NCBI GenBank assembly: GCA_038501625.1
Contig: JAZAYU010000204.1
Location: 62,001 to 126,000 of the forward strand
Reading direction: 5' to 3'
From: Corbicula japonica
Lineage: Eukaryota; Mollusca; Bivalvia; Venerida; Cyrenidae
DNA length: 64,000 nt
Of this stretch, positions 1-64,000 are shown one piece after another (the first letter of the stretch is position 1; every line of letters starts with the position of its first letter). The position numbers and the translations under genes are program-made. Below the pieces are notes generated by a model. That model did not search any database and was not told the DNA's origin. It saw nothing but the letters and a program-made list of their open reading frames with translations.

Positions 1-365
1 CAAGTATGAGGTGAATAGGACACGTACTTTCAATGTTATAGGCAACATTAAGTTTCAGGTTATAACTAAAAAAATATTGAAACTGGAGTTATCATTCTTG
101 TCGTCACAGATGGCATTGTTCGTGCTAATGATATATTCCAAGTATAAAGTAAATAGGACAAGTACTTTCAAAGTTATCGGCAACATTAAGTTTCAGGTTA
201 AAGTTGCATTTGAAAGGGGCATAACTAAAAAAATATTGAAACCAGAGTTATCATTCTTGTCGTCACAGATGTAAATTGTTCATGCTGATGATATATTCCA
301 AGAATGAAGTGAATAGGACAAGAACTTTCAAAGTTATAGGCAACATTAAGTTTCAGGTGAAAGTT
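1..365. repeat. 161-bp tandem repeat, cut by the left window edge
   Basis: Two and a half copies of a unit containing GGCAACATTAAGTTTCAGGT and GTTATCATTCTTGTCGTCAC. The 87-residue frame across it is repeat-derived. Confidence 0.85.
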
Positions 366-1060
366 TGGGGGACTACGGGGCGCCGCCGCTGCTGCCAAAC
401 AATAGGATCCCTAAAGAATTCAAGCAGACCTTTGGTGTTCTGTTAGTGAGTTTATATATTGGGGTCTATATGGACAAATATGATTGTTCAATAGTATAGT
501 CATACTTAAGTTTAAAGTTAGGGCTTTAAAAACAGTGAATGAAATACTTATTAAGCTCGATTTTCAAAGTACTATAACGTTAAAATGCTAATTCAGTCAG
601 TACCTGTAAAAAATGACATAAATGTTACCTTATTCAAATCTCCAAGCTCTGTTGTTAAATTAAGTTAACACTGACCTAAAGCATTCCAGTTCAAGAAGGC
701 ACTCACAATGAACATGAGCAATGACCTCTTATATATCTTAACAGCAAATATTGCACCAACTCTAAATATAAACTGAAGATAGGTAAAGATATTGAATTGT
801 AGACACTTAAAATTTTTCACTCTGCTACTAAAGTGTTTGTTTCAAATTTAATCACAGATCAACCAGCGAATGAATTGTTCAGGAAAGATTGAATTTTAAA
901 ATGGTATGAACTCTGTGTCAAGGTCTGGTTGATAACTGTAGAAGAACACAATTAAACTCTTGAGTTCTGAGACCGGTATTGTACTCGACACACCGCCTTG
1001 TCATGGTGAACATTTGTGCCAAGTTATTTTGAAAAGCAATGAGAAATAACAAATTTACAG
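366..1060. other. Non-coding, part of a local segmental duplication
   Basis: No gene seen. 410-975 resembles parts of 2540-2870 and 3560-4020 (for example GAATTGTTCAGGAAAGATTG and TTTTCACTCTGCTACTAAA). Confidence 0.6.
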
Positions 1061-1072
1061 GGAAGACAAGTT

Positions 1073-1845
1073 AATTCTATTTTCATTAACAGTGACCTAG
1101 TTTTTGGACCAAGATGTCCCATATTCAAACTCGTCCGAGAAATTGCTGGGTCAGACATCCCGACCAAGTTTCATGACAATCGAAACAAAAATGTGACAGC
1201 TAGAGTGTTAACCAAAAAATTATATTTTTAATTACAGTGACCTAGTTTTTGGACCCATATTCGAACTCGTCCAAGAATAATTGGGACAAACATCCTGACC
1301 AAGTTTCATGACAATCAGAGCAAAAATGTCACAGCAACAGTGTTAACAGGGAAATTCTATTTTTAGTAACAGTGACCTAGTTTTTGGACCCAGATGATCC
1401 ATATTCGAACACGTACAAGAAATCATTGGTACAAACATCCTAAGAACATCCAAGAAATTACTGGGACAGACATCCTGACTAAGTTTCATGACAATTGGAG
1501 CAAAAATGTTACGGCAAGAGTGTTAACAAGAAATTTCTATTTTAAAAAGCACTAATGTTGTTTTTAGACCAAGATGACCCATATTCGAACTCGTCCAAGA
1601 AATCACCGAGACGAACATCCTGACCAAGTTTCATGACAACAAAGCAAAAATGTGACCGCTAGAGTGTTAACAAGAAAATTCTATTTTTAGTAACAGTGAC
1701 CTAGTTTTTGGACCCAGATGACCCATATTCAAACTCATCTAAGAAATCATTTAGACAAACATCCTGACCAAGTTTCAAAACAATCGAGGCAAAAATGTGA
1801 CCGCTAGAGTGTCAACAAACTAATGCATAATGTACTGACCGGCGG
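1073..1845. repeat. Tandem repeat, about 140-bp units, five copies
   Basis: Units contain AACAGTGACCTAGTTTTTGG, CCCATATTCGAACTCGTCCA and CATCCTGACCAAGTTTCATG, a common molluscan interspersed-repeat type. It ends in CGGCGGACAGAC. Confidence 0.85.
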
Positions 1846-1993
1846 ACAGACAATAAAACTGAGACTAGAGACCATACTCAATTCTCAAGCATCTGACTGC
1901 CAAAAACTGAAAAAAATGAAATGCATGAGTTCTGAGACCCCCTATTTATATGCCAGTTTGTTTACATACACTGTATACAGCTGAAACCTCTCT

Positions 1994-2197
1994 TTAACCC
2001 TTTCCTCCATAATTACCCATTTTTATGCATCTGCGACAAGTGTAGATCCAGATCAGCCGGCAAATTTGTGCCATCTGATCAGGATCTGCAGTGGTTCCAA
2101 TGGGTCAGAAATAACCTAATGAATCAAAAAGCAAACAGTGTAGATCCTGATAAAATAATATGGGTGGATGTGCCAACTGATCTAGATCTAGGGTTAA
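1994..2197. mobile_element. Family P MITE, right arm shortened
   Basis: TTAACCC start and GGGTTAA end are kept, but about 40 bp of the right hairpin arm before the terminus is missing. Confidence 0.75.
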
Positions 2198-2914
2198 TAT
2201 AGTCTGAACATTTTAAGAATTAGCTTTAAATTTGTTGTAGTTGGTGTTTTAAAGCGACATTACTTCAATTTAACCCGCTCTTGTATGAAATATTACATGT
2301 ATTTGGAACTATAGTCACTAATTTGCAGCATTAGTTCGGGCTAATAAAATTTTAATTTACTGAATTAAATTTGGTCCGCGCGACTAAAAACGAAAGTAAG
2401 ATTTCCGAAACGTCACAGAAATCGAGATCGCGCATGAAGTTGTCGCGTCGTTAAAAATAAATGCTAAATATAGCTCCATTATATTTAGCTTCTTAAAAGT
2501 TCGTGAATGACAATTTAACAATATCATTTAAAAATCCCATCTATAAGAAAGAATTTGACCAGACCTTTTGTGTTCTGTTAAAGAGGTCATAAATTGGAGT
2601 CTATTTGGACAAAAATGATGTTTTTAGTGGTATATTCTTATTTATATTATTATAATTTTAAAGCTGGGGCTTTAATTACAAACAGTGAATAAAATATTAA
2701 GAAAAGTCTGATATTCAAAGTGCTTTAAAGTAAGAATGTTGTTTACCTTATAAAAACTCCCAGAGCAAAGTTCTTAAAATTGCATAACACAGATCTAAGC
2801 AGGAAAGTTCAGTAGGTCATTCATTGACCACGGACAAGAGCTCTTTCTCTCTGTTTTCTTTTGAGACAGTAGTTTGCTTGAAATTAATAGACTAAACCTT
2901 TTCTACAAAAATGC

Positions 2915-3151
2915 TTAACCTTTTCCTCCATATATATACTTTTTTTCAATGGACAATCAGTGTAGATCCAGATCAGTCAGCATATCCCTTTTGCTAAACA
3001 AAATCTACACTGTTAGCTTTTTTATTTGTTCAGTTAATTCTGACTAAAATTCAACCAGTGCAGATCCTGAATAGACTACATAAATAAGCCAGCTGATCTG
3101 GATTTACACTGTTGGCATAGCAAAAAAATATGTACGAGTGGAAAGAGTTTG
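2915..3151. mobile_element. Family P MITE, diverged
   Basis: Both hairpins are recognisable with many substitutions; the right terminus has decayed to GGAAAGAGTTTGG. Confidence 0.65.
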
Positions 3152-3312
3152 GTCAAGATCAGGGCTAAAGACAATAAAACTGAGACTAGAGACCATACTC
3201 AATTCTCAAGCAAATGACTGCTGAAAACTGATACTAGTCTTAGAAAAAAATCACATGCTGGAGTTCTGAGACCTCCAATTAACTAGCCATTTTTTATACA
3301 TACACGTACAAC

Positions 3313-3551
3313 ATAACCCTTTCCTCCTTATATACGCATTTTTACGCAGGTGGAACAAGTAGATCCAGATCAGCTGGCACATTCCTGCCGTCTGATCAGG
3401 ATCTGCACTGGTCCCATTTTAGTTAGAAATAACCTAATACATAAAAAAGCGAACAGTGCAGATCCTGATCAGATTGTTTGGATGTGCCGGCTGATCTGGA
3501 TCTACACTGTTCGCCCATGCAAAAAGTTGTGTATATGGATGAAAGGGTTAA
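3313..3551. mobile_element. Family P MITE, nearly complete
   Basis: Complete apart from ATAA in place of TTAA on the left. Part of a local segmental duplication with the 1994-2197 copy. Confidence 0.8.
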
Positions 3552-4020
3552 TATAGTCTGAACATTTTGTGAATGTACTTCAAATTTGTTGTTGTTGTTG
3601 TTGTTGCTTTACTTACAAATTTGAACAAAATATTCACAAAAGCCCATGTTCAGTGCTATAAATTACAAATGATTATTTCATAGAATATGTCAAAATTTAC
3701 CCTATAAAAACTTCCAGAGCAAAGTTCTTAATATTGCATAACACAGATCTAAGCAGGAAAGTTCAGTAGGTCATTTAATATGACCAGCAACCAGAGCATT
3801 GAACTCCATAATGCATTCTTATACATCTTAATATAGCTGAAGACAGGTAGAACTATTGAAATTTTGTCACTTAAAATTTTCACTCTGCTACTAAAATTTT
3901 TGTTTCAAATTTTATCACTGAACAACCAGTGAATGAATTGTTCAGGAAAGATTGAATTTTTAGATGGTATAAAGTTTGTGCCAAAATCTGGTTGATAACT
4001 ATAGAAAATCAAAGGTTAAA

Positions 4021-4421
4021 AACAGAATTTAAAAGAAAAAAATTTTGAAAACCCCAGGGCGGGGCCCCTGGGCAATTCAAGAACATGATTTTAATAATTT
4101 GAGTAGAGATCATTAATATCAATATTCATACCAAATTTGATGACAATCAGATAAAAAATGTGACCTCTATTGCATTAACAAAATTTTTGCTTTAATCTGA
4201 CCTAGTGACCTAGTTTTTGACCCAAGATGACCCAGTTTCAATAGGGGTCATCACACCACCAAGAGAAACATTCTGACCAAGTTTGATGAAAATCGGTTGA
4301 AAACTGTGGCCTCTATCGCGTTAACAAAGAAAATGTTGACGGACGACGGACGCCGGACGACGGACATCTGGTGCCCCTCTGATCACAATAGCTCACTCAG
4401 AGCCTTCGGCTCTGGTGAGCT
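4021..4421. repeat. Interspersed repeat ending in a GAGCC-TTCG-GGCTC-type hairpin
   Basis: It holds AGTGACCTAGTTTTTGACCC and ends GACGGACGACGGACGCCGGA then a strong hairpin (AGCTCAC...GTGAGCT, 4390-4421) followed by AAAAA. A terminal hairpin next to CTAA is reminiscent of Helitron 3' ends, but a SINE or other element is equally possible. Confidence 0.55.
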
Positions 4422-4423
4422 AA

Positions 4424-4815
4424 AAACTTCACAAAATTTCTAAGTGAAAAAGGGGCATAACTTTGTCAAAATACAGTCAGGGATTATGAAACTTGTCTTG
4501 ATAATTGGTATTGATATGTCAGACAACTATCTTAAGTTTCAAAGTTGTACCTTGAACGGTTACTGAGAAAAACACAACTTTAACAAAAAAACTTCACAAA
4601 ATTTCTAAGTGAAAAAGGGGCATAACTTTGTCAAAATACAGTCAGGGATTATGAAACTTGTCCTGATTATTGGTATTGATATGTCAGACAACTATGTTAA
4701 GTTTCAAAGTTGTACCTTGAACGGTTACTGAGAAAAACACAACTTTAACAAAAAACTTCACAAAATGTTGACGCCCGCCCGCCCGCCCAGCCGCCCGCCC
4801 GCCCAACAACATACC
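4424..4815. repeat. 165-bp tandem repeat followed by a (CCCG)n tract
   Basis: Two full copies and the start of a third of a unit with ACTTCACAAAATTTCTAAGT and CAAAGTTGTACCTTGAACGG, then CGCCCGCCCGCCCAGCCGCC at 4771-4805. Confidence 0.88.
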
Positions 4816-4910
4816 CCAATCTAATAAGCAGGATTTTTCTAAAGAAAACCTGGTTAAAAATCAACATTTATCAAGTGTGCACTTAGAACTTTTGACTAGT
4901 GTAGACCATG

Positions 4911-5223
4911 GGTAAACAGTAAAGATCCAGATCAGCCAATACATCTCTACTGTCTGATCAGGATCTACACTACCACTTGCTGTTATATTCATATGGTTAT
5001 TTTTATCAAGAAGCAACCAGTGCAGGGCTGAAGGTTATAAAACTGAGTTTGGAAACCAGTCTCCATTTCAGCCAATCAGATGCTTGATATTTGAGACTGG
5101 TTTCCATGCTCAGTTTTATAACCTTGCACACAGATCCAGATAGATGGCACAGATGCGCTGGCTGATCGGTATCAACACGGGTCACAAATGAGAAAAACCA
5201 ATATGTATAGAGTAAAGGGTTAA
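4911..5223. mobile_element. Family P MITE interrupted by a CCAAT foldback
   Basis: Reverse orientation. The second hairpin is split at 5030 by the 96-bp foldback 5031-5126, after which the MITE resumes (ACAGATCCAGATAGATGGCA) and ends AAAGGGTTAA. Confidence 0.7.
5031..5126. mobile_element. CCAAT foldback (family C) inside a family P MITE
   Basis: Starts AAGGTTATAAAACTGAG and ends CTCAGTTTTATAACCTT, with AGCCAATCAGATGCTTGA in the middle. It is younger than the MITE it splits. Confidence 0.75.
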
Positions 5224-5572
5224 AGAGTTATCAGAGTAAAACTCATAAATGATCATTATTTATATGGTGTCATGAATTCTGGTGATGACCTGGCTCAAAT
5301 AATATACTTGAAAGATCCTGAAGCCTGGCTCATAAATAAGGCCAACATGAAGACAATCTTTTGTTTGCAGTTACCATAACCTGATTTTTGGAGGCGAGTG
5401 TTTAGGTGGGGATATTATTTTTACTTTTACCTATGTATATTGAGTAAAAAAGTTTTAAAAACACCTGTAACACCAAGAATTAGGAGTCAAGGCAATTTTT
5501 TTTGGTCAAGTCAGTTGGGCAAATGCAAACAATTTTCAAGGTCAGCCTAATGTTGATGTCAAATGAACGAGA

Positions 5573-5814
5573 TTAACCCATTCCTGTACAGACACACCTT
5601 TATTGCTAGGGCGAACAGTTTTGATCCAGATCAGCCGGCACATCCGTGCAGTCTGATCAGGATCTAAACTGTTCGCTTTTTGATTCATTAGGTTATTTCT
5701 GACCAAAATGCAACCAGTGCAGATCCTGATCAGACGGCACGGATGTGCCGGCTGATCTGGATATACACTGGTCGCACATGCGTAAAAATGCGTATCTATC
5801 CAGGAAAGGGTTAA
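5573..5814. mobile_element. Family P MITE, complete, reverse orientation
   Basis: TTAACCC start and GGAAAGGGTTAA end are intact and both hairpins well preserved. A 128-residue frame across it is a shadow of the palindromes. Confidence 0.85.
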
Positions 5815-5985
5815 GACAAGTATGGACCGCAGTTCCTGAACACAACAAGTCATCACAACACTGAACAGTGCACCAATAGTTACCTCAGATTTAAAGCAAA
5901 TAGTACATGCAAGAATTACAATTTGCACTACATTATCATTTTAAATTTTCAGCAGGTAAGTTGTTGGTATGTATTCACTTTTATC

Positions 5986-6492
5986 TTAACTCTTTACTCC
6001 ATAGATACAGCTTTCATTGCATGCTGCTTTCTTGTGATAGAGATAATCTCAATGTGCCGTCTGATCAGGATCAAAATTGTTTACTTTTAAATTCATTAGG
6101 TTATTTTAGACCAAAAGGTGTGAACACTTTAGATCCAGATGACAAAGATGTGGCAGCTGGTCTGGATCTAATGTGGTTACCCCTGTGACAAAAGTGGTAT
6201 ATAATAATGGAGCAAAGGGTTACGTTTTCTACCACTTCTAGTATAAGCCGCTATTCCATGGATAAAGCTTTTATACCGTGCTCAAACAATGTAGATCTTT
6301 ATCAGCCTGCACATCTATGTAGACTGATCTAGATCTACTCTAGTCACTTCTGTAATTATTGGGTTATTTCCAACCAAGAAGCTTCTAGTATAGATCCAGA
6401 TCAGACTGTGCAGATGTAAAGGCTGATCGGGATCTGCACTGGATGGACATTCAGGTAAGGCATAAGCTGTATCCATACAGTAATTGATTAAC
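5986..6492. mobile_element. Two diverged family P MITEs in tandem
   Basis: Copy one spans 5986-6223 (TTAACTCTTTACTCC to CAAAGGGTTA). Copy two, without clear ends, spans about 6254-6492. Confidence 0.6.
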
Positions 6493-6961
6493 ACAAATCT
6501 GGTCAAATCAAATATGTGTTATCATCAAAGTTTGACAGACACAGTCATCCAGTATTTGACTACACTGATGCTACAAACATAATATGGTGGGGACCCATTT
6601 ATCAATGTGATTTGCATTATAATATATTTCTTCACAATCAACTCCACTGTAAAAGAAAAAAATCAAAATGCTCTTAGATATAAAAAATCTCCTCCCTTCC
6701 CATTAACCATGTTAATTTTAAGCACACAGCAAATATATGGTTAGTCACGAACTCCGGTTGTATTTATGGCAAAGCTGAAATCATGAAAAAATCTGCTTCG
6801 TTTGTTTATATAATAAAGTATGCTCTCATTTCCTGATCATTTTATGATATCATCTTATTTTGGAAAAGCACAAACTGCAATGCATTCAAACATAATGCAA
6901 TATCTGTAGAACAATGATTAATCATGGATGACAACATAAACCACACTATATTAAAATCTGT

Positions 6962-7074
6962 GCCCAAGATCATCAAACTAAATCTGGAGAAAAGTCTCAA
7001 ACCTCAAGCCATTTCAGCCAATCAGATGCTTGAGATTTGAGACTGGTCTCCAATTGCAGTATATGATCTTGGGC
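6962..7074. mobile_element. CCAAT foldback (family C), complete, 113 bp
   Basis: Terminal inverted repeats GCCCAAGATCAT / ATGATCTTGGGC enclose arms with TGGAGA...GTCTCAAA and CAGCCAATCAGATGCTTGAG. The family is a near-complete palindrome. It has no coding capacity. Confidence 0.8.
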
Positions 7075-7078
7075 CCTG

Positions 7079-9049
7079 AGCAAATTACAACTCTTAAAGT
7101 AAAAATCTGCCACATTACATTATCTAGGCTACACACAAGTTTTACATATAAAACAATCACTTTTTATGGAATATCAAAAGCACTTTAAGTCATGGAACTA
7201 TCTTAACAGCAAAAGACGAGACTATATGTAACCATTGCAAAGGCACTAGTAACAAAAGCCAAAAATCAACAAACTAGATAAACAAAGTAGAGTAAGTCAG
7301 AGTCTTGCAAAAGCATAGAATACATGTCAGGGGCAGATCCAGAGGGGGCACAGTGGGGTTACTCAAACCCCCTTTTTTGGGCAGCATTTTTTAATTTCTG
7401 GAAATCTTGTACTAAACCTTGCAGGTACCAATGCAGTCTGAAATATGGAATATCATCAACAAGGAATATTTTCTGTCCAGGTCAATATCAGTTATTATTT
7501 TACTAATATCACATTTCCAACATGATAAGGTCAACCAGTTACTGCTTCTAAACTTAACCCTTCACCCCAAAGTTATACGCCTTTCCAATAAACAGTTTCG
7601 CAGTCCTGTACGAGTTACTTCCCGTGACCAGATATCAACCCAAAACGAGGCTTCACAGGAAAGCTGAACTATCGGACTATGGCTTAAGCACATATGGCCT
7701 AATATAATCCTTTAAATTTCAGGTGTGTAATCGTCGCCGCCGGTCGAAAATAAGTTACTGGTCTGTTATTCTAGTCAGACATTTTTATTTTCACTATTTG
7801 TTAGACATTTGCATTTTTAATATTGTAAAAACATGTACCTTTCTTGTTGATAGTGGGCAGTATGAAACGCGATTCGGATAAACGTTAGTATTAATGTTAC
7901 GAATTTCTATACAGCATTTTCATCTTTATGTATTTTATACTTAAAATTATATTTAACTGGTATGAAATTCGCAAATTGCTAAGACTAATAATGTACTATA
8001 CTCCGGAAATCGTGACATGTCAACATTCGGTTACTGTATCTGTACGTTATACTTGGACTCATCTATTACTTGAATTCATCGTACCGTTAATGTTCAACGA
8101 AAAATAATTTTGAATTTTTGAAAACGTCACGTATACTTCACAAGCAAAAATATGATACGATTGATTTTGTCTTGAAATTAAGAAGGATCAATAAGGTTAT
8201 CTGATTGTTCGTATCATTCATAAAATAAAATTCAAGGATTCTGATGCTGGCTTCTAATAAAGATGGAGGTGCCGGCTTCAAATAATGATGGAAACATTTA
8301 TATTAACATTAAGACTGCTAAGGTTTGAAATTCTGTCATTTTGGCGTAAACACTCAATCGCTTGATTGAATATTTATGAAATGTTCTGCTAAGATGAGTT
8401 TCTAATTGATGTCTTATGGTTCTACTTGTCGTATTAAGGATTAATAATTCATATAACTGCTATATCAAATACTTTTGCTACCCGATTCAGTAATTAAGGA
8501 TTTCGATATACTTATTAATTGGGAGGTGGAGATACATAAAAAAGTAAACCGATCTCTATTGGTCAGTGATTTCTTCTTCTTAGTAATTGACAGGGGACCC
8601 CATGTGCGCGACAATTTGGCATTTTTATGACATGCCGCTTTCAAAATCAATCGCAGCCGGCATGTCAGTAGTTGATAAGACACGCTAAGCCGGAAACGAC
8701 ACTCAATTTATCCGTGGATAGAACACAGGCTGTTAGTTTAAGTCGTTTAAAGTAAACCTTGGCGCGAGGAATAATGACTTTACACTTTTAGTCAAATTAG
8801 ATTTGTTGTTTTATGAACTATTCTTGATAAAAAAAATTTAATTACGCTGATGTATTATTTCTAATTCAACGATAAACGAGAAAATATATTTTAAAAAAGA
8901 AATTTCATGATGAAAAACGAAAGTTGTAGGTACATGTTCCCTATTACATTAATACAGCGAGCAATAATTTTTCCTGTATAGTAGTCACGTGACTGAATAG
9001 GGGAGGTAACCGAAAAATTCACCGAATTATTGGAAATGCGAATACTTTT
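7079..9049. other. No gene recognised
   Basis: Mostly unique AT-rich sequence. A CAGGGGCAGATCCAGAGGGG stretch at 7328 resembles one end of a widespread DNA element whose relative lies at 20570-20715. CAMSAP 3' UTR may extend into this region. Confidence 0.4.
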
Positions 9050-9241
9050 ACTGTGTGAGTGAACAGTGTAGATCCAGATCAGCTGGCACATCTGTGCCAT
9101 CTGATCAGGATCTACACAGTTCAAAGATCCATTAGGTTATTTCTGACCAAAAAGCCACCAGTGCAGATCCACAAGAGATGGCATGGATGGCACCGGTAGC
9201 AACGTGTTAAAACACTTATATATATGGAGTAAAGGGTCAAT
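9050..9241. mobile_element. Family P MITE fragment downstream of CAMSAP
   Basis: The left hairpin (GAACAGTGTAGATCCAGATC and on) is well kept, the right one eroded. It lies about 430 bp after the CAMSAP stop and may be part of the 3' UTR. Confidence 0.65.
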
Positions 9242-9425
9242 ATGTTGAACATTCTACCAGAATCTCGCCAGTCAATATTATCATTCCTGACGGAGAATTC
9301 TACATTCAGAGAAACATCTTTCACCTATACAAAGTAACATGGCATTGACTGGTTTATGTTTTCATTTTGGAGTTTTCACCGTTTTGACTGTGCTTTAAAA
9401 AGAAACAGCTTTTGGTGGAACAGAT

Positions 9426-9545
9426 CTTGGACTGGTTCACCTGGTCTTTTTGAAGGAGCTTGACTGACTAAGCCTCAAAACATTGCTTGGACTGGTTCAC
9501 CTGGTCTTTTTGAAGGAGCTTGACTGTCTAAGCCTCAAAACGAAC
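9426..9545. repeat. 60-bp tandem duplication just after the CAMSAP stop
   Basis: CTTGGACTGGTTCACCTGGT and the following 40 bp are repeated once with a single early difference. It lies in the likely CAMSAP 3' UTR. Confidence 0.88.
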
Positions 9546-9669
9546 AGCTATCAACGGCACAAACATCGCTATGGCAGTTTTTATGTTCTCTTCCCTGTAC
9601 GTTTCTAGACTGAGACTTGAGTAGAAGCAGCTTTCAGCAACACCAACTGGACTGGTTTACTATGAATGT

Positions 9670-9775
9670 TTATTTCTTTTTCCAGACTGTGTTTTGGAGA
9701 GAGACAGCATCTATTGAAACAGATATATGCTTGGTCGAGGCAACTTCTGAAAATGACTTGGCACCCGAGTTATAT
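9670..9775 (-). CDS. CAMSAP: CAMSAP coding exon 16, end of CKK domain and stop
   Basis: After the acceptor GTATTTTTCAG, the first base completes a Lys codon with exon 15. The frame then reads YNSGAKSFSEVASTKHISVS and IDAVSLQNTVWKKK, ending in TAA at 9672-9670. This matches YSSDRKQFNLIPAKTMSVSV DALTIHNHLW of CAMSAP1. Plus-strand frames here (FFFQTVFWRE...) are shadows. The 3' UTR continues left; no convincing AATAAA was seen within a few hundred bases, so its end is not placed. Confidence 0.94.
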
Positions 9776-12700
9776 CTGAAAAATACCAAAATCATATGAA
9801 TATTCTACGTCAACAACTTTTTCATTAATAAAATTAAAGGTGAAATACAAAAGTTTACCAGTCACATGCAGGTGGGCAGGTTCTAATTTCAGTCATAGTT
9901 AAAAACCAGAGTCAGATTCTACTAACAGCAGATATCTTATCTTCAGCCAAACATCAAAACTTCGTACCAACCAAACTTTCAGAAAATCATTTTTGGTAAC
10001 CTGGGAAATAACTAGCATGAAATCTATCAAAATCTTGCACCTTTATGCTATGGGAAAAGGTTCAAAATAATCATGTGCTGACATATTAGTATCATGCATA
10101 AGTGTGAGGTGAAGATGGAAAAATCTGTCACCGAGGATTAACTGTTTTGCTAGAACGAGGCTCTGCCGAGTGACAGATTTTTATATCTTTACCGAATGTC
10201 TCATGCAAGATACTTTTTCTTGCATACCTTTTACTGTTCATAACATTTGTGTGTATGTATACAAACTAATTTATGCTGAAATATTTACATTAACGCAAAC
10301 CTTTTTTTATGATTACGTCACTAACATGAATAATAATTATATTACGTCAGATACTCCAGGACGTGACGTCACTCACGTGACTCATTCTACATGGGGGGTG
10401 TAGGATTGAAATTTCCTACACGGGTGAAAACACCGGATGACCTAATCTGGTATGCAAGAATATCATATTCTCATTGGTGGATATTTTGTAAGTTCAAAAC
10501 CTAATATTTAACATTACAAGGTTTATGAGGCCAATGGTATTCCGCATTACGAAACTATCATTATCTGTTCTAAAACTTACTTAAAATATTTTTCCACCAT
10601 CTCATTATGTATGGATCTTGGTCCGACACCGACAATCTTCCAGCAGTCATCTGTGTCTGGATCAAACCCGTATAACCCGCGATACCCACAACTCGTGTCT
10701 CGGAACAGTATGATGAAATGTTTGGCATTTGACTTGGCTATTTCCTGGAAAAGGAATGTTAGCATTGAGATATCTAAAAGGTTGACCCTTAACCCTTTAC
10801 TACATATATACACATGTGCAACCAGTGTAGATCCAGATCAGCCAGCACATTTGTGATGTCAGATCCAGATCTACACTGGAAGCATCGTGATTATTTCTTT
10901 TTCCAGACTGTGTTTTGGAGAGAGACAGCATCTATTGAAACAGATATATGCTTGGTCGAGGCAACTTCTGAAAATGACTTGGCACCCGAGTTATATCTGA
11001 AAAATACCAAAATCATATGAATATTCTACGTCAAGCAAACAGCCTAGATTTAGGCGACACAATAAAAATTGCCATAAACAATTATAATCCAAATACAACT
11101 GATTCATTTCAACTGTTGGAAACATGATAAATATCCAGTACATACCTCAAGAACTTTATTTTTCTGCTCGGTGTTAACTGAACCGGCCAGACAACAGTGG
11201 CTGATCGCATTTATCATAATGTGACGGTTGGACTTGGCACTTGGTTTCACAAATAACTTTGGACCTAAAACAAAAATTATTACATTCTGATAGTAATTTA
11301 TTTGTATTTATCATGGATCACGATGGCATCATTGTTAAAACAGCTTCTAGGTCAGAAAATCAATACTGGAGACTTGTCTCATATCTTATGCTTGCAACTG
11401 GTCAGTTCTGAGATTGTGTTTAATTTCAACCAATCAGATTTCTGTGATCTGAGACTGGTCTTCAATTTTAATCTTGAGCCCAGTAATGACCTGTACACAG
11501 TCATGTACTTGATTAAATTTGCACTTACTTTTTTTCTACCTTCCAATGTCAATTGGTGCAAACATACCTAGGATTAGTATATTATAGTGTTTTCATTTTC
11601 ATGAACACCAACAGTTTTACTTCCTTATTCCTCCACTGCAGGTATTGTCTGATTTTTTTTCACTAAGGTGCGCCACTGAGCTCTCTTGATGAACAATATG
11701 GGGGACTCCAATTTCTGGGATGCTAACAAGTCATTTGTATCAATTGCAATTGTTTAAGTTTTAAACTCTTTTACATGGCATAACTGACAAAAACCTTAAT
11801 TTGCATGTGAATTTGCAAAAAACTACATTAATCATAATGCCATGTTTTTACCTACCTATGTCTGAAATTTGTTGGATCATATCAAAATCCTGCCTATTAG
11901 TTACCTTAGCAATCTGTATGCAATTGAAACTCTTAAGAATATAAGTATCTTGCATGGGTGTGAGGTGAATACAGAAAAATCTGTCGCCAAGGGGGAACTG
12001 TTTTTGCGGAAACATGGCTCTGTCAAGTTCCTGCCAAAACAGTTCACCCTCGGTGACAGATTTTTCTATCTTTACCGAATTCCTCAAGCAAGATACTTTT
12101 TCTTGCATACCTTTTACTTTGTTTACACTTTAGTATATGTATATAAACTTAATTTTGTTTTCTTACGCTGAAATATTGATGTTTAACGCAAACCTTATTT
12201 TTTGTAAATGACATCACGCTGAAATACTTATCCGGTATGCAAGAAAGAGTACAACTAATACATTTAGTTGTATGACTAAAATAAGCATCCCAGATATTAC
12301 TTGAGTTTTGGAGTACCTCTGAGACTACACAAATCAACAATCATTTATAAGTACACTTCAACTCCGTTATATCGCGATCAGTTATATCGCGAAATCCAAT
12401 ATATCGCGCTTGGTCCGTGGATCCCAATTTTTTGTACATTTACATTGTATGTGTTTGTTCATTTTTCAGGGGTGGTAAAAAAAGATCAAATTATTTAATC
12501 AACGTTGGCGACAATTTCACAAAATGCACGCTTTTTCCGTGTCTTATTACGTCATTTTCGGCGAAGGCTGTTTATTACATTTTGTATGCAGGGATTTAAG
12601 AGGCGATGTACACATTCACCAGCAGATACAATTTAACCTCAAACGAATGAAAATAGAGGAGAGGTTTTTTTTTACAATTCTGTTGCTTCTGATTTGACAT

Positions 12701-15700
12701 GAAACCCCCTTTGTGACGAACAATAGGTGCATAAAACACCAAGCTGATACTGTGCGTACTGGCAGAAATTCGTTCACGAGACAAACCGCAAATCAGCGTC
12801 AATTAATGCAAGTTGCTAACCATAATAGACATTAGCAGGAAACATCAAAACAGTTTGTTGTTTTGACATTACCTGCTCGTCAACATATCAAGCTGGTAAA
12901 CAACGGACAACGACGAACTAATATTGCCGACCATGACCGACCAACAGATCGTCGATCAGTTGAAAGTACTGAAAACAATTATACCACCGTTGGAAATATA
13001 TTACGGCAATCTTTGTTTTGTACATTTATTAATTTTTTTTAGTAAAAAATAAATCTTAATAAATTATAAAAAAAATTTGTTTTAAAACATTTGTCCGGCA
13101 CGGAACATACTCCCTGATGTACCCGTAGATTTCACGGCGTGTTAATTACGCAACGCCGCGATATACATGCATCTGACAGCAAAAACAAATGAATATTCTC
13201 CTTGTTTAAGCGCGATTATTTACTTATATCGTGCTCCGTTTATATCGCAGTTGGCGGGCTTGGACCCAAAGGTCCGCGATATAATGGAGTTGCAATGTAT
13301 TTTACTATCTGTAAGGAATAACAAGGAATGACTTGGTTGGTTATCATAGCTCTCACCTAAGATGTCACCCAGCAACTTGATTTAGTGGTTATTTTTAATG
13401 ATTAATCTCCATAATCTTTTTTTGGGTGAAAGACAGAACTGCACAAAATAATGTTCAACTTGGGACTTAAAAGAACCCTCATTGAACCCAATCAATCCTA
13501 TTCCACTTACCTTTATTCCTCATTGTAGGGGACAATATAGATCCAATCAGATGGAACATCCATGCAGTGTGATATTGATCTAAACTGTTAACTTCATAGA
13601 TAGAAAATAACACTAAGGAGTTCCAGAGAAAACAATTTAGATCCTGATCAGACTGCATGGACGTGCAGGCTGTTTTGGAACTACACTAGTTACACAAGGA
13701 TAAATCTCAAATAACAGGACCACAACAGACGTATTACCAGCATATTCTCCACTGTGTGCAGACCCTGCATCAGATCCTGGACCCTTGCGTGTTCTGTACA
13801 AGTCAGGTGATGGTGGACGACGGTGAGTTAGGCCCCCAAATGCCAGGCTCTTCCCATCCCCTGCAGGACCACCATGATTCTGGTGTAGGGTGTTCATTGA
13901 CACTGAAATACGCAAATATAATAGATTTTTGTCTGATGCAAGTAATGATAGTGAAATTATGCTCCTTATTGTGGAAAAGAAATATCTTGCTAAATAGTGG
14001 AACTGGCTTTACAGAAAACAAATTTTTAAGAATTTTAAGAAAACTGAATAATTTTGAAACACAAGGGAGGTATCTCAAATTATAAAATGTTTCTGTATAC
14101 AAAGTTGCCATGAAAATTCAACAATTCTAGCAATTTGCCATGAACTGTATGTGCTGGTCCAATTTTACATGCCAAAGTTTATGCATAGGTTAATAAATGG
14201 ACAAGCAAAGCCACTTGTCAATTATGGCCCTGTCATATGAAATATGACATTATTATATGGCAGGGTCATTATCGACAAGTGGCACTGCTTGCCCATTTAT
14301 TTACCTAATTATTACATGTGTACGTTAATTCACTCTGTACTTGATTGGGCACTTTCATTTATAAAATTACAACATTATGATGTCAGTCACTACGTCATTT
14401 GAGTTTATATGTGACGTCATTTAACGAATGTTTACTATTTCATTCAGTACCATTTGTTTATTTTGTTATAACTCAAGAGAAAGGATATGAATTTGATAAA
14501 CTTTGAATGCTAGAAGTGATAATCATGGTATGAGTCTGTAAATGCTATGATTTGAGAGTGTTTCATTCTTAAACCTCTGCTATGAGCTTCTTTTAAACCA
14601 GACTTTTAGGCTAGCTATGTGAATATTAAGGTGCACATGAATGGAAAATAAAAAGGAAAGAAGTGATTTTAAATTGGGAATATTTAACGGGTATGTACAA
14701 TTTATTCTTATTTTAATGATGAAATGTGATGAAACCATGGAAAACAATTGAAAACCTAAAAATAAAATCTCAGGGCCATTATCGATAATGGCCCTGCTTC
14801 TCATAAGTTAATGCCCTGCGACCCTGAATAAATTTGTTACTACTGTCAGGCCTTGCAATCAAATAACAGTTGCAAATGGTTGTTGTTCTTCAATCATTTC
14901 AATTTGATTTCACAGAAAAAGCAGTTTGCTAACACAGATTTGTTTAAAAGGTATCTCAGTGGTTTTATTATAAATAAACAGGATACAAATATTTCATATG
15001 TGATTTGGGAACAGTTAATCTGTTGGCCCGAGGTGGAGGGGATAGCATTTTGAACTGTTGCCCGAGGCTTTAGGCCGAGGGCAACAGTTCAAAACGCTAT
15101 CCCCCACACCGTGGGACAACTGTTTGACTGTTCCCAGATCACATATGAAATAACTGTTTTATTACCTGATCAATGACTTTAGAGCACGCGAGGGAAACAG
15201 TCAAAACTATTGACCGGTCAACAGTTCGCTCAATGGGGGGAACCCTCTAGGTCGTCACAGCATCCAACGGAAACAGTCGAAACTATTGACCGGTCAACAG
15301 TTCGCAAATGTGGATGTTTTAAGTATTTCAGAAAACAGTAAGAAATACCAAATTACAAGGTATCAGGTAATAAAAGTATTTGTTAACCTAATTCCTGATG
15401 TCAAAACTAGTTGTTTTCTTAACTTTGTTTTAAAAGGGCAGTTAATGCCTCACTTCTTAGATTATCTTTTGTGATGCTAGAATTTCCAGAAAATAGGTGG
15501 TAATTGTCTTGAACCCTTTAATTTACATATTTATACAGATTAATGTGCAGTGTAGATCAGAATCAACTATCACATATGTGCCATTTGATCAGGATATACA
15601 CAGTCTCTTCAACCCTTTCCTGTATAGATACACCTTTATTGCTAGGGGGAACAGTTTAGATCCAGATCAGCTGGCACATCCATGCCGTCTGATCAGGATC

Positions 15701-18700
15701 TAAACTGTTTGCATTTTGATTCATTAGGTTATTTCTGACCAAATTGTGACCGGTGTAGATCCTGATCAGACGGCACAGATGTGCTGGCTGATCTGGATCT
15801 ACACTGGTCGCACAGGCATAAAAATGCGTATATATCAAGGAAAAGGTTAACACAGCATTTGTCACATGTGCAACCACAGTAGACTTTCACCTGCCTTAGC
15901 ATCTGCAAAGTCCTATCAATGTCTTAATTGGTGCCATTCCATTAACCCTTTCCTCCGTAGACACACCTTAATTGCCTGTGTGAACAGTTTAGATCTAGAT
16001 CAGATGGCAGGGATTATGAACAGTTTAGATCCTGATCAGCTGGCACAACTGTGCCATCTGATCAGGATCTAAACTGTTCGCTTTTTGATTTGTTGACCAA
16101 ATGTGACCAGTGCAGATCTTGATCAGACGGCCATGTTGTAAAAATGTGTAAATATGGAGGAAAGGGTTAATAAGTAAAACACCCCTATGAACAATGAAAC
16201 AACTCGATAAGGCCTCAAAATTAGATTGGCTGAAAAGTCTTCATTTCAGCCAAATAGATGCATGAGATTTGAGACTGTTTTCAAATCTCAGTTTTATAAT
16301 CTTTAGCCATGATCTATCAAGGTGAGCCCATTACATAAATGGTATTTTTGGCTGTTTCATTAAGTTGAATGGTTTACATGTATCAGTGATAGCTGGTTAG
16401 GGAATGAATCTATCTTCTAATCGGATACTTGCAGCTAAGTGCGACAACTCCTTAATCAGTAACACAAAACATGGAAACAGGCAGTTTAGAAATGAACAGG
16501 AACAGACTTAAACTGTCTTAAAATTAATAACTAATTCATTTTTTATGTAATGAAACTTACACATTTCAACATAGATTTCACGATAACCTGAAGTATTTAG
16601 AGAAGCCTGTCATATAACTCAAGATTTACTCCATAGATACATCTTTATCATATGGGTGAACAGTGTAGATCCAGATCAGCTGATACATATGTGCTTTCTG
16701 ATTAGAATCTACACTGGTCTAACATGCATAAAACAAGTATATATGGAGTAAAGTGTTAAATTTATTAATGAAATTGCAATTTTATTGCTTTCTGAAGGGG
16801 AGTAACTAAAAAAAAGTAAGATAATAAGCATAGTTCTTTAAATGTCCTACATAATATATATTTAAACTTGCCTTAAGTATCATTAAACAACTAGTTCATC
16901 AATCATGCGATGGCAACTTAAGCATTCATAATGAACAAAAGTAGTTGAAACTGTAACATGCAGCAGATCTGTAGATTTATTCAAACAAGGCTTTTTTCCA
17001 GTAGTTATTCCAAATAGACTATAAACCTTTGTATTGTAACAGTAACTCTGCAATTCACATTTCATGTCAAATTCTGCAACCATTTTTTGACCCTGATTTA
17101 GTCAGTACACCCCTGCATGGACCTACCAATGGACTGACCTATATTCAATTAACAGTGATTTTTGCATACCAAAAAGGAACAGTACTGTCACATGGCAGCT
17201 CAAATATTTTCTGATCTTTCCAAGTGAAAGAAGTGCTGAATGATGTCACAGAATCACTAACAGGACATCAGTTTCATTACTTAACCCTGTCCTCAATATA
17301 TTTTTGCATTTTAGATGCATTTTAATGCATGGGCTACCAGTGTAGATCCAGATCAGCAAGCCCATCAATGCCATACATTGGATCTGTATCTACACTTTTT
17401 TGCCTCTTGTTCATACATAAACTAATCATCTAAAAATGAACAGTTTAGATGCAGATCAGATTGTATTGATGTGCCGCCTGATCTTGATCTAAACTGTTTG
17501 CACACAAGACAAAAGACAAATTCATGGAGTAAAGTGTAAAGTTCCAAAATTCAATTTTTTTTGCTTATTATTTCAATAAAATCTCTGGATAATTTTACTA
17601 ACAATATGGGTATTTTTTCATCATTTGGATATGCAATAAAAATATTACATGTACTGACGCTACAGTTGAAAAATCTCATCCCTCGAGATAATTGCTGGTT
17701 GATCCTTGGTACAACAGCAGCTGGTGTCGCTTAGAACAAGATTTTTCCATCACTTCCAGCACATGTAAGATTATTGACTACAACACAAAACCAATGCCCA
17801 AGATCTTACAACTTAAACTGAAACCAGTCTCAAATCTCAAGCATCTGATTTGCTGAAATGGAGACCTGTCTGTATTTCAGCCAATCAGATTCTTGAGATT
17901 TGAGACTGGTCTCCAATATCAGCTTTATGATCTTGGGGCCCATAAAACCAAATGTTGGCGTAAGACTACAATTAAGCTTGTTATTATGTGGGTAAGCTGT
18001 GGTTGGGTAGGTGGAGTAAATGTTAAACGTTAGTATAGTTTACCTGCTTTTCTCATGGATTGTTTGGAGGAATTGGGGGGAACTTTCCTGGGACCCTTGG
18101 CTGAAAATCACACCAAAACCAATCAAAACAAACCAAAATGCACAATATGCATATATACACATAACTTGCAGTATATAAAAAAGGTCCTTTAACAGAAATC
18201 GATATTCTGGAGACTACTGGTCAAAATGGCTTTAAAGATGCATGCAGTGTTTACAAATTAGCCACCACACTTTAGTTGAAATCTTTAGTTGAAAGAACAA
18301 GCTATTTCACTGATGATTTCAAGATTCTAAGTTTCCAAAATAATTAGCATTTAGCTTCACACAGCACAGGAAGAATCATCAAAGAATTTATTTTAAAGGA
18401 GGTCTAAAAAAAGTCTGCATTCCTTGCAATTTTGTATTCTACCATTATAACTACCAGTAAGTACAGTTAGCATTATTTGCCAAATAGCAAAAGGACCTTT
18501 TTTAAAGTAGAAGTGCTAAATAGTGGGTTAAATATAGGGTGTGAGATATAGTCATCTACTAAATTTAGGGTTACATTTTTACCTGATTAACAAGGCCAAT
18601 TTAATAGTTAAGACTGGGAATATCTTGCAACAGAAATAAACTTTGGCCAGCTACAAGGTAGGATAGCCTCAGCCTATAATGAAGTCATGATGGTAACTTT

Positions 18701-21700
18701 GTACTGAACATTTCAGTTATTTTGTCCATGGAAACACAGTCATATACTAAAATATGAAAACATATAACTTTAAATCCTGAGCTGTTCACCTTAAAACAAA
18801 ATGTTTTTTATACCAATAAAGACAAAGCACACTGCTTCAAGTGTTTTAAGACGTTCTGACCTAGATCTTAGACCACTGGCCTAGGTAGAGCTAGGTTCTA
18901 TACATGCTGGGCCTAACTTCTTGACTAATTGTGCAACGTTAACCTAGATGCTAAACCAACTGACCTTTCTTCAAGACCTATTGGTCTAGGTTACGAAGTT
19001 ATTAACTAGGCTTTTTGACCTAAAATCCAATGTTCTAGACTTACTGACCTAGACTCAAGACCTGTTGGCCAAGGTTCTAGACCTATTGACCTAGGTTTTG
19101 GACCTGTTGACCTTGGTCCTAGACTTGCTGTTCTAGGTCATAGACCTGCTGACCTAGGTTCTAGACCTGCTGACCTAAGTTCTAGACCTACTGACCTAGA
19201 TTCTCTAGATTCCCTTAGACCTGCTGACCTAGGTTTGAGACTTACTGACCTGGGTTCTAGACCTACTGTCCTAGGTTCCAGACCTGCTGACCTAAGTTTG
19301 CAGACCTGCTGACCTAGGCTCTAGACCTACTGACCCAGATTCTCTAGACCTGCTAGGTTTGAGACTTACTGACCTAGGTTCTAGACCTGCCGACCTAGGT
19401 TCTAGACCTGCTGACCTAGGTTCTAGACCTGCTGACCTTCTAGACCTTGACCTAGATTCTATAGACCTGCTGACCTAGGTTTGAGACTTACTGACCTAGG
19501 TTCTAGACCTTCTGTCCTAGGTTCTAGACCTGCTGACTTAGGTTCTAGACCTACTGACCTAGGTTCTCAACCTATAGATCTATGTTCTTGACCTGTTGAC
19601 CTAGGTTCTAGACCTACTGTCCTAGGTTGACCTATTGACCAAATATGTTGATCTGATTACCTAGGTTCTAGACCTACTGACCTGTATTCTCTAGACCTGC
19701 TGACCTAGGCTTCAGACCTGCTGACCTAAGTTCTAGACCTACTGACCTAGGTTCTAGACCTACTGACCTAGGTTCTATGCCTGCTGACCTAGGTTCTAGA
19801 CCTACTGACCTAGGTTCTAGGCCTGCTGACCTAGGTTCTAGACCTACTGACCTAGGTTCTAGACCTGCTGACCTAGGATGGGCTGACCTTAGTTCAAAAT
19901 TTACTAACTTCTGTTCATAACTGACCTCACTGATTAACAAATATGGCTAAGTTTTCATTTCATACTGTCTTTTGACAAAGGTCCAGAAAACTTAGTTTTT
20001 AAAATGTTCTGTAGGCCCTCAAGTTTACTCAACTATTTTCATACTTATCTTCTTCTGGGACAGATCAGATATCACTATCTACTAAGTTTTATTATCTGAT
20101 ACAATTAATACTTAGGTACCTAAAGTTTGTACTGATAGAGTGTTTAATGACAGGTGGTTACTGAAGAATTAACAAACCTGACAAAACTGCTAACAAACTT
20201 TATGCTCAGATGAGCTCAAATTAGCTAACACCCAACTAAATAATGCTGACAATCTAATAAATTTATTTGATAAAATGAACATGTTCTTCTTTTTTTATGA
20301 TAGCTTTTTATAAAACCTAACTTAATACTGTGTTTTATCGTTTTTATTTTCCTTTAATTTCATTATTTACTGAAAACCAAGACATCGCCGTTTATGCATA
20401 AAGTGACATGCTATTAGAGCAACTTGATATTTAAAACATTAATTACCTAGAATCTTTAATGCACTCTTAATGCAGAAAATTCAACATGCAGCAGGCTCAG
20501 GCAAATAAAGTATCTCTAAAAATAAACTTGACTGAAAATCAGATCCTCAAAACTGAAAACCCTACAGGACTATCAGGGTCGGATGCAAGATTTCCCAGAA
20601 AGGGGGTTCATCTGGGGCAGTGCTGGGTAGTTTCTGGCCAACATGCCCATCAGATTAAATACTGCAACCCCAAAACATGAGCAACCCCAGTGAACCCCCT
20701 CTGGATCCACCCCTGGCTATACATGTATCAAGAGCATAACATAATAACGTACTAATAATTACAGAAATGAAAGGATAAAATTACATTGAAAATGAGGGCT
20801 TTCATTCAGCTTAGAAACCTACTAGTCATTGGTGTGGGCTTACTCCTGGGTAAAGTGTAAAAATCTGAAAACATTGAAGGTATAAGCCAAGTATTGGCAA
20901 CAATAAGCTCAAAAACATGAACTAGGAAATAAATATGACATTAACTGAATAATAAATACATGTATAACAATACTTAACCTGCAAATAAAAGTAAAGCTTC
21001 TAGGAGACAGATTTTGATCAGTTAGGAAAAAGACAATAAATCTTTATTACACTTGATGTGGGAGAACTTGCAACAAGCATAGACCCTCCCAATTTTAGAC
21101 TGCACAATATTTATTTATGTTTAAACCTTTAACTGTTAAGAAATTATTATATTACATCAGTGACCAGTGTAGATCCAGATCTGCCTGTGCATTCTTCCAG
21201 AATGATCAGGATCTACTGAGTTTCCTGATTTAAGTAAGAGGCTAAATCCTTAGACCTTGTGCATCTCCATCCCACAAAAAACACACTAGTGAATAAAAAA
21301 ATATTATTTTTTCATGTTACAATCTCCAGCATGATACTTAATTTGCTTACGATAATAACATTGGGTACCATTCTTGAAACTAGCTTGTGATTGGTCAATT
21401 TAGATACTCAGTCCAATTTAACCAATAAGCAGCTTCCGACTGAAGACCAGTATCTGGTCTCAGTTTTATTATCAAGAATCCTTACTGAACAGTTTCTGGG
21501 AGAATTATCAAAGTGATCACTTAAGTCCTTAGGCCAAATAAAAAAATAGTTCAGGAAACGCTGTCAGAAAAATGTAGGAGGGTAGGTAGGGATTTTTTTT
21601 TATTTTATTTTTTGATTTTTTTTATAAATATAGAGCTATATATGAGCGACTCTTTCGGCATAAAGAGCTTGTTTTAGAAATGTATTAGCAGTACATTCAT

Positions 21701-24700
21701 GTAGTAGATAGGTAGATATAAGGCATATCATTTTCTTACTTTCAGCTTGTGGTATTGTTGATTTTTGCTTTTTTATGTATCACATTTAACCAATATTAAT
21801 ATTCCATCGGCATCTGCAACTGACCTTACGGCAGACAAGCTTTAACCAAGCCCCCAAATAGTGTCGGGCATAATCCTTTTTACATATCAAAAAAATCTTT
21901 TGTCCCAAAGTCCATATGAATTTGACGGACTTCATTTGATACCCATATAATTTTTCATGAAATCTTCAGCATCTTTATACCAAATGCTGCCAGATCTGAG
22001 AGTGGGATTGTACCATCAATCTGAAATTATTGAATTTAAATATATTTATTGAAAATTATAAAAGCTTAAGTGATTTTTCACTAAACATGTTGTCAGATGT
22101 ATGTAAATTAATATATTTTACCACATGAAATCTTTTTTATTAAAGACAATGTTGCATGTAAATCAATATAAAAAAGGGAGTAGTGTTGGTCTAATTGTCA
22201 CCTATTTTCGTGATCCGGATTTTCGTGAAATATTGTCGAAGTTCCTTCTAATTTTACCGGTCTGATGTCAAAATAATGTTAAAACCAACTCCCCATGCAA
22301 TTACACTGCAGCTCCGTTATATCACGAACCGTTATATCGCGATATCCAATATATTACGCTTGGTCCGTGGATCCAAATTTTTTGTACATTTACAATGTAT
22401 AATATGTTTGTTCATTCTACGTGGGTGGTAAAAATACCAATCAACATTGGCGACAAATTCACGAAATGCACGCTTTTTTCATGTCGTATTACGTCAATAT
22501 CGGCAAACGTTGTTTATTACATTTTGTATGCAGTGAGTTTATAGGCGATGCACAAGTTCACCAACAGATACAATTTATCATCAAACGTATGAAAATAAAT
22601 CATTTATTAAATGAAAGTTTTTTTTACAATTCTGTTGCTTCTGATTTGACATCAAAACCCCTTTGTGACAAACAATAGGCGCGAAAAACAGCAAGCTGAT
22701 ACAGTACTGGCAGAATTTCATTCACGAGACAAACCGCATATCGGCGACATTTATTTCAAGCTGCTTACCATAATAGGCATGGAGCACGAAACGTCAAAAC
22801 AGTTTATTGTTTTGACATTACCAGCTCATCGATATATCAAGCTGGTTAACGACGGACGACGACGAACTAACATCGCTGACCTTGATCGACCAGCAGATCG
22901 TCATTCAGTTGAAAGTATCGACACCGTTGGAAATTGATGACGGCGATCTTTGTACATAAATTAATTTCTTTTCATTAAAAATAAATCTTAATATATTATA
23001 CAAAAAGTTGTTTTAAAACATAAAAAATTATATAAAAAGTTGTTTTTAAACATTTTCCAGCACAGAACGTACTCCCTGACGTACCTGTAGATTTCATGGC
23101 GTGTTCATTACGCAACACCGCGATATACATGAATCTGACAGCAAAAACAAATAGATTCTAGTTGTTTTAGCGTGATTATTTACTTATATCGCGCTCTGTT
23201 TATATCGCGGTTGGCGGAATTGGACCCCGAGATCCGCGATATAATGATGTTGCAGTGTAAAACGTCATTGTGGGCAACTATTTTTCCGGAAATGCAAAAA
23301 AAAATCGTTAGGGTCGGCAGTTAAAAATAGGGTCGGTCGGGTTTCCTGAACCACAGCTATTTTTTATTTTGGCCTTATTTCTGCAGGTTCATATTTTTAT
23401 TGAAAGACTATTGTTATATTTCTGATCATTTAATTTCTGCACCATTCAATAACCCCCTGGAAACATGCTATTTTATTTCTTGAAAGGCATATATTTAAAA
23501 ATAGTATTTTTTATGAAACATGTTTTGATTTTTGTTACTAAAACAAACATGTTGTTATTGATTGTTGTCAACCGTACTTAGAGTCAAACTGTGAGAAAGT
23601 CAACACAAACAAATTGTCAACCATAGCTTGCATTTTAACTCTGTCTCAGAAAATTTAAACATCACTATAAAGCAAAATTAAGGGACTGCAATATCAATGT
23701 AAAGAAAGCTAGCTGCTCACAGTAACATACAGTAACATGTACAACTAGGAGCTGCGCTCACAGTAACATGTACAACTAGGAGCTGCGCTCACAGTAACAT
23801 GTACAACTAGGAGCTACGCTCACAGTAACATGTACAACTAGGAGCTGCGCTCACAGTAACATGTACAACTAGGAGCTGCGCTCACAGTAACATGTACAAC
23901 TAGGAGCTGCGGTCACAGGAAAACGTGTCTTTGGATATTAACTGGACTCAAGGTTATAAAGCTGAGATTGGAAACCAGTCTCAAATCTCAAGTATCTGAT
24001 TGGCTGAAATGGCGACTGGTCAGCCAATCAGATGCTTGAGATTTGAGACTGGTTTCCATGCTCAGTTTTATAACTTTGGGCACAGAACTTTTAGATTTCT
24101 TAATATCCGTTCCCTTATTTTTTGTTGTCTTAAGCCTACTAAATAGACCAACATTTTAAAGTTTGTTATATTGGTTATATGCTTGCTAGGTTCTGTAAGT
24201 TGGACAGCAATTATTTTCCATTTACCACACTGCCCTTAAACATGCTTATTCTAATTGACTCATCAATATTTTCTTGTTTGCTGTGTTCAGGGCCAATCAA
24301 TCTATTATAATTTGTCCTAAACTGTAAACAGTATACATGTACTATATTTAACCATTTTGTCCATGGAATTTGGACTCCCATGGCATGTGACTCATTTTCC
24401 ATGGGCGACCAGATCAGCCTGCACACCCATGTAGTGTGATCAGGATCTAAACAGTTCTTGGAATGGCTTTCGGTCAGAAATAACCAAATGAATCTCAAAG
24501 CAACTAATGTAGTTCCTCATCAAACTGAATAGATGTGCCGACTGATCAGGATTTACACTGGTCGCACTTGGGATAAAAGCCCTATCCAGGTAGTAAACGG
24601 TTAAGTAACCAAAGACATACTTTCCCAAACCACAGTTTATATCTAAACACTGTTCCTAATATTGCTTCACCACATCGAGATTGCTAAATATAGCATAAAC

Positions 24701-27700
24701 ATAAAGAGAGGGTAAAACAGCTAGACGACTTACAGGCTGCCGAAGAGTTATTCCCGCCGACAGACACCGTAAACGCTTTAGCAGAAGATAGATCCTCAGC
24801 ACTATTATTACACATAGCATCACCTTCAGCCAAATCAGCAGCCGGCCCTGCTTTCACAAACATGGATTTGGGACGTGGTTTGGGTTTTGGTTTTTGTGGT
24901 TTCGGGCCTTCTTCCTCCTCCTCTTTTTTCTCGAGGTATTGTTTGAATATCTGTTCTCGTCGCATTTTTTCTTCTGATTTTCTGCGTTCACATTCTTCAT
25001 TTTTCATTCTAGAATAACAAAAACAATTAAAGTTATCAAGACAATAATCTTGACCATATTTTTTCATCTTAAAGAATAAACTGGTCAATGTTTTTTTTTA
25101 AGTTCCATTGGAATATCTCTTAACTTTGATAGACCTTTACTGCTCTCTGCAATTTTCATACAAACCAGTATCAGAAGCCTTTCCAGCAAACTCAAACCTT
25201 TAATGATTTCCATTAAAAATAAAAAGATTCCTTTTTAAAATACCTTTCTAATGCCCTTCACCGAATACACCCCCTATTTTTTTAAGAGAAAAATCAGTTA
25301 GTATATAATTATATGTATACAATTAAGTTTTTTTCCACCATGTGAAACAAGTTATTGATGAAACTTGGATACATAAACAAACAAAAATTTCCTGTTATTC
25401 AACCCTTTGTATTTTGTGCCCAATCAACTGTTTATTGGTAAATTATAGATCCTGATCTGTTCCTGCCAGGCAGCCTGGATTTTTGCCCCATTCATAATGA
25501 CATCAAAACTGATGTCCAAAACTTGATGTTTATTATAAACAGCATACTTTCAGTCATGTAAATTTATGCAATTTACACAATTTATATAGTTTTAGGCCAC
25601 TTTTGAGCCTTCCAGAATTTAGCCCTATACAACTGTTTTAAAATAAATGCATACCATGTATTTCATGTCTTATTAAAAATATTGCAAAGTTTAGACTGGC
25701 TGTGTTTTCTGAAGGTGAATATTCCTGCTCTGTATATTTCACTTTTTAAAGGTAATTTGGTCATTTTTTTACACTATTACATGCACTGTTTTCAACTACC
25801 ACCTTAAGAAAAATATAAAAAAGTTGAAAACTGTTCCTTGACAAACCAACTTGTTTCACACACAAGAAACATCACTTTTATTTTAAAACCTTATGATAGA
25901 AGGTATGTTACCGTTCAGCTTCTCGTTTTCGATTCATATCCTGCTCGATTTTCAGTCGTTTTCTCTCCTGCTCCTCTTGTCTTTTCTGCCTCATCCTCTC
26001 CAACTTCTCCTTCTTCTTCTGCATCTCTTCCTCAGCAGTCTGAAAGTAGGGCCCAAAATTATAACAACAGACATAACACCAGTCTGAAAACTAGAGCTTT
26101 TGATTGGTCAAACAGGGCATTTAACTCCATTTCAACCAATCAGCAGCTTTCTTATACGAGTTTCCGGTCACACTTCCTAAGCAGTCTGCAAGTAGTGTAC
26201 TATCTCAGTCAGGGCCCAAAATCATAACAGCAGACCAGGCACCAGGCTGAAAACTAGACCTAGTGACTGGTCAATTTAGGCACTAAATTTTAACCAATCA
26301 GCAGCTTTCTTATGAGACTGATTTACAGAACTTTGCTCTTCCTAAGCACTCTGCAAGAAATGCATTATTTTCCAGGACCCCAAATCATACTAACTGATTA
26401 AGAGACAAGTCTTAAGACTGGTTTGTATTTGTGAAATTTATAGGAATGGCAATGATTATTGGAACACCTGAATAATGACTACAAATGAAAATACTTTTTC
26501 ACTTTGAAAACTGAAAATAATACATGTACCACAGCAATCCTACTAGCAAGCAAACACAAAATATGTGACTAAGTACTGGGTCAATGATTATAAATTTAGA
26601 TTAGAGACCAGTCTCAAATTCAAGCTTATGACAAGTCTCCATTTCAGCTAATCAGATGCGCGAGATCAGAGACTGGTCTCAAATTTATAATCTTTTTATA
26701 ATCTTAGGCCAGGAACATCAAAACTTTTTCATGGTGATAACAGCTTTATTGTTTTTATTATTAATATTATTCCAGGTGTGAATTGAAGTGAATCATTTTA
26801 AAAGACACTAACATTTTTGCTTAATTATATAAAATGCTCATTAACAATGTGCAAAACACCACATCAGATGTCCTATGTTATTGGAAAGAAGCAACATATT
26901 GGACAGGTGCTTATATCAAATACAAATGTTATACCTGGTCTATGGTGGTCTCATCATGTCCTATCACAAATCCCACAGCTGATGTGTCCTGTGGAGGTAC
27001 CGGCTCCGACACTGATGTATCACCCGGCTCAGACTGGGGACCAGCAATAGCATCACTGGAAGCTGGTTCCTTGCTCGAAACTTGCTGGGCAAAATCTGCA
27101 ATCACAGAAGATCCATAACTAGCTGTCACTGGCTTTGAGCCACTGGTATCCAGTTTGGAATTATCACTTCTTTGTGTCTGTACAGTAAGAGTTTTATCAT
27201 CACATTTTATCACTTCATTACTACTCGAGTGTTCGGGAAGATTCTGTGTTTTACTGGAAGTACTAATATCCATAGTTTGAGTTTTATTACTGGCACTGTA
27301 AGAAATATCACTAGGAACACCCTGCTGGGTAACAGGAAATTGAGAACCAGTCTGATTAAGTTGTTGTTGTTGTAACTGTTGGTTCCCTGCATTATAAGGT
27401 AAGGCCTGGGAACCAGGCGGAGTGTATTGAACGTGCTGGTGAGCTGATGTAGTGTAGGTACCAGCTAAATGAGGTGGAAGCGGTTGGAACTGTGTGTGAG
27501 TGGGGGAAGCATACATTGCTGAGTATGGTTGGGACTGGGGTGACATCAGTTGTTGTGCAGCGTACATTTGGCCAGGGTAGGCAGTGGGTGGTGGTGGGTA
27601 CATCTGTGGAGGACTGTGCTGGTAGGGTGAGGATATTGGTGGGTGCATTGGAACCATAGGCTGCTGTGCTGAGGGACCCATGATGTAACTTCCATACTGC

Positions 27701-30700
27701 TGTGCTGTTGGTGGCATGCCACCCTGTGCAGCTCCAGGAATAAAATGACTTGGAGTACCGTACACTGGGCCAGCAGGCCCTGCCACAGGGACTTGGTTTT
27801 GCATCATATACGGAGGTGGAACTTGGTTCTGCTGGTAAGCTTGAGGCCTTGGTAGGGTGTGTGACTGGTAACTACCTATCTGCTGATCTTCTACATAATC
27901 CGGCACAATCTGTCTAGGTTCTGATGAACTACGACCTTGACCTTGGGAATGTGAAGGTTGAGCACTCACGGACCTCCTGGTCTCTATGGCACTGACCTTT
28001 GACATTTCAGGCATAGTTTTCTGTGTCATATCTAAAGCACGAGGTGGAGATTTTGACCTTGATCTATGGTCTGATTGTTCGGGTCGCCTTTGCTTCAAGG
28101 ACAATTTCATTATTTCCCCTTGTAAGTCAGTTAAACTTTGGTTCAACATGTCCAAAGAATTGTTATATTCATCATAAGAGTCACTTCTTTCTTTCCTAGG
28201 CTGATAATCCTTTCTACTTTCACGTTCAACAGAAGCACTCCGCCTGTCAGCGGCTTGACGATCACCTGGCTGTAAAGCATTTGGAACCACTGGTCTCTCC
28301 ACAGACATGCTTCTACGTTCGTGTGCTGCTTGTGACATCTGTACCGGTTGTCTGGTAATATTTTGCTCGGGTATTTGTTCAATAGAATCCCTTCTTTCTG
28401 AGATTTGTTGCAGACCAGCATCACGACTGGTCTCCGTTTGCATTTGATCACCAAGGGAGGCAACTCGTTCTACAGATGCACTTCTTCGATCAAACACAAC
28501 AGGTTTTCTCTCGATTTGTTCTTCAGGTACAATGTCACCATTCTGTGCCAAGTGCATATCTGGAGATTCTGTTTCTGATCTATCAACAATTTTCGGGGCA
28601 ACCAAATCATCGTCATTAAACCATTTTTTTCTTACATTTTCGATTGTTTGTTGAATATCACCTCTTGATATTGGACGTGCATTTTTCACGACATTGTGTG
28701 CTGGAGATCGTAATGGTGACGATGATGCAGATGACGCTGATGATGTCATTGATGATGTCATAGAAGATGTCATACTCGACTCACTTATTGTAGACAGTGG
28801 CATTTCAAAGTCAGAGGTCGGTCTTTTTGTAGATGGAATTTCGCTTGGTACAGTTGAGCTAGAATCAACCAATTCCTCCTTGGGTTTTGCAACAACATGC
28901 AAGAACGCAGCTTTTCCAAGCCTTTGTCGCATCTTCTGCTGCTGAATTTCTTGCGTATGTTTTTTCCGTTCTATAGCTTTTCGCTTTTCTTCCAATTTCA
29001 TTTTTATTTTTATTAACTCATGACTTGCAGCATCACCTGGGCTGCTGCCAGCAGCAACTTCATTCTGATTGGCTGTCCCAGAATTCAAATTCTGCTGCCA
29101 CGTCCTTTGACCAGTACCAGATGCAAAGTTAGTTTTCTTTTCTTGCTGTTTCTTTTGAAATGCATCTTTGAGAGATGGTTTCTTGTCATCATCTTGTCCA
29201 GTTTGCATATAAACAAAGCCAGAATTATCCACATTTCCTAACTGTTTCATCTGTCTGATTTGTGCAAAGTTTGTAGCAGGAATTACATTAGTTTTATCAC
29301 CATCTTTACCTTGTCTTGTCACTAACATAGGCTTTTGAAAAATAAACCTTCCAGGATCGGAAAAATCATTTTCATTCTTTTTATGAATATCATTATTGTT
29401 GTTCACTTTGTTATCAGTTTCTTGTGTCTTATGATCCACGTGTATCTTATGACTTTCATGGTCTGAAAAATCCCCCGAACTTTTACTACTAGCCACACTT
29501 CCCTCCCTTGAAAGACGTCTCGGTGTCAAATCATCGATGACAGGTATCCCAGCAGCTCTTGCAGCTTCCGGGGTTCGGATCTGATCTATCGTATAGCTCT
29601 CCGCAACTGTTGCATCACTTCTATAAGTCAAAATCTCCTCTGTATCACTAACACTTCCTCTAATGAAGAATGCTTCAAATTTTTTGGGACTCCCAGTGAC
29701 TGGAGCTGGAGATATAGTTTGGAACTTTTCATCACTATCTCTCAAAGTGTCATACATTTCATTTGTAGGTAATGGGGTAATAGTTTCACTACTTTCTGAT
29801 ATATCTGATTTATTAATAATAGCTAAGTGAGGGTCTATCTGAACAACTTTCTTCACTTTTGGTGGTGAAGGAGTCTTTCTTTTTGTCTGTTCCCCTCTTT
29901 CTTCCTCTTTTGTGTGATTATTAAACTTTTCTTTAGAAGGTTTTAATCTGGCAGGCATTAAAGGTTCAAGATTTCCTGCCCTTGGTGAAATATGAACAGG
30001 TTCCGAATCATCTCCCCGTGGAGAATGAAATGCTGACTCATGATCGTAAGTTGATTCCCCATGGGGGAACCCTTCAGCATTGGAAACACGAGATTCTATG
30101 TGAGAATTGACACTTTCTAACTCCAAACTGTGTTCTGGGAATGGTGTTTTCTGCATAGCAGGAAATGGGGTCCCATTTGTTTTATGAAGACTGAATTGTA
30201 TCACATTTTGTCCCTGGTTCTGAGACTGTTCAAACTGAGATCTGTCTGTGTTGACCCTCGGTGACGTATCAAGGTCACCCAGGTCTATACTTCCGCTTGA
30301 GAAACTGGCGTTCATTTCAGAGTCTATGCTCACATTGGCCAGCAGGTTGCTTCCATGGCTGTGATCCATTCCAGTACGAGCACTGAAAGTAAACAATACA
30401 TTGTGCTCAGGCTGCTCTGTCAACCTGTCCCTTTACTATATAAGCCTTCAATCACAAGGGTGACCAGTTTAGAACCTGATCAGGCTAAACATCTGCACCA
30501 TCTGATCTGCATCTATAATATTTACCTCCTGGTCAGAAAGAACTTACTAGGGATGATCCAAAAGTTTTGTCACTGCCTCGATTACGCAAAAATTTGACGT
30601 CAGATTGTTTTATGATGTGTATATACTGATAAACAAACATGATTTCAGTTATATTGAGCAAAAATATTATCAGTTTAATAATTTTTGCGCTCTATAACCG

Positions 30701-33700
30701 CCGCACGCCAATTTTTCAGAATAAGTATTGTTTCGTGGTTAAAAAAAAGGTTTATAAATTTCAGAAAAAAGAAACGCAAAAGCAAAAGAAACATTTTTGC
30801 CGTGACAGCATAACATATTGTGAGCAGCAGTTTAAGTATAAATGAAGTGATTGCACGTATACATTTCCCACGTATAGTTGATGAATGTCAGTTGAAACAA
30901 GAAAATGTTAAAACTTGAGAAAACGCCATACGTATAGTTGATGAATGTCAGTTGGAACAAGAAAATGCTAAAACTCGAGAAAACTCCATACGCCCTATAT
31001 TACATTTTTTCTATAAGCTAAGAAAATCTCTTCTGGAAACGATAAAATCGTAAATTTAAGATATGGTGAAAACGAGGTACTAAATAGAAGACTCGTCTAT
31101 AAATGGTATGAATGCTTTCGGGAGGGATATGATTGCTTGATGATCGTACAATGCAAGGACTGGACGGCTAGCAACATGAACAGATGCGAATGTCAGAATA
31201 GTGTCTGTCTTGTTTAGTTTGGTTTAACCAAAACATACAGCGCATATTTCTACTTAAATAAAGTAATTAATTAGTACTAAATAAAAGAATTAAGATTTGA
31301 TGTATTCCATGTGAGTATTTAAAAACATGCGTATTTATTCAAAATAATAATATAATCATTTAAGGTCATGATATTTGTAAGTACACATAAACTGTAACGT
31401 CATTGATGTCGTTTGTGTGTGCCAAGTCGCTGATGTGCTTTATGTAAATTACAGTTATTAATCAACCATTTGGTCTATGTAGATCAAACTTTACATGATA
31501 TATTCCCTAATACATTCATTTATATGTATACCGACTTTGGTGGTTGTAATATTAAGACAAAATGTACTATAAAGACAGTGACAAAACTATTGGATCACCT
31601 CTCATCTAATGAATCTTAAAGCAAACAGTTTAGTTCCTGACCAGATGGCACAGATGTACTGGCTGATCTGGATCTAAACTGATTGCATTTAAAGCTTTAT
31701 CCATGGCATAAAGGGTTATACCTTAGAAATTTGTTTAATAAAATCAAGTAATGAAATTTCCCAACAGAAACTTCACAGCATAATTCTCCATGTTTTAATA
31801 TATATAATAAATAGAAGCATGAACTAGTCTGAGAAAAAGGAATAAGTGTTTATTTTAGATAAAGGAAACCAAATTCAAAAGCTCCACTTTCAATGCAGTT
31901 TATCAGACAACCTGACCATTATCTATACACTGAATGTTAGCTGAATGAGATGCCAGTCTTTATAAATGTTGAGTGAAAATAAGACTTTTTAATTCATTTT
32001 AAATAAATCTTTTGCTTTCCAAACTCCCCTCAATTACATCACTTTTTTTTCAGATGTCTGCACTAATGTCCAGCAGACAGTTATATTATGTGTTTAAAGT
32101 TCAAATCCATACTAAAATCTTAAAACATTAGCAAATCCTGAAATTTAAGGCATGATTATAACTCAGAATTAAGTAAAACAAACATTCTGGAATTCATCAA
32201 CAGTGAGGTTCTTTGAGGTCCTGGAACAGTTCTGAAAAGCAAAAAGCTTTCCAAACTTATCAAAAATTGGAAAGTCTTTAATAAAAAAGAAATTTCTTTC
32301 TGAATGATGTTAAAATCTTTAACCCATTTATACCATGGAATATGACATATCCCATGGACTACAGAATAAATCCAGATCAGGCAGAATATTCATGCAGTCT
32401 GATCAGGATCTGTACTGCTTTCAGATTCTTGAGAATATTTCTGACCAAGAAGCGAACAGATCCAGATCAGATAGTGCACGTGTGCCTGCTGATCTACATC
32501 AACACTGGTGCCCATGTGGTAAAAGGATGGAGTTTGGTTAAATAGGTAAGAATATAGCAGGAGCAACATTTCCTTTATACAAGGTTAAGTAATGAACTAA
32601 CTTTTGGTCAGGCCAAGCAACAACTGACTGTCTTGGAGCACCATAAGGTATGTTGCGATCCTGAGCCGTCAGGGACCCAGTTCTCTGTACTGTAGGCTTG
32701 AACTCTGAAAGGTATATACTGTATAAGAATACAATATTGAATTTCATATAGGCATGTACTTTGAGCAGACCTGCCGACTTTTTGTAATCCCAATGAGGGA
32801 GATTTTTTCGCGACTTGCATTTCGCGACATAAAACCAACAAGTTATTGCAACTATTGTATCAAGTTTAGTTGTGTAGTTTTGGAACTATTAAGAATGAGA
32901 AATTAATGTTCATATATATGCAATAAAAACAAAGTTGTTCTGATATTTATTTGTATTAAGATAAATATGCATCTTTCATATATTTATTTCGTTTTCTAGA
33001 TATATCTGTTTCTAATTTTTGATGTAGAAGTTAAAATGTTTTTGTAAAGCAAGGGGTCTGGGGATCCTGATTATGCTGCTTCAGTATCATTAGTTTGGAA
33101 ATTTGAACTAAATATTAAGTGAAATAAATCTATTCCACAAACTGTGGCTGTGGTGATTTGGACAGGAAAATTGTGTTTCAAAACTAATTATATCCTAGAT
33201 AAATAAAAATTACAATTTAAAGTTAGAAGTCATCTGTAACTTTTAAAGCATGGTCGCGAAAACTAATGACTTATATTTCTCTTCCAACTAGTGTTTCATT
33301 CTAAACTGAAAACTCAAGAACAACTTTTTATTAAAGTTAAAATAGACAGATCAACAAATCTTGAAATATTTTACTGTGTTATACCCTTGAAACCATCTTA
33401 AAATTCATAAATGTTATTTTCTAAAGTTATATCACGATCTCGACAACGGCAACAACAACAACAATCTGTCAACAAAAGAAATATAAAATCGAGCATAAAA
33501 TTCAAAACTTTCACTATTTTAATTATTTTTTAGCCCAGATTATTTGTTAGATAAGTGTGATTTCTCATTCAAAACCAGAATAATTTGCAAAATTCGGTAA
33601 AATTTTCAGGCCCCCAAAATCGATCTTTAACTCCTCCCACCTACTCTCTATTCGTCGATTGGACAATGATTTGTGTTAACAACAGCCTTTCAGTAACCCT

Positions 33701-36700
33701 TTCTTTATGTGGAAGTAGCCAGAGGCTAATTTTGAGAGGAGACACGTGTTTGTATTTCAATAACAGTATGACATAATGGGATAATTAAAGCATGTAGCGG
33801 ATGTACTGTTTTGAGATCAAAGCGTAGCGCTCCCGCTGGGGAGGATCCTGACTGAATATACAAAGACAACAAAGAAAATAAATGGAAATTTGGCCTTAAC
33901 CTAAAATTGCATGGGGAAAACCAGATTTCGGGAGATTGTATAGTGTTTCCGGGAGTCCGGAAATCTAACTTAAATTCGGGAGAATCCCGCAAAATTCGGG
34001 AAAGTTGGCAGGTCTGTTTGAGCAACAAGCAACAAACATGTGTTGTCAGAGTCAGATAACCTCTGTGCACAAGTGTTTTTAATATTTCAAAATCTAACAT
34101 AAAATACTCGCCTTTTAGAAAACTTCGAACAATTTTGCAAAATAACACAGCTATTGAGTGGAACCAATGAATGTTTTAATGCAGAAAACCCCCCAGATAT
34201 TTTTCTTTTTAGGAATACTCTTTAATCCTTGGCATTCTCTTGTTACACACAATGCATAGTATTATATACTGGCATTAACTAATTTGTCTGGTACTTAAAT
34301 GACTGTTATGTAGTCTAGATTCTGTTCATCAGTACGGATGTGCCGGCTGATCTAGATCTACCCTGTTTGCCCAGACAAGAAAGGTATATTTATAGAGGAA
34401 AGGGTTAAAACAACATCACAATGTGTGAGATCTGTGAGGAAGCATTTAACCCTTTCCTCCATAAATACGCATGTGCAACTGGTGTAGATTCAGATCAGCC
34501 AGCACATCTGTACCGTCTGATCAGGATCTGCACTGGTCGCATTTTGGTCGGAGATAGCCTAACAAATCAAAAAGTGAACAGTTTAGATCCTGATCAGATG
34601 GCATGGATGTGCCGGCTGATCTGGATCTAAACTGTTCACCCACGCAATAAAGGTGTTTCTATGGAGGAAAAGGTTATATCAGGCACAGAGATATTTACTA
34701 AGTAACTACTTGTTTCTTGTTTAAAATCTGAACCAATTATACAATCTACATGTAGTCAAATCAATCTGATAGATTAACAGAAACTGTGAAAGCCACCAAA
34801 CACAACAAATATCAAAATACGGCAGGCTCTGTTTTTGAAAGAGCCTGTTTATGGACAGTAATGGAAATGCAAATAACTGCTCTTGCCTAGCCCTGGGTTG
34901 AGCACAACTTTACACAAGTAAACAAAACCGATTTTGCTCCATCCTGAACGACAGTACGTATATGGCATTGAACATGTACCTTCAATGCAGTATTTTTAAA
35001 TGTTTACCATTCCATGATCAGGGATGTATGGGTTAGGATATTTAACCTTTTCCTCCATATATACACATTTTTACGCATGTGCGACCAGTGTAGATCCAGA
35101 TCAGCCAGCACATCCATGCCGTCTGATCAGGATCTGCACTGGTCGCATTTTGGCCAGAAAAAACTAACAAATAAAAAAGCTAACAGTGCAGATCCTAATC
35201 AGACGGCAGGGATGTGCTGGCTGATCTGGATTTACACTGTTTACCCATGCAATAAAGGTGTGTCTATGGAGGAAAGGGTTAAATGCAGTATTCCCGGCCT
35301 GTCTGCAATATTATCACCTGTGCCAATGATAGATAAAATGAAAACTAGTCTCTTCACTCTTTTTTTTAATTGGTTCTTTCTCTATTGACGTCAATTTCAA
35401 CCAATCAAATGCTTGATATTCAGTCTGGGCAGTAATATGCATTCTCATTGCTATCCATGAACAGGCTAAAACAAACCAAGCCTGCAATATTTTAATATTT
35501 GTTGTGTTTGGTGGCTTTTAAAGTTCCCTTTTCATCTATTTTAGTTAAAAACTCGCCTCCGACTCCAATATTCTGATCATCATGAAAGCCAGCTTGGTGC
35601 TGCTGCAGTCGTTTATGCAGCAATGGTGCCCGCTGGGGTATAGGTGCTGAAGGACTCATTTTGTGTAGGTCCGGAGTACTGCTACTTCGTAATTCATGGT
35701 CGGGTTTTAACCGCTGAAAGCTCTGTTTGGTCACATTGCTGATCGGAACACTGGGTAATCTTGAAGACACTGACAACTGCAGATGTAAACCTGTAACAGT
35801 TACATCCATCTATATCAACCATAACCTTTCATATTTACACTTCAACTTTATGGTGTATGAAGTCTTATTCATCTTACGAATCATAATTACTGATGGTAAA
35901 CAGTGTGACGTATTACTTTGAAAGGCATGGCTATAGTTAAAGGGTTCACAATTTCGGGCTTCACACACTTCAAACAACCCAACTGTTTTCCATACCCAAA
36001 TGAAAACCATCATAAATTGATTTAATCTTTAATTATACCATTCATTCAACATGACCCCCAAACATTCCTATAAGCAATGCATTGAATGAACAATGATTAT
36101 CACTGCTGTGCTCTTTTCTTTGCCTGGTGAAGCTGTATTCACAGATCATTTTAAACTTATCAAGTATATCATTGAGGGTGGCTCATGGATTCAAAGACCT
36201 CCAACAGTTATAAGGAAAAGTCCCCTTCCTTGTAAACAATCTTTAATTGACAAATAAACTAAAAGTCCCCTTCCTTGTAAACAAGCTTTAATTGACAAAT
36301 AAACTAACAGCATTCACATACTATGGCATCACTGTATTTTAAGCTATTGACATAAATTTTTATCACATGGACGACCAGTATAGATCAATCTTTACATTCA
36401 CACCATCTGATCTGGATTTCATCTGTTTGCTTTTAGATCAGAAATAACCTAATGAACTTTAAGCATACAGTTCAAATCTTAACCCTTTCCTTGATATACA
36501 TGCATTGTTACCCATGTGCGACCAGTGTAGATCCAGCTCAGCCGGCACATCAGTGCCGTCTGATCAGGATCTGCACTGGTCGCATTTTGGTCACAAATAA
36601 CCTAATAAATCAAAAAGCAAACAGTTTAGATCCTGATCAGATGGCACGGATGTGCCGGCTAATCTGGATCTAAACTGTTCACCCTAGCAATAAAGGTGTA

Positions 36701-39700
36701 TCTATACAGGAAAGGGTTAAGCAGTTGACAGAGATGTGACGACTCTTGATTTACACTGGTCTCTCAAGGGAGAAAAGCCATACCCTAAGGAATATAGTGT
36801 TAAGTTTTTGTGTGTGATGTGCTCTGAAAAATGCTCAAATGTAACTCTCAGATCAGTTCTTTGGGGGCATACTTAGAAAAAGTGATACTTTGTATCCCTT
36901 TACTTCTATAATAATAAGCAAGCAATAATATAAGCAGCACTCACCATCTCCTTGGCAAGCCTGTGTAAAGCCAGCACCTATTACAACCGGCAGTGTTTTT
37001 ATCTCAAACCAGTAGAAGATCTCTGCTATCATAGTCATCACATTAAGCTTGATGGTTTCGTGCATGTACAGGACGTCCTCGTAACTGAAGTGCCAGGTTT
37101 TGTTGGGAAGATGCCTCTCACAGAATGAACGTATAAGTCTCAGGTTATACAGTGAGTCCGCTATACCAACATTGGACTTCAGGCAAACATCTGTAATAAA
37201 TGTACTGCCAATGTTACGATATGTAAACTTATTTAAGCAACTGCCAGGTATTAAAATATACATTGTGGCTTGATCTTGTAAACTTATTTTGGCAACTGCC
37301 AGGTATTAAAATCACATTGTGGCTTGATCTTGTAAATGCAATGTGATACCACTGTTACTTCGCAGGAATTTATGTATAAAATCCTGTCAGTCCAGTAAAA
37401 GGCGTGTCTGAACCTAGTCACTTTATGCCTCATTTGACAAAACATTGTATTCTACTTTGATTCAATCATAATTAAACAAGACCAAACAAATTAGCTTGAA
37501 AAATATTGATTAAATCCTTAATTAATGAGCTGTTTGTATACTTTGTGTTTCTTTATCACATAGAATTTGAAGAGTATGATTGCATGCAATCTTGTAATAC
37601 TATATTTATATGCTTTACTGAAAATTAAAGTTACACAAACATAGCATCCTTATTTGTCTACCTGCTATTGGGCTGTTTCAAAAAAATGGCTGGTTTGGGT
37701 TTTCCTGTTATAAAAATGTACAACAAACAGTTACTTCCATTTTCCTACTTTGCAGAGTTTCATCAAAATAGCACCATCCGTTAAAAAAATATTCTAAAAT
37801 AATGGGCAAAAAATGTCAGGAGTGTGACAAAAAAGTGTGACACTTTTCAAAATCACATTTGTTCAGACCATTATTTTACAAAAAGCTTGAGTAAAGACAA
37901 AATTTAGTGTTGTTTTAGTAAAATGTGCATTTATTAGGCATCAAATAATGATAAAATTAAGCACATTAGACTTAATGTAATCAAAATTTATGCTATTAAG
38001 TCAAGTGTGGTAGATTAGAAAATACCTCAAGAAAATCAATACATCTTTGCTTTATGAATTTATTGGACTTTAAAGATTAATAGTACATAAGAAATGTTTT
38101 GTGTATCATTAAGTTTTATGTTTATAGATGCAATAATTATAATATTATCACCTCTATTGAAATTATATTTGTCTGCAGCTCCCTTCAAAAAATGTCAGAT
38201 AAATTTGTCAGGAGTGTGACATTATGCACATATTGCAATATTCTGTCAACATATCCTTTACATGAAAACAAGAGCATGTTTTTTCCTAGAAGTCTATTTC
38301 ATGTTTTGTTAAATTGTGACAAACAGGAATGGTTTAAGTGAAACATTTTTTAGTACACTGCACTTATGTGGTTGTCAGGAGTGTGACACACTTTCTTAAC
38401 AATGTGAATGTTTTATCTTTATGCGATACCGCAAGTTCTAAAGCACTTATATTTGATGCTTCAACATGTATTTTAACAGAAATACACATTTAAATAATAA
38501 GAAACAGTAATACTTGTATTTTAAGCACATAAATTAAAATTCTTTGTTTTATTTAATAATGGTCAATAAAGCTCCATAAAATTTTTATTCTTCCACATAT
38601 GAGTATAACTTGATTGATTTTGATCACTGTAGAGACTGTACAAACATATGGACCAACCAGTTTGGACTTTTTATGAACTTAAATTCTTTACATTTTTTTC
38701 ACTTCGCTTCCCATTTTTCAAATGACAATATCTCAGCAACCAGTTAACCGATTTCAAAAATCTTTTCAGTTCTGTACTCAGTTTCAATAAGCAAAAACTA
38801 CAGAATAACAAGTTGCTGTTTTTTTTATGATCTTTAATTTTTCACTATTTTTTCACTTTTCCAGCCATTTTTTTTTAACAGCCCTATTGCAGGCGTCACA
38901 AGAATGGAGACCAACTGGTCTTGCTGGGATCAAATGGAAGTGATTCTAACACTAATTTATAAACATGTCATCAAAAACACTAACTTAGACTATTTGTATA
39001 ATAGGATTTTCAGTGTTTTTTTTTCAAAGTAAATTTTATTTGACTGATAATGTTCCTAATAAAAACATCCATTATACAGCAAAATGTGGGTTAAATCTAC
39101 TTACTAGGAAATACAAAACTTCGTAGGCCTCACCATGGGCAACTGAGATTTCACAGTGTCACCATCAGCAACCAGTGTAGCACAGCACTTACCTTCAATT
39201 CTGAGAATCTGTGGGCAATAGAAGCTTAACAGTGTAGCCAAAGAGCAACCGTCCCCCATATCGTCCAGCAAACTTTCCATGATAGGTACTGAAATCGACT
39301 CCCGTGTCTTGCTACTTACGATCCGCACCTTCCAAAAACATAACTCATCATTTTATTTTTAAACATGCTGTCATTTATTTATATACATGAAACACATTTC
39401 ATTTTTGTTATGACAAGTGAATGTAGACACAAAAGTTGTAACTGTATGATTATTTTCGTTTTGCCAGACACTGGCTCCTATTTATCAAGCTATTTACTCT
39501 TCAGTGAACTTTTTTTCCCTAGACAGTAAACAATCGGACAGTTTGCATTTACATTTCTTGGCTAAGTCTGCAATGGTTTCTTATTTATTTTGTTTGGCAG
39601 CTTTCAAATTCTCTTGTCACTGATTGAATGTTTACAGGACATATCAAATTGTTATCTCTAGAACAATCAATAAATTCATAAAAAAAACAAACAGGTTTTA

Positions 39701-42700
39701 ACTTACCTTCTGACTGGTTTCCCCACCCTCAATCACTGTATCATGGACTGATTCTAGATGTTTCTGGACTGTTACACACACTTTATTCACCCAGAACAAG
39801 ATGGCATCCTCTGTGTCGCTCGGAAGCTCACTGGATGCATTGAAGCTTGCAAAACGCCGTACAGTCTTGGTGACTCGCTCTATGCTCAATATTTCTCTTG
39901 AGAAAGCCGTCATTAGGGCATCTATCAGAGCTAAATGTGCTTTCTGTAACAATAAACAAAAGCTGAGTTATAATATCGTATTTTTTAACATAATCAGGTA
40001 TTGCTTTCAGAAGTTGCATAATGATGACAATGTTTATCAGTGTTACTATCCCGTCCTTGGTAGCACATTTATGCAGTTAGGTGCTGTAGCGATGCTGTGT
40101 CAAGCCACATAATAAGTTCAGGTAGAAAACAAAAACAAATAGAAGAAGGGAACATGTATTATTACTAAATGCATGTATTACAGTACGCTTATTTGAATAG
40201 TCTATTTGTCAGGATCCTCGATTCAATTAACCGGAGTATCATAAAAACCGGAGCTAACAAATTCTCAGTTTAGTCAGTGGTGGGTGGGGTAATGCACTCA
40301 GAAATATATCTGTATCATCATGTTCAATAAAATCCGGTTCAAAGATAACCAATACTATGTAAATGCGCTGTGTATACGTTTGATTTTTGACTGCGCCGTT
40401 TGAAACATTTTTCTCTTTGCCGACAGAGTCGACTCATTTTCTTTCGTAACTTTTCGTATCAGAAATTCACAATCTTTATCCGATTACTATACCACTATCT
40501 TTTCTTTGTGAAGAGTTATTATCTCCCTTGGGGCGCCAAAACGTTGCGTATACGTTATTATAAAACCCATCCTAAATTAAGATTCGTTTGCATGAACTAA
40601 TTAACGTGCTAATTATCGAGCAAGTATGGCAAAGTTTATCTGTTATTTGCATACATTTCTAAAAAAAAACCGGATATTTTCTCTTTCGTTTTAAGATTAA
40701 TCTATTTTTATTTGGGAATTTCCCGGTTTCCTGAAAACGTGATCATCTTATGAACGTAATAAACAAATGAAAATTCTCAATGCGGGGAAACCCATTTTGT
40801 GACGTCATTGCTATAAATGTTTACTGTAAACACAATTATGCGTGCCAGTGAACGGAGGTCATTATGTAACACAGGTGATAAACAATGACAGATTTATTGA
40901 GTTTACCGATTATGTACATTGCCTTGGGGCAGAAACGTGTGAATTTCAAGTAGGATTAGCGTCGTAAGGCATTGTAAGGTGGGAAAGTGCTATCTTAATA
41001 AACGAAATGCACGCGGTGACCTATTCAAATAAAGAGATTATTTATCATAGAAATAGATAGAAATGGTTTTGTGTTTTAATATTCTACTATATTAAGCGAA
41101 ATATTCAAATAACTGCCATTCAATTAAGTGGAATGTACTGTATTACTAAAATTAGTATCAATAATATTTCAAAATGCTTACTATCTTATGACATGACTAA
41201 TTAATAATAATATAGCTGACAGTCAACAGTACGGTTTCTTTCACTTCTTACTTGGGCTGCTAGCTGACCTACCCTGCTTCAAGTATGAAGGTAAATGCCT
41301 CTGCTAGCTGACCTATCTGCTTCAACTATGAAGGTAAATGCCTCTGCTAGCTGACCTACCTGCTAGCTGACCTACCTGCTTCAAGTATGAAGGTAAATGC
41401 AACATGTGTTGACAGTGCTATTAATACAACTTATCAAACTCTCTTCAAATCTTAAAGAATTTGAAACTTGGTTGGGTAAATAACTTTGAACTTACATTTG
41501 TAAATACTGTTCACTTATATATGTATTAAATGCATGTTAGATGCCATGCTGTCTTTTCAAATAAACCAAGTTTGCATTCTAAGTTCTTTATGTCTTATTT
41601 ACCAGAATTTTGTATGTTAATTATGTTGTACATGTAATCTGTATAGCAATGCCTTTAAGAGATATATTCCTCTCTTGTGTTGTCTTGACTATTTTAAAAA
41701 CATAAAATGATGAAATCTTACTTTATTTCAATTCATCCCAAATAATTCAGTATTTGCATAGAAGCTCTGTTTCATAAGTAAACTTACCAGCTTGAATGGA
41801 GCTGACTGCATAAGTATGGTCTCTGTGACGTCCACAGATCCTGAGCCGACTGCGTAAATGCCTTTCCTGGACAATACCTGGATGATACTCCAATGTCCTG
41901 CAACACCAAACAGTCATATGTATCATCTCACTTTAAACCTTTACATGATATACACTGTTTTCATGGTGTGTGTGTGACCAGTGTAGATTGAAATCAGCTT
42001 ACATCTCCAAGCATTCATATTTACACTTCAATTTCGTCCTCTACGATAAAAGTCTTATTCCTCAAATGGATCATAATTTCTGTTGGTAAACAGTGTGACA
42101 TATTATTTTAAAAGGCGTGGCTGCAATAGTGGTACAATGTTTTGGCGTGTGACGTGGCCGAGCACACACTTTTTGCCACAAGTAGCTACGAAAAAGCGTG
42201 CCTTCATTCACTATGTCCTCAGCATTGTTGTTCCAACAGCCTTTTGAAAAAAGGCTAAATATTGAGTTGAGTATTTATGAGAGTAAATATAAGGATTAAA
42301 TTGATATTTAATGGTTTTCATTTGAGTAATGGAAAACAGTTGGGTTGTTGAAAGTGTACGAAGCCCAATTCAAATATCAATTCAATCCTTAATTATCTGG
42401 ATCTACTAGTTGCATCTTGATCAGGAATAACCCAATAAATCTAAAAGCAAATTGTGTAGATCCCAGGGATTCTAAAATTATCGGCAGGCCGGTCATTGAC
42501 CGATTTTCGGGAAGAATGTCCGATTGAAATTTCAAAATTGGTTAAAAAATCGGTCATGAATATTAGCCTACAAACTGTTACAAAATTACCTACATGTACA
42601 TTTTTTCACAGCTTAATCAGCTATTAACCTGTCAATTAGCGACTTCAAAAGTCTGCTACCATGACTACCACGACTACACGTTCCGTGAATAGCCTGCGGC

Positions 42701-45700
42701 ATAGATGAAACGGGATGTGGTCGGTCTTATTTTAACAACTGGTGGGTTATTTAATTTCCAAAAATGGACTGCGCTAGTCAAAGGCTGTTTGACATCAGAA
42801 TTTAAGATAGCAATACAAATGGTTGTATTAATTAACATAAACGATAAAACAGTTTGCATTTTATTAACAGACATGTTAGTCCGATATGTGCGTAATTCTA
42901 AAAGACCGACGACCGAAAATTGCTGTTTATCAAATTTAAAGAAAACTTGTATCATGCGAATTTTACTTGAACTGTTAGCATTTCACAACAAATTTGAAAT
43001 GGTTCAAATGAATATATACTTAAATGTGAAAAATATCGAGTGACGGGCTTGCTTACTTACGCATACAATGATTCAAATAAATTTCAAATTTACAAAAATC
43101 TATGAAATCAACATTTATTTCCGACTCTGAGTAATGTTGCATACGCAGACTCTTGTTAGTTCATAGATTCAAAATTTACTACATCTGGTAGAGAAAAGAA
43201 TAATATTTCAAACAACTATAATATAGTGTTACAAAGCATGGTGTGATCGACGTATATTTACGTCAAGGGAATAATTGCCTCCGGAAATTCCGAGAGATAA
43301 AACATTTTTAATAACTAAATAATCCACTTCACAATCACTATGAACACTGCTGAAGATAACTGTTTTGAACCATTACGTCACGTTTTAAATGCATGGAATG
43401 CTTGTGTATTACAACAAAGACGCCGATTGCCATACACTTCAAACGTCGCGTGCCGCTCTTATAAATCGATTAAAGAATTTTTTGGTCTAAAACTCGAAAA
43501 ACATTAATCTGTTGAGAGGTTGTAGGATATCGCCGACGAGAAAATATGCCGGAAAAGAGAAATAGACTTGGGGTCGGGAAAGTGAAATATGCTGAACGTG
43601 GGGACCGGAAGTCGCTGTTCGTGCGGACCGGAAGTCGCTGTTCGTGCGAGCCGGAAGTCGGCGAAATGTCAAGTTTGGCGCCAATGTCCGATTGGGATTT
43701 TGAAATTTTAGAATCCCTGTTAGATCCTGATCAGATGGCAGGGATGTGATGGCTGATCTGCACCTAAAACAATATGCCCATGGAGAACAGCCATATCCCA
43801 TTAAGTAAAGGGTTTTAATATTTTTTAGATGTATCTAAAATGATGATTTTTACTCTGCACTAAATACATACTGTTCTTATTATTCAGGTAGATAATTTAA
43901 GGTCTGTAGCCAGGCAGTGCCAATTTTCCAAGAAATTCAATCTAGTTGTCAAAATTAACATTGGAAGTTGTTTGGCTTCTTGGCATCCTCAACTCAGACA
44001 GGCCTTTGTAATTTTCATTAAGTTTGAGCTTCAAAGGGGTATTTGCTATCAAGTAATTATATGAAAATTATTAATGGTAATAGACTTAATCACATGTATG
44101 CAAATGATTTGATGTTTAATGCTTCGCAGGAAATGCTGTTATTTATTTTTTTCACAAATTACACACTATGAACACACTTAAAGCTTGTATTTTAGAGAGT
44201 TGATTTAAAAGATCGATAGTTTAGGAAAGATCAGAACATTATACATGGCAGTTTGTGAGAATGATGTAACATTAATCCTATACTCCATGTTTTTTCTTGC
44301 GTTAATACCTAAGTGACATCACAAAAAACATGGTATGGTCACAATGGAAATGGACTTCGTGAGATATAAGCTGTATTCCAAAGAAAAACTGGTAAAGCTT
44401 ACATCTCTCTTACAAGCAGCCATGTCTTATAATCTGTCTGATGATAAACTTAACCCCTTTCCTCAATATATACACCTTTTTACGCATGTGCGACCACTGT
44501 AGATCCAGATCAGCTAGCACATTCATGCTGTATGATCAGGATCTGCATTGGTCGCATTTTTGGTCAGAAATAACCTAACAAATCAAAAAGCCAACAGTGC
44601 AGATCCTGATCAAACTGCACAGATGTGCCGGCTGATCTGGATATACACTGTTCTGCCACGCAATAAAAGTGTGTCTATGGAGGAAAGGGTTAAATCTATC
44701 AATCTGGTACCTCAACTCAACAAGGTAAGCTCAGTGTGTACCCATTCACCATTGTAAATCAATCAATCTTTTTCTTTTTTTTTCAAAAATGCATAAAAGC
44801 TCATTCTTACCTGTCCACTGTGAAGCATTTTCTCCAAACATGGTCTTGCATGCCTGACAGTATATCTCACTGCTAGCCAGAAGGTTGGCCAGTCGCGGCT
44901 TGATCTGCCAGGATCCCTGTAATAGATTAAAAGATGTTAGGGATGATATGTTAACATACTTATATCTTACACAGCTACTTCAAACTTATCTAAGATTTTC
45001 TTTTCACTAAACTTTGCAGACCAAAACTGTTTAATACTGAGAATGCTTTAACCCTATTCCATATTTAGGCATTTTAACATGTGTGACCAGAGTAGATCCA
45101 AACCAGCCAACACAAATGTGCCAGCAGATCTGGATCTACACTCATCCATGCAATAAAGGCGTATCTACATGTATGGAGAAAAAAGTAATGAATTTGGGAA
45201 GTTCAGAAAAAAAATTCCACCAGTAAAGTGCACTATTAGTTAAGAGGAAATTCAGCTTCATTAACCCATCACTTAAGTCAGATCTAACAAAAGGTTAGAT
45301 CTCATGATGGCCCGCAGACACCATACATTAGTAATAGCTGTTTTCCCCCGATTACTATTTTTAGAAATTGTCAACACAGGAAGCATGATTTATAATGCTG
45401 GCAAAATGATCTGAAGATGTCAATACATTAGAAATGAATGCAATACTACATAAACACATATTATATCCACTAAAATATGTCTAACGCAGGCAGTCAACAC
45501 TTTCCACGGTTTAAAAGACTATTTTTACTTTTGCGATTTTGTAGGGGACATTCTGATTGGTTCAAAGGGTTAGCAATAAAAGCATGTTTTAGTAACTCAT
45601 CGTCAGATCCTGATAGCGCAGCGGTTTTCAGGAGATGATTTTAATCAGATTGCATTAACTTTTAACGCAATATATTATAGGGTTTTATTGGATGTGGAAC

Positions 45701-48700
45701 CAAACTGGATGTAGATCTAAATTAGCCAGCACAAGTGATCCATATGATCTGGATCTACATTGTTTGTTTTGTTTGTGCCATCAAATCTAGATCTACAATG
45801 TTTGCCAATGTAATAAAAATTATATATATGTAGAGAGAAAAAGGGTTAAAGAAGAAGACAATCAGCTGCCTGGTCTAACTGATAAATCTATCATTAATTG
45901 ATCCATGACAACAACTTGACAGATGTTAATCTCATGAGAAATATTAATTGCATGGCAAAGTTTTGGAAAGCCATACACCTTATGCTTGTCCTTATTAAAT
46001 ATTCATGACACTTTGCTCAAATCATCTGTCATCATGCAACTTGTGTTCGGATAATTCTGATATATACAGAGTAAGCTTCTAAAGCCCTGTATTTACACGT
46101 GATAGTGGTTTGATAATCATAATTACTGATGCACCATGACTAAATGGGGATTATGACCTACATAAATGCATGTTTGCCACAGGGTCAGAAAATTATTTAT
46201 GCATCCTAATTGGACCATTATGTCTGCAATTTACTCAGACTATGATTTGAGTCTAAGGTCAATAAAACTTGTTATGTCAAGACGCATCAGTACTATATTC
46301 TACTGAAAAGATCACATAGATACAGTACATAGATATACAATGTAAAATTGAACTGAACCTAGTTTATCATCATAGAAGTTATAGTGAATTCATCTAAGGT
46401 TGGTAACACACTGTAACACTTTCATTCCAATTACAATTACCCCAAACTTCTATTTTGCATAATTATATTTTCACTTATCCATTTACATTTTGTTGTACAT
46501 GATTTTCCATGTTTAATTTGCTGAAACTGAAAACATGTCATCTCCTTTAACTTTACTAGTACCTTTACTACTTCATTAGACTTGTAGGGAAACTCTGGAG
46601 AAAAGTTTCAAAAGCACTGTTTGAGACTCAGACTTTGTTTTGTCACAAGTCAAATGTGAAGAAGCCCTGATTTCAAACTGTATAGATGCACAAGATAATG
46701 CAAAATTACACCAACACACAGTTTCAGTCTCTTTGCACCATTTTACATTATTGCTTTCAAACTATGTTCTGTAAAAGCATGTCTCTTACTCACTTGCTTG
46801 TGTGCCTTGGATGTGAAATCTTCGGTCTGCCCCAACCTTGTTTGTTGTTTCATGAACCGGTTACATTTATGCTTACCTCTGCTGTCACGTAGAAAGGATC
46901 ATGGAGGTTACCCACTGGCTTATGTGCCTTGACCATGACGTTTTGGGTCTTCCATCGCCTTGTTTTGTGAACTGGTAACTTTTATATGTATGCTTACCTC
47001 TGCTGTTACATAGAATGGATCTTGGAAGTCAGAGGGAACCTTGTCTTGGTAGGCCTTGCATAGAATCCACGACAGTGATGCCTTCGCCTTTGCCTGCAAA
47101 TACAGCAACAATTTGTGGTGTATTTAAGTTAACCCTTTCCTCCATATATAAGCATTTTTACGCATGTGCTACAAGTGTAGATCCAGATCAGCCCGCACAT
47201 CTGTGCCATCTGATCAGGATCTGCACTAGTCGCATTTTGGTCAGAAATAACCTAATGAATAAAAAAACAAACAGTTTAGATCCTGATCAGACGGCACGGA
47301 TGTGCCAGGTGATCTGGATCTAAACTGTTCGCCCTTGCAATAAAGGTATTTTTATAGAGGAAAGGGTTAATACAACTTTAAATCTTTACTCCACAGGATA
47401 TGGTTGTTATCCATCTGTGAACAGTGTGGATCCATTAGCCAGCACAACTGTGCCGTCTGATTAGGATCTATGTTGTTTTCTTTTAGATTCTTTAGGTTAT
47501 TTCTGACAAGAGGCAACCAGAGTAAAACCAGATCACATGCTACAGAGGTGCCTGTTGATCTGGATATACTCTTGTCACACATGTGATAAAACCTGTATGT
47601 ATGGAAGAAAGGGTTTTTAATACATGTATGTTTCTTGAGTTTAAACCTAACTCTTTAGTGTGCTCTAGAGTGAAATCTCACAGCCAACTACTGGCCACTG
47701 GTGATCTGGCTAAGCCAACTTCATTTTCTCCATCTAGTATCTACTCTGAGTTTCAAATTTCTGCAAACATCCCAAAAAGCAGTGAATGAACAGTTCAATT
47801 TCAAAGATAAGGTTCCATCCATTTAACACAAAATTAGCATGGTACATGACTTGCAGGGCTTGTTCAAATGGAATTCTACATTAAAATACAATGCTCAGAT
47901 TCAGGACTGATCTATAGACAGTTAGTTACTTGAGTGCTTCGCTTAAATTTACTGGCATATCAACAAAAAAAAAGATTCTGAATCTTTGAAAGTGTTGCAA
48001 AATGTTACTGAAGATTTTTGGATTTTTTTAGAGCCTCTTACATAGCAAGGGTAGTTAATGGATTTCCCTTTGTTGGCACTGACAGAAATATTTTATTTTG
48101 AGTAAATTTCACCCACAGCTGACCATCCATTAAAAGAAACTTAAAACATAGCCACCAAGCAAAGCAGACCTCTTACATTCAAGTTAACCGAAAGATACAT
48201 CTTTATTCATAGATCTATACACCTTTATTGCCAGGGCAAACAGTTTAGATCCAGATCAGCCGGCACATCCATGCTGTCTGATCAGGATCTAAACTGTTCG
48301 CTTTTTGATTCATTAGGTTATTTCAGTCCAAAATGCCACCACTGCAGATACTGATCAGACAGCATGGATGTGCCAGCTGATCTGGATCTACACTGGTCGC
48401 ACATGAGTAAAAATGCATATATATGGAGGAAAGCGTTAATAGATCAGCCCAAACTCCTTTACTGTATCTTGTCTTGATAGATTTCCTGTAGACCACACAC
48501 AACAACATAATTTGGGGTAACATCAAAGCAGTTGCTCTTAAACTAAAAGTTTATGATACTTAAGCCCACACAAACAGGTAATTGTTGATTGTTGTACTTG
48601 AATAAAGATGTTGTTGTTTAGTTTTTGGCAGATAAAGATAAATCAATTAACCTGTCATTCCACATTTAGATGTAACATTCAAGTTTATAACCAATAGCAA

Positions 48701-51700
48701 ACTTTTCACTTAATTGAGTTTTGTATATGGTCCATCTAAAAGGAAGCATTGTGATTACATATGAACATAAATTTGGATAAAGCACTGATAAAAAAAAAAC
48801 AACAAAATAAAAGTAATGATTATGACTGAAATGGAGGATTAATAAAGTAGAAAGCTGAAGTTCAAGATGAGGATAGTTCAAGATGAGGATACTTCAAGGC
48901 AATCATTTAACCGTCCAAAACAAGGGCATATTTTGCTCAAAATGCAAGGCAGAGTTACTGGTACTTGAAATATCAAGCCATGTTGAACTAAATCTGGAGA
49001 CCAGTCTCAATTCTCAAGCATCTGATTGGCTGATTTCCATTTCAGCCAACCAGATTCTTGAGATTTGAGACTGGTCTACAATCTAAGTTTTATGAGCTTG
49101 GGCATAGATATTAGATGTGTGTATGCAAAGTTTAACCCACAACCAGTCTTTAATTTCATCCAGAGCAAGACAGAGTTATGTTAGACCAACCTGAGACTGA
49201 CTTGAAAAGTGATGCTGAGTATCCGAATGGGGTTTTGTTCTAAGCAAGACGACTTCAAGTTGAGGTGGGGTGAAATATCTTGGCTTATATTGAGCTTTTT
49301 TCTGTAACTACAGTTGAACATCCCTTAGCAGCTACGTGCATTCAGCAACTAACTGTCCTAATAAATGTCACCTGTGTTCAGCAGCCACATTTTGTCATTC
49401 TCTTGGGTGGCTGCTTAATACAGGTTTGGCTGTGTCCTTTATTCTTTAAAATTTGGCAATATTTCTTTTTTGGTAAGTTTAAAAATAAACTTTGTAGTAC
49501 ATAATTATATTTTAATAAATTACCATATTTTGAATTTGACAAGTCATTTACCACAGTAATATTAAACAAATTCAAACATTTAATTCAGTTTGCACATTAT
49601 CACAATATATTACCAAGACTCGCCTCAGTAAACTTAATATGTTAGAAAAATATTTATCAACAAAAAGACCACTACATTAACAAATACCCCTGTGATCATG
49701 CTAAATGGTTTCACTGAAAGTATTTACTTTGGCATGGTACAACTGTATGTTTGCAGGATGATAATGTCTTTGAAGAAACTGAGATTAACAAATGATTAAC
49801 ACTTAAGCAAGGTCAGTGTTAGTCTATAATCACATAATTTACTCAATGTAAACAAGGCTGTCAGCATTATGGGTACCCCTCTTTTCAAACTTCATTTACA
49901 GTATGTACATGCTAAGTTTCCTGACAATTTGCAAAAGTGTTCTGGGTACCTTTAATAAAATGGGCAACCAGATCCACATCACATTTAAGGGACTTCTCAT
50001 AAAAAATGTACAATTAAGCCAGTAGCCATTGAAAAAGCCCCAACATTGTCTTAAAAAACAACCAGCAAAAACAAAATGTATTCTCTTTAATATCTACCTG
50101 TAAGTTTCTGAAAACTAGACTGTGTCCTCATGACACTGATGTCCCCACTGCTCAACAACATTGGTAACAAAATTGTTTATCAGTTATTAACAACATGTGG
50201 CGTTCATGGCTAGTAAACATGGAGTAAGTGCCACAAATTTTATAACTGACATAAACAAAGGGCCATAACTCTGGTGAAAATGGTTGCAAGACAATGTGCT
50301 TTACAACAATCAACACATCACATCTAATCATCTCCGCAAGTTTCAAAGAAATCAGCCAAAAGAAAATGTGGAGTTGATGCCACAAAATTTTATCAGCTAA
50401 ATTAACAAAATGTCAAAGCTCTGGTAAAAATGGCTGCAAGAAAATATTGTTTCTTTTTAAAAATCTACACATCTTGCTTGATCATCTGTGCATTAGTTTA
50501 AAAGAAATCCCTCTGATAGTTAATGAGGAGTTGAGGTCACAAGATTTAATTACTGAATTAAGAAAGGGCCATAACACTGGTATAATGGTCTCAGGAAAAA
50601 CTCTTTTCTGTACAATCTGACATCTACATATATTTTGTTTGATCATCTGTGCAAGTTTGAAAGACATTCCTCTAAAAGTTAATGGGGAGTTGATGCCACA
50701 AGATTTAATTACTGAAATTAAGAAAGGACCATAACTCTGGTAAAAATGGTAGCAGGAAAAAATATTTTCATTACTATTATCTACATATTTTGTTTGACCA
50801 TCTGTGCAAGTTTAAAAGAAATCCCTCTGATAGTTAATGAGGATTTGATGCCACAAGATGTAATTACTGAAATTAACAAAGGGCTTTAACTCGGGTAAAA
50901 ATGGTCGCAGGAAAAAATCTTTTCCTTACGATCATCTACACATCTTACTTAATAATCTGTGCAAGTTTGAAAGAAATCTGCCCGATGGTTTATGAGGGAC
51001 ATAGTGACAGACACCTGATAGTTTATGATACCCCCAGCCCAGAAAGTTTCGAAAATCTTTCGAATCCTGCATTCTGAGGTATTTTGTGGGGATTTGATAC
51101 ATGTAGCAGGCTTTGGACTACTCCTTCATACTTGATTTTAACTATTTCTTTGTAAACAGCAGTTATGCAATTATTTTACGCCTATCCAAATACTCTACCT
51201 AATTATGAGACTAACATTGTTTTAACTAGGTTGTCAATAAGAGAAAACAGCGTACACTTCATTGTTCAGGGTTTTCAGTTTGTGAGAATACATTTTCAGG
51301 GGTGAAAGTTAGAAATTCTAAAAATCCTGAAATCCTGAAAGTGTGTCAATTTATATAGGAAAAATAAAGAAAATCAACTATTTTTAGACACATTGAATAA
51401 TCCTGAAAACTTTGACCCTCTAATTTTACCAGTTAGAAAATGAAAGGAGCCATTTACGAGGAACCCGAGCCAAATGCTAGTACAACCAAATATCTGCTGG
51501 AGGTGGGATGGAGTTGAGAGAACAACATGACTTAAAGTTAGAGAGAAATTAATTGTGAGATCCTTTTGGTTCCCTACTGGATAAAAATACTAAATATCAA
51601 AATAATTACTATCAATAATCATCATCATCATCATCATCATCACTGGCTAATGTTAACAGAATTCTTTTCTTTTGAATCAAGGGGCATTAAAAAAATTTAT

Positions 51701-53679
51701 AAGCATTAATTTGGAGAGTCCAGAGTCAACTGTAGTAACAGCTTTACTGTAGAAATTGATACTTCGTAATGAATGGAGAATCAGTTTGCACCACACAACC
51801 AATCAACTGCAGAGATAACTCAACAGATGCAGATACTTGCATGTTGATGAAAACAAATTTGAATTTTTCAACTTTTGACCCCACCTGATTCTGAGGTTTG
51901 GGTCATTTTGATGCAGAAGAATTTAGGAATAAACAAGAATAAAGATAAATATTGTATCTTTAGCATTTTAAATATGAAGTTAATTCTTACTTGACACTTG
52001 AAAATAAATTAAAATGAAGTTAAACTAATTGTTTAAGTAGTAAATTTCAATTCATAAAAGATATGACTCACCAAGATTTGATTATGACCCCTTTGAAAAC
52101 TTATCAATAGGGGTCAGATGACCTCTGGTTTTCAAAAACTACTGAAAATGCTTGAGCAAGGTAAGTAAAACTTGTAAAAAATACCCAAAATAAATTAAAA
52201 TGAAGTTAAACTAATTGTTTAAGTAGTAAATTTCAATTCATAAAAGATATGACTCACCAAGATTTGATTATGACCCCTTTGAAAACTTATCAATAGGGGT
52301 CAGATGACCTCTGGTTTTCAAAAACTACTGAAAATGCTTGAGCAAGGTAAGTAAAACTTGTAAAAAATACCCATAGATCTGCCATGTTAACATATATATA
52401 CAGTGCTTACTTTATGGCATGCTGCCGGGAATTCTTTTTCAAAATTGTTTCTCAAATTCTTTTTAGTAATCTAGCCCCACCACCCAAAACAGTTCCTGTC
52501 CTTTGCTTAAATATGGTAAATACATTTTTTAATGGTAATTTTAAAAAAGAATTCAACAAAATGTGTTGTTAACCTTTTAATTCATAAATAAATGTTTTTA
52601 TGCTTGTGTGACCAGTATTGATCTAGATTAGCATCTGTGCATTTTGATCAGGATCTGTACTGGTGGCATCTTTGTTATAAATAACCTAATGAATCACTAT
52701 AACTCCGAGAGTCCAATGTGTCGCTGGGCAAAATTTTTGTTAGAGGACATAAATAATGTTAATTAGTTTTTTGTTGTACATTTATTAGCAATGTATAAGC
52801 ACAAAATTCACATATATAATAACCTTTTAATTGTCTCATTGCAAAAACATCCACCACAAGTTATGCCCTTGGCAAGAAATGCACTAAAAATCAAAGGGGA
52901 ATAATTCAAAAACGGAACAAGGTAGAGTTATGGTTTGTGTGCACTGCACTTTGAGTCATTGCCAGAAACATGCACACCAAGTTTGAAGTCATTTGGACAT
53001 ACAGTGACAAAGTTAGGCTCTGGACAAAGAAATCCGGATAACAAAGTAATCCCTAGTCAGGCGACATAAAACGGTTAACAGTGTAGATCCTGATCAGATG
53101 GCATGTTTGTCCTGGCTGATCTGGATCTACACTGTTTACCCATCTGAAAAAGGCATATATATATAGAGAGAGAGAGAGAGAGTAAAGGGTTAATTATGTC
53201 AATTTATACTTCTGGCCAGTTAGTATTCTCTTAACAAGAGTTGTTAATGACCCTGATTACTAACAACTCTCAAGAGTGGAAATCTACTAAGGAATGGATG
53301 GAAGCAGGCTTAATTTGTTCTTTGTTTTGATAAGAGCAGTTGAAGGTGGTAGCATTTGAGCTTCTCTCTTTATGGTTTGCAGTGTCTTATTATTTAATAA
53401 ACTTTTGCTTGTTTTCCTCTCTGCTTTCTGAGTGCATAGTGAGGCCAGGCATTCTGATTGTGGCTATTTCTTGATGTGTATGCAATGTTTCATTTTTTTA
53501 TAACAATGCAAACAATGAATGATTATTTGGCTTCAATGGCATGCTATAATTAGTGGCCAATTTTATTAAATGAGTGCCAAAGATAACTGTCTTACCCTAT
53601 GAATATCATATTCATCCATGGGGGTGATTTCAATTACGTCCCCCTCGGTATCTTCCATATTTTCACCTTGATTTGCCAT
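9670..53679 (-). CDS. CAMSAP: CAMSAP/Patronin, microtubule minus-end binding protein (complete, 16 coding exons)
   Basis: CAMSAP proteins bind and stabilise microtubule minus ends in the cytoplasm. The coding sequence joins, on the minus strand, 53679-53596, 47093-46998, 44916-44811, 41897-41788, 39943-39707, 39328-39193, 37190-36945, 35790-35557, 32704-32602, 30382-26935, 26039-25912, 25008-24734, 13902-13738, 11264-11146, 10744-10581 and 9775-9670. That is 5757 bp, about 1918 residues, longer than human CAMSAP1 (about 1600). All phases agree and all introns are GT-AG except intron 8 (GC-AG). The order is: CAMSAP N-terminal region and CH domain (about 29-325), the EPLMPARLKPSKEK motif near 590, the CC1 coiled coil with LGKAAFLHVV near 900-945, a P/Q-rich linker near 1295-1450, a charged coiled coil near 1600-1680, and the CKK domain near 1790-1918. 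Family identity comes from recognised conserved motifs. Exon borders are read directly from the sequence but are not transcript-tested. Confidence 0.95.
10090..10464. mobile_element. Hairpin element with AAAAATCTGTC core, copy 1
   Basis: The core GGAAAAATCTGTCACCGAGG folds back on CGAGTGACAGATTTTTATAT. It is followed by CATGCAAGATACTTTTTCTT and an AT-rich tail ending TATGCAAGAATAT. The tail holds TGACGTCA (10364-10371) and CACGTG (10374-10379). In CAMSAP intron 15. Confidence 0.6.
10581..10744 (-). CDS. CAMSAP: CAMSAP coding exon 15, CKK domain core
   Basis: Encodes 54 residues with NAKHFIILFRDTSCGYRGLY, FDPDTDDCWKIVGVGP and NEMVEKYF, matching ANHYIILFRDAGCQFRALY...PDTEEIYKLTGTGPKNI of the microtubule-binding CKK fold. 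The acceptor is CTTTTCCAG. The exon ends in AA before GTAAGT, so it needs a phase-2 partner, which the terminal exon at 9775 provides. Confidence 0.96.
10789..10885. mobile_element. Family P MITE left half, next to the extra CAMSAP terminal exon
   Basis: Begins TTAACCCTTTACTAC and carries one hairpin (ACCAGTGTAGATCCAGATCA...GATCTACACTGGAAGC), then is replaced by the exon copy. A 15-bp match to the start of the MITE right half (GCAAACAGCCTAGAT) resumes at 11035. Confidence 0.7.
10891..11034 (-). pseudogene. CAMSAP: Extra copy of the CAMSAP terminal exon inside intron 14
   Basis: This 144-bp segment is identical, base for base, to 9670-9813. It holds the 38 nt of intron before the acceptor, the acceptor, the full last coding exon (copy 10996-10891) and the TAA, and similarity stops exactly at the TAA. 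It sits between exon 14 and exon 15, so it is out of order for normal splicing. It has an acceptor but no donor. Exon 14 ends in phase 0, so joining it to this copy gives GAG ATA TAA, that is one Ile and then a stop, deleting the core of the CKK domain. It may be a decayed duplicate, a regulatory alternative terminal exon or an assembly artefact. Confidence 0.9.
11146..11264 (-). CDS. CAMSAP: CAMSAP coding exon 14, start of CKK domain
   Basis: Encodes PKLFVKPSAKSNRHIMINAI followed by SHCCLAGSVNTEQKNKVLE, nearly the same as the vertebrate CKK start (SNKPIIHNAISHCCLAGKVN). It ends in phase 0 at GTATGT. In the next intron the first acceptor-bearing sequence met is the extra copy of the terminal exon (10996-10891), before real exon 15. 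Confidence 0.96.
11360..11482. mobile_element. CCAAT foldback (family C), diverged
   Basis: Arms GGAGACTTGTCTCATATC and GATCTGAGACTGGTCTTC around CAACCAATCAGATTTCTG; in CAMSAP intron 13. Confidence 0.6.
11945..12252. mobile_element. Hairpin element with AAAAATCTGTC core, copy 2
   Basis: Same layout as the 10090 copy: GTATCTTGCATGGGTGTGAG, core AAAAATCTGTCGCC / GGTGACAGATTTTTC, inner arms GGGGAACTG(TTTTTG) and CAAAACAGTTCACCC, ending TATGCAAGAAAG. In CAMSAP intron 13. Confidence 0.6.
12354..13297. mobile_element. pogo/Tigger-like element, copy 1 (944 bp)
   Basis: Starts CACTTCAACTCCGTTATATC and ends ATAATGGAGTTGCAATG, with TA on both sides. Repeated ATATCGCG motifs lie near both ends. It is non-autonomous: internal frames are short and conserved with copy 2 only at DNA level. 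In CAMSAP intron 13. Confidence 0.8.
13529..13710. mobile_element. Degenerate family P MITE beside CAMSAP exon 13
   Basis: Hairpin remnants (AATATAGATCCAATCAGATG; TTTAGATCCTGATCAGACTG) end 28 bp from the exon 13 donor. Confidence 0.55.
13738..13902 (-). CDS. CAMSAP: CAMSAP coding exon 13
   Basis: Encodes a linker of 54 full codons, including PPSPDLYRTRKGPGSDAGSA, and ends HSGEYAG. It joins exon 14 as EYAGPKLFVKPS, matching AEYTGPKLFKEPS of the family at the CKK border. The acceptor is TATTTCAG and the donor GTAATA. A degenerate MITE lies 28 bp beyond the donor. Confidence 0.92.
14187..14304. repeat. 118-bp foldback
   Basis: AGGTTAATAAATGGACAAGC at the left pairs with GCTTGCCCATTTATTTACCT at the right; inner arms are CCACTTGTCAATTATGG and CATTATCGACAAGTGGC. 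Confidence 0.75.
14771..14796. repeat. Perfect 26-bp palindrome
   Basis: Each half reads CAGGGCCATTATC and the centre is ATCGAT. It shares GGGCCATTATCGA with the foldback at 14187-14304, so it may be the other end of a decayed element. Confidence 0.8.
14992..15152. repeat. 161-bp foldback
   Basis: TTTCATATGTGATTTGGGAA at the left pairs with TTCCCAGATCACATATGAAA at the right. Inner arms are GGGGATAGCATTTTGAACTG with its complement, and GTTGCCCGAGGC / GGCCGAGGGCAAC around a TTTA loop. Confidence 0.85.
15185..15304. repeat. Direct repeat with GACCGGTC palindrome
   Basis: GGAAACAGTC(A/G)AAACTATTG ACCGGTCAACAGTTCGC occurs twice, about 75 bp apart. Each copy centres on TTGACCGGTCAA. Confidence 0.8.
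15511..15850. mobile_element. Solo half plus complete family P MITE
   Basis: 15511-15605 is a left-half remnant. 15609-15850 is a near-complete reverse copy ending AAAAGGTTAA. Confidence 0.75.
15942..16170. mobile_element. Family P MITE with rearranged left hairpin
   Basis: TTAACCCTTTCC and GGAAAGGGTTAA ends intact. The start of the left hairpin (GAACAGTTTAGATC) is repeated, as if copied twice during replication. Confidence 0.8.
16207..16312. mobile_element. CCAAT foldback (family C), diverged
   Basis: TTAGATTGGCTGAAA and TTTCAGCCAAATAGATGC flank the centre; the right arm ends CAGTTTTATAATCTT. Confidence 0.65.
16624..16758. mobile_element. Half-length family P MITE
   Basis: A single-hairpin version (TTTACTCCATAGATAC to GGAGTAAAGTGTTAAA), which shows that one-hairpin derivatives exist. 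Confidence 0.65.
17281..17540. mobile_element. Family P MITE, diverged
   Basis: Starts TTAACCCTGTCC and ends GGAGTAAAGTGTAAA; both hairpins readable. Confidence 0.7.
17796..17940. mobile_element. CCAAT foldback (family C)
   Basis: GCCCAAGATCTTACAACT start and ATGATCTTGGGGC end; two GTCTCAAATCTCAAGCATCT-type arms with CAGCCAATCAGATTCTTG. Confidence 0.75.
18856..19895. repeat. 21-bp minisatellite in CAMSAP intron 12
   Basis: About 45-50 copies of CTGACCTAGGTTCTAGACCT(G/A), degenerate at the left and cleanest at 19700-19880. Each unit holds two 6-bp palindromes (CCTAGG and TCTAGA). The period is divisible by three, so a heptapeptide frame (LEPRSAG/LEPRSVG on the minus strand, 19940-19674) stays open by chance. 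It is not considered coding. Confidence 0.95.
20570..20715. mobile_element. Fragmentary foldback with GGATCCA-type ends
   Basis: Left CAGGGTCGGATGCAAGATTT and right CCCCCTCTGGATCCACCCCT are imperfect inverted ends of an element type common in invertebrates. Confidence 0.4.
21127..21250. mobile_element. Family P MITE fragment
   Basis: One hairpin (GACCAGTGTAGATCCAGATC) with eroded ends. Confidence 0.5.
21359..21482. mobile_element. CCAAT foldback, variant subfamily
   Basis: TGTGATTGGTCAATTTAG and TTTAACCAATAAGCAGCTT in opposite arms, ending CAGTTTTATTATCAAG. The same subfamily occurs at 26050-26390. Confidence 0.6.
21483..22303. other. No gene recognised (CAMSAP intron 12)
   Basis: Unique AT-rich sequence with a homopolymer-rich patch at 21590-21625; no open frame of note. 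Confidence 0.5.
22304..23257. mobile_element. pogo/Tigger-like element, copy 2 (954 bp)
   Basis: Full-length relative of copy 1 in the same orientation. It starts CACTGCAGCTCCGTTATATC and ends ATAATGATGTTGCAGTG, with TA flanks. The 85- and 90-residue frames inside are broken in copy 1 and resemble no transposase I know. In CAMSAP intron 12. Confidence 0.8.
23717..23916. repeat. 31-bp tandem repeat
   Basis: About six near-identical copies of CACAGTAACATGTACAACTA GGAGCTGCGCT, in CAMSAP intron 12 immediately before a CCAAT-type foldback element. Confidence 0.93.
23948..24081. mobile_element. CCAAT foldback (family C), clean copy
   Basis: CAAGGTTATAAAGCTGAG to CTCAGTTTTATAACTTTGGG, with long complementary arms (CCAGTCTCAAATCTCAAGTA and CTTGAGATTTGAGACTGG). 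Confidence 0.8.
24348..24604. mobile_element. Family P MITE, diverged, beside CAMSAP exon 12
   Basis: Starts TTAACCATTTTGTCC and ends in TTAA; about 130 bp from exon 12. Confidence 0.65.
24734..25008 (-). CDS. CAMSAP: CAMSAP coding exon 12
   Basis: Continues the charged helix (ERRKSEEKMRREQIFKQYLE), then a basic Pro-Lys stretch ending KPKPRPKSMF. This matches LGKPKSKPKKPRPKSVH of CAMSAP1, after which a Ser-rich linker leads towards the CKK domain. The exon ends with one base at GTAAGT. The following intron 12 is about 10.8 kb and repeat-filled. Confidence 0.92.
25912..26039 (-). CDS. CAMSAP: CAMSAP coding exon 11, charged coiled coil
   Basis: Encodes 42 codons of almost pure Glu/Lys/Arg/Gln sequence (TAEEEMQKKKEKLERMRQKR and on). 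This is equivalent to the RKAEEARVRKQQLEAEVELK helix of CAMSAPs. The acceptor is CTTTCAG and the exon ends in two bases of an Arg codon before GTAAC. Confidence 0.9.
26050..26390. mobile_element. Two tandem CCAAT foldbacks, variant subfamily
   Basis: GGGCCCAAAATTATAACA starts the first and GGGCCCAAAATCATAACA the second. Both hold GATTGGTCAA/GACTGGTCAA and AACCAATCAGCAGCTTTCTT. The first begins about 10 bp upstream of the exon 11 acceptor, so it supplies its polypyrimidine surroundings. Confidence 0.65.
26576..26706. mobile_element. CCAAT foldback (family C)
   Basis: GATTATAAATTTAGATTAGA to CAAATTTATAATC, with GAGACCAGTCTCAAATT and AGAGACTGGTCTCAAATTTA arms. Confidence 0.7.
26935..30382 (-). 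CDS. CAMSAP: CAMSAP coding exon 10, very large central exon
   Basis: A single 3448-bp exon encodes about 1150 residues of mostly disordered sequence. Conserved islands in order are GSNLLANVSIDSE (near 465), EPLMPARLKPSKEK with a following acidic EEERGEQ stretch (near 590), the CC1 coiled coil HELIKIKMKLEEKRKAIERK with LGKAAFLHVV (about 900-945), a second short coiled coil LNQSLTDLQGEIMKLSLKQ (near 1200), and a Pro/Gln/Tyr-rich segment (about 1295-1450). A short MTSS repeat lies near residues 985-1010. The donor is CAG|GTATAA, phase 0. The acceptor TTTACTTTCAG completes an Asn codon with exon 9. Confidence 0.95.
30421..31720. mobile_element. Family P MITE split by a mariner-like element
   Basis: The left part (CCCTTTACTATATAAG to AGAAAGAACTTACTA) and right part (ATGAATCTTAAAGCAAACAG to ATAAAGGGTTATA) are continuous in the family consensus at the spacer AACCTAATGAATC. 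The element between them is described separately. The left end is only about 40 bp upstream of the acceptor of CAMSAP exon 10. Confidence 0.75.
30549..31605. mobile_element. Mariner-like non-autonomous element, TA target site
   Basis: Left end GATGATCCAAAAGTTTTGTC and right end (reverse complement) GGTGATCCAATAGTTTTGTC are inverted, with CACTG next to both. TA flanks both sides, as in the Tc1/mariner superfamily. Inside is a direct tandem copy of about 60 bp (GTATAGTTGATGAATGTCAG at 30875 and 30935). No intact transposase frame. Confidence 0.7.
32319..32541. mobile_element. Family P MITE, diverged, beside CAMSAP exon 9
   Basis: TTAACCCATTTATACC to GGAGTTTGGTTAA, 60 bp from the exon 9 donor. 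Confidence 0.7.
32602..32704 (-). CDS. CAMSAP: CAMSAP coding exon 9
   Basis: Encodes 33 full codons, including SLTAQDRNIPYGAPRQSVVA and WPDQ, homologous to the SLTRVDGQPRGAAIAWPEKK block of CAMSAP1. The acceptor is CTTTCAG and the donor AA|GTTAGT. The left end of a 1.25-kb TIR transposon is only 62 bp upstream of the acceptor. Confidence 0.88.
32766..34016. mobile_element. 1.25-kb TIR DNA transposon, non-autonomous
   Basis: Left end CAGACCTGCCGACTTT and right end AAAGTTGGCAGGTCTG are inverted repeats (one mismatch in 16). The direct repeat TTTGAG occurs at 32760-32765 and 34017-34022. Subterminal runs of CGGGA and TCCCGC are typical of a widespread invertebrate DNA-transposon type, probably hAT-like. 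No coding frame is credible. It lies in CAMSAP intron 8. Confidence 0.7.
34325..34676. mobile_element. Fragment plus near-complete family P MITE
   Basis: 34325-34408 is a right-end fragment ending GGAAAGGGTTAA. 34446-34676 is nearly complete (TTAACCCTTTCCTCC to GGAGGAAAAGGTTA). Confidence 0.75.
35042..35282. mobile_element. Family P MITE, complete, 241 bp
   Basis: TTAACCTTTTCCTCC to GGAGGAAAGGGTTAA, one of the cleanest copies, with both hairpins close to consensus. Confidence 0.85.
35338..35432. mobile_element. CCAAT foldback (family C), diverged
   Basis: Central motif TTTCAACCAATCAAATGCTT with flanking GAAAACTAGTCTC and TTCAGTCTGGGC arms. Confidence 0.5.
35557..35790 (-). CDS. CAMSAP: CAMSAP coding exon 8 with a GC donor
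   Basis: Encodes the linker after the CH domain. SVPISNVTKQSF is the conserved PVPISNATKRSF motif, followed by low-conservation Ser/Pro/Gln-rich sequence. No GT donor keeps the frame with exon 9. The site GGAG|GCGAGT at 35556-35555 gives the correct phase (one base, G, joined to AG of exon 9) and fits the GC-AG intron class, in which the exon end is strongly complementary to U1. Confidence 0.85.
35816..36045. repeat. Interspersed repeat shared with 42017-42396
   Basis: Matching blocks are CATATTTACACTTCAA, AAGTCTTATTC, GGTAAACAGTGTGAC and, in opposite orientation between the two loci, GGAAAACAGTTGGGTTGTT. One copy therefore has an internal inversion. Confidence 0.65.
36340..36478. mobile_element. 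Family P MITE remnant abutting the type copy
   Basis: ATGGACGACCAGTATAGATC and AGAAATAACCTAATGAA mark an older copy whose spacer is cut by the 36479 insertion. The remnant 36721-36805 (GATTTACACTGGTCTC to GGAATATAGTGTTAAG) is probably its other half. Confidence 0.6.
36479..36720. mobile_element. piggyBac-like MITE, type copy (family P)
   Basis: The 242-bp element begins TTAACCCTTTCC and ends GGAAAGGGTTAA. A TTAA target site next to CCC termini is the hallmark of piggyBac-superfamily elements. Inside are two hairpins: the left one starts GACCAGTGTAGATCCAG and ends CTGCACTGGTCGCA, the right one starts CAAACAGTTTAGATCCTG and ends GGATCTAAACTGTTC. They are separated by a unique spacer (GGTCACAAATAACCTAATAA). 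The whole is also a palindrome end to end. It has no coding capacity. About 34 copies or fragments occur in both orientations across the window. Confidence 0.85.
36945..37190 (-). CDS. CAMSAP: CAMSAP coding exon 7, CH domain second half
   Basis: Encodes about 82 residues. DVCLKSNVGIADSLYNLRL, FSYEDVLYMHETIKLNVM and AEIFYWFE match the ICLKE...ADSLYNIRLL, LTLEDMLYAP and AELFWWFE stretches that end the CAMSAP CH domain. The exon ends in one base of a split glycine at a GTGAGT donor. Confidence 0.95.
37207..37336. repeat. 56-bp tandem duplication beside CAMSAP exon 7
   Basis: CAACTGCCAGGTATTAAAAT and TTGTGGCTTGATCTTGTAAA occur twice, starting about 20 bp upstream of the exon 7 acceptor. Confidence 0.85.
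37671..38883. mobile_element. 1.2-kb DNA transposon with 23-bp TIRs and 6-bp TSD
   Basis: Ends are inverted repeats of 23 bp (GGCTGTT(TC/AA)AAAAAAATGGCTGG) with direct CTATTG on both sides (37665-37670, 38884-38889). Inside, a 16-bp palindromic motif TGTCAGGAGTGTGACA occurs three times exactly. No intact transposase. The superfamily is not assigned. It lies in CAMSAP intron 6. Confidence 0.75.
39193..39328 (-). CDS. CAMSAP: CAMSAP coding exon 6, CH domain first half
   Basis: Encodes 45 residues with MESLLDDMGDGCSLATLLSF and YCPQILRIE, matching LLEDLMRDGSDGAALLAVIHYYCPEQMKLDD of CAMSAP. It enters in phase 0 and exits with one base. Confidence 0.95.
39707..39943 (-). CDS. CAMSAP: CAMSAP coding exon 5
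   Basis: Encodes 79 residues including KAHLALIDALMTAF and SSELPSDTEDAILFWVNKV. These are the family signature stretches (SAHMAMVDALMMAY and SKELPYDLEDAMVFWINKV in human CAMSAP1) of the N-terminal CH-type fold. Both ends are phase 0. Confidence 0.95.
40181..41140. mobile_element. pogo/Tc1-mariner-like element with TA target site
   Basis: Starts CAGTACGCTTATTTGAATAG and ends GAATGTACTG, flanked by TA on both sides. A further inverted match (TTATTTGAATA / TATTCAAATAA) lies just inside. 960 bp, non-coding. CAMSAP intron 4. Confidence 0.6.
41245..41402. repeat. Imperfect tandem repeat
   Basis: TGCTAGCTGACCTACC and TTCAAGTATGAAGGTAAATG alternate three to four times in CAMSAP intron 4. Confidence 0.85.
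41788..41897 (-). CDS. CAMSAP: CAMSAP coding exon 4
   Basis: Encodes HWSIIQVLSRKGIYAV, equivalent to HQSVIQALSRKGIYVM of the family, followed by a divergent loop and VTETILMQSAPFKL. It completes the glycine codon split with exon 3 and ends in phase 0 at GTAAGT. Confidence 0.93.
41933..43815. mobile_element. Composite: family P MITE carrying two later insertions
   Basis: MITE pieces at 41933-42016, 42397-42463 and 43720-43815 line up in order with the family consensus. The first gap is a 380-bp repeat also present at 35816-36045. The second gap is a hAT-like element (42464-43719). Confidence 0.75.
42464..43719. mobile_element. hAT-like non-autonomous transposon, 1256 bp
   Basis: Ends CAGGGATTCTAAAAT and ATTTTAGAATCCCTG are perfect inverted repeats of 15 bp. 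The flanks (G/T)TAGATCC at 42456-42463 and 43720-43727 form an 8-bp duplication with one mismatch. CAGGG termini with 8-bp target duplications are typical of hAT. Subterminal CCGATTTTC/GTCCGATTG repeats add to the fold. The 112- and 93-residue overlapping frames show no recognisable transposase. Confidence 0.75.
44450..44693. mobile_element. Family P MITE, complete, beside CAMSAP exon 3
   Basis: TTAACCCCTTTCCTC to GGAGGAAAGGGTTAA, both hairpins clear; 118 bp from the exon 3 donor. Confidence 0.85.
44811..44916 (-). CDS. CAMSAP: CAMSAP coding exon 3
   Basis: Encodes about residues 61-95 with the motif LANLLASSEIYCQAC, equivalent to IKLLLSSELYCRVC in human CAMSAP1. It enters in phase 0 after ATTACAG and leaves one base in the split glycine codon at a GTAAG donor. 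Confidence 0.93.
45048..45190. mobile_element. Single-hairpin family P MITE
   Basis: TTAACCCTATTCC start, one hairpin (GACCAGAGTAGATCC...GGATCTACACTCATCC), decayed right end. Confidence 0.65.
45200..46780. other. No gene recognised (CAMSAP intron 2)
   Basis: Apart from the MITE fragment at 45697-45848, unique AT-rich sequence without credible frames. Confidence 0.5.
45697..45848. mobile_element. Family P MITE fragment
   Basis: Two hairpin arms and an AAAGGGTTAA right end; the left end is absent. Confidence 0.6.
46783..47035 (-). repeat. CAMSAP: Tandem duplication of the 3' end of CAMSAP exon 2
   Basis: A roughly 120-bp unit is repeated twice. The right copy holds the last 33-38 nt of exon 2 with its donor. 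The left copy (about 46783-46912) carries a diverged version at 46909-46877 reading NLHDPFYVTAE followed by an intact GTAAGC donor. The left copy has no good acceptor in phase: the nearest AG (46915) would make a 38-nt exon that breaks the frame. It looks like a partial, non-functional exon duplication. Confidence 0.75.
46998..47093 (-). CDS. CAMSAP: CAMSAP coding exon 2
   Basis: Encodes 32 residues beginning AKAKASLSWILCKAYQ and ending DPFYVTAE, matching the conserved CAMSAP stretch AKIAANLQWICAKAYG...DPFYVDQ. The acceptor is TTTGCAG and the donor GTAAGC, with phase 0 at both ends. The last 33 nt, with the donor, are partly duplicated at 46877-46909. Confidence 0.93.
47129..47370. mobile_element. 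Family P MITE, complete, beside CAMSAP exon 2
   Basis: TTAACCCTTTCCTCC to GAGGAAAGGGTTAA, 36 bp upstream of the exon 2 acceptor. It could overlap the branch-point region. Confidence 0.85.
47380..47616. mobile_element. Family P MITE, diverged, back to back with the previous copy
   Basis: CTTTACTCCACAGG to GGAAGAAAGGGTTT; both hairpins degenerate. Confidence 0.65.
48184..48439. mobile_element. Family P MITE, near complete, reverse orientation
   Basis: TTAACCG start and GGAGGAAAGCGTTAA end; hairpins well preserved. Confidence 0.75.
48977..49104. mobile_element. CCAAT foldback (family C)
   Basis: Long arms GGAGACCAGTCTCAATTCTC and TGAGATTTGAGACTGGTC, ending TTTTATGAGCTTGGGC. Confidence 0.75.
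50111..51010. repeat. Internally amplified interspersed repeat, about 170-bp units
   Basis: Starts AAAACTAGACTGTGTCCTCA. About five units each hold GGGCCATAACTCTGGTAAAA, ATCTGTGCAAGTTTGAAAGA and TTGATGCCACAAGATTTAAT. The single-unit form is at 57771-58022. Confidence 0.82.
51617..51643. repeat. (ATC)n microsatellite
   Basis: Nine ATC triplets, AATCATCATCATC and on. Confidence 0.95.
52001..52373. repeat. Perfect 187-bp tandem duplication
   Basis: AAATAAATTAAAATGAAGTT starts at 52001 and again at 52188. The two copies show no difference over about 185 bp, so the event is recent. CAMSAP intron 1. Confidence 0.93.
52569..53193. mobile_element. Family P MITE interrupted by another repeat
   Basis: The left part ends at ATAACCTAATGAATCA (52698) and the right part resumes at about 53065 (AACAGTGTAGATCCTGATCA). 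The 0.37-kb insert carries GGGGAATAATTCAAAAACGG and AAGTTTGAAGTCATTTG, a common molluscan interspersed-repeat type. A short (TA)n(GA)n run precedes the right TTAA. Confidence 0.7.
53596..53679 (-). CDS. CAMSAP: CAMSAP coding exon 1 (start codon)
   Basis: Encodes 28 residues starting MANQGENMEDTEGD and ending PMDEYDIHR, which lines up with the LVPLDRYDAARAK stretch that precedes the CH region in vertebrate CAMSAPs. The exon ends in phase 0 at a GTAAG donor. An in-frame TAA lies 45 nt upstream of this ATG, and the base after the ATG is G, which supports this start. Untranslated upstream exons cannot be excluded. Confidence 0.88.
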
Positions 53680-53995
53680 TTGCCAGGAATTCTTTTTGGC
53701 CTGGCAAGATTTTAACAGGTTACAAAATGAAGCCACCTTGTCTTACTAAAATCGTCGGACTGTTTTATCCAGCAATATATTGAATTCTTTTTGGAATGTA
53801 ATGTTTCAACACAAATAAATTTATGCGAGTAATCTTGCTCGCATATACTCAACATTCTCGCATTGCAAGCTTAAAAGTTCTATGCCAATAGTTAAACTAG
53901 ATAGAATTGTTATTCTTATAAATGAAAAATATACTGTCAACATTGATTTTGAAGTAAAATCATTAGTAAATAATGAATTTAGTCATTTTCCTAAT

Positions 53996-54030
53996 ATTCC
54001 ACTTCCGTTATAGTTGCGCATGCCCAGTGA
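53996..54030 (-). promoter_or_regulatory. CAMSAP: Candidate CAMSAP promoter motifs (ETS-like and NRF1-like)
   Basis: About 320 bp upstream of the CAMSAP ATG are an ETS-type site (ACGGAAGTG on the minus strand, 54000-54008) and, 6 bp away, TTGCGCATGCCC (54014-54025), one or two bases off the NRF1 palindrome. Paired ETS and NRF1 sites are common in TATA-less animal promoters. Location and spacing are suggestive only. Confidence 0.35.
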
Positions 54031-57000
54031 TTTATATAGGTGCTCATAAAAATACTGAAATGTGGAGATCACGAAGTCAGGTATTACCAATATTTCATTG
54101 GAACAAGTTTTAATAGCTTACCCAAAAGCTAGTCGGTCATTAGCGAGACAATTTAACAAAAAGACGGCTCTGAAGTTTAAACATATCTAGAAAAAAATCC
54201 TTAGAATGTTAATATTTATTGAGAATTTCCACCGTGTAATATATATGCTCGCTGCCGTCACACATTTTTGTTTCGATTTTTTATGATGTAAAATTCATCG
54301 TATGAGTGTGCTTATTATTATTGTGTCGCCTGCAATAGCAGGTATAGACACGACTTGTATGGATCCTATTGTCCGGCGGCGGTGACCTGATTTTACCTGA
54401 TTTTCGGACCTTACTAGAACTACCTATATGAACGTATGTACTGATGTACATGTAAATAAGCGTCGCTTGTCTACTAAGTGTACAAATACGCACCAAGGAC
54501 GCATTCATGTTACAACATATTCACCAAGTTTGACGATACTAAAACAACTGCATTATTTCTAACCGGTGATCAGGCTAAAGAGCTCAAGTTTGGTCGATTA
54601 TAATATGTCGGTCGTCCTGATGACTGACTATTACTAGATCGGGCGGTCTAGGTTAAATCCTATGCTGAAAACAATAAAAACTGAATATGTTCCTTTCAAA
54701 ATTAGAAACACATCTTATAGAAAGGTCACACAATGACTATTGTAGGCAATTCTGTTATGTTGTAATAACTTACCCCATGATTACGGCTTATAGGCAGTGT
54801 AGATAAAGATCATTATTTGCTTAAGTGCGGTTAGACCTAAATATAAATTGTTCGCTTTTTTATTCTACTCAGAAATAAATCGATAAATCAAAACACAAAC
54901 GTTTTAGATTCAGTAAAGATCAGCAGCAAGATGTAGTGTACGTAGTGCCAATCATTAATTAGGTCTCTGTGAAAGTATCTAGCAGAAAGGATGTTACAAG
55001 CAGCAGTAGTTAAATAAACATCTGCATCCACAGAACTCGTTAGTTCTTTACAAACATACCTATAAATTTTACTCAAGAATGTGCAATCTGATATAAATCT
55101 GGACTGGTCACTAATTGTTTATGCAGTGTCATTAATCAGTGAAGAACGGGTCAACGAAATTAAGGTGAATTAAGATCAACTAAAGAACTTAATGATCAGA
55201 ACATATTCGCCTGCACTGTTTGTCGTAGCTAGTAGAAATGCCATTTTAATATGCAGTTCAATGACAAGCATATAATGCAAATAACTGAGTCCTGACTTCC
55301 TGCAGTCAAGGGGCAGGTAATCCAGACTATAATGCATATACGATGAATATATCGTACTGATGAATATTTGTAGACAATCCAAATTTAAACGAATATCAAC
55401 ATCTAAACGAAGTACTGAAACCAGCGCACAGTTGTTGTAGTTTTGCAAGTATGAGGTTTGCGTCCAATGTATGTCCTCGACAAAGTGTAACTGGGAAATT
55501 TTATGACTAAACTTTCGGAATTTAAATCAACTCGTTAACATCTCAGTTTTGAAATAAATCTCGCAAACTTTATAATCGTACAATTTGGTTGATAATAAGT
55601 GTAATGAACTAGCACATATCTTTGTAATATTCTAACGTGTAACCGAGCGGCTAACGTATAAACTTTTTTTTATAAGAGCTTTGCGGTTTCAACGCAGAGC
55701 TGACTTTATATAATTTTCTTTGGTCTTTTTTGACCTACTGATTATAAACTAATGATAGATAAAATAACAATACGCTAACATATATTATCAACAATAATTA
55801 ACCAATATGACCGTCAGCTCCAGATTTCTAACTACCCGGTATTTTATGCTAACTAACATATGCCCTCTCCCGGTAACAATGCCTTCAGAGAGAACACGGG
55901 TAATACGTTTGTAGCTTTTATAGATTATAAGATACAATTCCTCGTTATCTCTACCAGAAGCCGCCAGTTCTGAATCTAAACTTTCAAACAGAGTAATTCT
56001 GACTATGTATTTAATGATCCTCAAGGTCATAGATCTTTATCTTTCAACTGCAGCCCTGCAACTAACATGCCATCCTCTGGCGATAGCAATGCTATAAAAG
56101 GAAACCCGGATAAATAAGTTTGTAGTATTAACCTATGAACTGGAATCATCCGGACATTCCGAAATCAATGCGTACAGTGACAAACAATTCCGATCGCAAA
56201 ATGAAAACCATAAAGGAATTAAGTACAATGTTGTTAAATTATTTAGAGTTTTTAATATATTTTTTTAAAACAATAGCTTTTATTTGGAGCAGCGGTACTT
56301 TAAAATTAAACGTTAAAGAACGTTGGCCTCGGTGAAAATTTATGTGCATGTTCATTTTTTTTCGGACCAGCGTTCTCCGCCGATCACCGACGTTCACTAG
56401 CGTTCACACAACGCACTTCTGGCGCTATCACAGCAACCATGGACGACTTACAACGTTTCCTCAAACGTCGTAGAACGCTGACCAGAACGTCGTTATAGAA
56501 CCTTAAATAAGGTATGCTCCAATATACTAGCCCATTTCCGACTTTGTTTCAAATAACATAATGATAACTAAAACCAAAGATTATACATTTTGAAAACATT
56601 ATCAAGTAAGGATATTCATACTTGTCGTTTTGATTATAAAATTAATTTGATCTGCTATAGGGCTTCGGACAACCTAGACCTAAACAGGGGAGTTACGTTT
56701 AAAGAATGAGGGAAATGCTAGGGGTTCCTTATAACACTTGTGGGTAAATAATATACATATTGCAATTTTTAAAAATGCCAAGTGTGTGTTGAAGATAACT
56801 ACTCGGGCAGTATATCCATGTATAAGCTGTTAGAGGCCATTCAAAATATAAATCTTAATTCTTCATCAAATCATTGTTTTTCTACTCTTTAGGAATTTCT
56901 AACACGACGTTATTCAAATTTTTGAAAGTAATAATTTTAATAGTTAAATTGTAATGAAGTAATACAAGTTCTATTCTTCTAACCGCAAATCTCAACTTCT

Positions 57001-57045
57001 ACCATTTAATATGAATAAGAAAAGATGATCAATCGAACTTGTTTT
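54031..57045. other. Intergenic region between CAMSAP and the CHST15-like gene
   Basis: No gene recognised. A pair of inverted motifs (GGACCAGCGTTCT at 56365 and AGAACGCTGACC at 56473) flanks a CG-richer patch of repeated ACGTTC/GCGTTC. Confidence 0.45.
54790..54915. mobile_element. Very degenerate family P MITE
   Basis: Only scattered matches (GGCAGTGTAGATAAAGATCA; TCAGAAATAAATCGATAAAT). Confidence 0.35.
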
Positions 57046-57049
57046 TTAG

Positions 57050-57055
57050 TTTATT
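57050..57055 (-). terminator. CHST15: Candidate polyadenylation signal of the CHST15-like gene
   Basis: AATAAA on the minus strand about 350 nt after the stop codon. It is the only perfect hexamer noticed close to a plausible 3' UTR end; another is near 57206. Confidence 0.4.
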
Positions 57056-57405
57056 CACGGAACATTACAGTGACAGCCAATTTCGTGTATTAAAAAAGAC
57101 GACATTTTAAAAGTATTTAGACGAAGGATTGATGTATTCAGTATTATTTTATAATTTATAACATTTAAACATCGATATATTTTCTGCATTATAACTGCAT
57201 TTTTATTACTTTCCGAATGCCCCTCGAGTACTAGGAAAAAGGAAACTATGCATTTACAACAGTAAATAAGCGCCATTAACATGTTTACAATGTATCACAC
57301 AACTAAATTTGCGAGAACATTAATTTAATTTCATATTAAATGAGGCTACTTTCTACATATAATACTACCAATGCACAGTTTTCTTCAAGGACATAGTTTA
57401 TCTTG

Positions 57406-57593
57406 TTACGAATTATAATTAAAATCGTCCCCCAATAAGTCGACCAATTCTTTATTGTGTGGGTAATAGAACTCCTGAAGAAGAATTCTGGTTTCCGGTT
57501 TCATGTCTCCGACAAGCCTGGCCTGTCCATGTCTGGCATTAGCCTGTTGGGTTGGATCTGCCACATGTCTCAGTTTGGTGTCACCCATAGGAG
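57406..57593 (-). CDS. CHST15: CHST15-like last coding exon and stop
   Basis: The two first bases complete a Ser codon. The frame then runs PMGDTKLRHVADPTQQANAR to GDDFNYNS and TAA. The motif ETRILLQEFYYPHNKELVDL is the C-terminal helix of the family. The acceptor is TTTGTAG. Confidence 0.88.
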
Positions 57594-60500
57594 CTACAAA
57601 ATAAAATAAACGTATGAATCAACTGCGACATTTCAATTTTTTATCAGAAATGTTTCATTATCCCCCAACCCCAAATAGAAACATTTTTCGTTTCCTTTAT
57701 CTGAACTACAAGTATCTGTTTGCTTGTTACATGTTTTCACAATATATGCTTGTTCCAGCACATGACAAACAAAACTAGAATGTGTCCTCGGACACTGATG
57801 CCCCCCTGCTGCAACATAATTTTTAAGGGCCATAACTCTGGTAAAAATGGTAGCAGGAAAAATCCTTTCTTTACGATCCTCTACACATCCTGCTTGATAA
57901 TCTGTGCAAGTTTGAAAGAAATCCGCCTTATAGTTTAGGAGGAGTTGATGCCACAAGATTTGGGGACGTACGGACGTACGGACAAGTGTAACTTTATAGC
58001 CTCCCACTTTGTGGGGGCATAAAAATCCAAGGCGGTAACCTCTCAGGTTCTAATTTTGTTAATTGTTTGTGGTGTCTGTTGAAATTGATCATTTTATAAA
58101 CTCTGTTCTCCCTTTCTCTTCTTCTGGGCTGTGCGGGAAAGCTGTGTCTTCTGAATCTGGAAATTCCTAATATGCGTATTTCACTTTCCTAGCAAGAATA
58201 ACTTTATAGTAAGTACAGTGTACTTGTGTTTGTATAATAATATCAAGAGAAAAGAAAAGAAAGTTACTCACATAATTGTAAAAATGAGAAGACAGCTTTC
58301 ATATAAGACGAGGTGTCGCTGGAAAACTTTTCCAGGTTGATTACAAAAACCTGCTCCCTTGGGAATACTCTGAAATACTCCTTTAAGTGTTGATGGTATA
58401 TACCAATACGAAGTCTCACCTGGAATTTAAAAATTCACATTTCATTAACATACTATTAGCCTTTCCTTCACAAACAAACAAATGCAATCCAACTCATGCA
58501 ATATTAACTCTAAGTTATCCTTCTGCAATTCCGGTATTTCTCCATTTTGAAATCGTTTCCAACAAACTTTTTTAAAATAAAATGTTAGATTTAAATTGTG
58601 TGAAACTGCAGAAAATGAAAAGGGAAGAACGCCATCTAGATTTTCTGTAGATGTTTACAAATGAAGTCGGGCATAAACTTAGAAAACACTTAATAATGCT
58701 ACCTTACCAAAAGGTAAAATATGCATATCAGGAATCGAATTTCACCAAATGTCATGTCAACAAATATAAGTGCATCCTCAGTAAAAAAGTCAAATATGCA
58801 AATCAGGAATTGCCACACCAAGAAAACCTGTCTCCCCACACAGCCTAAATGTAGAGAGGAAACGAGCACCGAGAGCACGAGTTTATTAGATAATCAAATT
58901 TTAAATTAAACTCCACGGACTATTAACGTAAAAGAGAACACTGCAAATCAAATCAACTTAAAATTAATACATTGCTTACATTACGTTTAGAATGTGTGAC
59001 CCGATAGATACATAATGAATATCAACTACAGCTTCATAAATCATATTAATGACTTATAGCATCGCTTTTATTAACGTAACAATTCCAGTCTAAGTATGTT
59101 TCAATTAAACTATACAATTACATTATCAGCGCGGTACAAAAACTTGGTGTTGCCTTAAGAATAAGTCTGTCTTCTAGTCACATTATTCTGATCATGTATA
59201 TTGTGCTTGTGAAGGTGGCAGTCAGAAGAAGATGTAGGCGCGGAGACATGGGTTCTTAGTCAGAAGATGTAGGCGCGGAGACATTGGTTCTCAGTCAGAA
59301 GAAGATGTAGGCGCGGAGACATTGGTTCTCAGTTAGAAGATGATGTAGGCGCGGAGACATTGGTTCTCAGTTAGAAGAAGATGTAGGCGCTGTGACATTG
59401 GTTCTCAGTTAGAAGAAGATGTAGGCGCGGAGACATTGGTTCTCAGTAAGAAGAAGATGTAGGCGCGGAGACATTGGTTCTCAGTCCGAAGAAGATGTAG
59501 GCGCGGAGACATTGGTTCTCGGTCAGAAGAAGATTTAGGCGCGGAGACATTGGTTCTCAGTCAGAAGAAGATGTAGGCGCGGAGACATTGGTTCTCGGTC
59601 AGAAGAAGATGTAGGCGCGGAGACATTGGTTCTCAGTCAGAAGAAGATGTAGGCGCGGAGACATTGGTTCTCAGTCAGAAGAAGATGTAGGCGCGGAGAC
59701 ATTGGTTCTCAGTCAGAAGAAGATGTAGGCGCGGAGACATTGGTTCTCAGTCCGAAGAAGATGTAGGCGCGGAGACATTGGTTCTCAGTCCGAAGAAGAT
59801 GTAGGCGCGGAGACATTGGTTCTCAGTCAGAAGAAGATGTAGGCGCGGAGACATTGGTTCTCAGTCAGAAGAAGATGTAGGCGCGGAGACATTGGTTCTC
59901 AGTCAGAAGAAGATGTAGGCCCGGAGACATTGGTTCTCAGTTAGAAGAAGATGTAGGCGCGGAGACATTGGTTCTCAGTTAGAAGATGTAGGCGCGGAGA
60001 CATTAGTTCTCAGTCAGAAGAAGATGTAGTCGCGGAGACATTGGTTCTCAGTCAGAAGATGTAGGCGCGGAGACATTGGTTCTCAGTCAGAAGATGTAGG
60101 CGCGGAGACATGGGTTCTCAGTCAGAAGAAGATGTAGGCGCGGAGACATTGGTTCTCAGTCAGAAGAAGATGTAGGCGCGGAGACATTGGTTCTCAGTCC
60201 GAAGAAGATGAAGGCGCGGAGACATTGGTTCTCAGTTAGAAGATGTAGGCACGGAGACATTGGTTCTAAGTCCGAAGAAGATGTAGGCGCGGATACATGG
60301 GTTCTCACTCAGAAGAAGATGTAGACGCGGAGACATTGGTTCTCGGTCAGAAGAAGATGTAGGCGCGGAGACATTGGTTCTCGGTCAGAAGAAGATGTAG
60401 GCGCGGAGACATTGGTTCTCAGTTAGAAGAAGATGTAGGCGCGGAGACATTGGTTCTCAGTCAGAAGATGTAGGCGCGGAGACATTGGTTCTAAGTCAGA

Positions 60501-63500
60501 AGAAGATGTTGGCGCGGAGACATTGGTTCTCAGTCAGAAGAAGATGTAGGCGCGGAGACATTGGTTCTCAGTTAGAAGAAGATGAAGGCGCGGAGACATT
60601 GGTTCTCAGTTAGAAGATGTAGGCACGGAGCCATTGGTTCTAAGTCCGAAGAAGATGTAGGCGCGGATACATGGGTTCTCACTCAGAAGAAGATATAGGC
60701 GCGGAGACATTGGTTCTCAGTCAGAAGAAGATGTAGGCGCGGATACATGGGTTCTCCGTCAGAAGAAGATGTAGACGCGGAGACATTGGTTCTCGGTCAG
60801 AAGAAGATGTAGGCGCGGAGACATTGGTTCTCGGTCAGAAGAAGATGTAGGCGCGGAGACATTGGTTCTCAGTTAGAAGAAGATGTAGGCGCGGAGACAT
60901 TGGTTCTCAGTTAGAAAAAGATGTAGGCGTGGAGACATTGGTTCTCAGTTAGAAGAAGATGTAGGCGTAGAGACATTGGTTCTCAGTTAGAAGAAGATGT
61001 AGGCGCGGAGACATTGGTTCTCAGTTAGAAGAAGATGTAGGCGCGGAGACATGGGTTCTCAGTTAGAAGAAGATGTAGGCGCGGAGACATTGGTTCTCGT
61101 TCAGAAGAAGATGTAGGCGCGGAGACATTGGTTCTCAGTCCGAAGAAGATGTAGGCGCGGAGACATTGGTTCTCGGTCAGAAGAAGATGTAGGCGCGGAG
61201 ACATTGGTTCTCGGTCAGAAGAAGATGTAGGCGCGGAGACATTGGTTCTCAGTCCGAAGAAGATGTAGGCGCGGAGACATTGGTTCTCAGTCCGAAGAAG
61301 ATGTAGGCGCGGAGACATTGGTTCTCAGTTAGAAGATGTAGGCGCGGAGACATTGGTTCTTAGTCAGAAGAAGATGATGGTGCGGAGACAATGGTTCTCA
61401 GTCAGAAGAAGATGTAGGCGCGGAGACATTGGTTCTCAGTCAGAAGAAGATGTAGGCGTGGAGACATTGGTTCTCGGTCAGAAGAAGATGTAGGCGCGGA
61501 GTCATTGGTTCTCAGTTAGAAGAAGATGTAGGCACGGAGACATGGGTTCTCCGTCAGAAGAAGATGTAGGCGCGGAGACATTTGTTCTCCGTCAGAAGAA
61601 GATGTAGGCGCGGAGACATTGGTTCTCAGTCAGAAGAAGATGTAGGCGCGGAGACATTGGTTCTCAGTTAGAAGAAGATGTAGGCGCGGAGACATTGGTT
61701 CTCGGTCAGAAGAAGATGTAGGCGCGGAGACATTGGTTCTCAGTTAGAAGAAGATGTAGGCGCGGAGACATTGGTTCTCGGTCAGAAGAAGATGTAGGCG
61801 CGGAGACATTGGTTCTCAGTTAGAAGAAGATGTAGGCGCGGAGACATTGGTTCTCGTTCAGAAGAAGATGTAGGCGCGGAGACATTGGTTCTCTGTCCGA
61901 AGAAGATGTAGGCGCGGAGACATTGGTTCTCGGTCAGAAGAAGATGTAGGCGCGGAGACATTGGTTCTCAGTGTGAAGATGTAGGCGCGGAGACATTGGT
62001 TCTCAGTAAGAAGAAGATGTAGGCGTGGAGACATTGGTTCTCGGTCAGAAGAAGATGTAGGCGCGGAGACATTGGTTCTAAGTTAGAAGAAGATGTAGGC
62101 GCGGAGACATGGGTTCTCAGTTAGAAGAAGATGTAGACGCGGAGACATTGGTTCTCAGTTAGAAGAAGATGTAGGCGTGGAGACATTGGTTATCAGTTAG
62201 AAGAAGATGTAGGCGCGGAGACATTGGTTCTCAGTTAGAAGAAGATGTAGGCGCGGAGACATTGGTTCTCAGTTAGAAGAAGATGTAGGCGCGGAGACAT
62301 GGGTTCTCAGTTAGAAGAAGATGTAGGCGCGGAGACATGGGTTCTCAGTTAGAAGAAGATGTAGGCGCGGAGACATGGGTTCTCAGTCCGAAGAAGATGT
62401 AGGCGCGGAGACATTGGTTCTCCGTCAGAAGAAGATGTAGGCGCGGAGACATTGGTTCTCAGTCCGAAGAAGATGTAGGCGCGGAGACATTGGTTCTCAG
62501 TTAGAAGAAGATGAAGGCGCGGAGACATTGGTTCTCGGTCAGAAGAAGATGTATGCGCGGAGACATTGGTTCTCAGTTAGAAGAAGATGTAGGCGCGGAG
62601 ACATTGGTTCTCGGTCAGAAGAAGATGTAGGCGCGGAGACATGGGTTCTCAGTTAGAAGAAGATGTAGGCGCGGAGACATTGGTTCTCAGTCAGAAGAAG
62701 ATGTAGGCGCGGAGACATTGGTTCTCGCTCCGAAGAAGATGTAGGCGCGGAGACATTGGTTCTCAGTTAGAAGAAGATGTAGGCGCGGAGACATTGGTTC
62801 TCGGTCAGAAGAAGATGTAGGCGCGGAGACATTGGTTCTCAGTTAGAAGAAGATGTAGGCGCGGAGACATTGGTTCTCGTTCAGAAGAAGATGTAGGCGC
62901 GGAGACATTGGTTCTCAGTCCGAAGAAGATGTAGGCGCGGAGACATTGGTTCTCGGTCAGAAGAAGATGTAGGCGCGGAGACATTGGTTCTCAGTCAGAA
63001 GAAGATGTAGGCGCGGAGACATTGGTTCTCGGTCAGAAGAAGATGTAGGCGCGGAGACATTGGTTCTCGGTCAGAAGAAGATGTAGGCGCGGAGACATTG
63101 GTTCTCGGTCAGAAGATGTAGGCGCGGATACATGGGTTCTCAGTCCGAAGAAGATGTAGGCGCGGAGACAATGGTTCTCGGTCAGAAGAAGATGTAGGCG
63201 CGGAGACATTGGTTCTCGGTCAGAAGAAGATGTAGGCGCGGAGACATTGGTTCTCGGTCAGAAGAAGATGTAGGCGCGGAGACATTGGTTCTCGGTCAGA
63301 AGAAGATGTAGGCGCGGAGACATTGGTTCTCATTAAGAAGAAGTTGAATGCGCGGAGACATTGGTTCTCTCTCAGTATTGTTTTTAAATAACATTATAGA
63401 AGCCATTTGTTCTCGAGAAAACACACCTTTTGTAGGTCTTATAAGATTGGCATGCTCTTTTACGTAGTGCAATACAGATTGACCTAACTTACCTGTGAAG

Positions 63501-63649
63501 TAGAGTAGAATCCTTGTGGCTTATAGATGCACTGTCGGAGGGTAAGTGTCTTCAAACATGAGGTAAAATCCCTTAGTATTTTCTCTGTTTCTATATGGAA
63601 TGAGTCTGCAGTTACATTTGTATGAAAATATAAATAGTCCGAATATAAT
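57406..63649 (-). CDS. CHST15: CHST15-like carbohydrate sulfotransferase, 3' half (three exons; 5' part outside window)
   Basis: CHST15-type enzymes are Golgi membrane sulfotransferases that move sulfate from PAPS to the 6-position of GalNAc-4-sulfate in chondroitin sulfate. Three exons join in frame: 63649-63493, 58419-58272 and 57593-57406 (stop TAA at 57408-57406). The product reads LYSDYLYF (the Ser/Tyr part of the 3'-phosphate PAPS-binding region), FTSCLKTLTLRQCIY, VRLRIGIYHQHLKEYFRVFP, REQVFVINLEKFSSD and finally ETRILLQEFYYPHNKELVDL. The matching human stretches are LYSDYLYF, ENCMLDYSLRACVY, RLQVGLYAVYLLDWLSVF and QKILRDFYRPFNARL. The membrane anchor and 5'-PSB loop must lie beyond 64000. 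The exact subfamily is inferred, and related sulfotransferases are possible. Confidence 0.88.
57771..58022. repeat. Single-unit form of the 50111 repeat, in a CHST15-like intron
   Basis: Starts AAAACTAGAATGTGTCCTCG, has one GGGCCATAACTCTGGTAAAA unit, then GGACGTACGGACGTACGGAC and CCCACTTTGTGGGGGCATAA. It shows both ends of the family. Confidence 0.8.
58272..58419 (-). CDS. CHST15: CHST15-like exon, central helix
   Basis: 148 bp starting in phase 0 (VRLRIGIYHQHLKEYFRVFP) and ending SFLQL plus one base at a GTGAGT donor. It is a typical sulfotransferase stretch in which the acceptor-side helix is followed by the LxLEDF-like strand (here VINLEKFSSD). Confidence 0.88.
58430..59210. other. No gene recognised (CHST15-like intron)
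   Basis: AT-rich sequence with a diverged direct repeat (AAAATATGCATATCAGGAAT and AAATATGCAAATCAGGAATT). The minisatellite follows. Confidence 0.5.
59211..63375. repeat. 38-bp minisatellite array, about 109 copies
   Basis: A head-to-tail array of about 4.15 kb fills most of a CHST15-like intron. The unit is GAAGAAGATGTAGGCGCGGA followed by GACATTGGTTCTCAGTCA. Some units lack one GAA (35 bp). Variation is concentrated in the last bases (CAGTCAG, CAGTTAG, CGGTCAG, CAGTCCG, CGTTCAG). Each unit has two CpGs in GGCGCGGA, in an otherwise AT-rich, CpG-poor region. Because 38 is not a multiple of three, open frames (for example 61318-61025 minus, with a 38-residue period) are by-products. Confidence 0.97.
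63493..63649 (-). CDS. CHST15: CHST15-like exon, PAPS 3'-phosphate region
   Basis: 157 bp: one base completing a codon, then 52 codons from LYSDYLYFHTNVTADSFHIE to GFYSTSQ. The acceptor is CATTTCAG and the donor CAG|GTAAGT, phase 0. The 38-bp minisatellite begins about 120 bp inside the following intron. Confidence 0.88.
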
Positions 63650-63916
63650 CTGAAATGAGAAATGCACAATTATAAGAAAAGGGCAATCCGTAATAAATAT
63701 AATTTATTTCGTTTGAGGAACGAATTAGAAAGAAATTATTTTCCCTTAAGGTTACGCAGTCACTGTTAAGATGGTCACTAAAGCGTGATGTCAGTGCACG
63801 ATAATATCGTGCGATTAATATTGTGTGTAAGTCATTCAGCTTTGGGTAACCGACAGGTTTACATCGATAATTTTTGCTGCGCTAAATACGACGCTTAGTT
63901 ATATCGTACACGTGTT

Positions 63917-64000
63917 ATGGCCGAAATTGAAGACAATAATCCTTCTGTTCAGCAAACAACTGCGCAGTCATGGAGAAACTTTTTTGAGCTAAGACAGAAG
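63917..64000 (+). CDS. Unidentified open frame running off the right edge
   Basis: ATG at 63917 has G at -3 and +4, and the 28 codons to the window end are open (MAEIEDNNPSVQQTTAQSWR and on). I do not recognise the protein. It lies on the strand opposite to, and probably inside an upstream intron of, the CHST15-like gene. It could be the first exon of another gene, a nested gene, a transposon ORF or chance. Confidence 0.3.
   Translation, partial: MAEIEDNNPSVQQTTAQSWRNFFELRQK

What the first reader, a model, noticed from the sequence alone, without database searches (positions are those of the whole stretch)
9670..11034. Terminal CKK exon of CAMSAP duplicated into the preceding intron, identical over 144 bp
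Seen: 9670-9813 and 10891-11034 are identical, including splice acceptor, whole last exon and stop. One is in order after exon 15; the other precedes exon 15. Exon 14 ends in phase 0 but this exon expects phase 2, so a 14-to-copy splice reads one Ile then TAA. It would yield a CAMSAP lacking most of CKK, the domain known to recognise microtubule minus ends. The intron-side and exon sequence match equally, which suggests a recent event or gene conversion. It could be a natural switch for a non-minus-end-binding isoform, a neutral accident or an assembly error.
Basis: partly seen in the sequence, partly recalled or inferred. Interest (0 to 1): 0.78.

Follow-up and report, generated by a model that had tools for sequence, protein, structure and literature searches.

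The report
Clam CAMSAP last exon copied intronically
A clam gene for a microtubule-end protein carries a second, identical copy of its last exon inside an earlier intron; it looks like a recent copying accident beside a small transposon rather than a switch, but the copy stops exactly where the gene's own protein also ends unusually early.

Summary
Window 9670-9813 and 10891-11034 are identical (144/144), the only two matches in the 1.07-Gb assembly. The minus-strand gene is a CAMSAP of a bivalve; exons 14-16 encode CKK.

The switch reading is weak. The copy keeps its acceptor, but up to exon 15 there is no strong donor and no AATAAA/ATTAAA. If used, it should extend exon 15 and read Glu-Ile-stop about 410 nt before the last junction, a predicted decay target. 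No RNA data were available.

The copy starts where a palindromic MITE in intron 14 is cut short and shows no TIRs, TSD or poly(A). Best reading: a young local copy made by templated repair or fork switching at that element. Three other separated local near-duplications lie in 264 kb. Assembly error is not excluded.

Unexplained: the real exon 16 leaves 3 residues after the last CKK Trp, against 8 or more in 125 of 125 measurable homologues (of 140), and this early stop is the exact end of the block. Boldest open reading: the copy overwrote the real exon's end.

The parts
11146..11264 (-). CAMSAP exon 14, first part of CKK, ends in phase 0
   Evidence: boundaries read from AG/GT sites
10745..11145 (-). 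intron 14 (401 nt) that holds the exon copy and the MITE remnant
10997..11034 (-). copied 38 nt of intron 15 with the acceptor
   Evidence: identical to 9776-9813
10891..10996 (-). copied exon 16 with its stop codon
   Evidence: identical to 9670-9775; GAG ATA TAA if spliced from exon 14
10789..10889 (.). left part of a TTAA-ended palindromic MITE, cut off in its spacer where the copy begins
10581..10744 (-). CAMSAP exon 15, middle of CKK
9776..9813 (-). end of intron 15 within the duplicated block
9670..9775 (-). CAMSAP exon 16 in its expected place, end of CKK, ..NTVWKKK stop
9669..9674 (-). AATAAA overlapping the real stop; AATAAT in the copy
9046..9244 (.). another element of the same repeat family, downstream of exon 16; approximate limits
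   Evidence: families D3-D5; spacer word TTATTTCT at 9137

Best explanation
A 144-bp piece of the gene (38 nt of intron 15 with the acceptor, and all of exon 16 up to the last base of the stop) was copied about 1.2 kb upstream into intron 14, in the same orientation. It sits where a palindromic MITE is cut short. The likely route is templated copying: a break or stalled fork at the palindrome was patched with nearby DNA. Shown: two identical copies, one CAMSAP locus, the MITE cut at the junction, no TIR, TSD or poly(A) on the block. Inferred: the break at the MITE, the templated repair, the direction of copying, and youth. The copy is most likely mute or slightly harmful: if its acceptor is used it should give a composite exon with an immediate stop.
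For: Identity 144/144 with abrupt ends; 2 matches in the assembly, so it is not a repeat family; single CAMSAP locus. Exon 16 in its expected place continues a CKK conserved from clam to human, so 9670-9775 is the ancestral position (inference). The left flank is a MITE with 2036 first-look candidates, 40 scored; the window remnant is 79-87% identical to 30 copies and stops in the spacer at the junction, so the MITE is older than the copy. Block ends have no terminal inverted repeat, and the flanks show no target-site duplication or poly(A). The first 8 bases of the block, TTATTTCT, also occur in MITE spacers; 497 of 63990 window 8-mers occur in a spacer string on either strand, 0.8%. Comparable separated local duplications: 3 others in 264 kb (2 direct, 1 inverted). 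Size is within that of experimental templated insertions, 73-414 bp (PMC5110952 section 4).
Against: The source is 1.2 kb away, whereas the insertions of PMC5110952 came from distant regions. Resumption of the MITE beyond the copy is not significant: 189 of 200 shuffles, 59 of 200, 76 of 1000 random positions. TTATTTCT lies on the opposite strand of most MITE spacers aligned this way; only L013 of 30 has it in the needed orientation, and in 264 kb only the window's own junction among 67 loose pattern hits has it directly after the motif, although other spacers carry it a few bases further on. The model does not explain why the block ends exactly at a stop codon that is itself unusual.
Confidence: 0.62

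Rival explanations
1. The intronic copy later rewrote the real exon: a one-ended conversion from intron 14 into exon 16 replaced the native end, removed the C-terminal tail and made the two identical.
For: Exon 16 leaves 3 residues after the last CKK Trp, against 8-18 (one 282) in 125 of 140 homologues that could be measured; the early stop is the exact block end; the last bases AGAAATAA resemble the MITE spacer. One event would explain all three.
Against: A small indel is simpler: with one A fewer the exon would read WKRNKHS-stop, with one more a 25-residue tail. No trace of a normal tail was found nearby. No relative's DNA could be compared.
Confidence: 0.13
2. Assembly artefact: the second copy is not in the animal.
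For: Perfect identity; single assembly; no reads available.
Against: The two flanks differ and the left one is a plausible MITE; 144 bp inside a 929-kb contig is an odd size for a haplotype or misjoin error (inference); no N in the window.
Confidence: 0.12
3. A working poison exon or alternative end that lowers or alters CAMSAP in some tissues.
For: Intact acceptor, identical to the real one, only 149 nt from the exon 14 donor; Glu-Ile-stop.
Against: No donor above 2.5 bits and no AATAAA/ATTAAA. In mouse all eight marshalin (CAMSAP3) isoforms keep CKK (PMC3828766 passages), so no precedent there.
Confidence: 0.08
4. Tandem duplication of the 1221-bp stretch from mid-intron 14 to the stop codon, followed by deletion of all but the last 144 bp of the first copy.
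For: Spacing 1221; tandem duplications occur nearby, for example a perfect 187-bp pair at 52001-52373.
Against: Needs two events; no other remnant of the first unit was seen.
Confidence: 0.05

Closest known systems
Templated sequence insertions, class 2 (PMC5110952; abstract and sections 4 and 9 read)
   Same: A 144-bp patch copied from elsewhere, no TSD, no poly(A); their experimental insertions were 73-414 bp, median 191.
   Different: Source is 1.2 kb away in the same gene, not distant; polymorphism, break and junction chemistry not shown.
Local intragenic exon duplications with microhomology or template switching (search listings only)
   Same: Exon duplicated within its own gene.
   Different: Here a single terminal exon with 38 nt of intron, placed out of order in a clam; those listed are mostly larger human disease rearrangements.
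Gene-fragment capture by transposons (Pack-type elements; recalled)
   Same: A gene piece sits inside or beside a small DNA element.
   Different: Only two matches genome-wide and no right-hand MITE end shown, so no sign of mobilisation.
CKK C-terminal extension (PMC6868217, passages only)
   Same: The segment that the window's exon 16 mostly lacks; removing CKK termini drastically lowered microtubule affinity of the tested (Naegleria) constructs, and human termini contribute to affinity, not specificity.
   Different: There removed by construct design; here missing in a genomic reading.

Membership tests
CAMSAP/Patronin | CKK domain | tested here: met
   PF08683, 8.5e-52, model 1-119 of 119
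CAMSAP/Patronin | CC1 spectrin-binding region | tested here: met
   PF17095, 3.2e-15, in the 1167-aa open frame
CAMSAP/Patronin | N-terminal CH domain | not tested
   CH-like open frames seen, not scanned
CAMSAP/Patronin | basic C-terminal extension after CKK | tested here: not met
   3 residues after the last Trp against at least 8 in 125 of 140 measurable homologues; not a required feature of the family
Templated sequence insertion, class 2 | copy of sequence present elsewhere, no TSD, no poly(A) | tested here: met
Templated sequence insertion, class 2 | source in a distant region | tested here: not met
   source 1221 bp away; hence compared with, not filed under, this class
Templated sequence insertion, class 2 | microhomology, microdeletion or added bases at junctions | tested here: inconclusive
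MITE (left flank) | short, many copies, inverted terminal repeats, TTAA ends | tested here: met
   30 copies compared, right terminal repeat found in 20 of 30; duplication of TTAA as target site not tested apart
Alternative last exon | own poly(A) signal | tested here: not met
   no AATAAA/ATTAAA in 10996-10745, weak variants only
Alternative last exon | transcripts that use it | not testable with these tools
   no RNA data

The most novel reading that the evidence does not exclude
An exon copy that a repair accident placed in an intron then served as template and rewrote the end of the working exon, trimming the affinity-giving C-terminal extension of CKK in this clam's only detected CAMSAP: a silent duplicate that changed the main protein rather than an isoform.
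Probability: 0.13. Interest if true: 0.6.

Novelty: new member of a known kind. Interest (0 to 1): 0.33.

Why it matters
If real and young, this is a clear case of local exon copying at a palindromic MITE inside a conserved gene, and it may still be segregating. The shortened CKK end matters more: CKK termini contribute to microtubule affinity (PMC6868217, passages), so a natural CAMSAP with almost no C-terminal extension would be a ready test of what that extension does.

Tried and rejected
MITE capture and spread of the exon piece: rejected, 2 matches genome-wide and no significant MITE resumption beyond the copy.

A third, normal terminal exon: not found by DNA, by protein or by tblastn of the last 75 residues of 35 homologues against the window (strong hits only at exons 15, 16 and the copy). 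This says nothing about sequence missing from the assembly.

A clean CKK-less isoform: not supported by signals. One search did not score the exon 15 donor, because I gave it a wrong range, and it printed 406 nt for the composite exon for the same reason; 416 nt follows from the donor at 10580. broke off with a script error after its first control; one search replaced the anchored test.

Same-species transcript fragments: one search returned 20 proteins, best 56% identity over nearly the whole query (up to 91% over short stretches), none near-identical over the query.

Literature: no paper in the held library has both CAMSAP and bivalve. Searches were read as listings only, apart from the three papers named (outline and sections, or passages).

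Full report
Observation. The two stretches are identical over 144 bases with abrupt ends. On the minus strand each holds 38 nt of intron with an acceptor and a 106-nt terminal exon; the TAA stop is the last triplet of the block. A search of the 1.07-Gb own assembly with the block gave these two matches only; a search with the CKK residues gave three matches, all at this locus. The exon 14-16 product matches the whole Pfam CKK model, and the large upstream open frame has CC1; seven distinct PDB sequences match, mostly named CAMSAP. The nearest proteins are an unnamed entry on a 6548-base contig (94% over the queried 144 residues) and a Ruditapes philippinarum protein (89%); of 642 hits 120 were listed. 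The animal is thus probably a venerid-like bivalve (inference). An identical 144-mer is not a chance match.

Splicing into the copy. Exon 14 ends in phase 0, the copied exon expects phase 2, and the join reads Glu-Ile-stop. From the copied acceptor to exon 15 (252 nt) the best donor-like site scores 2.5 bits on a generic table recalled from memory, against 8.9 for the exon 14 donor; AATAAA and ATTAAA are absent, weak variants (AGTAAA, AATAGA, AAAAAG) occur once each. The AATAAA overlapping the real stop reads AATAAT in the copy. The most likely use is a composite exon 10996-10581 (416 nt) whose stop lies about 410 nt before the 15/16 junction; by the general junction rule this is a decay target (established rule, not tested in this animal). 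No RNA data were available.

Surroundings. The stretch between copy and exon 15 belongs to a repeat with 2036 first-look candidates, of which 40 were scored. Alignment with 10 of those loci and 3 window elements, then comparison with 30 loci (10 and 20 more of its list), shows a palindromic element with TTAACCC.. and ..GGGTTAA ends; the right end was recognised in 20 of 30 (136 to 248 bases from the cut start). In the window it runs from 10789 to about 10889 and breaks off in the spacer where the copy begins. It is 79-87% identical to the 30 copies, so it is older than the copy. Whether it resumes beyond the copy is open and the controls are against a claim: 189 of 200 shuffles reach the local score, 59 of 200 the long-gap score, and 76 of 1000 random positions reach the 13/15 match of the first bases. 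The block's first 8 bases, TTATTTCT, occur in MITE spacers; 497 of 63990 window 8-mers do so on either strand. In the alignment used here most spacers have the word on the other strand; L013 alone of 30 has it in the needed sense at that point (for the 264 kb). Microhomology is therefore suggestive only.

Background. In 264 kb (window plus the next 200 kb, with one run of 2500 N) there were 46 self-matches of at least 100 bp and 95%, 40 within 5 kb, 18 of those separated. By inspection 14 of the 18 rows belong to two tandem arrays; four places remain: this one, a direct 153-bp pair (99.3%, 3.6 kb apart), a direct pair of about 390 bp (97.5%) and an inverted pair of about 430 bp (96%). Whether the other three are transposons was not established. 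Zero differences in 144 bound the divergence at 2.1% (95%); bivalves often show within-species diversity of that order (recalled), so the insertion may still segregate.

The unexplained point. Among 140 homologues (120 listed, 20) the last CKK Trp could be aligned in 125; 8 to 18 residues follow it, once 282, never fewer than 8. This includes 37 entries among P0001-P0038 (P0034, a nemertean, left out), all but one of them named molluscs. The window has KKK and stops, and that stop is the block end. With one A fewer the end would read WKRNKHS-stop, with one more a 25-residue tail, so a small indel may have come first; both copies share it. Then the block end met the stop by coincidence. Or the two are linked, for example by conversion from the intronic copy into the gene. 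In published work CKK termini contribute to affinity and do not define minus-end specificity (PMC6868217, passages). All eight mouse marshalin isoforms keep CKK (PMC3828766, passages).

Verdict. Young local templated copy at a broken palindromic MITE 0.62; overwrite of the real exon's end 0.13; assembly artefact 0.12; working poison or alternative exon 0.08; tandem duplication with deletion 0.05. It works like a class 2 templated insertion (PMC5110952) but its source is local, so it is not filed there; as a local exon duplication it is a new member of a known kind.

Noticed in passing
window 9670-9681 (minus strand): The real exon 16 reads ..NTVWKKK-stop, 3 residues after the last CKK Trp, against 8 or more in 125 measurable homologues of 140.
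   Followed up: partly
window 59219-63369: About 110 copies of a 38-bp unit, 93% matches.
   Followed up: no
window 52001-52373: Two abutting copies of about 187 bp, 100% identical.
   Followed up: no
window 19032-19877: Array of a 21-bp unit (GGTTCTAGACCTGCTGACCTA-like), open in several frames.
   Followed up: no
window 9426-9541: A 60-bp unit repeated about twice just downstream of the real exon 16.
   Followed up: no
L047 9210-9362 and L048 2946-3098: A 153-bp pair, 99.3% identical, 3.6 kb apart; an open frame of 124 codons runs through the first copy and one of 115 through the second.
   Followed up: partly
P0011 (Ylistrum balloti CAMSAP): 282 residues after the last CKK Trp, made of a short repeat; possibly a gene-model error.
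   Followed up: no
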